Origin: Lachnospiraceae bacterium
GTDB lineage: Bacteria > Bacillota > Clostridia > Lachnospirales > Lachnospiraceae
Direction of reading: 5' to 3'
Assembly: GCA_017553035.1 (NCBI GenBank)
Contig: JAFZNE010000106.1
Coordinates: forward strand, 1 to 44,197
DNA: 44,197 nt
The notes under the pieces are model-generated. The model was not told the origin of the DNA. It was given only the letters and a program-made list of their open reading frames with translations, and searched no databases. Below, piece by piece: positions 1 to 44,197 of the stretch (position 1 is its first letter; every line of letters begins with the position of its first letter). The position numbers and the translations under genes are program-made.

Positions 1-354
1 CCTTACGGCAAGAGCGGTGATCAGATCGACAATTTCGCAATGATCACGTCTATCGCCGATGTATACGACGCCATGACATCCGACAGGATCTACAGGCCGA
101 GAATATGTCCTGTTGAGGTGGTAAGAAGCTTCGAAAATGACGGTTACAGCAAGTTCGATCCTCAGTTCCTGATCCCGCTGCTCGAACAGATAACCGAAGT
201 TTACATGAATCATACGGTACGTCTTTCGGATGACAAGATCGGCAAGATCGTACTTCTCAATAAATCAGAACTTTCGAAACCTATCGTACAGGTCGACGAT
301 ATATTTGTTGATCTGTCCAAACAGCGTGAGGTCAAGATCACAGAGATTCTTTAA
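1..354 (+). CDS. HD-GYP domain protein, C-terminal part (5' end outside window)
   Basis: The reading frame is open from base 1, so the gene begins upstream of the window. The visible 117 codons start with PYGKSGDQIDNFAMITSIAD and continue into VYDAMTSDRIYRPR. This matches the end of HD-GYP domains, where the GYP loop is followed by the conserved 'iaDvyDAltsdRpYr' helix. HD-GYP proteins hydrolyse cyclic di-GMP to pGpG or GMP. The metal-binding HD residues and any N-terminal receiver or sensor domain lie outside the window, so full activity cannot be judged. About 65 further residues follow the domain. The gene ends 30 bases before a pilus platform gene on the same strand, and c-di-GMP turnover commonly controls type IV pili, so a regulatory link to the next genes is a reasonable inference. 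Confidence 0.85.
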   Translation, partial: PYGKSGDQIDNFAMITSIADVYDAMTSDRIYRPRICPVEVVRSFENDGYSKFDPQFLIPLLEQITEVYMNHTVRLSDDKIGKIVLLNKSELSKPIVQVDDIFVDLSKQREVKITEIL

Positions 355-384
355 GCATTTATAATAATCATGGGGGATTGTTTT

Positions 385-1665
385 ATGAATGATCATTATG
401 TGGCTTACGACGACGAAAGCCAGAACACTTCCGGGAACAATGAAAACGGGAACGGAAGCGATGTAACGGGAGAGGAAACATTTGTCTACAGAACGGATTT
501 CAATGACGATCCGGCGCCGGAGAATACCTATGACACGTATTCGACCGACGATAAGGCCGGAGCCGGCGAGACCTCGTTTGATGATCCGGGAGCCAGGAGG
601 GAGGCTCCGGTGAGCGTTAAGAAAGCCAGAAAAGTATTCAATTCCGATGAAGTATCAATGTTCTGCGATCAGATCGCGATGCTTTTCAACGGAGGTATTT
701 CTCTTACCGAAGGCATTTACATGCTGCACTCCGAGATGGAGGATTCAAGGACCAAGGCGGTCCTCAAGCAGCTCTACGACCAGACCAACAGCAATATGCC
801 GTTCTATGAGGCGTTGAAGAATACCGGAGCATTTCCGGAATATATGGTCCACATGGTCGAAGTCGGCGAGAAAACGGGACGTCTCGAGGACGTTATGAAG
901 TCTCTCGCAGAGTATTATGAACGCGACAGCCGCATCAAATCGGGAATCCGCAGTGCGATAGCTTATCCGATGATCCTTTTCGGTGTTATGGCCTGCATCA
1001 TGATCATCCTTGTATGGAAGATCCTGCCCATGTTCGAGCGCATGTTCGACGAATTGAGCTCAGATGTTTCTTCTGCGACCGAAAACGTACTTACCGTTGG
1101 TCTTGCGGCCGGCAAGGTCATTGCTGTGGTCATCCTTGTCCTGTTCGCACTCGTAATACTTATGGTACTCTTCGGAAAGACCAAAACAGGTTCGCGTGTA
1201 CTGAAGAAGCTTGCGGGAGCATTCAGGCCCGCACGTAAGCTGATGGAACTGATGGCGACCGGCAAGTTTGTTTCGTCGATGTCACTTATGCTGTCGAGCG
1301 GCATGAATACGACCGATGCGCTTGAGAGCGAGTATGAGAACTGCGAGAACGATACGGTCAAAAAACGCATCGCCAAATGTATCGAGCTGTACAAGGGCGG
1401 CTCGCATCTCGATGAAGCACTGCGTAACAGCGGACTTATCGTAGGTATGGAGAGCAGGCTGGTAAGCGTTGCGGTTAAAACGGGCGGTACAGATGTTATC
1501 TTTACGAAACTCAGTGAACAGTACAACGAGAGAACAACTGCTTCGCTCGGTAAGATGACCACGATCATTGAGACGACGCTTGTTATAGTTCTTTCGGTAA
1601 TGGTAGGTGCGGTCCTGCTTGCGGTAATGATGCCGCTTGTCAGCATGATCTCATCGATAGGCTGA
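385..1665 (+). CDS. Type II secretion / type IV pilus inner-membrane platform protein (GspF/PilC family)
   Basis: The 427-residue protein has two copies of the T2SSF domain, at about residues 75-200 (FCDQIAMLFNGGISLTEGIY) and 285-405 (FVSSMSLMLSSGMNTTDALE). Hydrophobic helices lie near residues 190-215, 245-265 and at the C terminus. GspF/PilC is the polytopic membrane protein on which the assembly and retraction ATPases act. The first 75 residues are acidic, low-complexity and lack the usual short GspF N terminus. An in-frame ATG lies at 370, but the GGGGG run just after it is well placed for the ATG at 385, so 385 is preferred. The genes after it encode one-helix pseudopilin-like proteins and PilT, consistent with one pilus operon. 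Confidence 0.9.
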   Translation: MNDHYVAYDDESQNTSGNNENGNGSDVTGEETFVYRTDFNDDPAPENTYDTYSTDDKAGAGETSFDDPGARREAPVSVKKARKVFNSDEVSMFCDQIAMLFNGGISLTEGIYMLHSEMEDSRTKAVLKQLYDQTNSNMPFYEALKNTGAFPEYMVHMVEVGEKTGRLEDVMKSLAEYYERDSRIKSGIRSAIAYPMILFGVMACIMIILVWKILPMFERMFDELSSDVSSATENVLTVGLAAGKVIAVVILVLFALVILMVLFGKTKTGSRVLKKLAGAFRPARKLMELMATGKFVSSMSLMLSSGMNTTDALESEYENCENDTVKKRIAKCIELYKGGSHLDEALRNSGLIVGMESRLVSVAVKTGGTDVIFTKLSEQYNERTTASLGKMTTIIETTLVIVLSVMVGAVLLAVMMPLVSMISSIG

Positions 1666-1707
1666 TGCAATTACCGTGTTTACGGGATTTATGAGGCAGA
1701 TTTCTTT

Positions 1708-2031
1708 ATGAAGAATTTTAAGGGTAATTCGGGAAAGAGCATTTGGAAGACCATAGTATTGCCGGTCATCATCTGTGTGGCAATGCTTGCGATCATGATC
1801 TTCGTAGTGCTGAAATTCAATCAGATGAGTCTGCAGCAGGATCAGGAACTGACTCTTGCCGCAGTCAGGAAAGCAGCTGTGCAGTGCTTCGCCGATGAGG
1901 GGAGATATCCGGCAACACTTGATTATCTTGTGGAAAACTACGGTGTTCATATCGACGAAGACAGTTTTATGGTGGCATATGACTGTGCGGCGGCTAATGT
2001 ATTTCCGAATATTTCGGTATTCAGGAGATGA
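1708..2031 (+). CDS. Small single-pass pseudopilin-like protein of the pilus cluster
   Basis: This 107-residue protein has a basic N terminus, one hydrophobic helix (about residues 13-35, IWKTIVLPVIICVAMLAIMI) and a short extracytoplasmic domain with RKAAVQCFADEGRYPATLDYL. The 'AAVQCFADEGRYPATLDYL' stretch is reminiscent of the alpha-helical spine and 'yP..l..L' pattern seen in major pseudopilins. The canonical type III leader (G followed by FTLxE) is not obvious. A GAGG ribosome binding site precedes the ATG. It lies 42 bases after the GspF gene and 14 before the next gene. The role as a minor pilin-like subunit is inferred from size, topology and position. Confidence 0.65.
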   Translation: MKNFKGNSGKSIWKTIVLPVIICVAMLAIMIFVVLKFNQMSLQQDQELTLAAVRKAAVQCFADEGRYPATLDYLVENYGVHIDEDSFMVAYDCAAANVFPNISVFRR

Positions 2032-2045
2032 CGGGGAGTTTTTAA

Positions 2046-2546
2046 ATGGCTGATTTAGATGATAAAAGGGTGGAGTCGAGAAGCAAACTCGTCAATGCGG
2101 CCGGAACGGTCGTTCTGATAGCCCTGTTTGCGATATCGGCGCTGGTACTCTTAAGCGCCGGAATGCAGGTGTATAAAAATGTCGTGCTTGCATCGAACGA
2201 GAATTTCGAGCTGAGAACTTCGCTATCCTATGTTGCAACGAGGATAAGACAGTTTGATGCGTCGGGCAGTGTTGACGTTGTCAATCTGGACGGCATGAAC
2301 ACTCTGGTACTGTCGGAGAATTTCGAAGGTGATATCTACAATACCCTGATCTATTACAAAAACGGATATCTGTGTGAACTGACACAGGCCGACGGTTATG
2401 AACCGGATTTTGATTTCGGTTTCGAGACGATAGAGATCGATGATTTTTCAATCGAAAAGCAGGGGAACTTTATCGTACTCAGCGCAGCCAACGCTTCCGG
2501 GGACAAGGAAACATTGAAGCTGACACTGCGCAGCCAGAATGATTAG
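2046..2546 (+). CDS. Single-pass membrane protein of the pilus cluster (DUF4860-like)
   Basis: The 166-residue protein has a short cytoplasmic tail, one hydrophobic helix (about residues 18-42, LVNAAGTVVLIALFAISALV) and an extracytoplasmic domain with FELRTSLSYVATRIRQFD and a beta-rich C-terminal half. The arrangement recalls minor pseudopilins, whose domain begins with a helix and ends in a sheet. The RTSLSYVATRIRQ pattern resembles the clostridial DUF4860 family that travels with GspF/PilT genes; this family link is from memory and not a search. GGGGAG precedes the start codon, and the gene is tightly packed with its neighbours. Confidence 0.6.
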   Translation: MADLDDKRVESRSKLVNAAGTVVLIALFAISALVLLSAGMQVYKNVVLASNENFELRTSLSYVATRIRQFDASGSVDVVNLDGMNTLVLSENFEGDIYNTLIYYKNGYLCELTQADGYEPDFDFGFETIEIDDFSIEKQGNFIVLSAANASGDKETLKLTLRSQND

Positions 2547-2574
2547 TAAGGGAAAGCGGGAATGAGGTTAAATA

Positions 2575-3009
2575 ATGGCAGACAAATATGACAAGCAGAA
2601 AACCGCACGGCTGCCGCTGATCGAATCCGTTATCATCATTGCGATATTTGCCGTGGTAAGTGTGATCATAATGCAGATGTATCTATCTGCGGACCGCATA
2701 CAGAAAAAGGCGGTTAATATCAGTAAGGCAACGATAATGGCGGAGAATCGGGCGGAAGAGCTAAAAGCCGGATCGACCGATTATTCGGCGAGGTATTATG
2801 ATAATAACTGGGAAGAGATAGCCCCGGGCGAAGCGGAGTCCGGTAAGAAAGCATCATTTACGATGACAAGCAGGATTACCGAGGAACGTTGCGGCGAAGC
2901 GGTCGCGATGACGATATTCAGGATAACGGTCACGGATAAATCAGGGGAAGAACTGATCGCACTTGATACCGACTTTTCGACTGACAGGGCTGTTCAGATA
3001 CATGATTGA
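2575..3009 (+). CDS. Prepilin-like single-pass protein
   Basis: The 144-residue protein carries LPLIESVIIIAIFAVVSVII at about residues 14-33. A glutamate follows a short polar leader and opens a hydrophobic helix, much as Glu5 does in the mature region of type IV prepilins, although the residue before the putative cleavage site is not the usual glycine. After the helix come a charged amphipathic stretch (RAEELKAGSTDYSARYYDNN) and a beta-rich domain. GAGG lies seven bases before the ATG. It is the last gene before a short intergenic gap with its own promoter. A minor pseudopilin role is inferred. Confidence 0.6.
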   Translation: MADKYDKQKTARLPLIESVIIIAIFAVVSVIIMQMYLSADRIQKKAVNISKATIMAENRAEELKAGSTDYSARYYDNNWEEIAPGEAESGKKASFTMTSRITEERCGEAVAMTIFRITVTDKSGEELIALDTDFSTDRAVQIHD

Positions 3010-3064
3010 ACAGGAAACTTTAAAAGTTACATTTTATTAATGACATAAAACTGATTTAGTTTTG

Positions 3065-3093
3065 TTGTAATTCTGTTACATTTTGTATATAAT
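3065..3093 (+). promoter_or_regulatory. Predicted sigma-A promoter inside the pilus cluster
   Basis: TTGTAA at 3065-3070 and TATAAT at 3088-3093 are separated by exactly 17 bases. Transcription would start near 3100. It could drive the next small membrane protein, pilT and the MATE fusion separately from the upstream pilus genes. The position also argues against the GTG at 3105 as a start codon, because the leader would be only a few bases long. Confidence 0.6.
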
Positions 3094-3125
3094 ATATTCA
3101 GAGAGTGGGGAAATCTATAACAAAT

Positions 3126-3611
3126 ATGGCTAAGCGAAAAGACAGCGGAGTCGGATCAAACGTCAATGTAGGCCTGCCGTCCATCATCCTGCTTCTGTGC
3201 GTTCTGGGATTGTCATTGTTTGCGATCCTTACGATAAGGGCAGCGTACAACGGGCTCAAAACGGCCAGGACATCGAAAAAGGCGGTAGAACAGTATTATA
3301 AGGCGGAGGTTGAATCCGACAAAACAAGGTTAAAAATCATATCGACATTTTGCTCCTGCACTGAAAAGGGCCTGGATCCGGATCAGATAAGGGAAGCTCT
3401 TCGTAAGATCGAGGGAGTGACCGTCGATGAGTACGGGGGTCTCTCTTATGACACGAGAGTTAATGACCATTCTTCGATAAGGGTTGAAATGGAAGTATGT
3501 ACGGACGATGGTCTGTACGATATCCATGTTGTTTCACAGAAGCTGCTGCCCGATGATATGGAGGGCTACAGCGGGACCGGATTTGAGATCGAAGAGATCG
3601 AGTTATTCTGA
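3126..3611 (+). CDS. Single-pass membrane protein of the pilus cluster, function unknown
   Basis: Starting at the ATG at 3126 gives 161 residues. An in-frame GTG at 3105 would add seven residues, but it sits almost on the predicted transcription start. GTGGGGAAA upstream of 3126 is a somewhat distant ribosome binding site. The protein has a short basic N terminus, a hydrophobic helix (GLPSIILLLCVLGLSLFAIL, about residues 17-36) and an extracytoplasmic domain. That domain begins with a long helix rich in Lys, Ala and Glu (TARTSKKAVEQYYKAEVESD) and ends in a small beta-rich part. The topology is that of a minor pseudopilin or assembly factor. It lies 18 bases before pilT, so a pilus role is likely but not proven. 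Confidence 0.6.
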   Translation: MAKRKDSGVGSNVNVGLPSIILLLCVLGLSLFAILTIRAAYNGLKTARTSKKAVEQYYKAEVESDKTRLKIISTFCSCTEKGLDPDQIREALRKIEGVTVDEYGGLSYDTRVNDHSSIRVEMEVCTDDGLYDIHVVSQKLLPDDMEGYSGTGFEIEEIELF

Positions 3612-3629
3612 CGGACGGGGGTTAGATCA

Positions 3630-4706
3630 ATGAACAGCCTTGATGAAATGCTGAAAGGTGCGGTAGCCAAGAAGGCTTCCGATATTTTCTTTGTAGTAGG
3701 ACAGCCGATATGTTACAAGATCGGGGGACAGATCGTTCGTGACCACGATCTTGAGTATGATTGGGACAGAGGTCTTTCGGCGGGGACATGCCAGCAGTGG
3801 ATACAGCAGTTGTATGACACCGCTACCCGCGATATGAGCCATTTTGTTAACAGCAACGATGATGACTTTGCTGTTTCGATACCCGGAGCAGGCCGTTTCA
3901 GAGTGAACGTGTTCAAGCAGCGCGGTACCATCAGTGCGGTACTGAGAGCTGTTCCGTTCGGACTTCCTCCTTTTGAGACCATGGGTATTCCCAACAGCAT
4001 TTTGAATATTGCACAGTTGAAAAAAGGTCTGGTGCTGGTTACGGGAACCGCAGGAAGCGGTAAGAGTACCACGCTCGCATATATCATCGACAAGATCAAT
4101 CATGAACGTGAGTGCCACATACTTACACTTGAGGATCCCATCGAGTATCTGCACAGGCATGACAAGAGTATTATCAGCCAGAGAGAGATCGCGATCGATA
4201 CCGAATCCTATTCGAGCGCGTTGAGGGCGGCCCTGAGAGAAGCTCCCGACGTTATCCTGATCGGTGAGATGAGAGACCGTGAGACGATCGAGATCGCGCT
4301 GACCGCCGCCGAGACCGGACACCTCGTCCTTTCGACCCTGCATACGCTCGGTGCGGCCAATACGGTTGACCGTATCGTCGATATTTTCCCTGCAAGCCAG
4401 CAGCAGCAGATCAGGGTTCAGCTGTCGATGATCCTCAAAACGATCGTTTCGCAGCAGCTCATCCCGAAACAGGCAGGAGGCGTTGTTCCCGCTTTCGAGA
4501 TCATGCATGCCAACAGTGCTATCAGGACGCTTATCCGCGAAGGCAAAACTCATCAGTTCGACAGTTTGATCAATCAGGCCGGCAGGGAAGGCATGAGGAC
4601 TATGGACGGCAGTATTTTTGATCTGTTACGTAACGGCGTGATCGATCAGGAAACGGCACTTACCTATTGTACAAATCCTGAAACGATGCGGAGAAATATA
4701 CAGTAA
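3630..4706 (+). CDS. pilT: PilT-type twitching/retraction ATPase
   Basis: The 358-residue length is normal for PilT. The Walker A motif is GTAGSGKST (about residues 139-147), followed by the Asp box LTLEDPIEYLH, the Walker B region APDVILIGEMRD and the His box HTLGAANTVDRIVDIFP. Near the C terminus AIRTLIREGKTHQ corresponds to the PilT-specific AIRNLIRE motif, needed for retraction. That motif favours PilT over the extension ATPase PilB/GspE. PilT is a hexameric cytoplasmic ATPase that depolymerises type IV pilins at the platform protein. The extension ATPase and prepilin peptidase are not in the window and are probably upstream. The stop codon is one base before the next start. Confidence 0.93.
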   Translation: MNSLDEMLKGAVAKKASDIFFVVGQPICYKIGGQIVRDHDLEYDWDRGLSAGTCQQWIQQLYDTATRDMSHFVNSNDDDFAVSIPGAGRFRVNVFKQRGTISAVLRAVPFGLPPFETMGIPNSILNIAQLKKGLVLVTGTAGSGKSTTLAYIIDKINHERECHILTLEDPIEYLHRHDKSIISQREIAIDTESYSSALRAALREAPDVILIGEMRDRETIEIALTAAETGHLVLSTLHTLGAANTVDRIVDIFPASQQQQIRVQLSMILKTIVSQQLIPKQAGGVVPAFEIMHANSAIRTLIREGKTHQFDSLINQAGREGMRTMDGSIFDLLRNGVIDQETALTYCTNPETMRRNIQ

Positions 4707-4707
4707 T

Positions 4708-6492
4708 ATGATCAAGAGGATATTTAAAAACATGCTGCTGGCCCAGATCATGTCATCGGCCGCAGTAATGATCTGTATGCTGGTTGACAGCATCATGATA
4801 GGACAGTTCCTGGGCGTTGACGCGATGGCCGCTTATGGTCTTGCGAGCCCGCTGTTGTTTGTTTATACGGCATTCGGTTCACTTGTTTCCACGGGTATTC
4901 AGGTAGTCTGCAGCAAGAGTATCACCAGGGGAGACAAGGAAACTACCAATATTTGCTATACGACCGCGATAATGCTCGCGCTCATCGTATCCCTGGCTTC
5001 GCTTGTAGTAGTTATCGTATTTATTGACAAGATATGCGTCATGCTCGGAGCCGAGGAAGGAACAGAGATCTTCCAGCTGACCAAGTTTTATCTGCGCGGA
5101 TTCATGTTCGGAGCACCTGCATTCCTGCTTTCGCAGATCCTTGTTCCGTTTATGATCCTTTCCAACAACAGGACAAGACTGGTCATTGCAGTTTCACTGT
5201 TGACGGTTGCCGATATCGTTATGGATATCGTCAATGTATTCCTTATGAAAAAGGGCGTCTACGGTGAAGGCTTTAATTCTGTAAAAGACGGCATTTTCGG
5301 AATGGGATTTGCCTCGGCACTCAGTTATTATGTTGCGCTTGTGGTTGCCGGCATTTATCTTCTTTCGAAAAAATGCATATATAAATTTGTTATCCGCAAA
5401 TTCAGGCTCCGTCACTGTTTTGGCCTGATCAAATCGGGAATACCGACAGCGGTGAACCAGCTGAGCCTTTCGATGACTACTTACCTCATCAACCTGATAC
5501 TGCTTTCATCGGGCCGTAATGAAGGAGTAGCCGTCTATTCGATACTTGCCACCATAGGAAGTATATGTTATTCGATCGGATCCGGAATAGGCACGGTGGC
5601 TCTCGAGCTCGGCGGTGTATTCTATGTTCAGGAGGACCGGCATTCATTGTATGAGCTGGTCAGGGTATTTGTAAAATATGCGGTAATAATAGATCTTATC
5701 GTAACGGTGATCGTTATCGGATTTGCCGGATTTATCATGGGACTGTTTATATCGGGTACGGATGATCCCCTTGTACTGAAGCTGGGAACCTATGCCCTGA
5801 GAGTATATATACTGTGCCTGGTTTCAAGTTCGCTCAATTCCTCGTTCAAGAATTATTATCTGGGGATCGAGAAGGTCAAGCTTTCGGAACTCGTGTCGGT
5901 ATTACAGAATTTCGCGTATGTTGTGCTTGCCGCGCTCATTTTGAATGCACTCGGAGGAGTGAAGGCAATCTGGTTCGCATTTGTTATAGGTGAGACGCTT
6001 ACGGTATTTACGATCGCCGTGATAGCGTGGGTCAAGAAGAAAAAGGTCGTTATCAATTCGGAAGCATTTTCGATGCTTGATCCGGATTTCGGAGTTGATG
6101 ATAAGGATATGGTCTCGTTTCCGATATCATCTTTTGAACAAGTCAGGGAAGCCTGCGATGAGGCGGTTGATTTCTGCCGCGGGCACGGAGGTGACGAGCA
6201 GGTATGCTCACGACTGGCCCTATGTATCGAGGAGATGGGTACCAATATTATCAAGCATGGTTTCAGCGACGGCAAAGAGCATGATATGCAGCTGCGCGTG
6301 ATAGACAAGAAAGGTTCATGGATGATCGGATTTATGGATGACTGCAAGGGCTTTGATCCGATCAAATACAGAAAGAAACATAAATTTGATAATTCTTATT
6401 CAAGACTCGGCCTGAAGCTGGTATTTGATGCGGCAACGGATGTCAAATACGTCAATGCGCTGGGATTGAATAATTTAACGATAATGCTGTGA
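4708..6492 (+). CDS. MATE-family transporter fused to an RsbW/SpoIIAB-type HATPase domain
   Basis: Residues 1 to about 445 form a MATE (multidrug and toxin extrusion) transporter with roughly 12 hydrophobic helices and the typical start 'AQIMSSAAVMICMLVDSIMIG'. A further domain of about 127 residues follows from residue 468. It shows the GHKL ATPase boxes: the N box EEMGTNIIKHG (508-518), the G1 box DDCKGFDP (544-551) and the G2 region RLGLKLV (566-572). These resemble the stand-alone anti-sigma or serine kinases RsbW and SpoIIAB rather than a two-component kinase, and no dimerisation histidine domain is seen. The frame is unbroken across the joint. Translation is probably coupled to pilT, one base upstream. 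Substrate and signalling role are unknown. Confidence 0.88.
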   Translation: MIKRIFKNMLLAQIMSSAAVMICMLVDSIMIGQFLGVDAMAAYGLASPLLFVYTAFGSLVSTGIQVVCSKSITRGDKETTNICYTTAIMLALIVSLASLVVVIVFIDKICVMLGAEEGTEIFQLTKFYLRGFMFGAPAFLLSQILVPFMILSNNRTRLVIAVSLLTVADIVMDIVNVFLMKKGVYGEGFNSVKDGIFGMGFASALSYYVALVVAGIYLLSKKCIYKFVIRKFRLRHCFGLIKSGIPTAVNQLSLSMTTYLINLILLSSGRNEGVAVYSILATIGSICYSIGSGIGTVALELGGVFYVQEDRHSLYELVRVFVKYAVIIDLIVTVIVIGFAGFIMGLFISGTDDPLVLKLGTYALRVYILCLVSSSLNSSFKNYYLGIEKVKLSELVSVLQNFAYVVLAALILNALGGVKAIWFAFVIGETLTVFTIAVIAWVKKKKVVINSEAFSMLDPDFGVDDKDMVSFPISSFEQVREACDEAVDFCRGHGGDEQVCSRLALCIEEMGTNIIKHGFSDGKEHDMQLRVIDKKGSWMIGFMDDCKGFDPIKYRKKHKFDNSYSRLGLKLVFDAATDVKYVNALGLNNLTIML

Positions 6493-6540
6493 CGGAAGTT
6501 TAGGGAAAACGGATTGTAATGTTTCAGAAAGGAGCTCCAT

Positions 6541-7380
6541 ATGAAAACTTTCAGAAGACTATTATCATTTTTACTGATCGCCGCGATCGCTATAGCGTCT
6601 TATATGCCTGCAGGAAAGGCCGAAGCGGCTGACGGTATGGAGGACAAGAAGAACGGAACGGTAGAGATAACATTTACGAACAATGAGGATTCCACCGTTC
6701 TTATACTCGTTGAGAATACGACTACGGGAACCAATACCCAGAGGTATTATTACAAACTCGATTCCGGAAAGAATGTTGTATCTGTTCCGCTGACCGAGGG
6801 TGCCGGCAAATACAAGCTGAGGATCTGTAAGGTCAGATCGGACGGCAAGGCTGTTGTTCTTCAGACCAAAGAGGTTGACCTTACCGAAGAAGGTTTCGGA
6901 ACCGTATTTGAGATCGCAAGCATAGTCATCAATTACAAAGTGAAGGACAGCTTTATCAAGAAGGCCGCTTCGCTTACCAAGGGTGCCAAGAATGATCTCG
7001 CCAAGATCAAGAAGATATATAATTATATCGTACAGAATTTTGCTTATGATTATGAGCTGCTCAGCACCAAGGCTGCGACAAGTTACTATCTTCCTAACAA
7101 TCTGAGCACATATGACAGAAAGCTCGGTATCTGCTACGATATCTCATGCCTTATGGCAGCTATGCTCAGGAGTGTCGGAGTTGAGGCGAAGGTCGTTACC
7201 GGACATACTCCCAATGTAAAGGAATACCATGCATGGAACCAGGTTTATGATTCGGGCAAGAAAAAATGGTATACGATAGACGCTACTTATGATATGTGCC
7301 TTTACAATGCCAAGAGCAAGAAGAAATACGAGATGATCAAGAAAGATTCCGATTACAGCGATATCGTATATACTTACTGA
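6541..7380 (+). CDS. Secreted transglutaminase-like domain protein
   Basis: A strong AGAAAGGAG site precedes the ATG. The 279-residue protein starts with a Sec signal peptide (MKTFRRLLSFLLIAAIAIAS, cleavage probably after AEA or a little later). A beta-rich region spans residues 35-130. The C-terminal 110 residues match the transglutaminase-like core, with catalytic candidates Cys in LGICYDISCLMAAMLRS, His in YHAWNQVYD and Asp in TIDATYD. In bacteria such domains act as cysteine proteases, amidases or crosslinkers at the cell surface. The substrate is unknown. It is a single-domain exported enzyme with no cell-wall anchor motif. Confidence 0.8.
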   Translation: MKTFRRLLSFLLIAAIAIASYMPAGKAEAADGMEDKKNGTVEITFTNNEDSTVLILVENTTTGTNTQRYYYKLDSGKNVVSVPLTEGAGKYKLRICKVRSDGKAVVLQTKEVDLTEEGFGTVFEIASIVINYKVKDSFIKKAASLTKGAKNDLAKIKKIYNYIVQNFAYDYELLSTKAATSYYLPNNLSTYDRKLGICYDISCLMAAMLRSVGVEAKVVTGHTPNVKEYHAWNQVYDSGKKKWYTIDATYDMCLYNAKSKKKYEMIKKDSDYSDIVYTY

Positions 7381-7434
7381 TCATATCGATGAAGGGAATC
7401 TTCCGAAAATTGACGGTAGTACCGAGGTTTTGAT

Positions 7435-8187
7435 ATGAAGCTTATTTCATGGAATGTTAATGGTCTGAGAGCCTGTATGGGCAAAGGATTCGCGGATTTT
7501 TTCAATGATTCGCAGGCGGATGTTTTCTGTATACAGGAGACCAAGCTTCAGGAAGGACAGATAGATTTTTCTCCGGAAGGCTATCATTCGTTCTGGAATT
7601 ATGCCGAGAAAAAAGGATATTCCGGAACTGCGGTATTTTCAAAGATCAAGCCCGTGAATGTTACATACGGGCTGGGCATAGAAGAGCATGATCACGAAGG
7701 AAGACTGATAACCGTCGAATATGACGATTTTTACCTTATCTGTGTATACGTTCCGAATGCACAGAGAGAATTGACCAGACTTGATTACAGGATGGACTGG
7801 GAGGATGCGTTCAGAAGTTATGTCTGCAGTCTGGATGCCGTCAAACCGGTCATCTGGTGCGGTGACCTCAATGTTGCGCATGAGGAGATCGATCTGAAGA
7901 ATCCCAAGAGCAACCGGGGCAATGCCGGCTTTACCGATCAGGAACGTGAGAAGATGAGTATCATGCTCGGTAAAGGTTTTACCGATACTTTCAGGTATCT
8001 GTATCCCGACAGAACGGGAGCATATTCGTGGTGGTCATATATGGGCAATGCCCGGTCCAAGAATGTTGGATGGCGCATTGACTATTTTTGCATGTCCGAC
8101 AGGCTTAACAACAGGCTTGAGGACTCTTTTATATGTCCTGAGATCATGGGATCGGACCATTGTCCGGTCGGAGTGATCATTAAGTGA
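7435..8187 (+). CDS. Exodeoxyribonuclease III / AP endonuclease (ExoA/Xth family)
   Basis: The 250-residue protein opens with MKLISWNVNGLRACMGKGF and then FCIQETKLQ, giving the Asn and the metal-binding Glu of the family. It contains YVPNAQ, the catalytic GDLNVAHEEIDL, and ends with RIDYFCMSD and GSDHCPVGV, supplying the conserved Asp and His of the active site. The length and all blocks are those of class II AP endonucleases, which cut 5' of abasic sites in base excision repair and have 3'-5' exonuclease and 3'-phosphatase activity. GAGG precedes the start. It is a cytosolic housekeeping enzyme. Confidence 0.95.
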   Translation: MKLISWNVNGLRACMGKGFADFFNDSQADVFCIQETKLQEGQIDFSPEGYHSFWNYAEKKGYSGTAVFSKIKPVNVTYGLGIEEHDHEGRLITVEYDDFYLICVYVPNAQRELTRLDYRMDWEDAFRSYVCSLDAVKPVIWCGDLNVAHEEIDLKNPKSNRGNAGFTDQEREKMSIMLGKGFTDTFRYLYPDRTGAYSWWSYMGNARSKNVGWRIDYFCMSDRLNNRLEDSFICPEIMGSDHCPVGVIIK

Positions 8188-8220
8188 CAACAGAAATTTA
8201 GTTCGAGGTAGTATTTTATT

Positions 8221-8964
8221 ATGAAGTTATATAAGAGAATTTCAGTTCTTATGTCTATGGGAATTATGGGGATAGGGCTTATTTCGTTCAGCACCGTGTC
8301 CCGTGCGGCATCGTTAACCCCAACAGCCGGTACCGAAACGGTCGTGGAAACACCGGGCAGCAATATCGATCGCAGTACGGCAGTTACCGAAAAACACGAT
8401 GATCCTACACCGACACCGACGCTTACACCGACGCCCGAACCTAATTACCTTCTGAAGAATTCGGATCCCAAAGTGAAAGATCTGGTAAATGCATATCTTG
8501 CCGCAAAGCTGTCCTGTACGCAGGAGGCTTTTGAGGGTATTGTTACGGATACTTCATTTATCAATATCGAAACACTGATGATACAGACCGAGACGGTTCT
8601 TTCGTACGATCTGCTGGATTGCTATACCAAAAAGGGTTATTCACCGATCGATTATGTCGTTTATTATACCTACAATATGAACATAGCGACCTTAAGTTCC
8701 CCCGTTCTTGCCATAGACTCGTTGTATGTAAAAGTCGATGATAACGGCGATTACAAAGTATTTTTAGGCAGACTTGACGATGACGTTGAGAACAAGCTCG
8801 AAATCCTGGCGCAGGATGAGGATGTCCAGGATGTATTGAAGGAGACCAAGGATTCTATTTCCAAAGCGATGGATGAGGATGAAACGCTTCTTCAGTACTG
8901 GCAGAGATTGTACGAAAAGCTCGGGATCAAGTTCGACAGTGAAACAAAGACTGTCGTGGAATGA
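8221..8964 (+). CDS. Secreted protein of unknown function with a TP-rich linker
   Basis: The 247-residue protein has a signal peptide (about residues 1-30, ending SRAA). A low-complexity linker containing DPTPTPTLTPTPEPN lies at about residues 60-75. A folded domain of about 165 residues follows, rich in Asp and Glu, with DLVNAYLAAKLSCTQEAFEG near its start and YWQRLYEKLGIKFDSE at its end. The domain layout recalls small NTF2-like extracytoplasmic domains, but I do not recognise a family. No lipobox cysteine is present, so it is probably released or loosely wall-associated. GAGG precedes the ATG. It lies between exonuclease III and hflX on the same strand. Confidence 0.65.
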   Translation: MKLYKRISVLMSMGIMGIGLISFSTVSRAASLTPTAGTETVVETPGSNIDRSTAVTEKHDDPTPTPTLTPTPEPNYLLKNSDPKVKDLVNAYLAAKLSCTQEAFEGIVTDTSFINIETLMIQTETVLSYDLLDCYTKKGYSPIDYVVYYTYNMNIATLSSPVLAIDSLYVKVDDNGDYKVFLGRLDDDVENKLEILAQDEDVQDVLKETKDSISKAMDEDETLLQYWQRLYEKLGIKFDSETKTVVE

Positions 8965-8983
8965 TCATTTTGGAGGTTAAGAT

Positions 8984-10237
8984 TTGGGAGAACTGATTGA
9001 GACAAGGGAAAAAACGGAAAAGGTGATACTTGTCGGAGTTTCGGTCAGAGACGGAGATTATACCGAGAAATCACTGCTTGAGCTGAAAGAACTTGCACAT
9101 ACAGCCGGAGCGATGGTTTCCGGGATCATTATACAGAATCGTGAAACGGTAAGTGCTTCTTCTTATGTCGGAAAAGGTAAGCTTGACGAGATTGCCGATA
9201 TGCTGCAATCTACTGGGGCTGACGGAATAATATGTGATGACGAACTGACGCCCGCCCAGATGAATAATCTGCATGATGCGTTAAATGTGAAGATCATGGA
9301 CAGGACCATGCTGATCCTCGATATATTTGCGAAGCATGCAACAACAGGCGAAGGTAAGCTGCAGGTTGAGCTGGCACAGCTCAAATACAGAGCTTCCAGG
9401 CTGATAGGTGCCAACAGCTCGCTTTCAAGAGTCAGTTACGGAATAGGCATGAGAGGTCCCGGAGAGAAGAAACTTGAGGTTGACCGAAGGCTGATCAAGA
9501 ACAGGATAGCGGAGCTCAACGGACAGCTTAAAGAAGTACAGCGTTCACGTGAAGTTACGAGGAAACTGCGCGAAAAGGGTGATATACCCGTTATAGCGAT
9601 AGTCGGATATACCAATGCCGGTAAGTCGACGCTTCTTAACCGTCTCACGGGTGCCGGAATACTTGAAGCGGATATGTTGTTCGCGACGCTTGATCCGACA
9701 ACTAGGAATTATACATTTGAAAGCGGTCAGGAAGTATTGTTTACCGATACGGTCGGATTTATCCGCAAGCTTCCCCATCATTTGATCGAAGCTTTCGGAT
9801 CGACGCTTGAAGAGGCCAAGTATGCCGATATCATCCTTCATGTGATCGATTCATCCGATATCGAGGCTGATGTCAAAATGCACGTGGTCTACGATACGTT
9901 AAGAAAACTCGGGATCAGTGACAAGCCGGTGATCTCTGTATTCAACAAATCCGACATGGTATTCTGGAACGAGCCGGTCCATGACACGATGGCCGAAGAG
10001 TGTGTAAGCATCTCCGCCAAGACGGGAGAAGGGATCGAGAAGCTTCTTGAAGCTATAGAGAAGATACTGAGGGAGCGGAAGGTATATTACGAAGGTACGC
10101 TCGGATACGACAATGCCGGCATCATTGCAAGGATACGCAGATCCGGCCAGGTTCTCGAAGAAAATTACAACGAGGACGGCATACAGATAAAAGCATATGT
10201 TTCACCTGAAGTATTCGGTATATTGTCCAAACAATAG
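8984..10237 (+). CDS. hflX: GTPase HflX
   Basis: The start is a TTG at 8984, chosen because TGGAGG at 8971-8976 lies seven bases upstream and no ATG fits. The 417-residue protein has the HflX N-terminal domain (SSYVGKGKLDEIADMLQSTG), the middle helical linker with GIGMRGPGEKKLEVDRR, and a GTPase domain. The GTPase motifs are G1 GYTNAGKST, G3 DTVGF and G4 NKSD. HflX binds the 50S subunit and splits stalled or hibernating 70S ribosomes under stress. Length and motif order are typical, and the C-terminal domain is the short clostridial type. Confidence 0.95.
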   Translation: MGELIETREKTEKVILVGVSVRDGDYTEKSLLELKELAHTAGAMVSGIIIQNRETVSASSYVGKGKLDEIADMLQSTGADGIICDDELTPAQMNNLHDALNVKIMDRTMLILDIFAKHATTGEGKLQVELAQLKYRASRLIGANSSLSRVSYGIGMRGPGEKKLEVDRRLIKNRIAELNGQLKEVQRSREVTRKLREKGDIPVIAIVGYTNAGKSTLLNRLTGAGILEADMLFATLDPTTRNYTFESGQEVLFTDTVGFIRKLPHHLIEAFGSTLEEAKYADIILHVIDSSDIEADVKMHVVYDTLRKLGISDKPVISVFNKSDMVFWNEPVHDTMAEECVSISAKTGEGIEKLLEAIEKILRERKVYYEGTLGYDNAGIIARIRRSGQVLEENYNEDGIQIKAYVSPEVFGILSKQ

Positions 10238-10266
10238 GCCGATCAATATAAAAGAGGGGGTTATTT

Positions 10267-12648
10267 ATGAAGTACGGGTATTTTGATGAGAAAGCAAGGG
10301 AGTATGTGATCACGAGACCGGATACACCTTCGGCATGGGCCAATTATCTCGGTTCGCCGGAATACGGAGCGATCATCTCCAACAATGCGGGAGGTTATAG
10401 CTTCGTTAAATCGGGCGCTAACGGGCGTATTATCCGCTACCGTTTCAACGGAGTGGCGATGGATCAGCCCGGAAGATATATCTATCTTCGCGATCTTGAG
10501 AACAATGATTACTGGTCGGCTTCCTGGGCACCGGTATGTAAACCGCTCGATTCATACAAGAGCGAATGCCGCCACGGAACCGCATATACGGTGATCAGTT
10601 CGGAGTATAAGGGGATTGCAGCCGAGACAACATATTATGTTCCGAAAGGAGCAAGTTATGAGGTTTGGAACAGCAAGATAACCAATACTTCCGATAAGCC
10701 CCGCAAGATAGGCGTTATCGGCTATTGCGAATTCGTAAATGAGAATTATTATGAGCAGGATCAGGTTAATCTCCAGTATACCCTGTTCATCACACAGACT
10801 TATTTCAAAGATAAATTCATTCTCCAGACGCAGAACGAGAATTTCCATAATCCGAATAATGAGAGATTCTTAGGTCTTGCCGGAGCGAAAGTTGACCGTT
10901 TCTGCGGTGACAGAGACCGTTTTGTCGGATCGTACCGCAGCTATGCGAATCCGATCGGAGTTGAGCAGGGACTGAACGGAGATCTGAACTACTGCGGCAA
11001 CTCATGTGGTGCGCTTGAAAGTGATGTTGAGATCGCACCCGGAGAAACCCTGAGATTTACCTATCTGCTCGGACAGAAGCCCGAAAAAGAGGCAGCAGCG
11101 ATCATCGCGAAATACGAAGACGCTTCGGTAGTCGACAGGGAACTTGATGAACTGAAAAAATACTGGCACAGCAAACTTGAGAATCTTCAGGTTAATACAC
11201 CCGATGAAGATTTCAACAATATGGTCAATGTATGGAACGCATATAACTGTTTCATTACATTTACCTGGTCAAGAGCCGCTTCGTTCCAGTACTGCGGCTT
11301 GAGAAACGGATTCGGATACAGGGATACCGTTCAGGATATACAGGGTATCATCCATCTTGACCCCGAAATGGCAGCCGACCAGATCAGGTTCATGCTTTCG
11401 GCACAGGTAAACAACGGTGCCGGACTTCCGCTTGTAAAATATACCCATAAACCCGGACAGGAGAATACGCCGGATGATCCCGAGTACGTAAAGGAAACCG
11501 GCCATCCCAGCTACAGAGCCGACGACGCGCTCTGGCTGTTCCCGACGGTTTATAAATATATTTCCGAGAGCGGAAATATCGGCTTCCTTGATGAAGAGAT
11601 ATTCTATGCAAATAACGGCGAAAAAGGAACCGTTTATGATCATCTGAAGAGAGCTATCGGATTCTCGATGAACAATCTCGGCAATCATGGCATGCCCGCG
11701 GGTCTCCATGCCGACTGGAACGATTGTCTCAGACTCGGTAAGAAGGGTGAATCTACATTCGTAGCTTTCCAGCTTGTATATGCTATCAGGATACTTCGCA
11801 AATATGCCGAGTATAAAAAAGATACCGAATACGTAACCTATCTTGATGATGTATTGAAGAAACTCAGCGGCATCCTGGATGAATGCTGGAATGAAGACCG
11901 CTATATCAGAGGATATAAAGAAGACGGCGTTATCATCGGTAAGCGCGATGATCTTGAGGCTTCAATGTGGCTGAATCCCCAGTCATGGGCCGTTATTTCC
12001 GGATTCGGTTCAAAAGAGCGTCAGGAAAAGGCAATGGACAGCGTAGAACGCGAATTGAATACACCTTACGGTGCAATGGTAATGTATCCTCCTTATGTAG
12101 ATCACGGATTTGACGGCGCGCTGATGACCTGTTTCAACAAGTGTGTAAAGGAGAATGCGGGTATCTTCTCACAGCCTCAGGGCTGGCTGATCCTGGCCGA
12201 GTCCAAACTCGGACACGGAAACCGTGCATACAAATATTGGAGAGAGGCTGCTCCCGCAGCCTACAACGACAATGCCGAGAAACGTGTTCTTGAACCCTAT
12301 GTATTTGGCCAGTTTGTTGAAGGCAAGGACAGTCCGTTTGCAGGAAGGGCACATGTACATTGGCTTACAGGTACCGCATCTACCGTTATGGTTGGAACAA
12401 CAGAAGGTATCCTGGGTCTCAATCCCGAAGCAGCCGGTCTGGTCATCGATCCTTCCATTCCTTCCGAGTGGAAGAGCTTCACTATGAAGAAGCAGTTCAG
12501 AGGAAAGACCTTGAACATAACCGTCAATAACCCGAACGGGATCGAACACGGGGTAAAGAAGGTTATCGTTAACGGTGAGACGATCGAAGGAATATTGATC
12601 AAGGAAGACATTCTTAAAGATGTTAATGAGATCGTGGTAGAGATGTAA
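10267..12648 (+). CDS. GH94 disaccharide phosphorylase (cellobiose phosphorylase-like)
   Basis: The 793-residue protein starts with YGYFDEKAREYVITRPDTPS and GGYSFVKSGANGRIIRYRFN, matching the N terminus of cellobiose phosphorylases. Conserved catalytic-domain blocks are GFGYRDTVQDIQGIIH and HADWNDCLRLGKKGES. The aspartate of ADWNDC aligns with the general acid of GH94 enzymes. It would cleave a beta-linked disaccharide with phosphate in the cytosol, yielding glucose 1-phosphate or a related sugar phosphate. Cellobiose, N,N'-diacetylchitobiose and aldonic-acid variants have similar lengths, and the exact substrate cannot be fixed from motifs. GAGGGGG precedes the ATG. No sugar transporter is adjacent. 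A strong terminator follows. Confidence 0.88.
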   Translation: MKYGYFDEKAREYVITRPDTPSAWANYLGSPEYGAIISNNAGGYSFVKSGANGRIIRYRFNGVAMDQPGRYIYLRDLENNDYWSASWAPVCKPLDSYKSECRHGTAYTVISSEYKGIAAETTYYVPKGASYEVWNSKITNTSDKPRKIGVIGYCEFVNENYYEQDQVNLQYTLFITQTYFKDKFILQTQNENFHNPNNERFLGLAGAKVDRFCGDRDRFVGSYRSYANPIGVEQGLNGDLNYCGNSCGALESDVEIAPGETLRFTYLLGQKPEKEAAAIIAKYEDASVVDRELDELKKYWHSKLENLQVNTPDEDFNNMVNVWNAYNCFITFTWSRAASFQYCGLRNGFGYRDTVQDIQGIIHLDPEMAADQIRFMLSAQVNNGAGLPLVKYTHKPGQENTPDDPEYVKETGHPSYRADDALWLFPTVYKYISESGNIGFLDEEIFYANNGEKGTVYDHLKRAIGFSMNNLGNHGMPAGLHADWNDCLRLGKKGESTFVAFQLVYAIRILRKYAEYKKDTEYVTYLDDVLKKLSGILDECWNEDRYIRGYKEDGVIIGKRDDLEASMWLNPQSWAVISGFGSKERQEKAMDSVERELNTPYGAMVMYPPYVDHGFDGALMTCFNKCVKENAGIFSQPQGWLILAESKLGHGNRAYKYWREAAPAAYNDNAEKRVLEPYVFGQFVEGKDSPFAGRAHVHWLTGTASTVMVGTTEGILGLNPEAAGLVIDPSIPSEWKSFTMKKQFRGKTLNITVNNPNGIEHGVKKVIVNGETIEGILIKEDILKDVNEIVVEM

Positions 12649-12664
12649 GACAGAGTAAACAAAT

Positions 12665-12712
12665 AACACCTCATCTGTTTTGAACAAATCGTTCAAACGG
12701 ATGAGGTGTTTT
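12665..12712. terminator. Strong bidirectional intrinsic terminator
   Basis: AACACCTCATC (12665-12675) pairs with GATGAGGTGTT (12700-12710), and an inner GTTTTGAAC pairs with GTTCAAAC, leaving a short loop. T-rich sequence lies after the hairpin on the plus strand, and A-rich sequence before it serves the minus strand. It separates the GH94 gene from the convergent CotH-type gene. Confidence 0.9.
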
Positions 12713-12735
12713 AATATTATTATACGGTATAAAAT

Positions 12736-14685
12736 TTATTCCAGCTCGGGCAGCAGTTCGTCAAGATATTTCAGAACATATCCGCCCCTGTCTCTTGCAA
12801 ATTCAAAGATCTCCTGCTCGTAACCGGCATACAGGCTTTCCTGTGCCCACAGGGAATCTTCGCCGAGACGGCGCATCCTTTCCATGTAATCGTAGAAATT
12901 ATGGAATTCGGTAAGACGCTCGGCATGTATTTTACGGTAAGTACTTATGATACTGCTTTCTGAAAGAGGACCGTTGATATATTCAAGACATTTTGCCCTG
13001 AAATACGAGCGGCAGTCTTTTCGCTCCATCAGTTTCGTAAATAACGGAGAATATCTTACGTTATTCTTATTCATTACGACACGGAGCGTGTTGTAGTTGG
13101 CCTGGGTCTTGTCCTGTCCGTACAGACCGTAGGTATAGTCCATATCGTGAGGAAGGAATCTCCAGCGTCCGTCGTAGTATTTGGTTGAGGGTGTAACCGC
13201 TGCGCCTTCCTTGGCAAGCTCGGAAGCGGAAGCCTCGACGTATCTGTAACACTTGAAATTGTTGTTAGGCCAATCCCAGTTATTAAGGCAGAAATTCCAT
13301 GCGAAGAAGTTGAGGTAATCTTCTACATCCATGAAATCACACAGCCTGCTGTATATCGCATCATTGGTAAGGTCGGAAGAAGAAAACTCGTTATATGCCT
13401 TGTTATAAGCATCTACCTGAACCTGTGTAGCGGGATCGTCGTCATCCGATTTGATCGTATCTTCACCTTCAAGTACAATGAATTCTCCTTCAGCGTCACC
13501 GAACTTCTCTTTGAAATACTTGTCACAATAACTCTCGTGGAGCCAGAACAGCATATAATAATTACCGTTCAGGTATGCAACTGCCGGCATAACGGCTTCG
13601 AAACAGTCGAATCCCGCAAGCTCGACAAGGCGCTGGCTCAGCTCATCACGGATATATGCAAAGTTGTTATCATTACCGGAATTACGCAGAACAAGTTTAT
13701 CATATTTTTTGATGATCTTGTCAGAACCGTCAAGCTTTTTGGTATTGAATTCCGAGAACTTGAAATTCTTGTTATCTTCATCGTACGACTTGCGTGCGAA
13801 GATCTTCACCGATTTGAGCGTAGCCTGGCGGTTATAACCGCCGTAGATCCTCACACCGCCGAACTGTTCGAAAATATTGGTTCCGTCAGCCTTCCATGCT
13901 TCGATGTATACCATACGTTCGCTGGCACGTCCGCGCTGCAGGTAATTTTCACCGTAGAAAATACCGTCGGGACCTTCGGTAAGATCCTTGGGATCACCGC
14001 TGATCGAGAAAACCAAAGTGGAGAAACGTCCGTTGAGCTTGGTCCCCGCGAGATACGTTCTTGCGGCTGTCTTGGACCAATCACCCTCGGCACTCATTGC
14101 TCTGGCACGGAAGATGGTAGCTTCGGGGAAGCGTCCACCGTGAGCTTCGAATACCAAAGGCTCGGTATATACGGAACTGTTCTCATCCGGAATACTGCCG
14201 TCAAGTGTATAGTAAACGGTACTGCCCGCAGGTGCGGTGATCGTGAGACGTACATCTTTGACATAAAATGTATTGGCCTGTGCAAATGCGAAATTACCGT
14301 CTTCTCCGAATCCGAGTTTTACTTCAACGGGAGTGTCGGGATCGGAATCCGCAGTTGAAATAGGTGCCGTTACAGCAGATGTAACTTCCGGCTCGGGAGT
14401 GGGAGACGGAGTTGCGTTGTTTTCGGTGTTGCTGTTATTACCGTTACCGTCCCAGCCATTCCATGAGTTCGGGTCCCAGTTACTCCAATCATCGGTGTTC
14501 CAGTTGCTGTTGCCGGGAAGACCCTGTGCATTTGTCGGAGTGGGGGCCGGAGTAGATGAGACCGTTTCCGTGCCGGTATTATTACCGGCAGGTGTCTGGG
14601 GTGTTGTATTCTTAGCTGTGCATCCGAACAACAGGACCGCACAGACAGTAATCGCTGACAGCGTGACAACAGATCGTGCTTTCAC
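12736..14685 (-). CDS. CotH-kinase-type lipoprotein with chitobiase-like domain
   Basis: The start is GTG at 14685, with AGGAGG seven bases upstream. The 649-residue protein has a lipoprotein signal ending VLLFGC. A 100-residue low-complexity linker follows, rich in Thr, Pro, Asn, Trp and Gly. Next is a CHB_HEX_C-like module at about residues 130-215 (GSTVYYTLDGSIPDENSSVY) and then a CotH domain at about 220-590. The CotH part carries SVKIFARKSY near its start, YIRDELSQRL, FAWNFCLNNWDWPNNNF and the metal-site motif PHDMDYTYG. CotH proteins phosphorylate spore-coat proteins in Bacillus, and lipoprotein homologues are common in rumen and gut Firmicutes, often beside polysaccharide or polymer functions. 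Here the protein would sit on the outer face of the membrane; its target is unknown. Confidence 0.87.
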   Translation of the reverse strand: MKARSVVTLSAITVCAVLLFGCTAKNTTPQTPAGNNTGTETVSSTPAPTPTNAQGLPGNSNWNTDDWSNWDPNSWNGWDGNGNNSNTENNATPSPTPEPEVTSAVTAPISTADSDPDTPVEVKLGFGEDGNFAFAQANTFYVKDVRLTITAPAGSTVYYTLDGSIPDENSSVYTEPLVFEAHGGRFPEATIFRARAMSAEGDWSKTAARTYLAGTKLNGRFSTLVFSISGDPKDLTEGPDGIFYGENYLQRGRASERMVYIEAWKADGTNIFEQFGGVRIYGGYNRQATLKSVKIFARKSYDEDNKNFKFSEFNTKKLDGSDKIIKKYDKLVLRNSGNDNNFAYIRDELSQRLVELAGFDCFEAVMPAVAYLNGNYYMLFWLHESYCDKYFKEKFGDAEGEFIVLEGEDTIKSDDDDPATQVQVDAYNKAYNEFSSSDLTNDAIYSRLCDFMDVEDYLNFFAWNFCLNNWDWPNNNFKCYRYVEASASELAKEGAAVTPSTKYYDGRWRFLPHDMDYTYGLYGQDKTQANYNTLRVVMNKNNVRYSPLFTKLMERKDCRSYFRAKCLEYINGPLSESSIISTYRKIHAERLTEFHNFYDYMERMRRLGEDSLWAQESLYAGYEQEIFEFARDRGGYVLKYLDELLPELE

Positions 14686-14735
14686 TTTCTTTCCTCCTTG
14701 GGATTATTACTGCAATCCAAAGCTGATTCTTTAAC

Positions 14736-14764
14736 ATAATAAATTTTTGAAAATATATTGTCAA
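14736..14764 (-). promoter_or_regulatory. Promoter of the CotH-type gene
   Basis: On the minus strand TTGACA (14764-14759) and TATTAT (14741-14736) are separated by 17 bases. The -35 box is a perfect match. Transcription would start near 14729, about 45 bases before the GTG start codon. It shows that the CotH gene has its own promoter after the upstream transferase gene. Confidence 0.75.
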
Positions 14765-14798
14765 TCGTAAATCATGCGATGAAGTTATCATTTATTGT

Positions 14799-15767
14799 TT
14801 ACATTGGGCAGAACAGAAGGTAAAGCGTAATGAACACGATCAGAAGATGGATCACGGCAAAACGGATCACCGTATGAGTATCCGACCATAATTTATTTTT
14901 ACGCATATGGTCATGGATGGGCGTACGTGTATTGGTAAGGATCTTGATCTTCAGGAAACGCAGCAGGGCAACTTTTAACAGGCCGAGCCCGCCGTCTATG
15001 ATAAATACCAGACACAGAGGGATATAGATCAGGGGTGCGCCTGTTTTCATTGCGCACAGAGCAAAGAAAACACCTATTGAACGCGATCCCGCATCGCCCA
15101 TAAGAAGGATAGACGGACTTGCGTTGAATAACAGATAGGCGGCAATGGCAGCAGCAAAGATCAGCACAGCGGGAAGAAATTCACTCTTCCCGAGAAATAC
15201 CATTGTAAAAGCAAATCCCGAAAGACTGATGATGCTCAGTGTGGAACTGAGTCCGTCGACACCGTCGGTACAATTGGTCACGTTGACCGATCCCCATACC
15301 AGAACCGTTCCGGCAAGGATATAGAGCCATGCGGGCAGAGTAACGGTCTGATTGATGATGAGCAGGCTGAGATCGGAACCGTTATACATAACAAAGGTGA
15401 ATGCAATAAGGAACGAGATAAGCAGATCTATGAGTCCCTTCTTTAACTCTCCCCACGGAGCCCGTGAAGCGTCATCAAGAAAACCACTGAGCATTGCAAG
15501 CAGCAACAGTGCTGCATAGATCAGATTTTCGATGGAAAAAGGCATAAATATCAGCATCAGCAGACAGACAACGCAGACAAAAATGATACCTGCTCCGCGC
15601 GGTTTGCCTTTGGCGGCAAGTGCGTTTACGGCAAAAGCCCGGCCGATGTCGGTCGGGAGTTTGGATTTCAATGTCATTATCAGAATGAAAGTCAGTATAA
15701 ATGATATCACGACACCGATAAATGTGATGAGCGATGCATGATCTTGTGTAAATAAATAGTACAGCAT
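14799..15767 (-). CDS. MraY/WecA-family phospho-sugar transferase (glycosyltransferase family 4 type)
   Basis: The 322-residue protein has about ten hydrophobic helices and the PNPT superfamily motifs in order: AKGKPRGAGI, SGFLDDASRAPWGELKK, NVTNCTDGVDGLSS, LLMGDAGSRSIGVFFA and a C-terminal TPIHDHMRK. The enzymes join an undecaprenyl phosphate to a UDP-linked amino sugar, the first membrane step of peptidoglycan or surface polymer synthesis. Bacterial MraY usually has H-H-H-F at the last motif; here it is H-D-H-M. The gene is also not inside a division/cell wall cluster, so it is probably a paralogue or a WecA/TagO-like enzyme. The ATG is preceded by AAAGGGAA. It lies 113 bases upstream of the CotH-type gene on the same strand. 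Confidence 0.85.
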   Translation of the reverse strand: MLYYLFTQDHASLITFIGVVISFILTFILIMTLKSKLPTDIGRAFAVNALAAKGKPRGAGIIFVCVVCLLMLIFMPFSIENLIYAALLLLAMLSGFLDDASRAPWGELKKGLIDLLISFLIAFTFVMYNGSDLSLLIINQTVTLPAWLYILAGTVLVWGSVNVTNCTDGVDGLSSTLSIISLSGFAFTMVFLGKSEFLPAVLIFAAAIAAYLLFNASPSILLMGDAGSRSIGVFFALCAMKTGAPLIYIPLCLVFIIDGGLGLLKVALLRFLKIKILTNTRTPIHDHMRKNKLWSDTHTVIRFAVIHLLIVFITLYLLFCPM

Positions 15768-15898
15768 AATATTCCCTTTCGGTTACAAAACTTAAAATAC
15801 AGAGATTATTTTACTACACTTTTTTCAAAATGAACATACCGAAAGCGAAAAATACTTTTCTATGCTTAAGGAAAGCTTTCGCCGCAGCCAGGATGATA

Positions 15899-15927
15899 TT
15901 GAAAAATAAGACCGAAAAGGTTAAAAT
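15899..15927 (+). promoter_or_regulatory. Predicted promoter of the paired secreted-protein genes
   Basis: TTGAAA (15899-15904) and TAAAAT (15922-15927) are 17 bases apart, with a start site expected near 15934 and about 60 bases of leader. It would transcribe both secreted-protein genes up to the terminator at 19748. Confidence 0.6.
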
Positions 15928-15992
15928 AATCATGAAAGTAACCGATTATATATATAGGAATCTTCCTGTTTTTTGAAAGGACAAGGTGCTAT

Positions 15993-18458
15993 ATGCAGAG
16001 AATTTTCACTCGTATGATCAAATATATCGCTATACTGTCAGTAATGAGTGCTGTTATCATTGCCGGCGGTATTTTTGCGCGTTCAAACAAGGTCCTGGCC
16101 GATACCGGAAAGGTTACGATCACGGAAATCAATTATGAAAACAGTACCGTAACGGTGCAGCTTTCAAATGATGACAACGCGATCTATATTTCCGATGCGA
16201 AGCAGAAAAAGTGGGAATATGTTCCTGTGGCCAAAGGTGTTGACGGAACGGTCACTTTTGATATTTCCTGGATCACAACGACCAAAGATTATACGCTTTC
16301 GATCAAAGGTGACGCCAGCACCGAGCCGGTTTCTGTAGTACTTCCGAAACAGGAGACCAAGTTTAAGGTCTCATATGATGTGTCTACCGGACTTGTTTCC
16401 TACACAAACGACAATTCGAGAAATATACAGTGGAAAAAGAAGAACGGATATCGCTGGAAGGATGCGGGATCACCCGAAGCATTGAAGGCAGTATTTGACG
16501 GAATGGTCACAAATGGCGCAACGATCGTTTTCAGACTTGCTCCCCAGAACGGAAACGGAGCAGACGCAGGTTTAAGAGCCAGCAAGGAAGTAAGCGTAAC
16601 CATTCCCAAGAAAACAGCCGCTCCCGCGATCACGGTCAATGATGCGCTGATGGCTATTCCGGTAGTTAAGGGAATGGAATACAGATACACTGATAAGAAC
16701 GGTATCGCGACCAATCCCGAAGCGGGCTGGACCGAGATAGAAAAGGATGAGAACATGCCTCTGTCCAAGATCGCGGGCAAAGCGATCTGCTCGGCAAATG
16801 TAGTCGGAACCGGTTACAACGACGCAGAAGTTGAGGCTACGGAAGATCAGTATATACAGTTCCGCCTTAAGGCAACCACTTCGAAACAGATGTCGAACAG
16901 CACGACGATCATGATACCTGCGCAGAACAAGCTGAGCAATGCCGAAACAGAATCCTTCAGTCTTGAATACAAGAGCTCGAATTCATTTGTGATCAAGGCT
17001 GAAACGGCAAGCGATACGAACCGCTATGAATACTGCATCATCAATAAAGACGACGTTGATGCGGGGATAACTCTGGACAAGCCGGAAGAGCTGACCTGGA
17101 AGGAGATCAGCAGTTCAGAAGAAATAAGCATTACCAATACCAAGCACAGCTGTGATGAAGGCAGCAAGGTATATATCAGAAGGAAAGCAGCCGGTAAGCT
17201 CGGCGATGATGATTACAAACTTGCTTCCAATGTATATACTCTGAGCAGTGGTATACAGTATCCCGGCGATGTTACCGCAGACGGTAACTGCGATCTTGCA
17301 AGCATTGCAGGAACATGCAGAAGCGAGAATTCGGAAGGATACCTTACATTCTCGTTCTTCAGCCCCACCAACGGAGCCATAACAAAGCTCAAGTTTGGAA
17401 AGAGCGCAACGGATTGCAAAGAAATCGCATCAGGCGACTTCAAGAGCGTTGTGTCGGAAAATGCAGACCAGTCCAATCCGGACACCAAGTATATTATTAC
17501 AACCACCATTTATTCAACAAGCGCAATTGAGAGCTACATATCATCCGGACAGAACGAAAACGGTACGACCCTTACGGGAATGTACTGCATCGGTAACAGT
17601 ACCGAATACAATGAGTTCGAAAATTCACTTGTAAAACTTACGCTGTACAATGCATCGGCAGCGATCGATCCGGGAAGCGCATTAAAGGACAAGCTCAAGA
17701 GCGGATTGAACCTGACCGACGCCGACAGGATCGGCTACACAAAGAAGATCAACCGTGTATATATGTCCAACAGATCATTCGGTGAGGAATATACCGATGA
17801 TGCCGATCAGGAGGTCTTCAGGACCGTTATCAAGATCGGAAGACCGGGACAGTCGACTACTGTAAGCAGTGTGGAATATGACAGCATCAATATCACAGGT
17901 GACGGCAACTATACCGTATACCAGTATACGGATACACAGGCTGAGGGCGATGTTGAGTATCTGGTGATCGAATTCCATGCCGAAAAGATCGAAAAGATCA
18001 CCGGGATCACGACCAGAGATACCGATACAAAATTCGTCATTACACTCAGCAACGGTGAAAAGGTCAATGATGTGACAATGAACCTGCTAAGCAGCGCAAA
18101 ACTGAAGAGCGGTTCTACCGGAGCTTCATTCAACCCTGATCTGATCGATGAGTATAAGAGCATTACGACAAATTCGAACGGATCACCGGCTCTTTCTCAG
18201 GAACCTAATAGAGATTATTATGTGGAATATGAGGTGAACATTCCCGACTATATCGGACTTACGGTAATTGATGCCAGATTTGACGATATTTCTATACTGT
18301 ATGATACCGACAGTTCGAACGGAAGGGTTTACCTGTCTGTCAGAAAGATCAAGAATTACATGGACGGAGTTGAGGAGATCAAGACCGGATATGTAACACT
18401 GGTATTCAGCAACGGATTCAAGATCACTAAGGGATACAGGCTTACGCTTTTGAGATAA
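15993..18458 (+). CDS. Large secreted protein of unknown function, first of a paralogous pair
   Basis: The 821-residue protein has a signal peptide (about residues 1-36, ending VLA). The body is beta-rich and low in cysteine. Residues about 40-125 hold a module with YENSTVTVQLSNDDNAIYIS and FDISWITTTKDYTLSIKG. The next modules contain FKVSYDVSTGLVSYTNDNSR, ASKEVSVTIPKK and RYEYCIINKDD. The same module order occurs in the next gene, so the N-terminal half is a paralogue of that protein. The C-terminal 370 residues are unique to this one and also beta-rich. No LPXTG, S-layer homology or lipobox motif is visible. AAAGGA lies upstream of the ATG. I do not recognise a named family; an extracellular Ig-like or adhesin-type protein is a guess. 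Confidence 0.75.
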   Translation: MQRIFTRMIKYIAILSVMSAVIIAGGIFARSNKVLADTGKVTITEINYENSTVTVQLSNDDNAIYISDAKQKKWEYVPVAKGVDGTVTFDISWITTTKDYTLSIKGDASTEPVSVVLPKQETKFKVSYDVSTGLVSYTNDNSRNIQWKKKNGYRWKDAGSPEALKAVFDGMVTNGATIVFRLAPQNGNGADAGLRASKEVSVTIPKKTAAPAITVNDALMAIPVVKGMEYRYTDKNGIATNPEAGWTEIEKDENMPLSKIAGKAICSANVVGTGYNDAEVEATEDQYIQFRLKATTSKQMSNSTTIMIPAQNKLSNAETESFSLEYKSSNSFVIKAETASDTNRYEYCIINKDDVDAGITLDKPEELTWKEISSSEEISITNTKHSCDEGSKVYIRRKAAGKLGDDDYKLASNVYTLSSGIQYPGDVTADGNCDLASIAGTCRSENSEGYLTFSFFSPTNGAITKLKFGKSATDCKEIASGDFKSVVSENADQSNPDTKYIITTTIYSTSAIESYISSGQNENGTTLTGMYCIGNSTEYNEFENSLVKLTLYNASAAIDPGSALKDKLKSGLNLTDADRIGYTKKINRVYMSNRSFGEEYTDDADQEVFRTVIKIGRPGQSTTVSSVEYDSINITGDGNYTVYQYTDTQAEGDVEYLVIEFHAEKIEKITGITTRDTDTKFVITLSNGEKVNDVTMNLLSSAKLKSGSTGASFNPDLIDEYKSITTNSNGSPALSQEPNRDYYVEYEVNIPDYIGLTVIDARFDDISILYDTDSSNGRVYLSVRKIKNYMDGVEEIKTGYVTLVFSNGFKITKGYRLTLLR

Positions 18459-18469
18459 GGAGGCACCCG

Positions 18470-19741
18470 ATGAAAAGAAAGATTGTTTTACTGACAGCCT
18501 TTTTTATGATGCTGTTCCTCTTTGCAGGGATAAAAGCGGATATTGCCGCATCGGCCGAAGAAGAAGAGACCGAAAAGCCGGTGGAGATCGGCTCTACGGA
18601 CTATGAGAATCTGGTAATTAAGCTTTATCCTAATGACAATTCCATCATTTATATGTCAGTCGATAACCGCAAAACCTGGATAGAGGTTATCGGTGCTTCG
18701 GGAACCGAGGACGGGAACGGACGTCCTTATATTGAAATGGATATTTCATGGGCTTCCACTACATCAAATGTCAAGATTTATTTTAAGGGCAATAATGTCA
18801 AGACCGAGACAAGCTGTACACTGCCGAAACAGAATTCTTTCAAAGTTAAGTTCGACAAGGTTTCGGGTGATTTTACCATGACTGCCGATGCCGATATCAA
18901 GAATTTCTATTGGAGAAAGGCTTCCGACAGTACCTGGAATCTGGTACCGATGGATAAATCGAGTGAAGAGTACAAAGCATTTTTGAAACTGGTTGAAAGT
19001 CTCAGGTTCAAAGGAGCGAAGCTTGTTTTCAGAACCGGCCAGATTGCCGGAACCGATGCCGAAAACATGGGCTCGCGTCCGAGTAAGGAAGTGAATGTTT
19101 CGATATCCAAATTCAGTTCCGCACCTTCGATCAAACTGAATTACACCAAATTGACATTTAATACCAAAGCTACAATGGAATATACTACCGATATCAACAG
19201 CGGAGTATGGATTCCCTGCGAGAAGGGTATGGGACTCGACGTTATCGCGCCTCAGGTATTTGTGGGTGGAGCGGAGGCCGCAAAGCCCGCTACGATCTAT
19301 TTCAGGACCGCCCAGACAGAAAAGCGCGCGGCTTCGCTGATCAAGAGCATTACGATCCCTGCTCAGAAAGGCTCACCTACGATCGGTGAAAAGGGAAAAG
19401 ATGTTACTATTGCGGAGAATGAGACTACGGGAAAATTTGAACTGACATTTAACACCGCAAGTGCTGAAAATGCTTTCGAATACTGTGTTATCACTCCGAG
19501 TAAGACTTTTGAACTGACCAAAGCAAAATGGAAGACCATCAAAAAAGAAAAAACCGTAAATCTTACCCAGAAGAACGCTCCGGACGGTACGGTCATCTAT
19601 GTAAGGCTGAAGGGAACGGCAGCAAACGAGAAGAAGAATATTGAAGAACGGCTGCCCTCGGCATACGCTACATTTACGATCAAATGGAAGGAAAAAACCG
19701 AGACGAATGAAGGCAAGGCTGATAAGTCGGGGAAGAATTAA
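18470..19741 (+). CDS. Secreted protein of unknown function, second of a paralogous pair
   Basis: The 423-residue protein starts 11 bases after the previous stop, and its AAGGAGG overlaps that stop region, so the pair is co-translated from one operon. It has a signal peptide (residues 1 to about 30, ending IAASA). Its modules mirror the first protein: YENLVIKLYPNDNSIIYMSV, MDISWASTTSNVKIYFKG, FKVKFDKVSGDFTM, PSKEVNVSISK, ATIYFRTAQ and FEYCVITPSK. It lacks the long C-terminal region of the upstream protein and ends in a Lys-rich tail (KTETNEGKADKSGKN) that could hold it to the wall by charge. Function unknown. Confidence 0.75.
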   Translation: MKRKIVLLTAFFMMLFLFAGIKADIAASAEEEETEKPVEIGSTDYENLVIKLYPNDNSIIYMSVDNRKTWIEVIGASGTEDGNGRPYIEMDISWASTTSNVKIYFKGNNVKTETSCTLPKQNSFKVKFDKVSGDFTMTADADIKNFYWRKASDSTWNLVPMDKSSEEYKAFLKLVESLRFKGAKLVFRTGQIAGTDAENMGSRPSKEVNVSISKFSSAPSIKLNYTKLTFNTKATMEYTTDINSGVWIPCEKGMGLDVIAPQVFVGGAEAAKPATIYFRTAQTEKRAASLIKSITIPAQKGSPTIGEKGKDVTIAENETTGKFELTFNTASAENAFEYCVITPSKTFELTKAKWKTIKKEKTVNLTQKNAPDGTVIYVRLKGTAANEKKNIEERLPSAYATFTIKWKEKTETNEGKADKSGKN

Positions 19742-19747
19742 AAAGAT

Positions 19748-19782
19748 AAGACGCGGAAAGCAGTTTCCGCGTCTTCATTTTT
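19748..19782 (+). terminator. Intrinsic terminator
   Basis: AAGACGCGGAAA (19748-19759) and TTTCCGCGTCTT (19764-19775) form a perfect 12-bp stem with loop GCAG, followed by CATTTTTG. It ends the paired secreted-protein operon and may also act for the convergent small gene. Confidence 0.92.
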
Positions 19783-19820
19783 GATATTTCGTCAGATGTT
19801 AAAATAACGACAACAATGTA

Positions 19821-20123
19821 TTATTCAGTAACGTCCTTTACAGCATCGGAAATGTTGTTGAGAACATCCTTGGCAGCGTCAGCAACATCCTCTGCGGCAT
19901 CCTTTGCCTTGTCGACCGCGTCAGAAGCAACCGATACATATTCGGGAGAATTGGAAACTTCCTCGTCGTCATCATCGAGATCGAAATCATCAAGGTCATC
20001 GATGAAATCATCGTCATCGGTATCCTGATCGTCAGCAACGAACTTTTTATATGCGTAATATACGCCTGCGCCTACTGCAGCAAGAGCCGCCGTACTAAAT
20101 AAGAATTTTCCGAACTTTTTCAT
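19821..20123 (-). CDS. Small acidic membrane-anchored protein (YtxH-like)
   Basis: The start is the ATG at 20123, with AAAGGAGC seven bases upstream; a TTG further upstream lies within the ribosome binding region and is not used. The 100-residue protein has a short N-terminal helix (FGKFLFSTAALAAVGAGVYY). A very acidic stretch of about 25 residues (DDQDTDDDDFIDDLDDFDLD) follows. A C-terminal amphipathic region repeats D-A-x-x-x-A-K-D-type units, as in YtxH or LEA-like proteins. Such small proteins are common in Clostridia and usually of unknown function, perhaps linked to envelope stress. The gene is monocistronic and has its own promoter. Confidence 0.8.
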   Translation of the reverse strand: MKKFGKFLFSTAALAAVGAGVYYAYKKFVADDQDTDDDDFIDDLDDFDLDDDDEEVSNSPEYVSVASDAVDKAKDAAEDVADAAKDVLNNISDAVKDVTE

Positions 20124-20155
20124 TTCAATTGCTCCTTTCAAATTAATTTACATGT

Positions 20156-20184
20156 ATTATATAATGAAATACACAAAAAGTAAA
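20156..20184 (-). promoter_or_regulatory. Predicted promoter of the small acidic protein gene
   Basis: On the minus strand TTTACT (20184-20179) and TATAAT (20161-20156) are 17 bases apart. The start site would be near 20149, giving a leader of about 26 bases. Confidence 0.5.
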
Positions 20185-20208
20185 GGATAACAATTTTAAA
20201 AATAATGC

Positions 20209-20237
20209 TTGCATTTTCTGATCATCTGCGTTATAAT
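20209..20237 (+). promoter_or_regulatory. Promoter of the tRNA-Gln gene
   Basis: TTGCAT (20209-20214) and a perfect TATAAT (20232-20237) lie 17 bases apart, with the tRNA starting 21 bases after the -10 box. Confidence 0.75.
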
Positions 20238-20257
20238 GTCTTCTGTTGTAAAGATAT

Positions 20258-20329
20258 AGCGCTATCGCCAAACGGTAAGGCAACGGACTCTGACTCCGTC
20301 ATTTCAAGGTTCGAATCCTTGTAGCGCTG
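20258..20329 (+). tRNA. tRNA-Gln, anticodon CTG
   Basis: The cloverleaf is complete. The acceptor AGCGCTA (20258-20264) pairs with TAGCGCT (20322-20328). The D stem is GCC/GGC around AAACGGTAA. The anticodon stem ACGGA/TCCGT carries loop CTCTGAC, with anticodon CTG at 20290-20292, which reads CAG. The T arm is CAAGG-TTCGAAT-CCTTG. The discriminator base is G, as in glutamine tRNAs. CCA is not encoded. The gene has its own promoter and terminator and stands alone. Confidence 0.96.
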
Positions 20330-20336
20330 CGAACGA

Positions 20337-20377
20337 AACCCTCCTTTAGTAAGAAATTACGGAGGGTTGTTTTTTTG
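20337..20377 (+). terminator. Terminator of the tRNA gene
   Basis: AACCCTCC (20337-20344) pairs with GGAGGGTT (20361-20368), with an inner GTAA/TTAC pairing, and is followed by TTTTTTT at 20370-20376. Confidence 0.9.
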
Positions 20378-20511
20378 CGATAAATGAATGAAATTGCATA
20401 AAAATATATTTGAAAATAGGTACTTTTAGTTACTTTTTTTATTCTAAAAATGTATTATTATGTTTCAGGAAGAATTAATATGCTTAAATAGCAAAAAAGG
20501 AGGATTTTTAA

Positions 20512-21429
20512 GTGAAAAAGATTGTTTGGTTGGTCATTGCGGCCATGATAATCATGTTTCTTGCGGGATGCGGTAAGGATCAGGATTCCGCAGATAACGG
20601 AGGAAATACCGGCAAGGTTACGCAACATGATGATAATAAGCAGAAGGATGCTGATAATAACAAAAAGAATGAGACAACACCCGAACCTACTCAGAAGCCT
20701 ACGGATGCACCTGTTTCCGATCCTGTGGATGATCCGGTGGATCCTGCTGATGATGAGTTCTACAGTGCGGGACACACATATGACGGAGTCTGGATGGGGA
20801 CCGGCTGTGTACTGCATATCGTGCCCGAGGGTGCAGCTGACGTTATAACAGCATTGTTTGAATATACCGATATGGAAACATTCGGAAGCTGGCATGAATA
20901 CTGGACAAACTTCTCGGAAGATGAGAATGCCTTCATCTGTCCGGAAGAAAGATTCTATTATTTCAACGGAGATATCGTTGTTGATAATATTGAAAACGAA
21001 AACCGTTTCGAAATCCGTGGCGAGAAGCTGTACTGGGTAAATGAAGATATGATGTTTGAAAAAGCTTCCGACGAAACCGATAATTTCGACCCCGCTGATT
21101 ATTTCTTCAGCGGAGCAAGTGATCCCGGAGATACAGGCAACAGGCTTACAGATGACGATGCCCTTATGGCGGTCAGAAATTATTGTCTTTTAGATAATCC
21201 CACTTTACAGGGTTATGTTGATTCGGGAGAATACAATATAGATTGGGATATCTTTACCAGCGAGGAAGACCAGATAGTTGTATGGTTCAGATCTTATACC
21301 GGAGCATTTAAATATTTCTATATTGATCCTGTTTCCGGTGATACATATGTTACAGAATTTGTTTCGGGAATAATGACCGAAGAACAGATGACCGATGAAA
21401 CCTTAAATGCATGGGATTATCTGAACTGA
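20512..21429 (+). CDS. Lipoprotein of unknown function
   Basis: The start is GTG at 20512, with AAGGAGG eight bases upstream. The 305-residue protein has a lipoprotein signal ending MFLAGCGKD. A charged linker with TPEPTQKPTDAPVSDPVDDP spans about residues 55-80. Two folded parts follow. The first (about 85-185) contains YDGVWMGTGCVLHIVPEGAA and looks like a small beta-barrel or lipocalin-type domain. The second (about 215-305) contains LMAVRNYCLLDNPTLQGYVD and VVWFRSYTGAFKYFYIDPVSGDTYV, which resembles small beta-rich lipoprotein domains. No catalytic motif was recognised. The gene is followed at once by a terminator, so it is probably monocistronic. It would sit on the outer membrane face. 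Confidence 0.8.
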   Translation: MKKIVWLVIAAMIIMFLAGCGKDQDSADNGGNTGKVTQHDDNKQKDADNNKKNETTPEPTQKPTDAPVSDPVDDPVDPADDEFYSAGHTYDGVWMGTGCVLHIVPEGAADVITALFEYTDMETFGSWHEYWTNFSEDENAFICPEERFYYFNGDIVVDNIENENRFEIRGEKLYWVNEDMMFEKASDETDNFDPADYFFSGASDPGDTGNRLTDDDALMAVRNYCLLDNPTLQGYVDSGEYNIDWDIFTSEEDQIVVWFRSYTGAFKYFYIDPVSGDTYVTEFVSGIMTEEQMTDETLNAWDYLN

Positions 21430-21441
21430 CATGACAGAGCG

Positions 21442-21477
21442 ATCTTCAGGTTCGTAAACGGACCTGAAGATTTTTTT
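21442..21477 (+). terminator. Intrinsic terminator
   Basis: ATCTTCAGGTTCG (21442-21454) pairs with CGGACCTGAAGAT (21459-21471), with one G-T wobble and loop TAAA, followed by a run of seven T. Confidence 0.92.
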
Positions 21478-21563
21478 ATACGATAAGCGAGAAGGCAGTT
21501 ACGAAAGCCTGCTTTCAGGGAGTTGCCCCGGGCGAATGGCCGTCGGCCTGTTCGATGCTTTTC

Positions 21564-21592
21564 TTGCGAACAAATATACTATATGGTAAGAT
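21564..21592 (+). promoter_or_regulatory. Predicted promoter of the methyltransferase/acetyltransferase pair
   Basis: TTGCGA (21564-21569) and TAAGAT (21587-21592) lie 17 bases apart. The leader to the start codon would be about 80 bases and contains TCCGG and CCGG inverted pieces (21611-21650) that could fold. The upstream 85 bases (21478-21563) are GC-rich with small hairpins such as GGCC-GTC-GGCC, and no gene was seen there. Confidence 0.5.
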
Positions 21593-21677
21593 GATCCTAT
21601 GGAAAAGGTGATCCGGCAAGTATTTTTACCGGAAAAGAAACCGGAGCATAAATCAAAATAGGACAGGGGTTTAAATT

Positions 21678-22439
21678 ATGAGAGATTACAGCGTACAGAA
21701 CAAGAAAGCATGGGAGTACAGCGCATATAATTTCTGGGTTGAGCATGAAGGCATGCCGGAGAAAAGAGCTAAGAAGGACCTCGAGGATCCGAAACGGATG
21801 CTCAGGAAATTTGCGAAATATTTTGATTCTTTTGAAAATGTAAAGATCGCGAACATCTGCGGTTCATGCGGGAAAAAGGCCGTTCCGCTCGCGATCCTCG
21901 GTGCGGATGTGACGGTTTTTGACATTTCGGAAGATAACAGAAGGTATGCCACAGAAACCGCGAAAGCAGCCGGAGTACCGCTGAATTACGAGGTCTGCGA
22001 TATTATCGAGATCGATCTGGATAAGTACGCGGGATATTTTGACATTGCATTTATGGAAGGCGGGATACTGCATTATTTTCACGATATCGATGAATTCATG
22101 AAAATGATGTATGCGATCCTAAAACCCGGCGGGAAGATAATCTGCAGTGACTTCCATCCGTTTACGAAGATCAATGACAGCCTGAAACTGGGGCTTCCTT
22201 CGATCAGCTATTTCTCAACGGATATCCTTGAGATCGAAATGGCACATGCGAGATTCTATGAAGATGAGATCCGGAAGAACATGCCGAAGTGCAAGGTCAG
22301 AAAATATACGGTCAGCGAGATAATAAACTCCATGATCCGGAACGGATTTGTCCTGAAACAATTTGACGAATATCCGGCATGGGAAGATGAAACCTTGCCC
22401 GGTGAGTTTGCCGCGATAGGGATAAAAGAGAAAGGTTGA
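21678..22439 (+). CDS. Class I SAM-dependent methyltransferase
   Basis: The 253-residue protein has the Rossmann-type SAM fold blocks: motif I VKIANICGSCGKKAVPLAIL, the acidic motif II end VTVFDISEDN, motif III-like VCDIIEIDLD, and the post-core YAILKPGGKIICSDFHPF. In motif I the usual G-x-G-x-G is G-S-C-G, which still offers two glycines. The substrate is unknown; the fold fits small-molecule methyltransferases. CAGGGG precedes the ATG. Its stop codon is five bases before the next start codon, so the two genes are probably translated together. Confidence 0.85.
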   Translation: MRDYSVQNKKAWEYSAYNFWVEHEGMPEKRAKKDLEDPKRMLRKFAKYFDSFENVKIANICGSCGKKAVPLAILGADVTVFDISEDNRRYATETAKAAGVPLNYEVCDIIEIDLDKYAGYFDIAFMEGGILHYFHDIDEFMKMMYAILKPGGKIICSDFHPFTKINDSLKLGLPSISYFSTDILEIEMAHARFYEDEIRKNMPKCKVRKYTVSEIINSMIRNGFVLKQFDEYPAWEDETLPGEFAAIGIKEKG

Positions 22440-22444
22440 ACAGA

Positions 22445-23002
22445 ATGATACACAAAGGAACCCAAAGAATCGAAACGGATAGACTGATCCTCCGGAGGCT
22501 TACCGAAGACGATGCGGAGGCTATGTACAACAACTGGGCTTCGGATCCGGAAGTAACGAAGTTCCTGACCTGGCCGACACATACCGATAAGGATGTGAGC
22601 CGCAATATTATCAGGACCTGGCTTCCGCTGTATGAAAAGAATGACTATTATCACTGGACTATCATCTTAAAAGAAAAAGGGGGCGAACCCGTGGGAACTA
22701 TCCACGGGCTGCCCGATGATAACACCTGTTCAGTGCAGGTCGGCTACTGCCTCTCAAGGTCTCTCTGGCACAGAGGGATCATGTCTGAGGCTTTGCAGGC
22801 CGTTATTGATTTCTTCTTTAATGAGGTCGGTGCGGAGAGGATCTGTTCATACCATGATCCGAACAATCCGCACTCCGGTATGGTCATGACGCATTGCGGA
22901 ATGAAATACGAAGGCACGCTCCGCGCTTCTGACCGCAATAATACCGGTATTTGCGACGCAAGCTGGTATTCGCTCCTGAGGCGTGAATATGAGAATATAT
23001 AA
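22445..23002 (+). CDS. GNAT-family N-acetyltransferase (RimJ/RimL type)
   Basis: The ATG at 22445 is chosen, with AAAGG nine bases upstream inside the end of the methyltransferase gene; a TTG at 22436 is less likely. The 186-residue protein has the typical start IETDRLILRRLTEDDAEAMY and TWPTHTDKDVSRNIIRTWLP. Its acetyl-CoA binding region is VQVGYCLSRSLWHRGIMSEALQAVIDFFF, then RICSYHDPNNPHSGMVMTHCGM, and it ends EGTLRASDRNNTG and SWYSLLRREY. This is the layout of RimJ/RimL-like ribosomal-protein or small-molecule acetyltransferases. The target is unknown. Confidence 0.9.
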   Translation: MIHKGTQRIETDRLILRRLTEDDAEAMYNNWASDPEVTKFLTWPTHTDKDVSRNIIRTWLPLYEKNDYYHWTIILKEKGGEPVGTIHGLPDDNTCSVQVGYCLSRSLWHRGIMSEALQAVIDFFFNEVGAERICSYHDPNNPHSGMVMTHCGMKYEGTLRASDRNNTGICDASWYSLLRREYENI

Positions 23003-23007
23003 GAAAA

Positions 23008-23034
23008 GCTCACGAAAGTTTCCTTTCAGTGAGC
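23008..23034 (-). terminator. Terminator of the ECF S-component gene
   Basis: GCTCAC (23008-23013) pairs with GTGAGC (23029-23034), with inner AAAG/CTTT pairing. On the minus strand it is followed by TTTTCTT, so it serves the minus-strand gene best. It lies just after the acetyltransferase stop codon. Confidence 0.65.
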
Positions 23035-23074
23035 ATTATGATCAGCCTGTATTTTGAAGAAGCAACCCCGTCGT

Positions 23075-23695
23075 TCAAGCATTTGCGGAAGTGGTCTTGG
23101 GCGAATCGATCTCGCCGAGCAGACCGGATCTGTACAGCACGGGGCGGAGCGCAAGATAAACAACGACAGCGATCACTGAGTTGATCACCGCGTTGATGAT
23201 CGTTGCATAGGTTGTTACCGCAACCAGGGCATTGATGGCCGAAGCAGCCTTTTCGGCATTGGGAGTGAGGATCGTATACCACAGATACTTCAGCGAAGGT
23301 TCAAAGACGCAGTTGAAGCCGAGACCGGCAACAGCTGAAAATGCGGTCCACCTTACTACATAAGCCTTGTTATGGCTGTGTGAGAGCTTGGCCAGTTTGT
23401 GTGCTACCAAACCGACTATCAGTCCGATCACGAGCTTGCAGATGAATGTTCTGGGGGCAGATGCCGAAAAACCGCCGAGGATATCGGCAAGAGACAGGCC
23501 TACTGCTCCGGCAAGACCGCCGTACAAGCCGCCTAACAGCAGGGCACCGAGCACTACGAAAGCATTTCCGAGATGTATCTTGGTACCTCCGGCATTGATA
23601 GCGGGGAATATTGCATAACCTACATAGCAAAGCGCCGCCATAAGTCCGGCGTATGTGAGCTTTAACAGAGTCTTGTTTTTGTCATAGAATGTCAT
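23075..23695 (-). CDS. ECF transporter S component (substrate-specific subunit)
   Basis: The start is the ATG at 23695, preceded by GGAAAGAAGGAA; an upstream start at 23776 is in a region of operator-like palindromes. The 206-residue protein has about six hydrophobic helices. It begins KLTYAGLMAALCYVGYAIFP and carries IHLGNAFVVLGALLLGGLYG and GLAGAVGLSLADILGG, a pattern typical of S components. S components bind a vitamin or micronutrient with high affinity and pair with a shared EcfT and two EcfA ATPases. None of those are in the window, so this is a solitary group II S protein. The substrate was not identified. Confidence 0.85.
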   Translation of the reverse strand: MTFYDKNKTLLKLTYAGLMAALCYVGYAIFPAINAGGTKIHLGNAFVVLGALLLGGLYGGLAGAVGLSLADILGGFSASAPRTFICKLVIGLIVGLVAHKLAKLSHSHNKAYVVRWTAFSAVAGLGFNCVFEPSLKYLWYTILTPNAEKAASAINALVAVTTYATIINAVINSVIAVVVYLALRPVLYRSGLLGEIDSPKTTSANA

Positions 23696-23727
23696 GATGA
23701 TTTCCTTCTTTCCTTTTTCTTTGGATG

Positions 23728-23745
23728 ATCGACATGTCGGTCGAT
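23728..23745. promoter_or_regulatory. Palindromic site in the ECF S-component leader
   Basis: ATCGAC (23728-23733) and GTCGAT (23740-23745) are inverted around a core CGACATGTCG (23730-23739) that is itself a perfect 10-bp palindrome. It lies about 35 bases before the ECF S-component start codon, downstream of its predicted promoter, where a bound repressor would block elongation. TetR-type operators often look like this; the regulator is not in the window. Confidence 0.5.
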
Positions 23746-23789
23746 TGATGAAAACAGGCAAATATGTGATACTCATTTCATCAGACGTT

Positions 23790-23818
23790 AATATATCACT
23801 TAAGTGACATTGTGAAAA
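23790..23818 (-). promoter_or_regulatory. Promoter with operator palindrome, ECF S-component gene
   Basis: On the minus strand TTTTCA (23818-23813) and TATATT (23795-23790) are 17 bases apart. The spacer holds TCACTTAAGTGA (23796-23807), a perfect 12-bp palindrome directly between the two boxes. A bound repressor would exclude RNA polymerase. Confidence 0.6.
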
Positions 23819-23901
23819 TTACCAGAAACGAAGAAAATTATAAGGTCAGATTTAGACGGTACGTTTTACTATTCGTTATCAGCAGCTAAAAGGAGGTTCT
23901 T

Positions 23902-24603
23902 ATGGCTTACAACACTTATTCCGATCGGTTTACGATCGGATCTGAGGCAGAACTGGTCAGATTGATAGAGAAGCTCGGGTTCGTACCTTTCTTCGAAAAT
24001 GAGATAAAAGGTTTTTCGCTTGAAGAACATATCGGAAAAGGGTGTTGGTATACTGACGGAGATAACGGTTTCTGGCCCGCATGGGAATGGAAGGGGCCGG
24101 TGATCAATAAATCAGGGTGCGCCTACGGAAAATTTCTGTGGAATAAAGCGACATATATCAGTGCCGAATGGTTCCCCGATTTCGCGAATTACCGGAGGGA
24201 CGGCTATGACTTCGATGCCAGGTATGAGGACGGACTCGCATCCCGCGATGATAAATATTTATATGAATTACTGGATGCAAACGCTCCGATCCTGAGCAAA
24301 CCCCTGAAGGCTCTCGGCAATTATCGTAAAGGAGGGAAGAAGGGATTTGACTCGTCGATCATACGCCTGCAGAAACAGTGCTACGTGACGGTGAGCGATT
24401 TCAGGTATTCGGTTGACAAGTTCGGAAAAGAATACGGCTGGGGAATTGCGGAGTATTCCACTCCCGAAAAGTTTCTCGGGCAGGGTTTTACAGAAAATGT
24501 TTATAAAAGATCCCCGGAGGAATCTTATGCAAAACTGGTTAAACATTTTAAGAAGATCCTTCCGGATGCGGATGAAAATATCATAATAAAGATGCTTGGG
24601 TAG
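23902..24603 (+). CDS. AlkZ-related protein
   Basis: AAAGGAGG precedes the ATG. The 233-residue protein shows the blocks FWPAWEWKGPVI, GCAYGKFLWNKATYIS, EWFPDFANYRRDGYDFDARYEDGLA, KKGFDSSIIRLQKQCYVTVSDF and YGWGIAEYSTPEKFLG. These are the recurring blocks of the clostridial family annotated as AlkZ-related, named for similarity to the winged-helix DNA glycosylase AlkZ/YcaQ. This placement is from memory of family sequences. It lacks clear catalytic evidence and could be a DNA-binding or repair-associated protein. It is divergent from the ECF S-component gene. Confidence 0.75.
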   Translation: MAYNTYSDRFTIGSEAELVRLIEKLGFVPFFENEIKGFSLEEHIGKGCWYTDGDNGFWPAWEWKGPVINKSGCAYGKFLWNKATYISAEWFPDFANYRRDGYDFDARYEDGLASRDDKYLYELLDANAPILSKPLKALGNYRKGGKKGFDSSIIRLQKQCYVTVSDFRYSVDKFGKEYGWGIAEYSTPEKFLGQGFTENVYKRSPEESYAKLVKHFKKILPDADENIIIKMLG

Positions 24604-24655
24604 ACATCCGGCAATTGTTACAAAAGCCGCAGAGATTTCTGCCGGTACAAAACAG

Positions 24656-24684
24656 TTGAGTTTCTTGCTGAAGTGGCGTAGAAT
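24656..24684 (+). promoter_or_regulatory. Predicted promoter of the large lipoprotein gene
   Basis: TTGAGT (24656-24661) and TAGAAT (24679-24684) lie 17 bases apart, 44 bases before the ATG at 24728. Confidence 0.55.
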
Positions 24685-24727
24685 CTTATTTAATGATATT
24701 TTTGTTCTTATTAGGAGGAAAGAGAGA

Positions 24728-26803
24728 ATGAGAAAGAGATCTGCTTTTGCCCTGATCGTGATATTTGCGATGCTGATATCGGTTCTCGGAGGCTGTAAGA
24801 AGGACAATAACAAACCTGAGATCAATGCGCAGCCGATAACCGGAGGCGGAGATATTGTAACAACTGCTGAACCCACAGCCGAGCCGCAGCCCACAGCGAC
24901 TGATACACCGGCTGCAACTGCTGTTCCTACGGATGAACCCGCGGGCACACCCGAACCGACTTCCGCACCAACGGATATACCTTCAGATGTGCTGAGCGAC
25001 CCCGAAGCTTCGGCATGGCTTGGGCTGGATACTCCCGACGGTATCAAAGCAGCTAATTTCTATGACCTGTTCCTGAAGGGCGAGGCCAAAGTTACGGTCA
25101 ATGGGGATTATTCCTATCTCGAAAAGGGAGAATTCGATATCGGTGAGCTTACGAAATCCATGTCGGACAGGCTGAAACAGGATATGCTTCCGAGTGAACT
25201 TTCCAAGGCGGATTATGCGATCCTGGACTGCGGCATGGATAAATACCCGGAGCTTGCTCTCAAACTGGTCTATTCATCGGATTATGAGAATGCAACAGAA
25301 TACATCGTTATCAAATCGGTAGAAGGAAAACTGGTCGCACTTGACACATTCCAGGACTATTACAGAAGCTATGCGGGTATCAACCGTTTTGGACATGTCG
25401 CGAGCGGGGGCAGTTCGGGTGCATCTTCAGGACACTATGAGAGCCAGGTAATAACTGCAGCCGGTGAGACGGTGATCGACTATATCTATAATTCTTATAA
25501 TGGCCTGGTCAAGCCGGTGATACCTTCTTATGTCCTGCCGGCTGATATGTGGGAAGCTCTGTCCTCATTTGGGGTTGAGAACTTCGACGGTGAAGGTAAA
25601 TACGGCCTGGAGATCTGGAGTGTCAATGCAATGGGTTCGGATTATCCATCCGAAGAAGCATATAATGCCGGTTACAAAGAGTATTTACAAAAAGCCGTAT
25701 TTTCATTTTTCAATAATGAAGGTAGATACATCATGCCTGATGACAAATATGTCAAGGCTTGTCAGGCACTGGGTCTTAATATCTGCTCAAAAGGCGAGTG
25801 GACTGAAATGATCGACAGCCATAAAAAGATCGTCGGAATAACGAATGAGATCTTCGAAGGCGACGATCCGGAATGGTATACGATCAAAGGCCTTGCTGTA
25901 AGCGGTTCGACAGGCAATAGTGGCACCGGAACGGGCAATACGTCAGAGCCTCATCCTTATGCGGATTTCCTCGGGACCTGGTATATCATGAGAGGCGAAG
26001 TAGACGGCTGGGAATGGGATGCTTCGGAAGAACTGAACATACAATATCTTACATTTAACGAAGATTATACCGTAACACAAAGAATAGATTACAGTTTGGA
26101 TTATTCAAACTATAATGTCGGTACATGCCAGTATTCGGTCGATGAAGACGGAAACGGAACGGTTTATGTTACTTATGACGATGAAGGCAATGACGGCGAG
26201 TACTGGTTCACCATCAGCGATGACGGAAAGCTGATCCAGAGCGGAATAGTCGTATATGACGGTTCGATATATACAGGTACATATGCTGAGTACGAACGTA
26301 AGCCTTTCTGGGGAGACGGCGGTTACTATTATGAGGTTACCGCACCTGTGACTCCCGATGTTATAAAGAAATATATCAACGAAGCCAAGGACGATCAATG
26401 GCTGGTAGTTCTGGTCGATCCGGACGAATCGATCAAACAGGCATGTGATGAAGGCAACTGGGAAGTTGATGATGAAACCGGCAACCAGTGGATCAGCTGC
26501 CCCTGGAATAATCCGAAAGAGCTTATCATAGCAAATGCTTCGGATCGGAAAGTTGAGATCGAAGTACATGAACCTGCCTCCGATTATGATCCGAAATCTT
26601 CGGATTCCCCCGGCGATTGGGTACCCGGGCCGTTCTTCTACTGGGCAGAATTAAGACCCGGAGAACTGACCCGCATGATAGTTGATCTGCCGGATGCAGC
26701 CAGGGATGCGACAATGTGCCTCTACATGCAGTTTGAAGGGGATTCGACAGAGTATCAGATGAGGATTTATAAGTTCAACAGTTCATATTTTAAGTTTAAA
26801 TAA
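24728..26803 (+). CDS. Large lipoprotein with lipocalin-like domain, function unknown
   Basis: The ATG at 24728 has AGGAGG nine bases upstream and gives a lipoprotein signal ending VLGGCKKD; a longer reading frame reaches back over the AlkZ-related stop codon but would hide that signal. The 691-residue protein has a TP-rich linker (residues about 35-85). A central region (about 95-390) contains LDTPDGIKAANFYDLFLKGE and AEDIWEALS-like helices. About residues 410-520 form a lipocalin-like barrel starting ADFLGTWYIMRGEVDGWEWD. The C-terminal part (about 530-691) is beta-rich with YYEVTAPVTPDVIKKYINEA. No enzyme motif was recognised. It is monocistronic and would be anchored on the outer membrane face. 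Confidence 0.75.
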   Translation: MRKRSAFALIVIFAMLISVLGGCKKDNNKPEINAQPITGGGDIVTTAEPTAEPQPTATDTPAATAVPTDEPAGTPEPTSAPTDIPSDVLSDPEASAWLGLDTPDGIKAANFYDLFLKGEAKVTVNGDYSYLEKGEFDIGELTKSMSDRLKQDMLPSELSKADYAILDCGMDKYPELALKLVYSSDYENATEYIVIKSVEGKLVALDTFQDYYRSYAGINRFGHVASGGSSGASSGHYESQVITAAGETVIDYIYNSYNGLVKPVIPSYVLPADMWEALSSFGVENFDGEGKYGLEIWSVNAMGSDYPSEEAYNAGYKEYLQKAVFSFFNNEGRYIMPDDKYVKACQALGLNICSKGEWTEMIDSHKKIVGITNEIFEGDDPEWYTIKGLAVSGSTGNSGTGTGNTSEPHPYADFLGTWYIMRGEVDGWEWDASEELNIQYLTFNEDYTVTQRIDYSLDYSNYNVGTCQYSVDEDGNGTVYVTYDDEGNDGEYWFTISDDGKLIQSGIVVYDGSIYTGTYAEYERKPFWGDGGYYYEVTAPVTPDVIKKYINEAKDDQWLVVLVDPDESIKQACDEGNWEVDDETGNQWISCPWNNPKELIIANASDRKVEIEVHEPASDYDPKSSDSPGDWVPGPFFYWAELRPGELTRMIVDLPDAARDATMCLYMQFEGDSTEYQMRIYKFNSSYFKFK

Positions 26804-26850
26804 GATCGGACATCTGAAAAATTTTAATTAAAAAAAATTAAAAAAAGTAC

Positions 26851-26879
26851 TTGACAAGTAATATCAAGAGTAATAAAAT
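26851..26879 (+). promoter_or_regulatory. Strong promoter of asnB with an A-tract UP element
   Basis: A perfect TTGACA (26851-26856) and TAAAAT (26874-26879) are 17 bases apart. The 40 bases before the -35 box are almost pure A and T (26819-26847), as in UP elements. Transcription would begin near 26886, only a few bases before the leader hairpin. Confidence 0.85.
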
Positions 26880-26891
26880 TCTCAACTATAA

Positions 26892-26937
26892 AAGACAAAG
26901 GCGTCTTAGAACCAGTTTCTAAGGCGCTTTTTCCTTT
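26892..26937 (+). promoter_or_regulatory. asnB leader: hexaloop antiterminator hairpin overlapping an intrinsic terminator
   Basis: AAGAC (26892-26896) and GTCTT (26903-26907) form a 5-bp stem with hexaloop AAAGGC, which has A at position 1 and G at position 4. The alternative fold GCGTCTTAGAA (26901-26911) with TTCTAAGGCGC (26917-26927) is an 11-bp terminator followed by TTTTT. The two share 26901-26907 and cannot form together. The loop pattern is that of ANTAR-protein targets. The element lies between the promoter and the asnB ribosome binding site, so it would act by attenuation. Confidence 0.75.
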
Positions 26938-26975
26938 TTGGGGGTCTTTTAATCGGTAACCCGGAGGTGGTTTGT

Positions 26976-28640
26976 ATGTGTTCGATATTAGGCTATTGCG
27001 GAAAAGACGCGGATTATGACAGCTTCAAGGAGGCTCTTTTGAAAACGGCTTCAAGAGGACCCGATGCAAGCAGGATCATAAATACAGGTAACGGCCGGCT
27101 CGGATTCAACAGGCTTTCGATCATGGGACTTACCGATGCGGGAATGCAGCCGTTCGTATACGGCGGGAAGAAGACACTGATGATCGAACCGGAAAAGAAC
27201 GGACCGGAAGAAGGAGTACCTGAGATCAGCCTTCCCGAAGAAGCCGAGCTCACTATAGTATGTAACGGTGAGATCTACGGTTTCAGACCGATCAAGGAAG
27301 AACTGATCGGCAGAGGGTATTCATTTATAAGCGATTCGGACTGTGAAATACTTCCCGCGATGTACAAAGAATACGGAACGGCAATGTTCGGAATGCTGGA
27401 TGCAGAATATGCCCTGATAATGTACGACGTGAAAAAGGACATGTATATTGCGGCCCGCGATCCGATAGGCATCAGGCCTCTGTATTACGGAAAGAGCGCG
27501 AGCGGTGCATATGTATTCGCGTCGGAACCGAAAAATCTGCTGAAGCTGGTAGATAAAGTATTTCCGTTCCCTCCCGGACATTATTTCCTGAACGGTGAGT
27601 TTAAGAAATATCGTGATATGTCGGATGTAACGGCTGTTCGTTATGATGATATGGAAACGATCGCACATAACATTCACGATCTTTTGACTGAAGGCGTAAG
27701 GAAGAGACTTGATTCCGATACGCCGGTAGGATTCCTGCTTTCGGGCGGACTTGATTCGTCACTGGTATGCGGGATCGCGGCAAAAGAACTTGATAAGCCG
27801 CTTGAGACCTGGGCGATAGGAATGGACATCGATGCGATCGATCTGAAATATGCCAGAGAGGTTGCAGACTACATAAATTCGAACCACCATGAAGTGATCA
27901 TTTCCAAGAGTGATATCCTTGAGGCTCTCGAGACGGTGATCGAAGCGCTCGGAACATATGATATCACGACGATCAGGGCATCACTCGGAATGTATCTGGT
28001 ATGTAAGGCGATACATGAGCAGTCGGATCTGAGGGTTATCATGACAGGTGAGATCTCAGATGAGATCTTCGGATACAAATATACGGACTTTGCTCCCAAT
28101 GCGGAGGAATTCCAGAAGGAAGCAGAGAAGAGGATCAGGGAACTTCATATGTATGATGTGCTCAGAGCGGACAGATGTATCAGCGTGAACTCGCTCGAAG
28201 CCAGGGTTCCCTTCGGTGATCTGGCATTTGTTGAGTATTGCATGTCGGTCGATCCGGAGAAGAAGCTGAACAAGTACAATAAAGGCAAATATCTTCTAAG
28301 ACATGCATTTGAGGAAGATAAGCTGATCCCCGACAGCATCCTGTGGCGTGAGAAAGCTGCATTTTCCGACGCGGTCGGACATTCGCTGAAGGACGATCTG
28401 GTAGAATTTGCGGAATCGCAGTATACCGATGCGGAGTTCGAGGAAGGCATCAAGAAATATGAGCATGCGAAACCTTTTACGAAGGAATCGCTGCTGTACA
28501 GAGATATATTTGAAAAGTATTATCCGGGGCAGTCGGAAATGGTAGTTGACTTCTGGATGCCCAATAAGAACTGGGAAGGCTGCAATGTGACCGATCCGTC
28601 GGCAAGGGTGCTTTCGAATTACGGTGCAAGCGGAACTTAA
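26976..28640 (+). CDS. asnB: Glutamine-hydrolysing asparagine synthetase B
   Basis: The start is the ATG at 26976, so that MCSILGYCG puts the catalytic Cys at position 2, as N-terminal nucleophile amidotransferases require; GGAGG is eight bases upstream. An in-frame GTG at 26967 would bury it. The 554-residue protein has the class II glutaminase domain ([34 protein letters not shown]) and the synthetase domain with the PP-loop [11 protein letters not shown] and [12 protein letters not shown]. It makes asparagine from aspartate, glutamine and ATP in the cytosol. It heads the nitrogen island, probably co-transcribed with glnN, and is under the leader attenuator. Confidence 0.95.
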
Positions 28641-28688
28641 AAAAGGCAATGGCGTCTTGGAGATAACCCCCGAGGTGCCTTTTTCTTT
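28641..28688 (+). promoter_or_regulatory. glnN leader: hexaloop hairpin overlapping a terminator
   Basis: The element starts directly after the asnB stop. AAGGC (28643-28647) and GTCTT (28654-28658) enclose hexaloop AATGGC. The competing terminator pairs AAAAGGCA (28641-28648) with TGCCTTTT (28676-28683) around a smaller CTTGG/CCGAG stem, and T-rich sequence follows. The arms overlap at 28643-28648. No promoter is visible between asnB and the element, so it should act on read-through transcripts. Confidence 0.75.
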
Positions 28689-28740
28689 AGGATCAGAAAA
28701 AAATAAAGAGAATAAAATAAAGAAAGAGAGGAAAGAGGTT

Positions 28741-30849
28741 ATGGAAAAAACAAGTGTATCAAGTGTACCCGAGCTGTTTGGCTCAATGGTGTTTGATGAC
28801 AGGGTGATGAGGGCAAGACTGTCGGCAAAGGTTTACGAATCACTGAGGAAGACGATCGACGAGGATGCAAGACTCGATGAAACCGTTGCGGAGGCGGTAG
28901 CAAAGGAGATGCGTGACTGGGCCGTAGAGAACGGCGCTACACATTTTACACATTGGTTCCAGCCCCTGACAGGTGTTACGGCTGAGAAACATGACAGTTT
29001 CATAACTCCTTCACCCGACGGCGGCGTGATCATGGAGTTTTCTGGCAAGGAGCTGATCAAGGGTGAGCCCGATGCTTCATCATTCCCTTCGGGAGGCTTA
29101 AGAGCTACATTTGAAGCCAGAGGTTATACAGCATGGGATCCTACGTCTTATGCATTTATCAAGGATCATACCCTTTGTATACCGACAGCGTTCTGCTCAT
29201 ATTCAGGAGAAGCACTCGATAAGAAAACTCCTCTCTTAAGATCAATGCAGGCGCTCAGCCGTCAGGCCAAGCGTATCCTGAAACTGTTCGGAAAAGAAGT
29301 TAAATATGTAAGGACGAGCGTAGGTCCCGAGCAGGAATATTTCCTGATCGACGAGGCAATGTACCAGAAGCGTCCGGACCTTGTATATACCGGAAGGACC
29401 CTGTTCGGTGCGATGCCGCCTAAAGGACAGGAACTCGATGACCACTATTTCGGTGTTATCAAGCCCAGAGTAAATGCATTTATGGAGGATCTGAACAACG
29501 AGCTGTGGAAGCTCGGGATCCTTGCCAAGACAGAGCACAACGAAGTTGCTCCTGCACAGCATGAGCTGGCACCCATTTATTCGACGACCAATGTGGCTAC
29601 CGATAACAACCAGCTTACGATGGAGATCATGCAGAAGGTGGCAAGACGCCACGGTCTGGTATGCCTCCTTCATGAGAAGCCTTTTGCGGGAGTAAACGGT
29701 TCAGGTAAACACAACAACTGGTCAATGGCAACCGATACCGGAATGAACCTGCTCTCACCCGGTGAGACACCTCATGAGAATGCACAATTCCTGCTGTTCC
29801 TGTGTGCGGTAATCCAAGCAGTCGATGATTACCAGGATCTGCTGAGATTGTCAGTTGCCACGGCAGGCAACGATCACAGACTCGGAGCAAACGAAGCACC
29901 GCCCGCAATCATCTCGGTATTCCTCGGCGATGAGCTTTCGGCTATCTTAGAGGCTATCAAGACCGATACACCTTATCAGGGCAAGGAAAAAGAAGTTATC
30001 AAACTCGGTGTTCACACACTTCCGAGATTTTCAAGAGATACAACGGACAGAAACCGTACATCGCCGTTCGCGTTTACCGGTAATAAATTCGAGTTCAGAT
30101 CACTCGGTTCATCGAACAGTATCGCATGCTGCAACATCATGTTGAATGCGGCAGTTGCGGAGAGCCTGAAGCAGTACGCAGACAGGCTTGAAGGCGCCGA
30201 GAATTTTGAGAGCGCACTTCATGATCTGATCAAGGAAACCATTACCAAGCATGAGAGAATACTCTTCAACGGCAACGGTTATGGTGAGGAATGGATCGAA
30301 GAGGCAACGAAGGTTAGAGGCCTTTCGAACCTGAAGACCACTGCGGATGCGATGCCTCACCTGCTTGATGAGAAGAACATGAAGATGCTGATGGCTCACA
30401 AGGTATTTACCGAATCCGAACTTCATTCAAGATGCGAGATAATGCTCGAGAACTATTGCAAGACGGTAAATATTGAAGGACATACCATGGTAGATATGGT
30501 AAGAAAGAGCTATCTGCCGGCTATCGAAGGTTATCTGTTCGATCTGGCCCAGGCTACTTCATACATGAAATCGGTAAGCGAGAATGTAAAATGCAAGTAC
30601 GAAACCTCAACGATCGAAAGACTTTCGGAGCTCACCGACAACATTCTCGAGAATGTCGAAGCACTTGAAGGATCGCTCGAAAACCTGAAGGGCTACAGCG
30701 AGATCATCGAGACATCGAAGGCTGTAAGAGATGATCTTATCCCGAAGATGGATGCATTGAGAAAGAACGTTGATGAAGCCGAGATGCTGACAAGCGAGAA
30801 GTGCTGGCCTGTACCGAGCTACGGACAGCTGCTGTTCAGCGTATATTAA
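28741..30849 (+). CDS. glnN: Type III glutamine synthetase
   Basis: The ATG at 28741 follows GAGAGGAAAGAGG. The upstream in-frame extension runs through the terminator element and is not coding. The 702-residue length is that of GSIII. Family blocks include [70 protein letters not shown] and [17 protein letters not shown], which supply the ATP, ammonium and glutamate sites. It is a dodecameric cytosolic enzyme that makes glutamine from glutamate, ammonium and ATP. Its neighbours asnB, amt and gltBD use or supply the same metabolites. The leader hairpin suggests nitrogen-dependent attenuation. Confidence 0.96.
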
Positions 30850-30877
30850 GTATTGCTCTTTATTTGATCTAAAAAGT

Positions 30878-30936
30878 CACCACAATGGCGTGGAGATCCG
30901 CAAAACCGGCGGGAACATGCTGTTGTGGTGTTTTTT
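30878..30936 (+). promoter_or_regulatory. amt leader: hexaloop hairpin overlapping a terminator
   Basis: CCAC (30880-30883) and GTGG (30890-30893) enclose hexaloop AATGGC. The competing fold pairs CACCACAA (30878-30885) with TTGTGGTG (30923-30930), followed by TTTTTT. Both use 30880-30885. The stem bases differ from the other three leaders but still pair, while the loop is the same. No promoter is seen between the glnN stop and this element. Confidence 0.75.
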
Positions 30937-31007
30937 ATATCTGACCGGACCTTTACGGGATGGCAGACAGGGAATTTGGAAAGGTATTAAAGGGGAAATC
31001 GCAAAAC

Positions 31008-31046
31008 ATATGTATTGAGGAGAATACTCCGGAAATTCATACATAT
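31008..31046 (+). other. Second stem-loop in the amt leader
   Basis: ATATGTAT (31008-31015) pairs with ATACATAT (31039-31046) around a smaller GGAG-AATA-CTCC hairpin. It lies between the attenuator and the ribosome binding site. No T tract follows, so it is not a terminator; it could affect mRNA stability or translation. Confidence 0.45.
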
Positions 31047-31087
31047 TCATGGATTTGCGGACAAAAAAGGAAAAGGGGGAAATGAAT

Positions 31088-32860
31088 ATGATAGAAGAAA
31101 TCAAAAGTTTGATAAGTGACGAAGTGTTTTCGGTGTGGTTTTTGATCGGCGCAGCCCTCGTGTTCTGGATGCAGGCGGGCTTCGCAATGTGTGAAACAGG
31201 TTTTACAAGGGCTAAAAATGCCGGTAACATCATAATGAAGAACCTGATGGATTTCTGTATCGGTACCGTAATGTGGTTTATCTGCGGAGCATCGCTCATG
31301 CTGGGACCGAACATCCTGAAAGGTTTCGCGGGCGGATTCAGCTTTGATGTATTTACATCATATTCAAATTTTGATTATTCCGCATTCGTATTTAACCTTG
31401 TATTCTGCGCGACCACAGCTACCATAGTTTCCGGTTCCATGGCCGAGCGTACCAAGTTTTCAAGTTATTGTATCTATTCGGCGATCATCTCCGCAGTTAT
31501 CTATCCTATCGAAGCTCACTGGACATGGGGCGGCGGATTCCTTGTTGAATGGGGCTTCCACGATTATGCAGGTTCAAACTGTATCCATATGGTCGGCGGT
31601 ATCTGCGCATTTATCGGTGCCTGGATGCTCGGACCGAGGCTTGGTAAATTCGAACGTGACAAGAAGGGTAAAGTTACAAAAGTTAATGCATTCCCCGGTC
31701 ACAACCTTGTTATAGCGGCTCTCGGTGTATTCATCCTGTGGCTTGGATGGTACGGATTCAACGGTGCCGCAGCTACCGATGTTCCCACAATGGGTTCTGT
31801 ATTTCTTACAACTACCGTGGCTCCAGCAGTTGCAACAGTTGTCTGTATGATATTTACCTGGTGCAAATACGGCAAGCCCGATGTATCGATGTGTCTTAAC
31901 GCTTCTCTTGCAGGTCTTGTTGCGATCACCGCTCCCTGCGACGTTACGGATTGCGCAGGTGCAGCAATCATCGGTGCCGTATCCGGTCTGCTCGTAGTAT
32001 TCGGCGTATGGTTCAATGATAATGTTACTCATGTTGACGATCCTGTTGGTGCTGTTGCGGTTCATATGTTCAACGGTATCTGGGGAACGATCGCTGTAGG
32101 TCTGTTTGCAACCGAGACAGCTCCCGGATTTGCGGTAGCAGGGATCAAGGAAGGCCTTTTCTACGGCGGCGGATTCGAACAGCTCGGAAAACAGTGTGCA
32201 GGTATGCTTGTAACCGCATTATGGACCGTAGTTACGATCTATCTTGCGTTCCTGCTCATAAAGAAGACCGTTGGCCTGAGAGTCAATGAAGAAGAGGAGA
32301 TCACAGGTCTTGATGCTACCGAGCATGGTCTTCCTTCTGCATATGCGGGCTTCTCGATCATGGATATTTCCAACACCATGACCATGAGTGTCAATGAAAA
32401 CACCAACCTCGGAAATGAAAGCTACGAGGAGGCTTCCGAAGCCAAGAAGAAAGCGGCGGTACCTGTTTACAAAGATCCTTCCGGAGCTTTGCCGGAGTTT
32501 GACAGCGGCATTTCAAAGGTTGTTATCATCGCCAAGCTGTCAAGGTATGAAGTATTGAAGCGCGCGATGAACGATCTGGGTGTTACCGGTATGACGGTAA
32601 CTCAGGTTATGGGATGCGGTATCCAGAAGGGTGCCGGCGAGAAATACCGTGGTGTTGAGATCGATATGACGCTGCTTCCCAAGGTTAAGCTTGAAGTCGT
32701 AGTCAGTGCGATCCCTGTTGACGATGTTATCGAGGCAGCCAAGAAAGCCCTGTATACCGGTCATATCGGCGATGGCAAGATCTTCGTATATCCTGTCAGC
32801 CGTGTTGTCAAGATCAGGACCGGCGAGGAGAATTTCGAGGCTCTGCAGGACGTAGAGTAA
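31088..32860 (+). CDS. Ammonium transporter with fused C-terminal PII (GlnB) domain
   Basis: The ATG at 31088 is best placed after the GGGGGA run at 31075-31080; starts at 31049 and 31082 are too close or lack a site. Residues 1 to about 420 form an Amt channel: MQAGFAMCETGFTRAKNAGN, and the two pore histidines in CIHMVGGICAF and AVHMFNGIWGT. After a linker, residues 477-591 are a complete PII protein with KVVIIAKLSRYEVLKRAM, the T-loop tyrosine in AGEKYRGVEI (residue 521) and YTGHIGDGKIFVYPVSRVVK. PII proteins gate Amt channels in response to ATP, ADP and 2-oxoglutarate, so this fusion would carry its own regulator. It lies between glnN and gltB. Confidence 0.93.
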   Translation: MIEEIKSLISDEVFSVWFLIGAALVFWMQAGFAMCETGFTRAKNAGNIIMKNLMDFCIGTVMWFICGASLMLGPNILKGFAGGFSFDVFTSYSNFDYSAFVFNLVFCATTATIVSGSMAERTKFSSYCIYSAIISAVIYPIEAHWTWGGGFLVEWGFHDYAGSNCIHMVGGICAFIGAWMLGPRLGKFERDKKGKVTKVNAFPGHNLVIAALGVFILWLGWYGFNGAAATDVPTMGSVFLTTTVAPAVATVVCMIFTWCKYGKPDVSMCLNASLAGLVAITAPCDVTDCAGAAIIGAVSGLLVVFGVWFNDNVTHVDDPVGAVAVHMFNGIWGTIAVGLFATETAPGFAVAGIKEGLFYGGGFEQLGKQCAGMLVTALWTVVTIYLAFLLIKKTVGLRVNEEEEITGLDATEHGLPSAYAGFSIMDISNTMTMSVNENTNLGNESYEEASEAKKKAAVPVYKDPSGALPEFDSGISKVVIIAKLSRYEVLKRAMNDLGVTGMTVTQVMGCGIQKGAGEKYRGVEIDMTLLPKVKLEVVVSAIPVDDVIEAAKKALYTGHIGDGKIFVYPVSRVVKIRTGEENFEALQDVE

Positions 32861-32882
32861 AGTATCGTGCGAATAATAACAG

Positions 32883-32927
32883 GCTATCCGCAATAAAATG
32901 ATAATGAGTGTTGACATGACGGATAGC
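32883..32927. repeat. 8-bp inverted repeat around the gltB promoter -35 region
   Basis: GCTATCCG (32883-32890) and CGGATAGC (32920-32927) are perfect inverted copies 29 bases apart. The second copy lies in the promoter spacer. It may be an operator for looping or dimer binding, or the end of amt; no regulator was identified. Confidence 0.4.
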
Positions 32928-32939
32928 AAGCTATATAAT
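32911..32939 (+). promoter_or_regulatory. Full-consensus promoter of gltBD
   Basis: TTGACA (32911-32916) and TATAAT (32934-32939), both perfect, lie exactly 17 bases apart. Transcription would start near 32946, only about seven bases before the leader hairpin. Such a consensus promoter would fire strongly unless restrained, which fits downstream attenuation. Confidence 0.9.
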
Positions 32940-32952
32940 AGGTCTTTGAAAA

Positions 32953-33002
32953 AAGGCAAAGGCGTCTTGGAGTTATTTCCGGGACTCTTTGCCTCTTTTT
33001 TT
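32953..33002 (+). promoter_or_regulatory. gltB leader: hexaloop hairpin overlapping a terminator
   Basis: AAGGC (32953-32957) and GTCTT (32964-32968) enclose hexaloop AAAGGC. The competing terminator pairs GGCAAAG (32955-32961) with CTTTGCC (32987-32993) around an 8-bp inner stem (GTCTTGGA with TCCGGGAC), and T-rich sequence follows to 33002. The folds share 32955-32968. Confidence 0.8.
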
Positions 33003-33057
33003 GCGATAAATGAAATATATTTTAAAAAGTGAACTGTCCAAGCCGGAGGTTTTAGAA

Positions 33058-36000
33058 ATGTCTGATTTATTTAAAAAGATCGAGGAGAAAGGTCTGTATT
33101 CGCCGCAGTTTGAGCATGACAACTGTGGCATCGGCGCGATCATAGATGTTGAAGGGAAGCCAAGCCACAAGATAGTGGATGACGCGCTTTCCATTGTTGA
33201 GAACCTTGAACACAGGGCCGGTAAAGATGCCGAAGGCAAGACCGGTGACGGTGTCGGTATCCTGACACAGATACCTCACAAATTCTTTACGAGAGTACTT
33301 GCAAAGGAAGGCATCACCCTGCCCAAGGCCAGACAGTACGGTGTGGGAATGTTCTTCTTTCCGCAGAATGATCTGGATATGCGTCAGGCAAAATCAATGT
33401 TCGAGATCATTACCAGGAAAGCTGGCCTGAACATAATCACCTGGCGTAAGGTCGCCTCTGTGGGCGAGGTACTCGGAACCGCGGCCAGAGAGTGCATGCC
33501 CGATATCTACCAGGTATTCATCGAAAGGCCGGAAGGTGTCGGTGAGGACCTGGATTTTGACCGCATGCTCTATGTGGTGCGCAGGGAATTTGAGCAGAGC
33601 TGTGTAAATACTTATGTTCCTTCATTATCCTGCCGTACGATCGTGTACAAGGGCATGTTCCTTGTGGGACAGCTGCGCTCGTTCTATAAGGACCTTACAG
33701 ATCCCGATTATGAGTCCGCGATCGCAATGGTACATTCGAGATTCTCGACCAATACCAATCCGAGCTGGAACAGGGCTCATCCCAACCGTCTGATAGTACA
33801 CAACGGCGAGATCAACACGATAAAAGGCAATATGGATAAAATGCTTGCCCGTGAAGAAACTATGCATACTTCGATGTTCTCCGAAGAAGACATGACAAAG
33901 GTCCTTCCGGTAATACATGCGAGCGGCTCCGATTCGGCAAGCTTTGACAATACACTGGAATTCCTGATGATGAGCGGCCTTGACCTGCCTCTGGCCGCGA
34001 TGCTGATGATCCCCGAGCCCTGGGCTCACAATGAGACTCTGTCTCAGGAGGAAAGAGATTTTTACCAGTATTATGCTACGATGATGGAGCCCTGGGACGG
34101 TCCCGCGTCGATCCTTTTCTCGGACGGCGACGTTATGGGCGCGATCCTCGACAGGAACGGACTTCGTCCTTCAAGATATGTCGTGACCGACGACCAAAGA
34201 CTGATCCTTTCTTCGGAAGTGGGCGTACTCCCGATCGAAGAGAGTCATATCATCAAAAAGGAAAGGCTTCATCCGGGCAAGATCCTGCTTGTCGATACAA
34301 AGGAAAAACGTATCTTCTACGATGAGGAGATCAAGGAAAAGTATGCTCTGAGCGAGCCTTTCGGAGAGTGGCTCGACAGCAACCTGCTGCAGCTGTCGGA
34401 TCTGAAGATCCCCAACAGGAAGGTGCCGCAGCTTACCGGAGAGCACAGAAGCCGTCTTCAGAAGGCTTTCGGCTATACCTGGGAAGATTATCACGACGGT
34501 ATCCTGAATATGGCTCTTTCGGGAAGCGAGAGCATCGGCTCGATGGGTATCGATACGCCGATAGCAGTCCTGTCGGGCAAATACCAGCCGCTGTTTTACT
34601 ATTTCAAGCAGCAGTTCGCACAGGTAACCAATCCTCCGATCGATGCGCAGCGCGAGGAGATCGTTACCTCAAGGACCGTATATGTGGGAAAAAACGGCAA
34701 TCTGCTCGAACAGAAGCCCGAGAACTGCCATGTTCTGAAGATAAACAATCCCATACTTACCGATCTCGACCTGCTTAAGATCGAAAATATGAAGCGTGAC
34801 GGCTTCAAGGTTTCGAAGGTTTCAACCCTGTATTACAAGAGCACTCCGATGAAAATGGTGCTCAAGCATCTGTTCCTTGAGGTTGACAAGGCATATAAGG
34901 AAGGCGCGAACATCCTGATCCTTTCGGACAGGGGTGTTGACGAGAACCATGTGGCGATCCCTTCGCTGCTCGCGGTTGCCGCGGTTCACAAGCATCTTGT
35001 CGATACACGTAAATGTACGGCCATGTCGCTGATCCTTGAATCGGGCGAGCCCAGGCAGGTTCATCATTTCGCCACACTGCTCGGATTCGGTGCATCGGCT
35101 GTAAATCCTTATCTTGCACATGCGACGATCGCCCAGCTGATCGACGAGGAACTTCTCGATAAGGATTACTACGCCGCGGTGGATGATTTTGATAACGCGG
35201 TGCTGTTCGGGATCGTCAAGATCGCGTCAAAAATGGGTATTTCAACGATCCAGTCATATCAGGGCAGCAAGATCTTCGAGGCGATAGGAATCTCGCCCGA
35301 AGTTATTGATGAATATTTTACCGGAACCGTCAGCCGTATCGGAGGCATCTCGCTCGAGGATATAGGAAAGGCAGCCGACGCCCAGCACAGTCTTGCATTC
35401 GATCCGCTCGGACTTGAGAGCGATCTTGAGTTCACGGCGCTCGGACGTCACAAGATGAGAAGTCAGGGCGAGAATCACAGATACAATCCGCAGACCATCC
35501 ATGCGCTGCAGACCGCGACAAGAGAAGGCGACTATAACCGTTTCAGGGAATACACGGAGCTTGCGGACGCCGAAAGAACAGGGTATTTAAGAAGTCTGCT
35601 CGATTTTAATTATGCCGGCAAGCCCGTTCCGATCGAAGAGGTTGAGGACGAGGCGTCGATAGTCAAACGCTTCAAGACCGGTGCGATGTCCTACGGTTCG
35701 ATCTCCGAGGAAGCACACGAGACGCTTGCGATCGCAATGAACCGTCTTCACGGCAAATCAAACAGCGGCGAGGGCGGCGAGAGCGACGAAAGACTTGAAT
35801 CCGCGGGGACCGATAATGACAGAAGTTCGGCGATCAAACAGGTTGCGAGCGGTAGATTCGGCGTCACGAGCCGTTATCTCGTGAGCGCAAAAGAGATACA
35901 GATAAAAATGGCGCAGGGCGCGAAGCCCGGTGAAGGCGGACATCTGCCCGGAAAGAAGGTTTATCCCTGGATCGCCAAGACAAGACATTCAACACCCGGC

Positions 36001-37632
36001 GTGAGCCTTATCTCACCGCCTCCTCATCACGATATTTACTCGATAGAGGATCTTGCACAGCTTATTTACGATCTTAAAAATGCAAATAAAGACGCCAGGA
36101 TATCGGTCAAGCTTGTTTCGGAAGCGGGCGTCGGAACCGTTGCGGCGGGCGTTGCCAAGGCCGGAGCGGGAGTTATCCTGATCTCGGGCTACGACGGAGG
36201 AACAGGCGCGGCACCGCTTTCATCGATCCACAATGCGGGACTTCCCTGGGAGCTCGGACTTGCGGAAACCCATCAGACTCTGATCGCAAACGGCCTCAGA
36301 AACAAGGTTGTCATCGAAACGGACGGCAAGCTTATGACCGGCCGTGATGTGGCCATAGCGGCCATCCTTGGCGCGGAAGAGTTCGGATTTGCGACGGCTC
36401 CGCTCATCACGCTCGGCTGCGTTATGATGAGAGCATGCCAGTCGGATACCTGTCCTATGGGCGTTGCGACACAGAACCCCGAACTGAGAAAGAGATTTGC
36501 GGGCAAGCCTGAGTATGTTGAGAATTTCATGATTTTTATCGCAAGACAGCTTCGCGAGATCATGGCTTCTCTCGGAGTCAGAAAGGTGGAGGAGCTCGTC
36601 GGCAGGACCGATCTGCTGAAGGAAAAGGCTTCAGGCAGCTCGGCGGATACAACACCGGACCGTGGCAGGAACAAACTCGATCTCTCGGCGATACTGATGG
36701 ATATGTCTTCCACACCGCGTGACAAGGCTGTATTCGGACCTCAGCATCTGTTTGATTTCCATCTGGAAAATACAATGGATGAAAAGGTACTGTTAAGATC
36801 AAGGAAGATACAGAAATCGCTGAAAGACGGGTCGGCATCGAAGATCTCGGTTGAACTCAAGAATACCGACAGAACCTTCGGTACACTGCTCGGAGCCGAG
36901 ATAACAAGAAAGTACCATGAGGGTCTCGCGGAAGATACGATCACGATCGACTGTACGGGAGCGGGCGGACAGAGCTTCGGAGCATTTATCCCGAAGGGTC
37001 TTACGCTCGATCTTACAGGAGACGCCAACGATTATTTCGGAAAGGGCTTATCGGGCGGCAAGCTCGTTGTCCGCGCGCCCAAAGAGGCCAAATACGATCC
37101 TTCCGAGAATATAATCATCGGTAATGTTGCTCTGTACGGTGCTACTTCCGGACAGGCGTATATCGCGGGAATGGCCGGCGAACGTTTCGCGATCAGAAAT
37201 TCGGGCGCTGTTGCGGTCGTTGAAGGCGTCGGAGAGCACGGATGCGAGTATATGACCGGCGGATGCGTTGTGATCCTCGGTTCCACGGGTAAGAACTTCG
37301 CGGCAGGAATGAGCGGCGGTGTTGCATATGTACTCGATATGGATAACAAACTGTACAAGAATCTGAACAAACAGCTTGTAAATATGGAGACGGTCGAGCA
37401 TAAGGCGGATCTTGACGAACTGAAGAAACTGATCGCGGCTCATGTCGAAAATACCGGCTCAAAGAAGGGAAAGGAAATACTGGAGGATTTCGATTCCTAT
37501 ATCCCTCATTTTAAAAAGATCATACCGGTTGATTACAAGGAAATGTTGAAGCTGATCGCAAAGGCGGAGGAGGAGGGAATGGATCCCGAAACCGCCAGGA
37601 TAGAAGCGTTCAGAACATTTATCGGAGGTTGA
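33058..37632 (+). CDS. gltB: Glutamate synthase large subunit (GOGAT alpha)
   Basis: The ATG at 33058 has GGAGG eight bases upstream; a longer frame opens at 33010, at the end of the leader terminator, and is not used. The 1524-residue protein has the glutaminase domain with propeptide cleavage before Cys23 in EHDNCGIGAI, a central domain, the FMN-binding synthase domain with ISGYDGGTGAAPLSSI, the 3Fe-4S cysteines in CVMMRACQSDTCPMG, and the C-terminal GXGXG beta-helix. It takes the amide of glutamine onto 2-oxoglutarate, giving two glutamates. gltD follows three bases after its stop, and the strong promoter and attenuator lie before it. Confidence 0.96.
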   Translation: MSDLFKKIEEKGLYSPQFEHDNCGIGAIIDVEGKPSHKIVDDALSIVENLEHRAGKDAEGKTGDGVGILTQIPHKFFTRVLAKEGITLPKARQYGVGMFFFPQNDLDMRQAKSMFEIITRKAGLNIITWRKVASVGEVLGTAARECMPDIYQVFIERPEGVGEDLDFDRMLYVVRREFEQSCVNTYVPSLSCRTIVYKGMFLVGQLRSFYKDLTDPDYESAIAMVHSRFSTNTNPSWNRAHPNRLIVHNGEINTIKGNMDKMLAREETMHTSMFSEEDMTKVLPVIHASGSDSASFDNTLEFLMMSGLDLPLAAMLMIPEPWAHNETLSQEERDFYQYYATMMEPWDGPASILFSDGDVMGAILDRNGLRPSRYVVTDDQRLILSSEVGVLPIEESHIIKKERLHPGKILLVDTKEKRIFYDEEIKEKYALSEPFGEWLDSNLLQLSDLKIPNRKVPQLTGEHRSRLQKAFGYTWEDYHDGILNMALSGSESIGSMGIDTPIAVLSGKYQPLFYYFKQQFAQVTNPPIDAQREEIVTSRTVYVGKNGNLLEQKPENCHVLKINNPILTDLDLLKIENMKRDGFKVSKVSTLYYKSTPMKMVLKHLFLEVDKAYKEGANILILSDRGVDENHVAIPSLLAVAAVHKHLVDTRKCTAMSLILESGEPRQVHHFATLLGFGASAVNPYLAHATIAQLIDEELLDKDYYAAVDDFDNAVLFGIVKIASKMGISTIQSYQGSKIFEAIGISPEVIDEYFTGTVSRIGGISLEDIGKAADAQHSLAFDPLGLESDLEFTALGRHKMRSQGENHRYNPQTIHALQTATREGDYNRFREYTELADAERTGYLRSLLDFNYAGKPVPIEEVEDEASIVKRFKTGAMSYGSISEEAHETLAIAMNRLHGKSNSGEGGESDERLESAGTDNDRSSAIKQVASGRFGVTSRYLVSAKEIQIKMAQGAKPGEGGHLPGKKVYPWIAKTRHSTPGVSLISPPPHHDIYSIEDLAQLIYDLKNANKDARISVKLVSEAGVGTVAAGVAKAGAGVILISGYDGGTGAAPLSSIHNAGLPWELGLAETHQTLIANGLRNKVVIETDGKLMTGRDVAIAAILGAEEFGFATAPLITLGCVMMRACQSDTCPMGVATQNPELRKRFAGKPEYVENFMIFIARQLREIMASLGVRKVEELVGRTDLLKEKASGSSADTTPDRGRNKLDLSAILMDMSSTPRDKAVFGPQHLFDFHLENTMDEKVLLRSRKIQKSLKDGSASKISVELKNTDRTFGTLLGAEITRKYHEGLAEDTITIDCTGAGGQSFGAFIPKGLTLDLTGDANDYFGKGLSGGKLVVRAPKEAKYDPSENIIIGNVALYGATSGQAYIAGMAGERFAIRNSGAVAVVEGVGEHGCEYMTGGCVVILGSTGKNFAAGMSGGVAYVLDMDNKLYKNLNKQLVNMETVEHKADLDELKKLIAAHVENTGSKKGKEILEDFDSYIPHFKKIIPVDYKEMLKLIAKAEEEGMDPETARIEAFRTFIGG

Positions 37633-37635
37633 GCG

Positions 37636-39120
37636 ATGGGAAAGGTTACCGGTTTTTTGGAATATGAAAGGAAAGAAGGAAATGTCAGGGAGGAAGCCGA
37701 CAGAGTACTTGATTTTAAGGAATTTCACGGAAGGCTTCCTCTGGCCGAACAGCAGAAGCAGGCGGCAAGATGCATGGAATGCGGCGTTCCGTTCTGCCAG
37801 GCAGGTGTGATGATCGCCGGGATGGCGTCGGGCTGTCCGCTGCACAATCTGATCCCCGAGGTCAACGATCTGGTTTACAGAGGAAGGATGGCCGAGGCCT
37901 ACCGCAGACTCTCCGTTACGCACAGTCTGCCCGAATTCACCTGCAGAGTGTGTCCCGCCCTGTGCGAGGCGGCTTGTACATGCGGTGTCGCGGACGCTCC
38001 GGTTTCAACAAAAGAGAATGAGAAGGCAGTCATCGAATACGCCTATGAGAACGGTCTGGTCTCGGGCGATGCGCCTGCCGTAAGGACCGGCAAGAAAGTC
38101 GCGGTCATCGGAAGCGGACCTTCGGGACTTGCCGCAGCCATCGATCTTAACAGCAGAGGACATCTCGTGACGGTGTATGAGAGAAGAGACCGCATAGGCG
38201 GACTGCTAAGATACGGCATCCCCAACATGAAGCTCGATAAATCGGTCATCGACAGACGTGTGGCGCTGATGGAAAAGTCGGGCATCAGATTTGTCGTAAA
38301 TACCGATGTCGGAAAGGACATTACATCCGCCGAACTGCTGAAAGAGTATGATGCGGTGGTATTGGCCTGCGGTGCTTCGAATCCGAGAGACATCAATGTT
38401 CCGGGCAGAGATGCGAAGGGCATCATGTTCGCTGTTGAATTCTTAACAGCCGTGACCAGAAAACTGCTCGATTCGGAATTTAAAGAATTTCCGACGGAAC
38501 TTGCGAAGGATAAGAAGGTTATCGTTATCGGCGGCGGAGATACGGGAAATGACTGTGTCGGATCATGTATACGCCTCGGCGCAAAGAGCGTGACCCAGCT
38601 GGAGATGATGCCCGAACCTCCGGCCAAGAGACTTCCTTCGAACTCATGGCCCGAATGGCCGAGAGTCTTAAAGACCGATTACGGCCAGGAAGAGGCTATC
38701 TGGAAATTCGGTTCCGATCCCCGGATCTACAAGACCACGGTCAAGGAGTTCAAAAAGGATAAAAAGGGCAATGTCAAATCGGCGGTCCTCGTATCTCTGG
38801 AACCTAAAAAAGACGAAAAGATGGGCAGGATGAACATGGTACCCGTAGCAGGAACGGAGAGGACCGTGCCCGCGGATCTTGTGCTTATCGCGGCAGGTTT
38901 CCTCGGGAGCGAGAAATATGTTACGGATAATTTCGGCGTTGAACTTGACGGCAGGACCAATGTTAAGACCGCACCCGGCGCGCACGCAACTTCTGTTATG
39001 AAGGTCTATGTAACAGGCGATATGCACCGCGGACAGTCACTGGTCGTATGGGCGATATCCGAAGGACGGAGTGTTGCGAAGGCAGTCGACAGGGATCTGA
39101 TGGGGTACACGAATCTGTGA
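37636..39120 (+). CDS. gltD: Glutamate synthase small subunit (GOGAT beta)
   Basis: The 494-residue protein starts KVTGFLEYERKEGNVREEAD. It has the N-terminal 4Fe-4S-type cysteine sets, ARCMECGVPFCQAG and FTCRVCPALCEAACTCGV. An FAD dinucleotide-binding motif (KVAVIGSGPSGLAAAIDLNS) and a second NAD(P)H motif (KKVIVIGGGDTGNDCVGSC) follow, and it ends VYVTGDMHRGQSLVVWAISEG. It passes electrons from NADPH to GltB. It starts three bases after gltB with its GGAGG inside the end of gltB, so the subunits are translationally coupled. Length is normal for the family. Confidence 0.96.
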   Translation: MGKVTGFLEYERKEGNVREEADRVLDFKEFHGRLPLAEQQKQAARCMECGVPFCQAGVMIAGMASGCPLHNLIPEVNDLVYRGRMAEAYRRLSVTHSLPEFTCRVCPALCEAACTCGVADAPVSTKENEKAVIEYAYENGLVSGDAPAVRTGKKVAVIGSGPSGLAAAIDLNSRGHLVTVYERRDRIGGLLRYGIPNMKLDKSVIDRRVALMEKSGIRFVVNTDVGKDITSAELLKEYDAVVLACGASNPRDINVPGRDAKGIMFAVEFLTAVTRKLLDSEFKEFPTELAKDKKVIVIGGGDTGNDCVGSCIRLGAKSVTQLEMMPEPPAKRLPSNSWPEWPRVLKTDYGQEEAIWKFGSDPRIYKTTVKEFKKDKKGNVKSAVLVSLEPKKDEKMGRMNMVPVAGTERTVPADLVLIAAGFLGSEKYVTDNFGVELDGRTNVKTAPGAHATSVMKVYVTGDMHRGQSLVVWAISEGRSVAKAVDRDLMGYTNL

Positions 39121-39127
39121 CTGAATA

Positions 39128-39156
39128 TTGACATGGTAATCAGGCAATTATAGTAT
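39128..39156 (+). promoter_or_regulatory. Promoter of dapL
   Basis: A perfect TTGACA (39128-39133) and TAGTAT (39151-39156) lie 17 bases apart, about 35 bases before the start codon. dapL can therefore be expressed apart from gltBD. No hexaloop element is seen in this leader. Confidence 0.65.
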
Positions 39157-39190
39157 TATCATATAAAACTGAAATGGAGTGAGATCTGAA

Positions 39191-40405
39191 ATGGCACATA
39201 TCAATACCAATTACAAGAAGCTTCCCGGCAGTTATTTATTCTCGACGATCGGAAAGAAGGTAAGGGAATATCAGGAGAAGAATCCGGAGGCGAAGATCAT
39301 ACGCCTCGGTATCGGCGACGTGACTCAGCCGATAGCGCCGGAGATCATCACAGCACTGCACAAGGCTGTCGATGAGATGGGAAATCCCGAAACCTTCAAG
39401 GGATATGCGCCTGATCTCGGATATGAGTTTTTAAGAAGCGTGATCGCGAAAAAGGATTTCATTGAGCGCGGCTGCGACATCTCACCCGACGAGATTTTTG
39501 TATCCGACGGAGCAAAATGCGACTGCGGCAATATCCAGGAGATATTCAGCCTCGACAACAGGGTTGCGGTCTGCGATCCGGTATATCCCGTGTATGTTGA
39601 TTCCAATGTAATGGCGGGCAGGACCGGAGAATACGATCCCGCAAAAGAGTGCTTCAACGATGTCATTTACATGCCGTGTCTTAAGGAAAACGGCTTTACG
39701 CCGGAACTTCCCTCAGAGGTTCCCGACCTTATCTATCTGTGCTTCCCGAACAATCCCACCGGAGCTGTCATTCACAAGACAGAGCTCCAGAAATGGGTTG
39801 ATTACGCCAACGAACACGGAAGCATAATCCTGTACGATGCTGCCTACGAAGCATACATTTCCGAAGACGATGTGCCTCACAGCATTTATGAATGCAACGG
39901 TGCAAAAGGATGCGCCATCGAATTCAGATCATTTTCAAAAACGGCAGGATTTACGGGACTCAGACTCGGATTCACGGTGATCCCGAAAGAACTTAAGGCC
40001 GGCGGCGAGGCGCTGTGGCCGCTGTGGGCGAGAAGACACGGAACAAAATACAACGGAGCTCCCTATATCGTACAGAAAGCCGGCGAAGCCGTATATTCCG
40101 AAAACGGCCGCAAACAGGTCAGGGAACAGATCGCATATTACATGCAGAACGCCGGGATCATCCTGGATGGTCTTGCGGCAGCCGGATACGAAGTTTCGGG
40201 CGGAAAGAACGCTCCGTATATCTGGCTTAAGACGCCCGATGATATGACCGGCTGGCAGTTTTTCGACTATCTGCTTGAAAAAGCGGGAGTCGTAGGTACG
40301 CCCGGCTCGGGCTTCGGGCCGCACGGAGAGCACTATTTCAGACTTACGGCGTTCGGAAACCGCGAGAACACGATAGAGGCGATAGAAAGGATCAAACGTC
40401 TGTAA
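39191..40405 (+). CDS. dapL: LL-diaminopimelate aminotransferase
   Basis: The ATG at 39191 is chosen over a GTG at 39179 because family proteins begin near MAHINTNYKKLPGSYLFSTI, and GGAGTGAG lies upstream. The 404-residue protein matches the family: IIRLGIGDVTQPIAPEIITA, FVSDGAKCDCGNIQ, LIYLCFPNNPTGAVI, and the PLP-lysine region FRSFSKTAGFTGLRLGFTVI. It makes LL-diaminopimelate from tetrahydrodipicolinate using glutamate as the amino donor, for lysine and cell wall synthesis. Its position after gltBD links glutamate production to a major use of it. Length is typical. Confidence 0.95.
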   Translation: MAHINTNYKKLPGSYLFSTIGKKVREYQEKNPEAKIIRLGIGDVTQPIAPEIITALHKAVDEMGNPETFKGYAPDLGYEFLRSVIAKKDFIERGCDISPDEIFVSDGAKCDCGNIQEIFSLDNRVAVCDPVYPVYVDSNVMAGRTGEYDPAKECFNDVIYMPCLKENGFTPELPSEVPDLIYLCFPNNPTGAVIHKTELQKWVDYANEHGSIILYDAAYEAYISEDDVPHSIYECNGAKGCAIEFRSFSKTAGFTGLRLGFTVIPKELKAGGEALWPLWARRHGTKYNGAPYIVQKAGEAVYSENGRKQVREQIAYYMQNAGIILDGLAAAGYEVSGGKNAPYIWLKTPDDMTGWQFFDYLLEKAGVVGTPGSGFGPHGEHYFRLTAFGNRENTIEAIERIKRL

Positions 40406-40423
40406 CCCCGGATTTTCGGGATC

Positions 40424-40458
40424 AAAAAAGAACAGGTTCGCAGGCCTGTTCTTTTTTA
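40424..40458 (+). terminator. Terminator after dapL
   Basis: AACAGG (40431-40436) pairs with CCTGTT (40445-40450), extended by AAAAAAG/CTTTTTT, around an 8-base loop. The T tract follows directly. It closes the nitrogen island. Confidence 0.92.
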
Positions 40459-40532
40459 TTTCCCAATAGGTAACCTTTAGACACTTGTATAATCAAACCG
40501 TGAAAGTTATGCTTATAATAGCAAATGGTATA

Positions 40533-40563
40533 TCCGCCGACGCCGGTGGTAAACGGCGCCGGA
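40533..40563 (+). other. GC-rich stem-loop in the leader of the DUF6273 gene
   Basis: CGCCG (40541-40545) pairs with CGGCG (40554-40558), and TCCG (40533-40536) with CGGA (40560-40563). The rest of the 40459-40601 gap is AT-rich with possible TATAAT boxes, but no good -35 partner was found. I could not match it to a known riboswitch. Confidence 0.35.
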
Positions 40564-40601
40564 CAAATTAATCAGGAAAGGTGTAAATCAAGGTGAGCAT
40601 T

Positions 40602-41795
40602 ATGAGCAGATCGATCATCAGGAGAATCTTTGCAGCGGTTATTTTGGCAGTTATGATCATAACCGTGCTTCCGATCCCGGGACGTGCCTCGGCGGCTGTG
40701 ACGCCCGGGAAACCCAAGATCACGGTAAAGAGCGTCGCCAACGGAAGTGCTGTGGTTATTACGATCAAGAAAACAAAGAATACCGATGGATACGGGATTT
40801 ATATGAAAGGACCCGGAGATAAGGATTATCAGCAGATAGATTACTATGACAAAGACGGCAAAAAAAAGCGTACTTATGTGGTAAGGATCTCTCAGGAAGG
40901 CAAATATTTCTTTAAAGTACAGGGCGAGTTTGATGACGGGCACGAATGGCATGAAGGCAAATTCAGTAAAGTGAAATCCGTTACGATAAAGTACGATAAG
41001 AAGGATCTTGCCGACGTTACTACCGGCGACATCGTGGCTTTAGGCGCGTACGAGCAGGACAACAATAAGGAGAACGGTAAGGAGACCGTTGAGTGGATAG
41101 TTCTTTCAAATGACGGCTCAAAGCTGTTCCTGCTTGCCAAGAATGTACTTGACGCCGGCAAGATCAATCCAAAGACAGATGAGACTATAACATATGAGAA
41201 CTGTTTCTTAAGAAAATGGCTGAACGATTATTTCCTCAATAACGCATTCAGCGAGGCTCAAGCAGGCATTATCGCCGAAACGGAGCTTGAGGATGTCGGT
41301 ACGACCGATAAGGTCTTCCTGCTGTCTCAGGCTGAGGCAACGAGTGCGGAATACGGCTTCGGCGATAAAATGGACCGCAGATGCGGTGCAACCGTGTATG
41401 CCCAGTCGGAAGGCGACAGGGACGGCGATGGAAAAAAGGAATATGTTACAACCTGTCAGGGCTATCTTGACAACAACTTTCATTATGCATACAGCGGCCA
41501 GTACGCCTGCTACTGGTGGCTCAGAACGGCAACCCGGTCAATATCGGATAAGCCCGAGTACGCCGGCGATTTCCAGTTCATCAGCGAAAGAGGCGGATAT
41601 AATCATACCACCTACTACGGATCGAAGTATTTTTCCCAGCATTATGATGAGGACGATGACGAGAAGTTTTATGTAAAAGGTTTCGGAGTCCGTCCCGCGA
41701 TCGTGGTCGAGCTTGGCGACAAGGCCAAAGAACTGGTAGGTGTGACCGGAAAATGTATCGCGGATGAGAAGGCCGTATTCGAAGGAAAATACTGA
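40602..41795 (+). CDS. Secreted DUF6273-type protein, first of three
   Basis: The ATG at 40602 has AAGGTGAG upstream and is preferred over a GTG at 40593. The 397-residue protein has a signal peptide (ending ASA), then an Ig/fibronectin-like module at about residues 30-130 (GKPKITVKSVANGSAVVITI). A DUF6273-type domain follows at about 140-380. Its hallmarks are GDIVALGAYEQDNN, VEWIVLSNDGSKLFLLAKNV, FLRKWLNDYF, VGTTDKVFLLSQAE, YWWLRTA and FGVRPAIVV. No anchor motif is seen. DUF6273 domains occur in secreted clostridial proteins; function unknown. It is co-directional with two further copies. Confidence 0.82.
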   Translation: MSRSIIRRIFAAVILAVMIITVLPIPGRASAAVTPGKPKITVKSVANGSAVVITIKKTKNTDGYGIYMKGPGDKDYQQIDYYDKDGKKKRTYVVRISQEGKYFFKVQGEFDDGHEWHEGKFSKVKSVTIKYDKKDLADVTTGDIVALGAYEQDNNKENGKETVEWIVLSNDGSKLFLLAKNVLDAGKINPKTDETITYENCFLRKWLNDYFLNNAFSEAQAGIIAETELEDVGTTDKVFLLSQAEATSAEYGFGDKMDRRCGATVYAQSEGDRDGDGKKEYVTTCQGYLDNNFHYAYSGQYACYWWLRTATRSISDKPEYAGDFQFISERGGYNHTTYYGSKYFSQHYDEDDDEKFYVKGFGVRPAIVVELGDKAKELVGVTGKCIADEKAVFEGKY

Positions 41796-41815
41796 GAAAA
41801 CGAAGGAGATCATTA

Positions 41816-43708
41816 ATGAACAGGATATCATTTAATAAAATGTTGGCGACCATATTATCGGTAATACTGGTTTTATGCATGTTGTCATCATATCAGCCTG
41901 CATACGCCGAGGAAGAAGACGAATGGGAAGGCTTTCCTTCAGGATTCAGGATAACCGAATCATCCAAGCCAGGCAAGCCGGCGATCACTCTTGAAACCTG
42001 CAATGACATCACGTCGGTCAATATCATCATATCCAGGAACGAATACACTTCCGGGTATGAGATCATGATGAAGGCTCCCGGAGCCAAGAAATTTAAGAAA
42101 ATCAAGACTTTAAAAAAAGAAGGCCAGTTTATTCAGTCCTATACCGTCAAAAATCTGAAGGAAGGCACATATTCCTTTAAAGTCAGAGGATATCTGAAAT
42201 ACAACGGCAAGACTGTTAAGGGTGAGTACAGCAATGTTCGTGATATTACCCTGGAAAATACCGGGATTCCCGATATCGGCGAGGTTAAAACCGGCGACGT
42301 AGTTCAATTCGGTGCCTGGGAGCAGGACGAGGATAAAGACGGCAAAGAGCCGCTCGAATGGATCGTCCTTTCAAATAAGGATTCAAAACTCTTCCTGCTG
42401 AGCAGACATGTGATAGCCGCTGATAATATGAACGGTACATACGGTAAGAAAGTCACCTGGAAAAAAAGCAGCTTAAGAAAATGGCTGAACGACAGCTTCA
42501 TAAATACCGCATTTGACAGTGAACAGGCCGGATTTATCGCATCCACCAAGCTTAAGGATGTGAAGACTACAGATAAAGTATTTCTTCTGTCCAAAGACGA
42601 GGTGACGAAGGAGGAATACGGTTTATCCTCCAACCTCGCCCGCATAGGCACCGTCTCGCATAAATTCCCTGTCTGGACATGCAACTATGCTTATTATTTC
42701 CCGGAACACAGCAATGCATGTTTCTGGTGGCTGCGGACCAATAAAAAAGGAAAGTTTTCCGCTGTAAGCTGCGGAGGCGATGTTTGCGACGGAGTCAGAT
42801 GTTATTTCGACTACTACGATGATGATTTTGAATATTTCACCGGCCATTATTGTGAGGATGATTATGAAGAGGTCACGCTGGAAAAATCGAATCTGGGAAT
42901 AAGACCGGCGCTGGTGGTTGATCTTGCTGCACTGAAATCTGCCGGCAAGGACAGTCTGATAACCGTTAAAGGTGAGAGGATAAAAGCAATGTTGCCGGAA
43001 ACACCGGCGCCTGTTGTAGAGCGTGAGACGATAACCTTTGGCTCATATGACCAGGACAACAATCAGGAAAACGGCGCTGAGCCTATCGAATGGTATGTTC
43101 TGTCCAAAACAGGAACCGAGATGACTCTTCTCAGCAAATACGTGCTTGACTGCCAGCCGTTCGCAACAGATGAAGAGCAGGATAAATACGATAAGGTATT
43201 TTGGGAAATGAGCTCGATCCGCAGGTGGCTTAATGATGATTTTTACAACACCGCATTCAGTAAGGATGAGCAGAACCGGATAAAGCTGACAAAGCTGAAG
43301 AACTCGGACGACAGGTATTATAATTCCGATAATGGTAATGATACCGAAGATAAGGTATTCCTGCCGACCGCTCTTGATATGCTGAACCCGGATTACGGAT
43401 TTAATTATGATGAAAGTGTAAACGATATTGAAAGACGGTGTGCCGCTACCGCTTACGCACTTGAAAAAGGTGTGTGGGGATACGACCCGGAAGATCCTGC
43501 GGAAGATGCGATGACCACTTCCGGTGAACTTGCCTGCCAGTTCTGGTGGCTGCGCTCTAAGGGGTATGATTTGTCCGGATGCTGGAGCCTCAATATCTAC
43601 TTTGCAGCAGTAGGCAATTACGGAGCGGTCAGTTTCGGAGGTGACCCGTTATGGTATGATATCTGCGGCGTACGCCCGATGATAGTCGTAAGTCTTAAAG
43701 ATGAATGA
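41816..43708 (+). CDS. Secreted protein with two DUF6273-type domains, second of three
   Basis: GAAGGAG lies seven bases before the ATG. The 630-residue protein has a signal peptide (ending AYA), an Ig/fibronectin-like module at about residues 45-145 (GKPAITLETCNDITSVNIII), and two DUF6273-type domains. The first (about 155-370) has FGAWEQDEDKD, FLRKWLNDSF-like SLRKWLNDSF, FWWLRTN and LGIRPALVV. The second (about 395-630) has FGSYDQDNNQENG, SIRRWLNDDFYNTAFS, FWWLRSK and CGVRPMIVV. The two domains are strongly diverged, so duplication is old. It starts 20 bases after the previous gene. Confidence 0.82.
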   Translation: MNRISFNKMLATILSVILVLCMLSSYQPAYAEEEDEWEGFPSGFRITESSKPGKPAITLETCNDITSVNIIISRNEYTSGYEIMMKAPGAKKFKKIKTLKKEGQFIQSYTVKNLKEGTYSFKVRGYLKYNGKTVKGEYSNVRDITLENTGIPDIGEVKTGDVVQFGAWEQDEDKDGKEPLEWIVLSNKDSKLFLLSRHVIAADNMNGTYGKKVTWKKSSLRKWLNDSFINTAFDSEQAGFIASTKLKDVKTTDKVFLLSKDEVTKEEYGLSSNLARIGTVSHKFPVWTCNYAYYFPEHSNACFWWLRTNKKGKFSAVSCGGDVCDGVRCYFDYYDDDFEYFTGHYCEDDYEEVTLEKSNLGIRPALVVDLAALKSAGKDSLITVKGERIKAMLPETPAPVVERETITFGSYDQDNNQENGAEPIEWYVLSKTGTEMTLLSKYVLDCQPFATDEEQDKYDKVFWEMSSIRRWLNDDFYNTAFSKDEQNRIKLTKLKNSDDRYYNSDNGNDTEDKVFLPTALDMLNPDYGFNYDESVNDIERRCAATAYALEKGVWGYDPEDPAEDAMTTSGELACQFWWLRSKGYDLSGCWSLNIYFAAVGNYGAVSFGGDPLWYDICGVRPMIVVSLKDE

Positions 43709-43749
43709 TCAGTTCGAATGAATTATAACAGGCGAAGGAGTTGTATCAC

Positions 43750-44197
43750 ATGAAAACAGGATTTCGCAAAGCAGTGACGGTATTACTGACTCTGGCTCTT
43801 ACAATTTGCCTGATTCCGATAGCCGGCAGTCGGAAGGCAAATGCGGCCTCAAATGACTTCAAGGTCGGAGATATAGTCACCTTCGGCTCTTACGAGCAGG
43901 ATAACAAGTCGAAGAACGGGAAAGAGCCCATTAAATGGATCGTTCTGTCCAATGACGGTTCACAACTGTTCCTTTTAAGCAAATATGCGCTTGCAGAGAA
44001 GGTTATTGACGACGATTTTAAGGATTATGACGGCACCTGGGCCAATTCGGATCTTAGAAAATGGCTGAACGGTGATTTTATCGAGGAGGCTTTTAACGAA
44101 GCGGAAGCTTATGTCATTGCCGAAAGCGAACTGTCCGATACCGGAACGACGGATAAGGTTTTTCTGCTGTCCTACGATGAAACATACAAAATGGAAA
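43750..44197 (+). CDS. Secreted DUF6273-type protein, third of three (3' end outside window)
   Basis: The ATG at 43750 has GAAGGAG upstream. The 149 visible codons encode a signal peptide (ending ANA) followed directly by the start of a DUF6273-type domain: GDIVTFGSYEQDNKS, KWIVLSNDGSQLFLLSKYAL, DLRKWLNGDFIEEAF and GTTDKVFLLSYDE. Unlike the two upstream proteins it has no fibronectin-like module between signal and domain. The frame is open to the last base. Confidence 0.82.
   Translation, partial: MKTGFRKAVTVLLTLALTICLIPIAGSRKANAASNDFKVGDIVTFGSYEQDNKSKNGKEPIKWIVLSNDGSQLFLLSKYALAEKVIDDDFKDYDGTWANSDLRKWLNGDFIEEAFNEAEAYVIAESELSDTGTTDKVFLLSYDETYKME

Follow-up and report, generated by a model that had tools for sequence, protein, structure and literature searches.

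In a cluster of nitrogen genes from a Lachnospiraceae bacterium (assembly GCA_017553035.1, contig JAFZNE010000106.1), the asnB, glnN, amt-PII and gltB leaders each hold a small hairpin with an AAWGGC hexaloop that overlaps an intrinsic terminator. We consider it very probable that each element attenuates transcription under the control of a NitR-type ANTAR protein, which would act on one hexaloop only. We examined a stretch of 44,197 nt, referred to here as the window. Genes, promoters (read from the sequence) and leader elements are given below, with E values for hairpins taken from the covariance model R1 described later.

26851..26879, + strand: asnB promoter, -35 TTGACA 26851-26856, 17-nt spacer, -10 TAAAAT 26874-26879; predicted start ~26886
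26892..26907, + strand: asnB hexaloop hairpin, AAGAC-AAAGGC-GTCTT, putative antiterminator; R1 E 4.3e-8, the sequence itself being in the model
26897..26934, + strand: asnB intrinsic terminator, -19.0 kcal/mol, z -5.3; mutually exclusive with the hairpin
26976..28640, + strand: asnB, asparagine synthase with a glutamine amidotransferase domain (PF00733, PF13537); the start is our choice, an ATG giving Cys at residue 2
28643..28658, + strand: glnN hexaloop hairpin, AAGGC-AATGGC-GTCTT, immediately 3' of the asnB stop codon; R1 E 6.1e-9, the sequence itself being in the model
28651..28686, + strand: glnN intrinsic terminator, -14.2 kcal/mol, z -1.6
28741..30849, + strand: glnN, glutamine synthetase type III (GSIII; PF12437, PF00120, PF18318)
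30880..30893, + strand: amt-PII hexaloop hairpin, CCAC-AATGGC-GTGG; differs in geometry and is missed by R1
30878..30936, + strand: amt-PII intrinsic terminator, -30.2 kcal/mol, z -4.6
31082..32860, + strand: amt-PII, fusion of an ammonium transporter and a P-II domain (PF00909, PF00543)
32911..32939, + strand: gltB promoter, -35 TTGACA 32911-32916, 17-nt spacer, -10 TATAAT 32934-32939; predicted start ~32946
32953..32968, + strand: gltB hexaloop hairpin, AAGGC-AAAGGC-GTCTT; R1 E 3.9e-4, the sequence lying outside the model
32954..33001, + strand: gltB intrinsic terminator, -25.1 kcal/mol, z -5.6
33058..37632, + strand: gltB, glutamate synthase large subunit (PF00310, PF04898, PF01645, PF01493); the start is our choice, ATG 33058 behind GGAGG in a frame open from 33010

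All four hairpins lie on the + strand where the initial annotation had placed them, with stems of 4-5 bp (dual-hexaloop elements are defined by at least 3 bp) and, in 4/4, the A at loop position 1 and G at position 4 that are the published ANTAR recognition feature. The annotation also had each hairpin overlapping the terminator's 5' arm; an overlap exists in 4/4, but in the amt-PII leader the terminator's 5' arm takes in the hairpin's own 5' arm and loop. Full leaders fold as the terminator in all four cases (-14.2 to -30.2 kcal/mol), and for asnB, glnN and gltB a 28-29-nt 5' piece of the leader adopts the hexaloop hairpin instead (-3.4 to -5.0 kcal/mol). The glnN terminator is the weakest, 18/200 shuffles folding equally well. 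The combination of AAWGGC, a stem of ≥4 bp and an overlapping terminator occurs four times in the window and not once in 40 dinucleotide shuffles; six other loop patterns gave 0 occurrences in the same scan. No promoter was seen adjacent to the glnN and amt-PII elements, both of which are intergenic within the cluster.

Extending the scan to 80 related loci plus the window yielded 95 such elements, 91 of which precede asnB, glnN, amt-PII or gltB. Because the scan required the loop letters AA.GGC, loop constancy among these relatives is no evidence in itself; nine control loops, however, gave only 0-2 matches each compared with 95 for AANGGC. Geometry divides the elements into 72 of a main type and 23 others. 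From the main type, 66 were listed as distinct and ≤62 nt, and 62 of these, selected for stems of ≥4 bp, were aligned to build R1 (L061, L064, L070 and L077 were left out for long or irregular spacers). Stem covariation, claimed initially from the four leaders, is thin among those alone and strong across the 62 relatives: four of five pairs vary on both sides, with 69 double-changed cells compared with a shuffled mean of 17.0. The closing C-G pair was not a search requirement and is invariant (62/62), as it is in all rows of both element sets, and the alternative terminator likewise covaries. These observations bear on the possibility that the elements are plain terminators of upstream genes, conserved in sequence and lacking any switch, as the position of the glnN element directly behind the asnB stop codon might suggest. 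The asnB and gltB elements instead sit just 3' of promoter-like sequence, and a plain terminator would have no use for a covarying stem capped by AANGGC on its 5' side; with the control-loop counts added, we regard this explanation as barely credible.

A covariance-model search of related genomes, proposed with the initial annotation, did recover homologous leaders, in 110/150 family genomes and 76/196 class genomes (E≤0.01), although the seed was selected for its loop and stem and the model and the test genomes share a family, so that these rates carry some dependence on the seed; E values are rough. We inspected 89 family loci and dropped three without a clean element, and 62 of the remaining 86 elements lie upstream of a gene from our nitrogen query set. 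The source genome has at least seven putative targets: the four genes of the window together with carA, gdhA and a PPDK-like gene. In Rfam 15 the four leaders had no match at E≤1. At eight further loci (E≤0.1) nothing matched at the elements; the single weak match, to RF02980 and short of that family's gathering score, was on the minus strand of L190 (279-366), clear of the element, which lies near the middle of that locus.

That the set forms an ANTAR-type nitrogen regulon, as first suggested, is supported by sequence comparison in that the elements track the presence of an ANTAR gene. Within the family, R1 matched 110/136 genomes with an ANTAR gene compared with 0/14 without (Fisher 1.3e-9, ignoring kinship among the 14). 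Across the class the figures were 44/105 compared with 0/91 at E≤1e-4, and 66/105 compared with 10/91 at E≤0.01. Seven of those ten ANTAR-less class genomes were inspected (G238, G307 and G322 were left out). The matches in G166, G163, G199 and G153 look like chance, with no such hairpin before a query-set gene. Those in G186, G182 and G250 are real and stand as exceptions; together with G051, these genomes carry elements before glnN with no ANTAR gene detected. The G051 leader is dual-hexaloop, and that of G250 possibly so. A relaxed ANTAR search (E≤10) of 24 ANTAR-less genomes, including the four exceptions, found none above the cut-off. Conversely, 26/136 ANTAR-carrying family genomes had no match at E≤0.01, of which three reached that threshold in a permissive rescan.

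The elements could instead be antiterminators for some other RNA-binding protein whose gene simply accompanies nitR. This would account for G186, G182, G250 and G051, which keep their elements without a detected ANTAR gene, and our link between NitR and the RNA is a comparative one. Such a reading is nonetheless very unlikely given that the loop fits the published ANTAR rule, that elements follow ANTAR genes in both family and class, and that the literature, as represented in PMC6316151, ties NitR to antitermination of GS/GOGAT genes.

The source genome (84% complete) has one ANTAR protein that we could find, with an ANTAR domain scoring 55.2 bits compared with a cut-off of 27.3 (PF03861, E 6e-15). 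It is NitR-like with a pseudo-receiver, and its gene starts 19 bp after a class-I glnA on contig C40. The expectation of an ANTAR gene near the elements thus held for the genome but not for the window, where none was present among the 18 frames given to Pfam. NitR-type regulator genes adjoin glnA. Among 31 family loci (our own and the 30 best-scoring), the ANTAR gene lies directly 3' of glnA in 29/29 that could be resolved (L112 and L117 could not), and among the best-scoring 30 class loci it is next to glnA in 14. An element precedes glnA in 4/4 glnA-ANTAR operons that we retrieved; in the source genome, no hairpin of this kind was found ahead of glnA-nitR. With a numbering offset that we matched ourselves, 29/29 proteins retain three residues by which EutV contacts RNA (Lys149, Glu160 and Met172), and the position of Tyr164 holds His in 25 and Phe in 4. 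The source genome's NitR departs from EutV at Arg142, Lys143 (Arg), Tyr164 (His), Arg168, Arg175 and Arg177. Its receiver domain scores below the Pfam cut-off and, unlike the phosphorylated EutV type, has no phospho-acceptor Asp (DLIIVNSPLP), as is also true of the majority type.

Published ANTAR antitermination requires two hexaloops, P1 and P2, the first of which recruits the protein in time, and both are present in the three characterised systems (EutV, NasR and AmiR) and in the targets predicted in print. A second hexaloop went unmentioned in the initial annotation. Within 60 nt upstream of the window hairpins we found no A..G.. hexaloop with a stem of ≥4 bp; one candidate with a 3-bp stem lies inside the end of the asnB coding sequence. 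At ≥4 bp, P1 was found for 0/86 family elements (shuffle mean 1.2; chance level) and 4/95 elements of the first set (mean 1.8, range 0-5), and at ≥3 bp for 7/86 (mean 6.8) and 12/95 (mean 9.2), again at background. Dual elements sought beside 60 ANTAR genes gave only two weak candidates, and the G051 glnN leader was used instead as the positive control for this search. In 63/86 family elements, a promoter places the predicted start a median of 3 nt 5' of the hairpin.

By analogy with the published systems, these could be canonical dual-hexaloop targets whose P1 is short, odd or missed. The one dual leader in the family (G051) points this way, as do operon-internal elements, whose P1-like hairpins (3/39 at ≥4 bp) fall at the upper edge of expectation (shuffle mean 1.1, range 0-3), and 4/29 class-level loci at which a hairpin further 5' was flagged: a plausible one in G151, one within the promoter of G340, a second complete element in G310, and one in G215. 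Counts near the shuffle means and the few nucleotides left ahead of the hairpin nevertheless make this unlikely. Judged by their sequences, the elements are not canonical dual-hairpin targets and have a single hexaloop only.

For these single-hexaloop attenuators, we infer that the leader folds by default as the intrinsic terminator, so that transcription from an element's own promoter would stop after ~45 nt. Active NitR, presumably signalling the nitrogen or glutamine state, would grip the AANGGC hexaloop as it emerges from the polymerase and keep the small hairpin folded; the terminator arm would then be blocked and transcription would proceed into asnB, glnN, amt-PII and gltB and, elsewhere in the genome, into carA, gdhA and the PPDK-like gene.

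These elements resemble the dual-hexaloop ANTAR-target RNA of EutV, NasR and AmiR (PMC3369931) in their A1/G4 hexaloop, short covarying stem, terminator overlap and nitrogen genes. They differ in having one hairpin with neither P1 nor linker, in the location of promoter-linked hairpins at the predicted transcript 5' end, and in a closing pair that is always C-G (AANGG itself having been imposed by the search). Of the two targets first thought possibly new, asnB may be, while ammonium transporters and P-II, along with glutamine and glutamate synthases, are already among the predictions named in Ramesh 2012 (PMC3369931). Because other targets are listed there, at most asnB, carA, gdhA, purF and pyrG may be new, judging from the targets named in that paper. 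NitR of Clostridium saccharobutylicum reportedly causes antitermination at GS/GOGAT genes when nitrogen is limiting (Stutz et al. 2007, via PMC6316151). The tie between an ANTAR protein and GS/GOGAT genes is shared; relative to that account, the predicted targets here also include asnB, GSIII, Amt-PII, carA and gdhA, and the glnA-nitR leader has no hairpin of its own.

Class-I glutamine synthetase (GSI) was found in 24/25 ANTAR-carrying genomes (those with an R1 match within G001-G030) compared with 0/14 ANTAR-less ones, and the one genome lacking it has a CTP synthase-ANTAR fusion. This joint absence and the fusion suggest that glutamine-using enzymes may sense for NitR. We tentatively propose, as a possibility rather than an expectation, that such enzymes are the sensors and that the freed ANTAR protein switches a glutamine-economy regulon via one-hairpin attenuators at the transcript start. 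GSI, retained alongside the type-III enzyme, would sequester or free the pseudo-receiver ANTAR protein depending on glutamine; one genome has its ANTAR domain fused directly onto CTP synthase, itself a glutamine amidotransferase. The regulon would comprise GSIII, Amt-PII, GOGAT, GDH, asnB, carA, purF and pyrG. A ligand-binding partner likewise governs the ANTAR protein in AmiC-AmiR, in which AmiR has a pseudo-receiver, and in NasS-NasT, but the partner proposed here is a catalytic enzyme (GSI), suggested by gene order and joint absence. In Bacillus subtilis, according to PMC6316151, glutamine synthetase binds and controls the nitrogen regulator TnrA, which is DNA-binding, whereas the regulator here would act on RNA.

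A 2022 structure has an ANTAR dimer on one hexaloop, with single-hexaloop sites foreseen only where the polymerase imposes no time limit. The presence of one-hexaloop attenuators in many genera, many apparently at the transcript 5' end, makes the need for two loops directly testable. From the same analysis emerge the outline of a regulon for nitrogen and glutamine in common gut and rumen bacteria, the relatives of the source bacterium being gut and rumen dwellers, and a testable candidate sensor for NitR.

The four hairpins that the initial annotation had placed before nitrogen genes were all recovered on the plus strand, and Pfam matched the downstream products to asparagine synthase (asnB), type III glutamine synthetase (GSIII, glnN), an ammonium transporter–P-II fusion (amt-PII) and glutamate synthase (gltB). 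Scanning the window for an AAWGGC loop closed by 4 or more base pairs and overlapped by a terminator returned 4 matches, compared to 0 in 40 dinucleotide shuffles, and six other loop patterns returned none in the same scan. Any A..G.. loop gave 5 matches versus a mean of 0.1 in 10 shuffles; the fifth (19764, minus strand) proved to be a long, perfectly palindromic sequence. Elsewhere in the window, a single frame at 4708–6489 (+) joins a match to the MatE transporter family to a HATPase_c_2 domain at its C-terminus, to our knowledge an unusual pairing, and frames 15993–18455, 18470–19738, 20512–21426 and 24596–26800 (821, 423, 305 and 735 aa) have no Pfam match at E ≤ 1e-5.

Relatives were drawn from an Amt-PII protein search: the best 80 of 583 loci, mostly Lachnospiraceae by title, and the window formed a set of 81 sequences. 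In this set, an AANGGC hairpin overlapped by a terminator occurred 95 times; 91 of these elements stand immediately upstream of the gene for Amt-PII (42), GlnN (22), AsnB (14) or GltB (13), and four had no assigned gene. Nine other loops were matched 0, 0, 2, 0, 1, 1, 0, 0 and 0 times. Where at least 300 nt of upstream sequence was available, the strict element preceded Amt-PII at 39/73, GlnN at 20/38, AsnB at 14/29 and GltB at 12/30, as well as GltD at 0/8 and AspB at 0/2; about half of the orthologues lack the strict form. Tandem hexaloop–terminator elements, spaced 54 to 90 nt apart, occur before glnN or amt in four loci (L313 from genome G186, L021, L023 and L028).

Stem covariation, previously claimed from the four leaders, extended to 62 aligned rows, with two-sided changes at 4/5 pairs, 69 double-changed cells versus a shuffled mean of 17.0 and a score of 0.638 versus 0.255 shuffled; the alternative terminator helix also covaries (0.592 versus 0.230). 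Because the rows were selected for their loop and for a pairing stem, the constancy of the loop and the paired percentage follow from the selection, and the constancy is not evidence. The evidential weight is in the control loops, in the types of base pair and in the invariant C-G closing pair.

The predicted folds agree with the proposed overlap: the full asnB, glnN, amt and gltB leaders fold as terminators overlapping the hexaloop hairpin (−19.0, −14.2, −30.2 and −25.1 kcal/mol; z = −5.3, −1.6, −4.6 and −5.6). When only the first 28–29 nt are folded, the asnB, glnN and gltB leaders give the hexaloop hairpin (−3.9, −3.4 and −5.0 kcal/mol), whose energy alone is no better than that of shuffles. 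Since the 5′ pieces fold as hairpins and the full leaders as terminators, the hairpin can form first, and the terminator should later prevail unless the hairpin is held. In the main geometry (72/95 elements), the 3′ half of the loop and the 3′ arm of the hairpin make up the terminator 5′ arm; in the remaining elements, including the CCAC type of amt, this arm is the hairpin 5′ arm plus preceding sequence.

Excerpts of Ramesh et al. 2012 (PMC3369931), a commentary (PMC3369936) and an actinobacteria survey (PMC8164766) define ANTAR targets by a pair of hexaloops, P1 and P2; in the first of these, P1 deletion abolished induction. Passages of Walshe et al. 2022 (PMC8934654) describe a EutV dimer touching one hexaloop, with P1 proposed as a recruitment hairpin. 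In contrast to these canonical targets, the elements described here have one hexaloop, with P1 at chance level. A clean element was present at 86 of 89 additional family loci; a P1 whose stem reaches 4 bp was found in 0/86 (shuffle mean about 1) and in 4/95 of the first set (mean 1.8, range 0–5); stems of at least 3 bp were at background (7/86, mean 6.8; 12/95, mean 9.2). In the first set, 39 elements are operon-internal; among them the counts were 3 at the 4-bp threshold (mean 1.1, range 0–3, hence at the upper edge) and 6 at the 3-bp threshold (mean 3.3, range 0–7). A −35/−10 promoter was linked to 63/86 elements, placing the predicted start at a median distance of 3 nt from the stem and 44 nt from the end of the first TTTT, upstream of both; six shifted control windows gave this placement in 0–3 of 84–86. 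At class level (29 loci, best element per genome, six from the family), one locus lacked a hairpin near the match, and an upstream hairpin was flagged in four genomes, G310 (a second full element), G340 (inside the promoter), G151 (plausible) and G215, and in none of the remaining loci. For glutamine and glutamate synthases, Amt and P-II, control by ANTAR proteins had already been predicted (PMC3369931), and a review reports NitR antitermination of GS/GOGAT genes (PMC6316151). Searches of the open-access literature returned no account of single-hexaloop ANTAR attenuators, so this form appears to be new.

In the source genome, R1, a covariance model built from the 62 rows, further matched at carA, gdhA and a PPDK-like gene (named by sequence reading; the 400 residues submitted to Pfam gave no match). 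A seventh match, on the minus strand (E 0.96), mirrors the asnB terminator. The next gene after the 86 family elements encodes GSIII (31), Amt (14), AsnB (7), GltB (4), PPDK-like (2), class-I glutamine synthetase (GSI; 2), GdhA (1) or CarA (1), and is unmatched by the nitrogen query set in 24. The latter include six purF and two pyrG by sequence reading, Pfam detecting a glutamine amidotransferase domain in one putative purF and a CTP synthase N-terminus in one putative pyrG; the others are transporters, an aminotransferase and ATP-grasp proteins, some having no clear gene.

One ANTAR protein (196 aa) was identified in the source genome (2.5 Mb, 84% complete); its gene lies on another contig, 19 bp after a GSI gene, rather than near the elements. 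Homologous leaders, anticipated in related genomes, were detected by R1 at E ≤ 0.01 in 110/150 family genomes. ANTAR was detected in 136/150, and matches fell in 110/136 ANTAR-positive versus 0/14 ANTAR-negative genomes (Fisher 1.3e-9, kinship ignored). Permissive rescanning of these 14, all of which keep glnN, gave a best E of 0.056 (noise level), and direct inspection of glnN leaders found hexaloops in 1/14 (G051) versus 3/8 leaders from four ANTAR-positive genomes. Locus L315 of G051 carries a dual-hexaloop leader before glnN (minus strand, near 472–498), with no ANTAR protein detected and no GSI found. Among the 26/136 ANTAR-positive genomes with no match at 0.01, rescanning gave 20/26 at E ≤ 0.2, three of them at E ≤ 0.01. 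Across 196 class genomes, matches occurred in 66/105 ANTAR-positive versus 10/91 ANTAR-negative genomes at E ≤ 0.01, 54/105 versus 3/91 at 0.001 and 44/105 versus 0/91 at 1e-4. Inspecting seven of the ten ANTAR-less matches revealed real elements before glnN in G186, G250 and G182; these genomes and G051 have no ANTAR domain above cut-off, even among matches to E ≤ 10. Since congeners of G250 and G182 have ANTAR, we would guess that an assembly gap is possible there.

Among 29 ANTAR proteins resolved from 31 loci (own plus the 30 best-scoring family loci), the EutV contacts Lys149, Glu160 and Met172 are conserved throughout; Tyr164 gives way to His (25) or Phe (4), Arg168 to Gln (27) or Glu (2) and Arg175 to Gly (24). 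Residue roles are from the EutV structure (PMC8934654), with the numbering offset matched here. The receiver-like half has lost its acceptor Asp, which makes control of the NitR-type protein by phosphorylation unlikely. glnA lies directly upstream of the ANTAR gene in 29/29 resolved family loci and 14/30 best-scoring class-level loci. Response regulators with tandem double ANTAR domains were observed at L360:370-1122 (+) and L362:1460-2182 (+) in genomes G304 and G321.

GSI (E ≤ 1e-40) was found in 24/25 ANTAR-positive genomes tested versus 0/14 ANTAR-negative genomes (Fisher 9.9e-10), all 14 of which have GSIII; joint loss of one operon would produce the same pattern, which is thus no more than suggestive. 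The sole ANTAR-positive genome tested without GSI, G014, has its only ANTAR domain fused to the C-terminus of CTP synthase:

L326:828-2573, minus strand: CTP synthase–ANTAR fusion of G014, 582 aa, with CTP_synth_N, GATase and ANTAR (residues 530–575)

This gene is divergent from an adjoining glnN that bears the hairpin. A more novel hypothesis concerns sensing: this one-genome fusion and the glutamine theme of the targets suggest that the ANTAR protein may take its signal from enzymes that use glutamine, much as AmiR does from AmiC and TnrA from GS.
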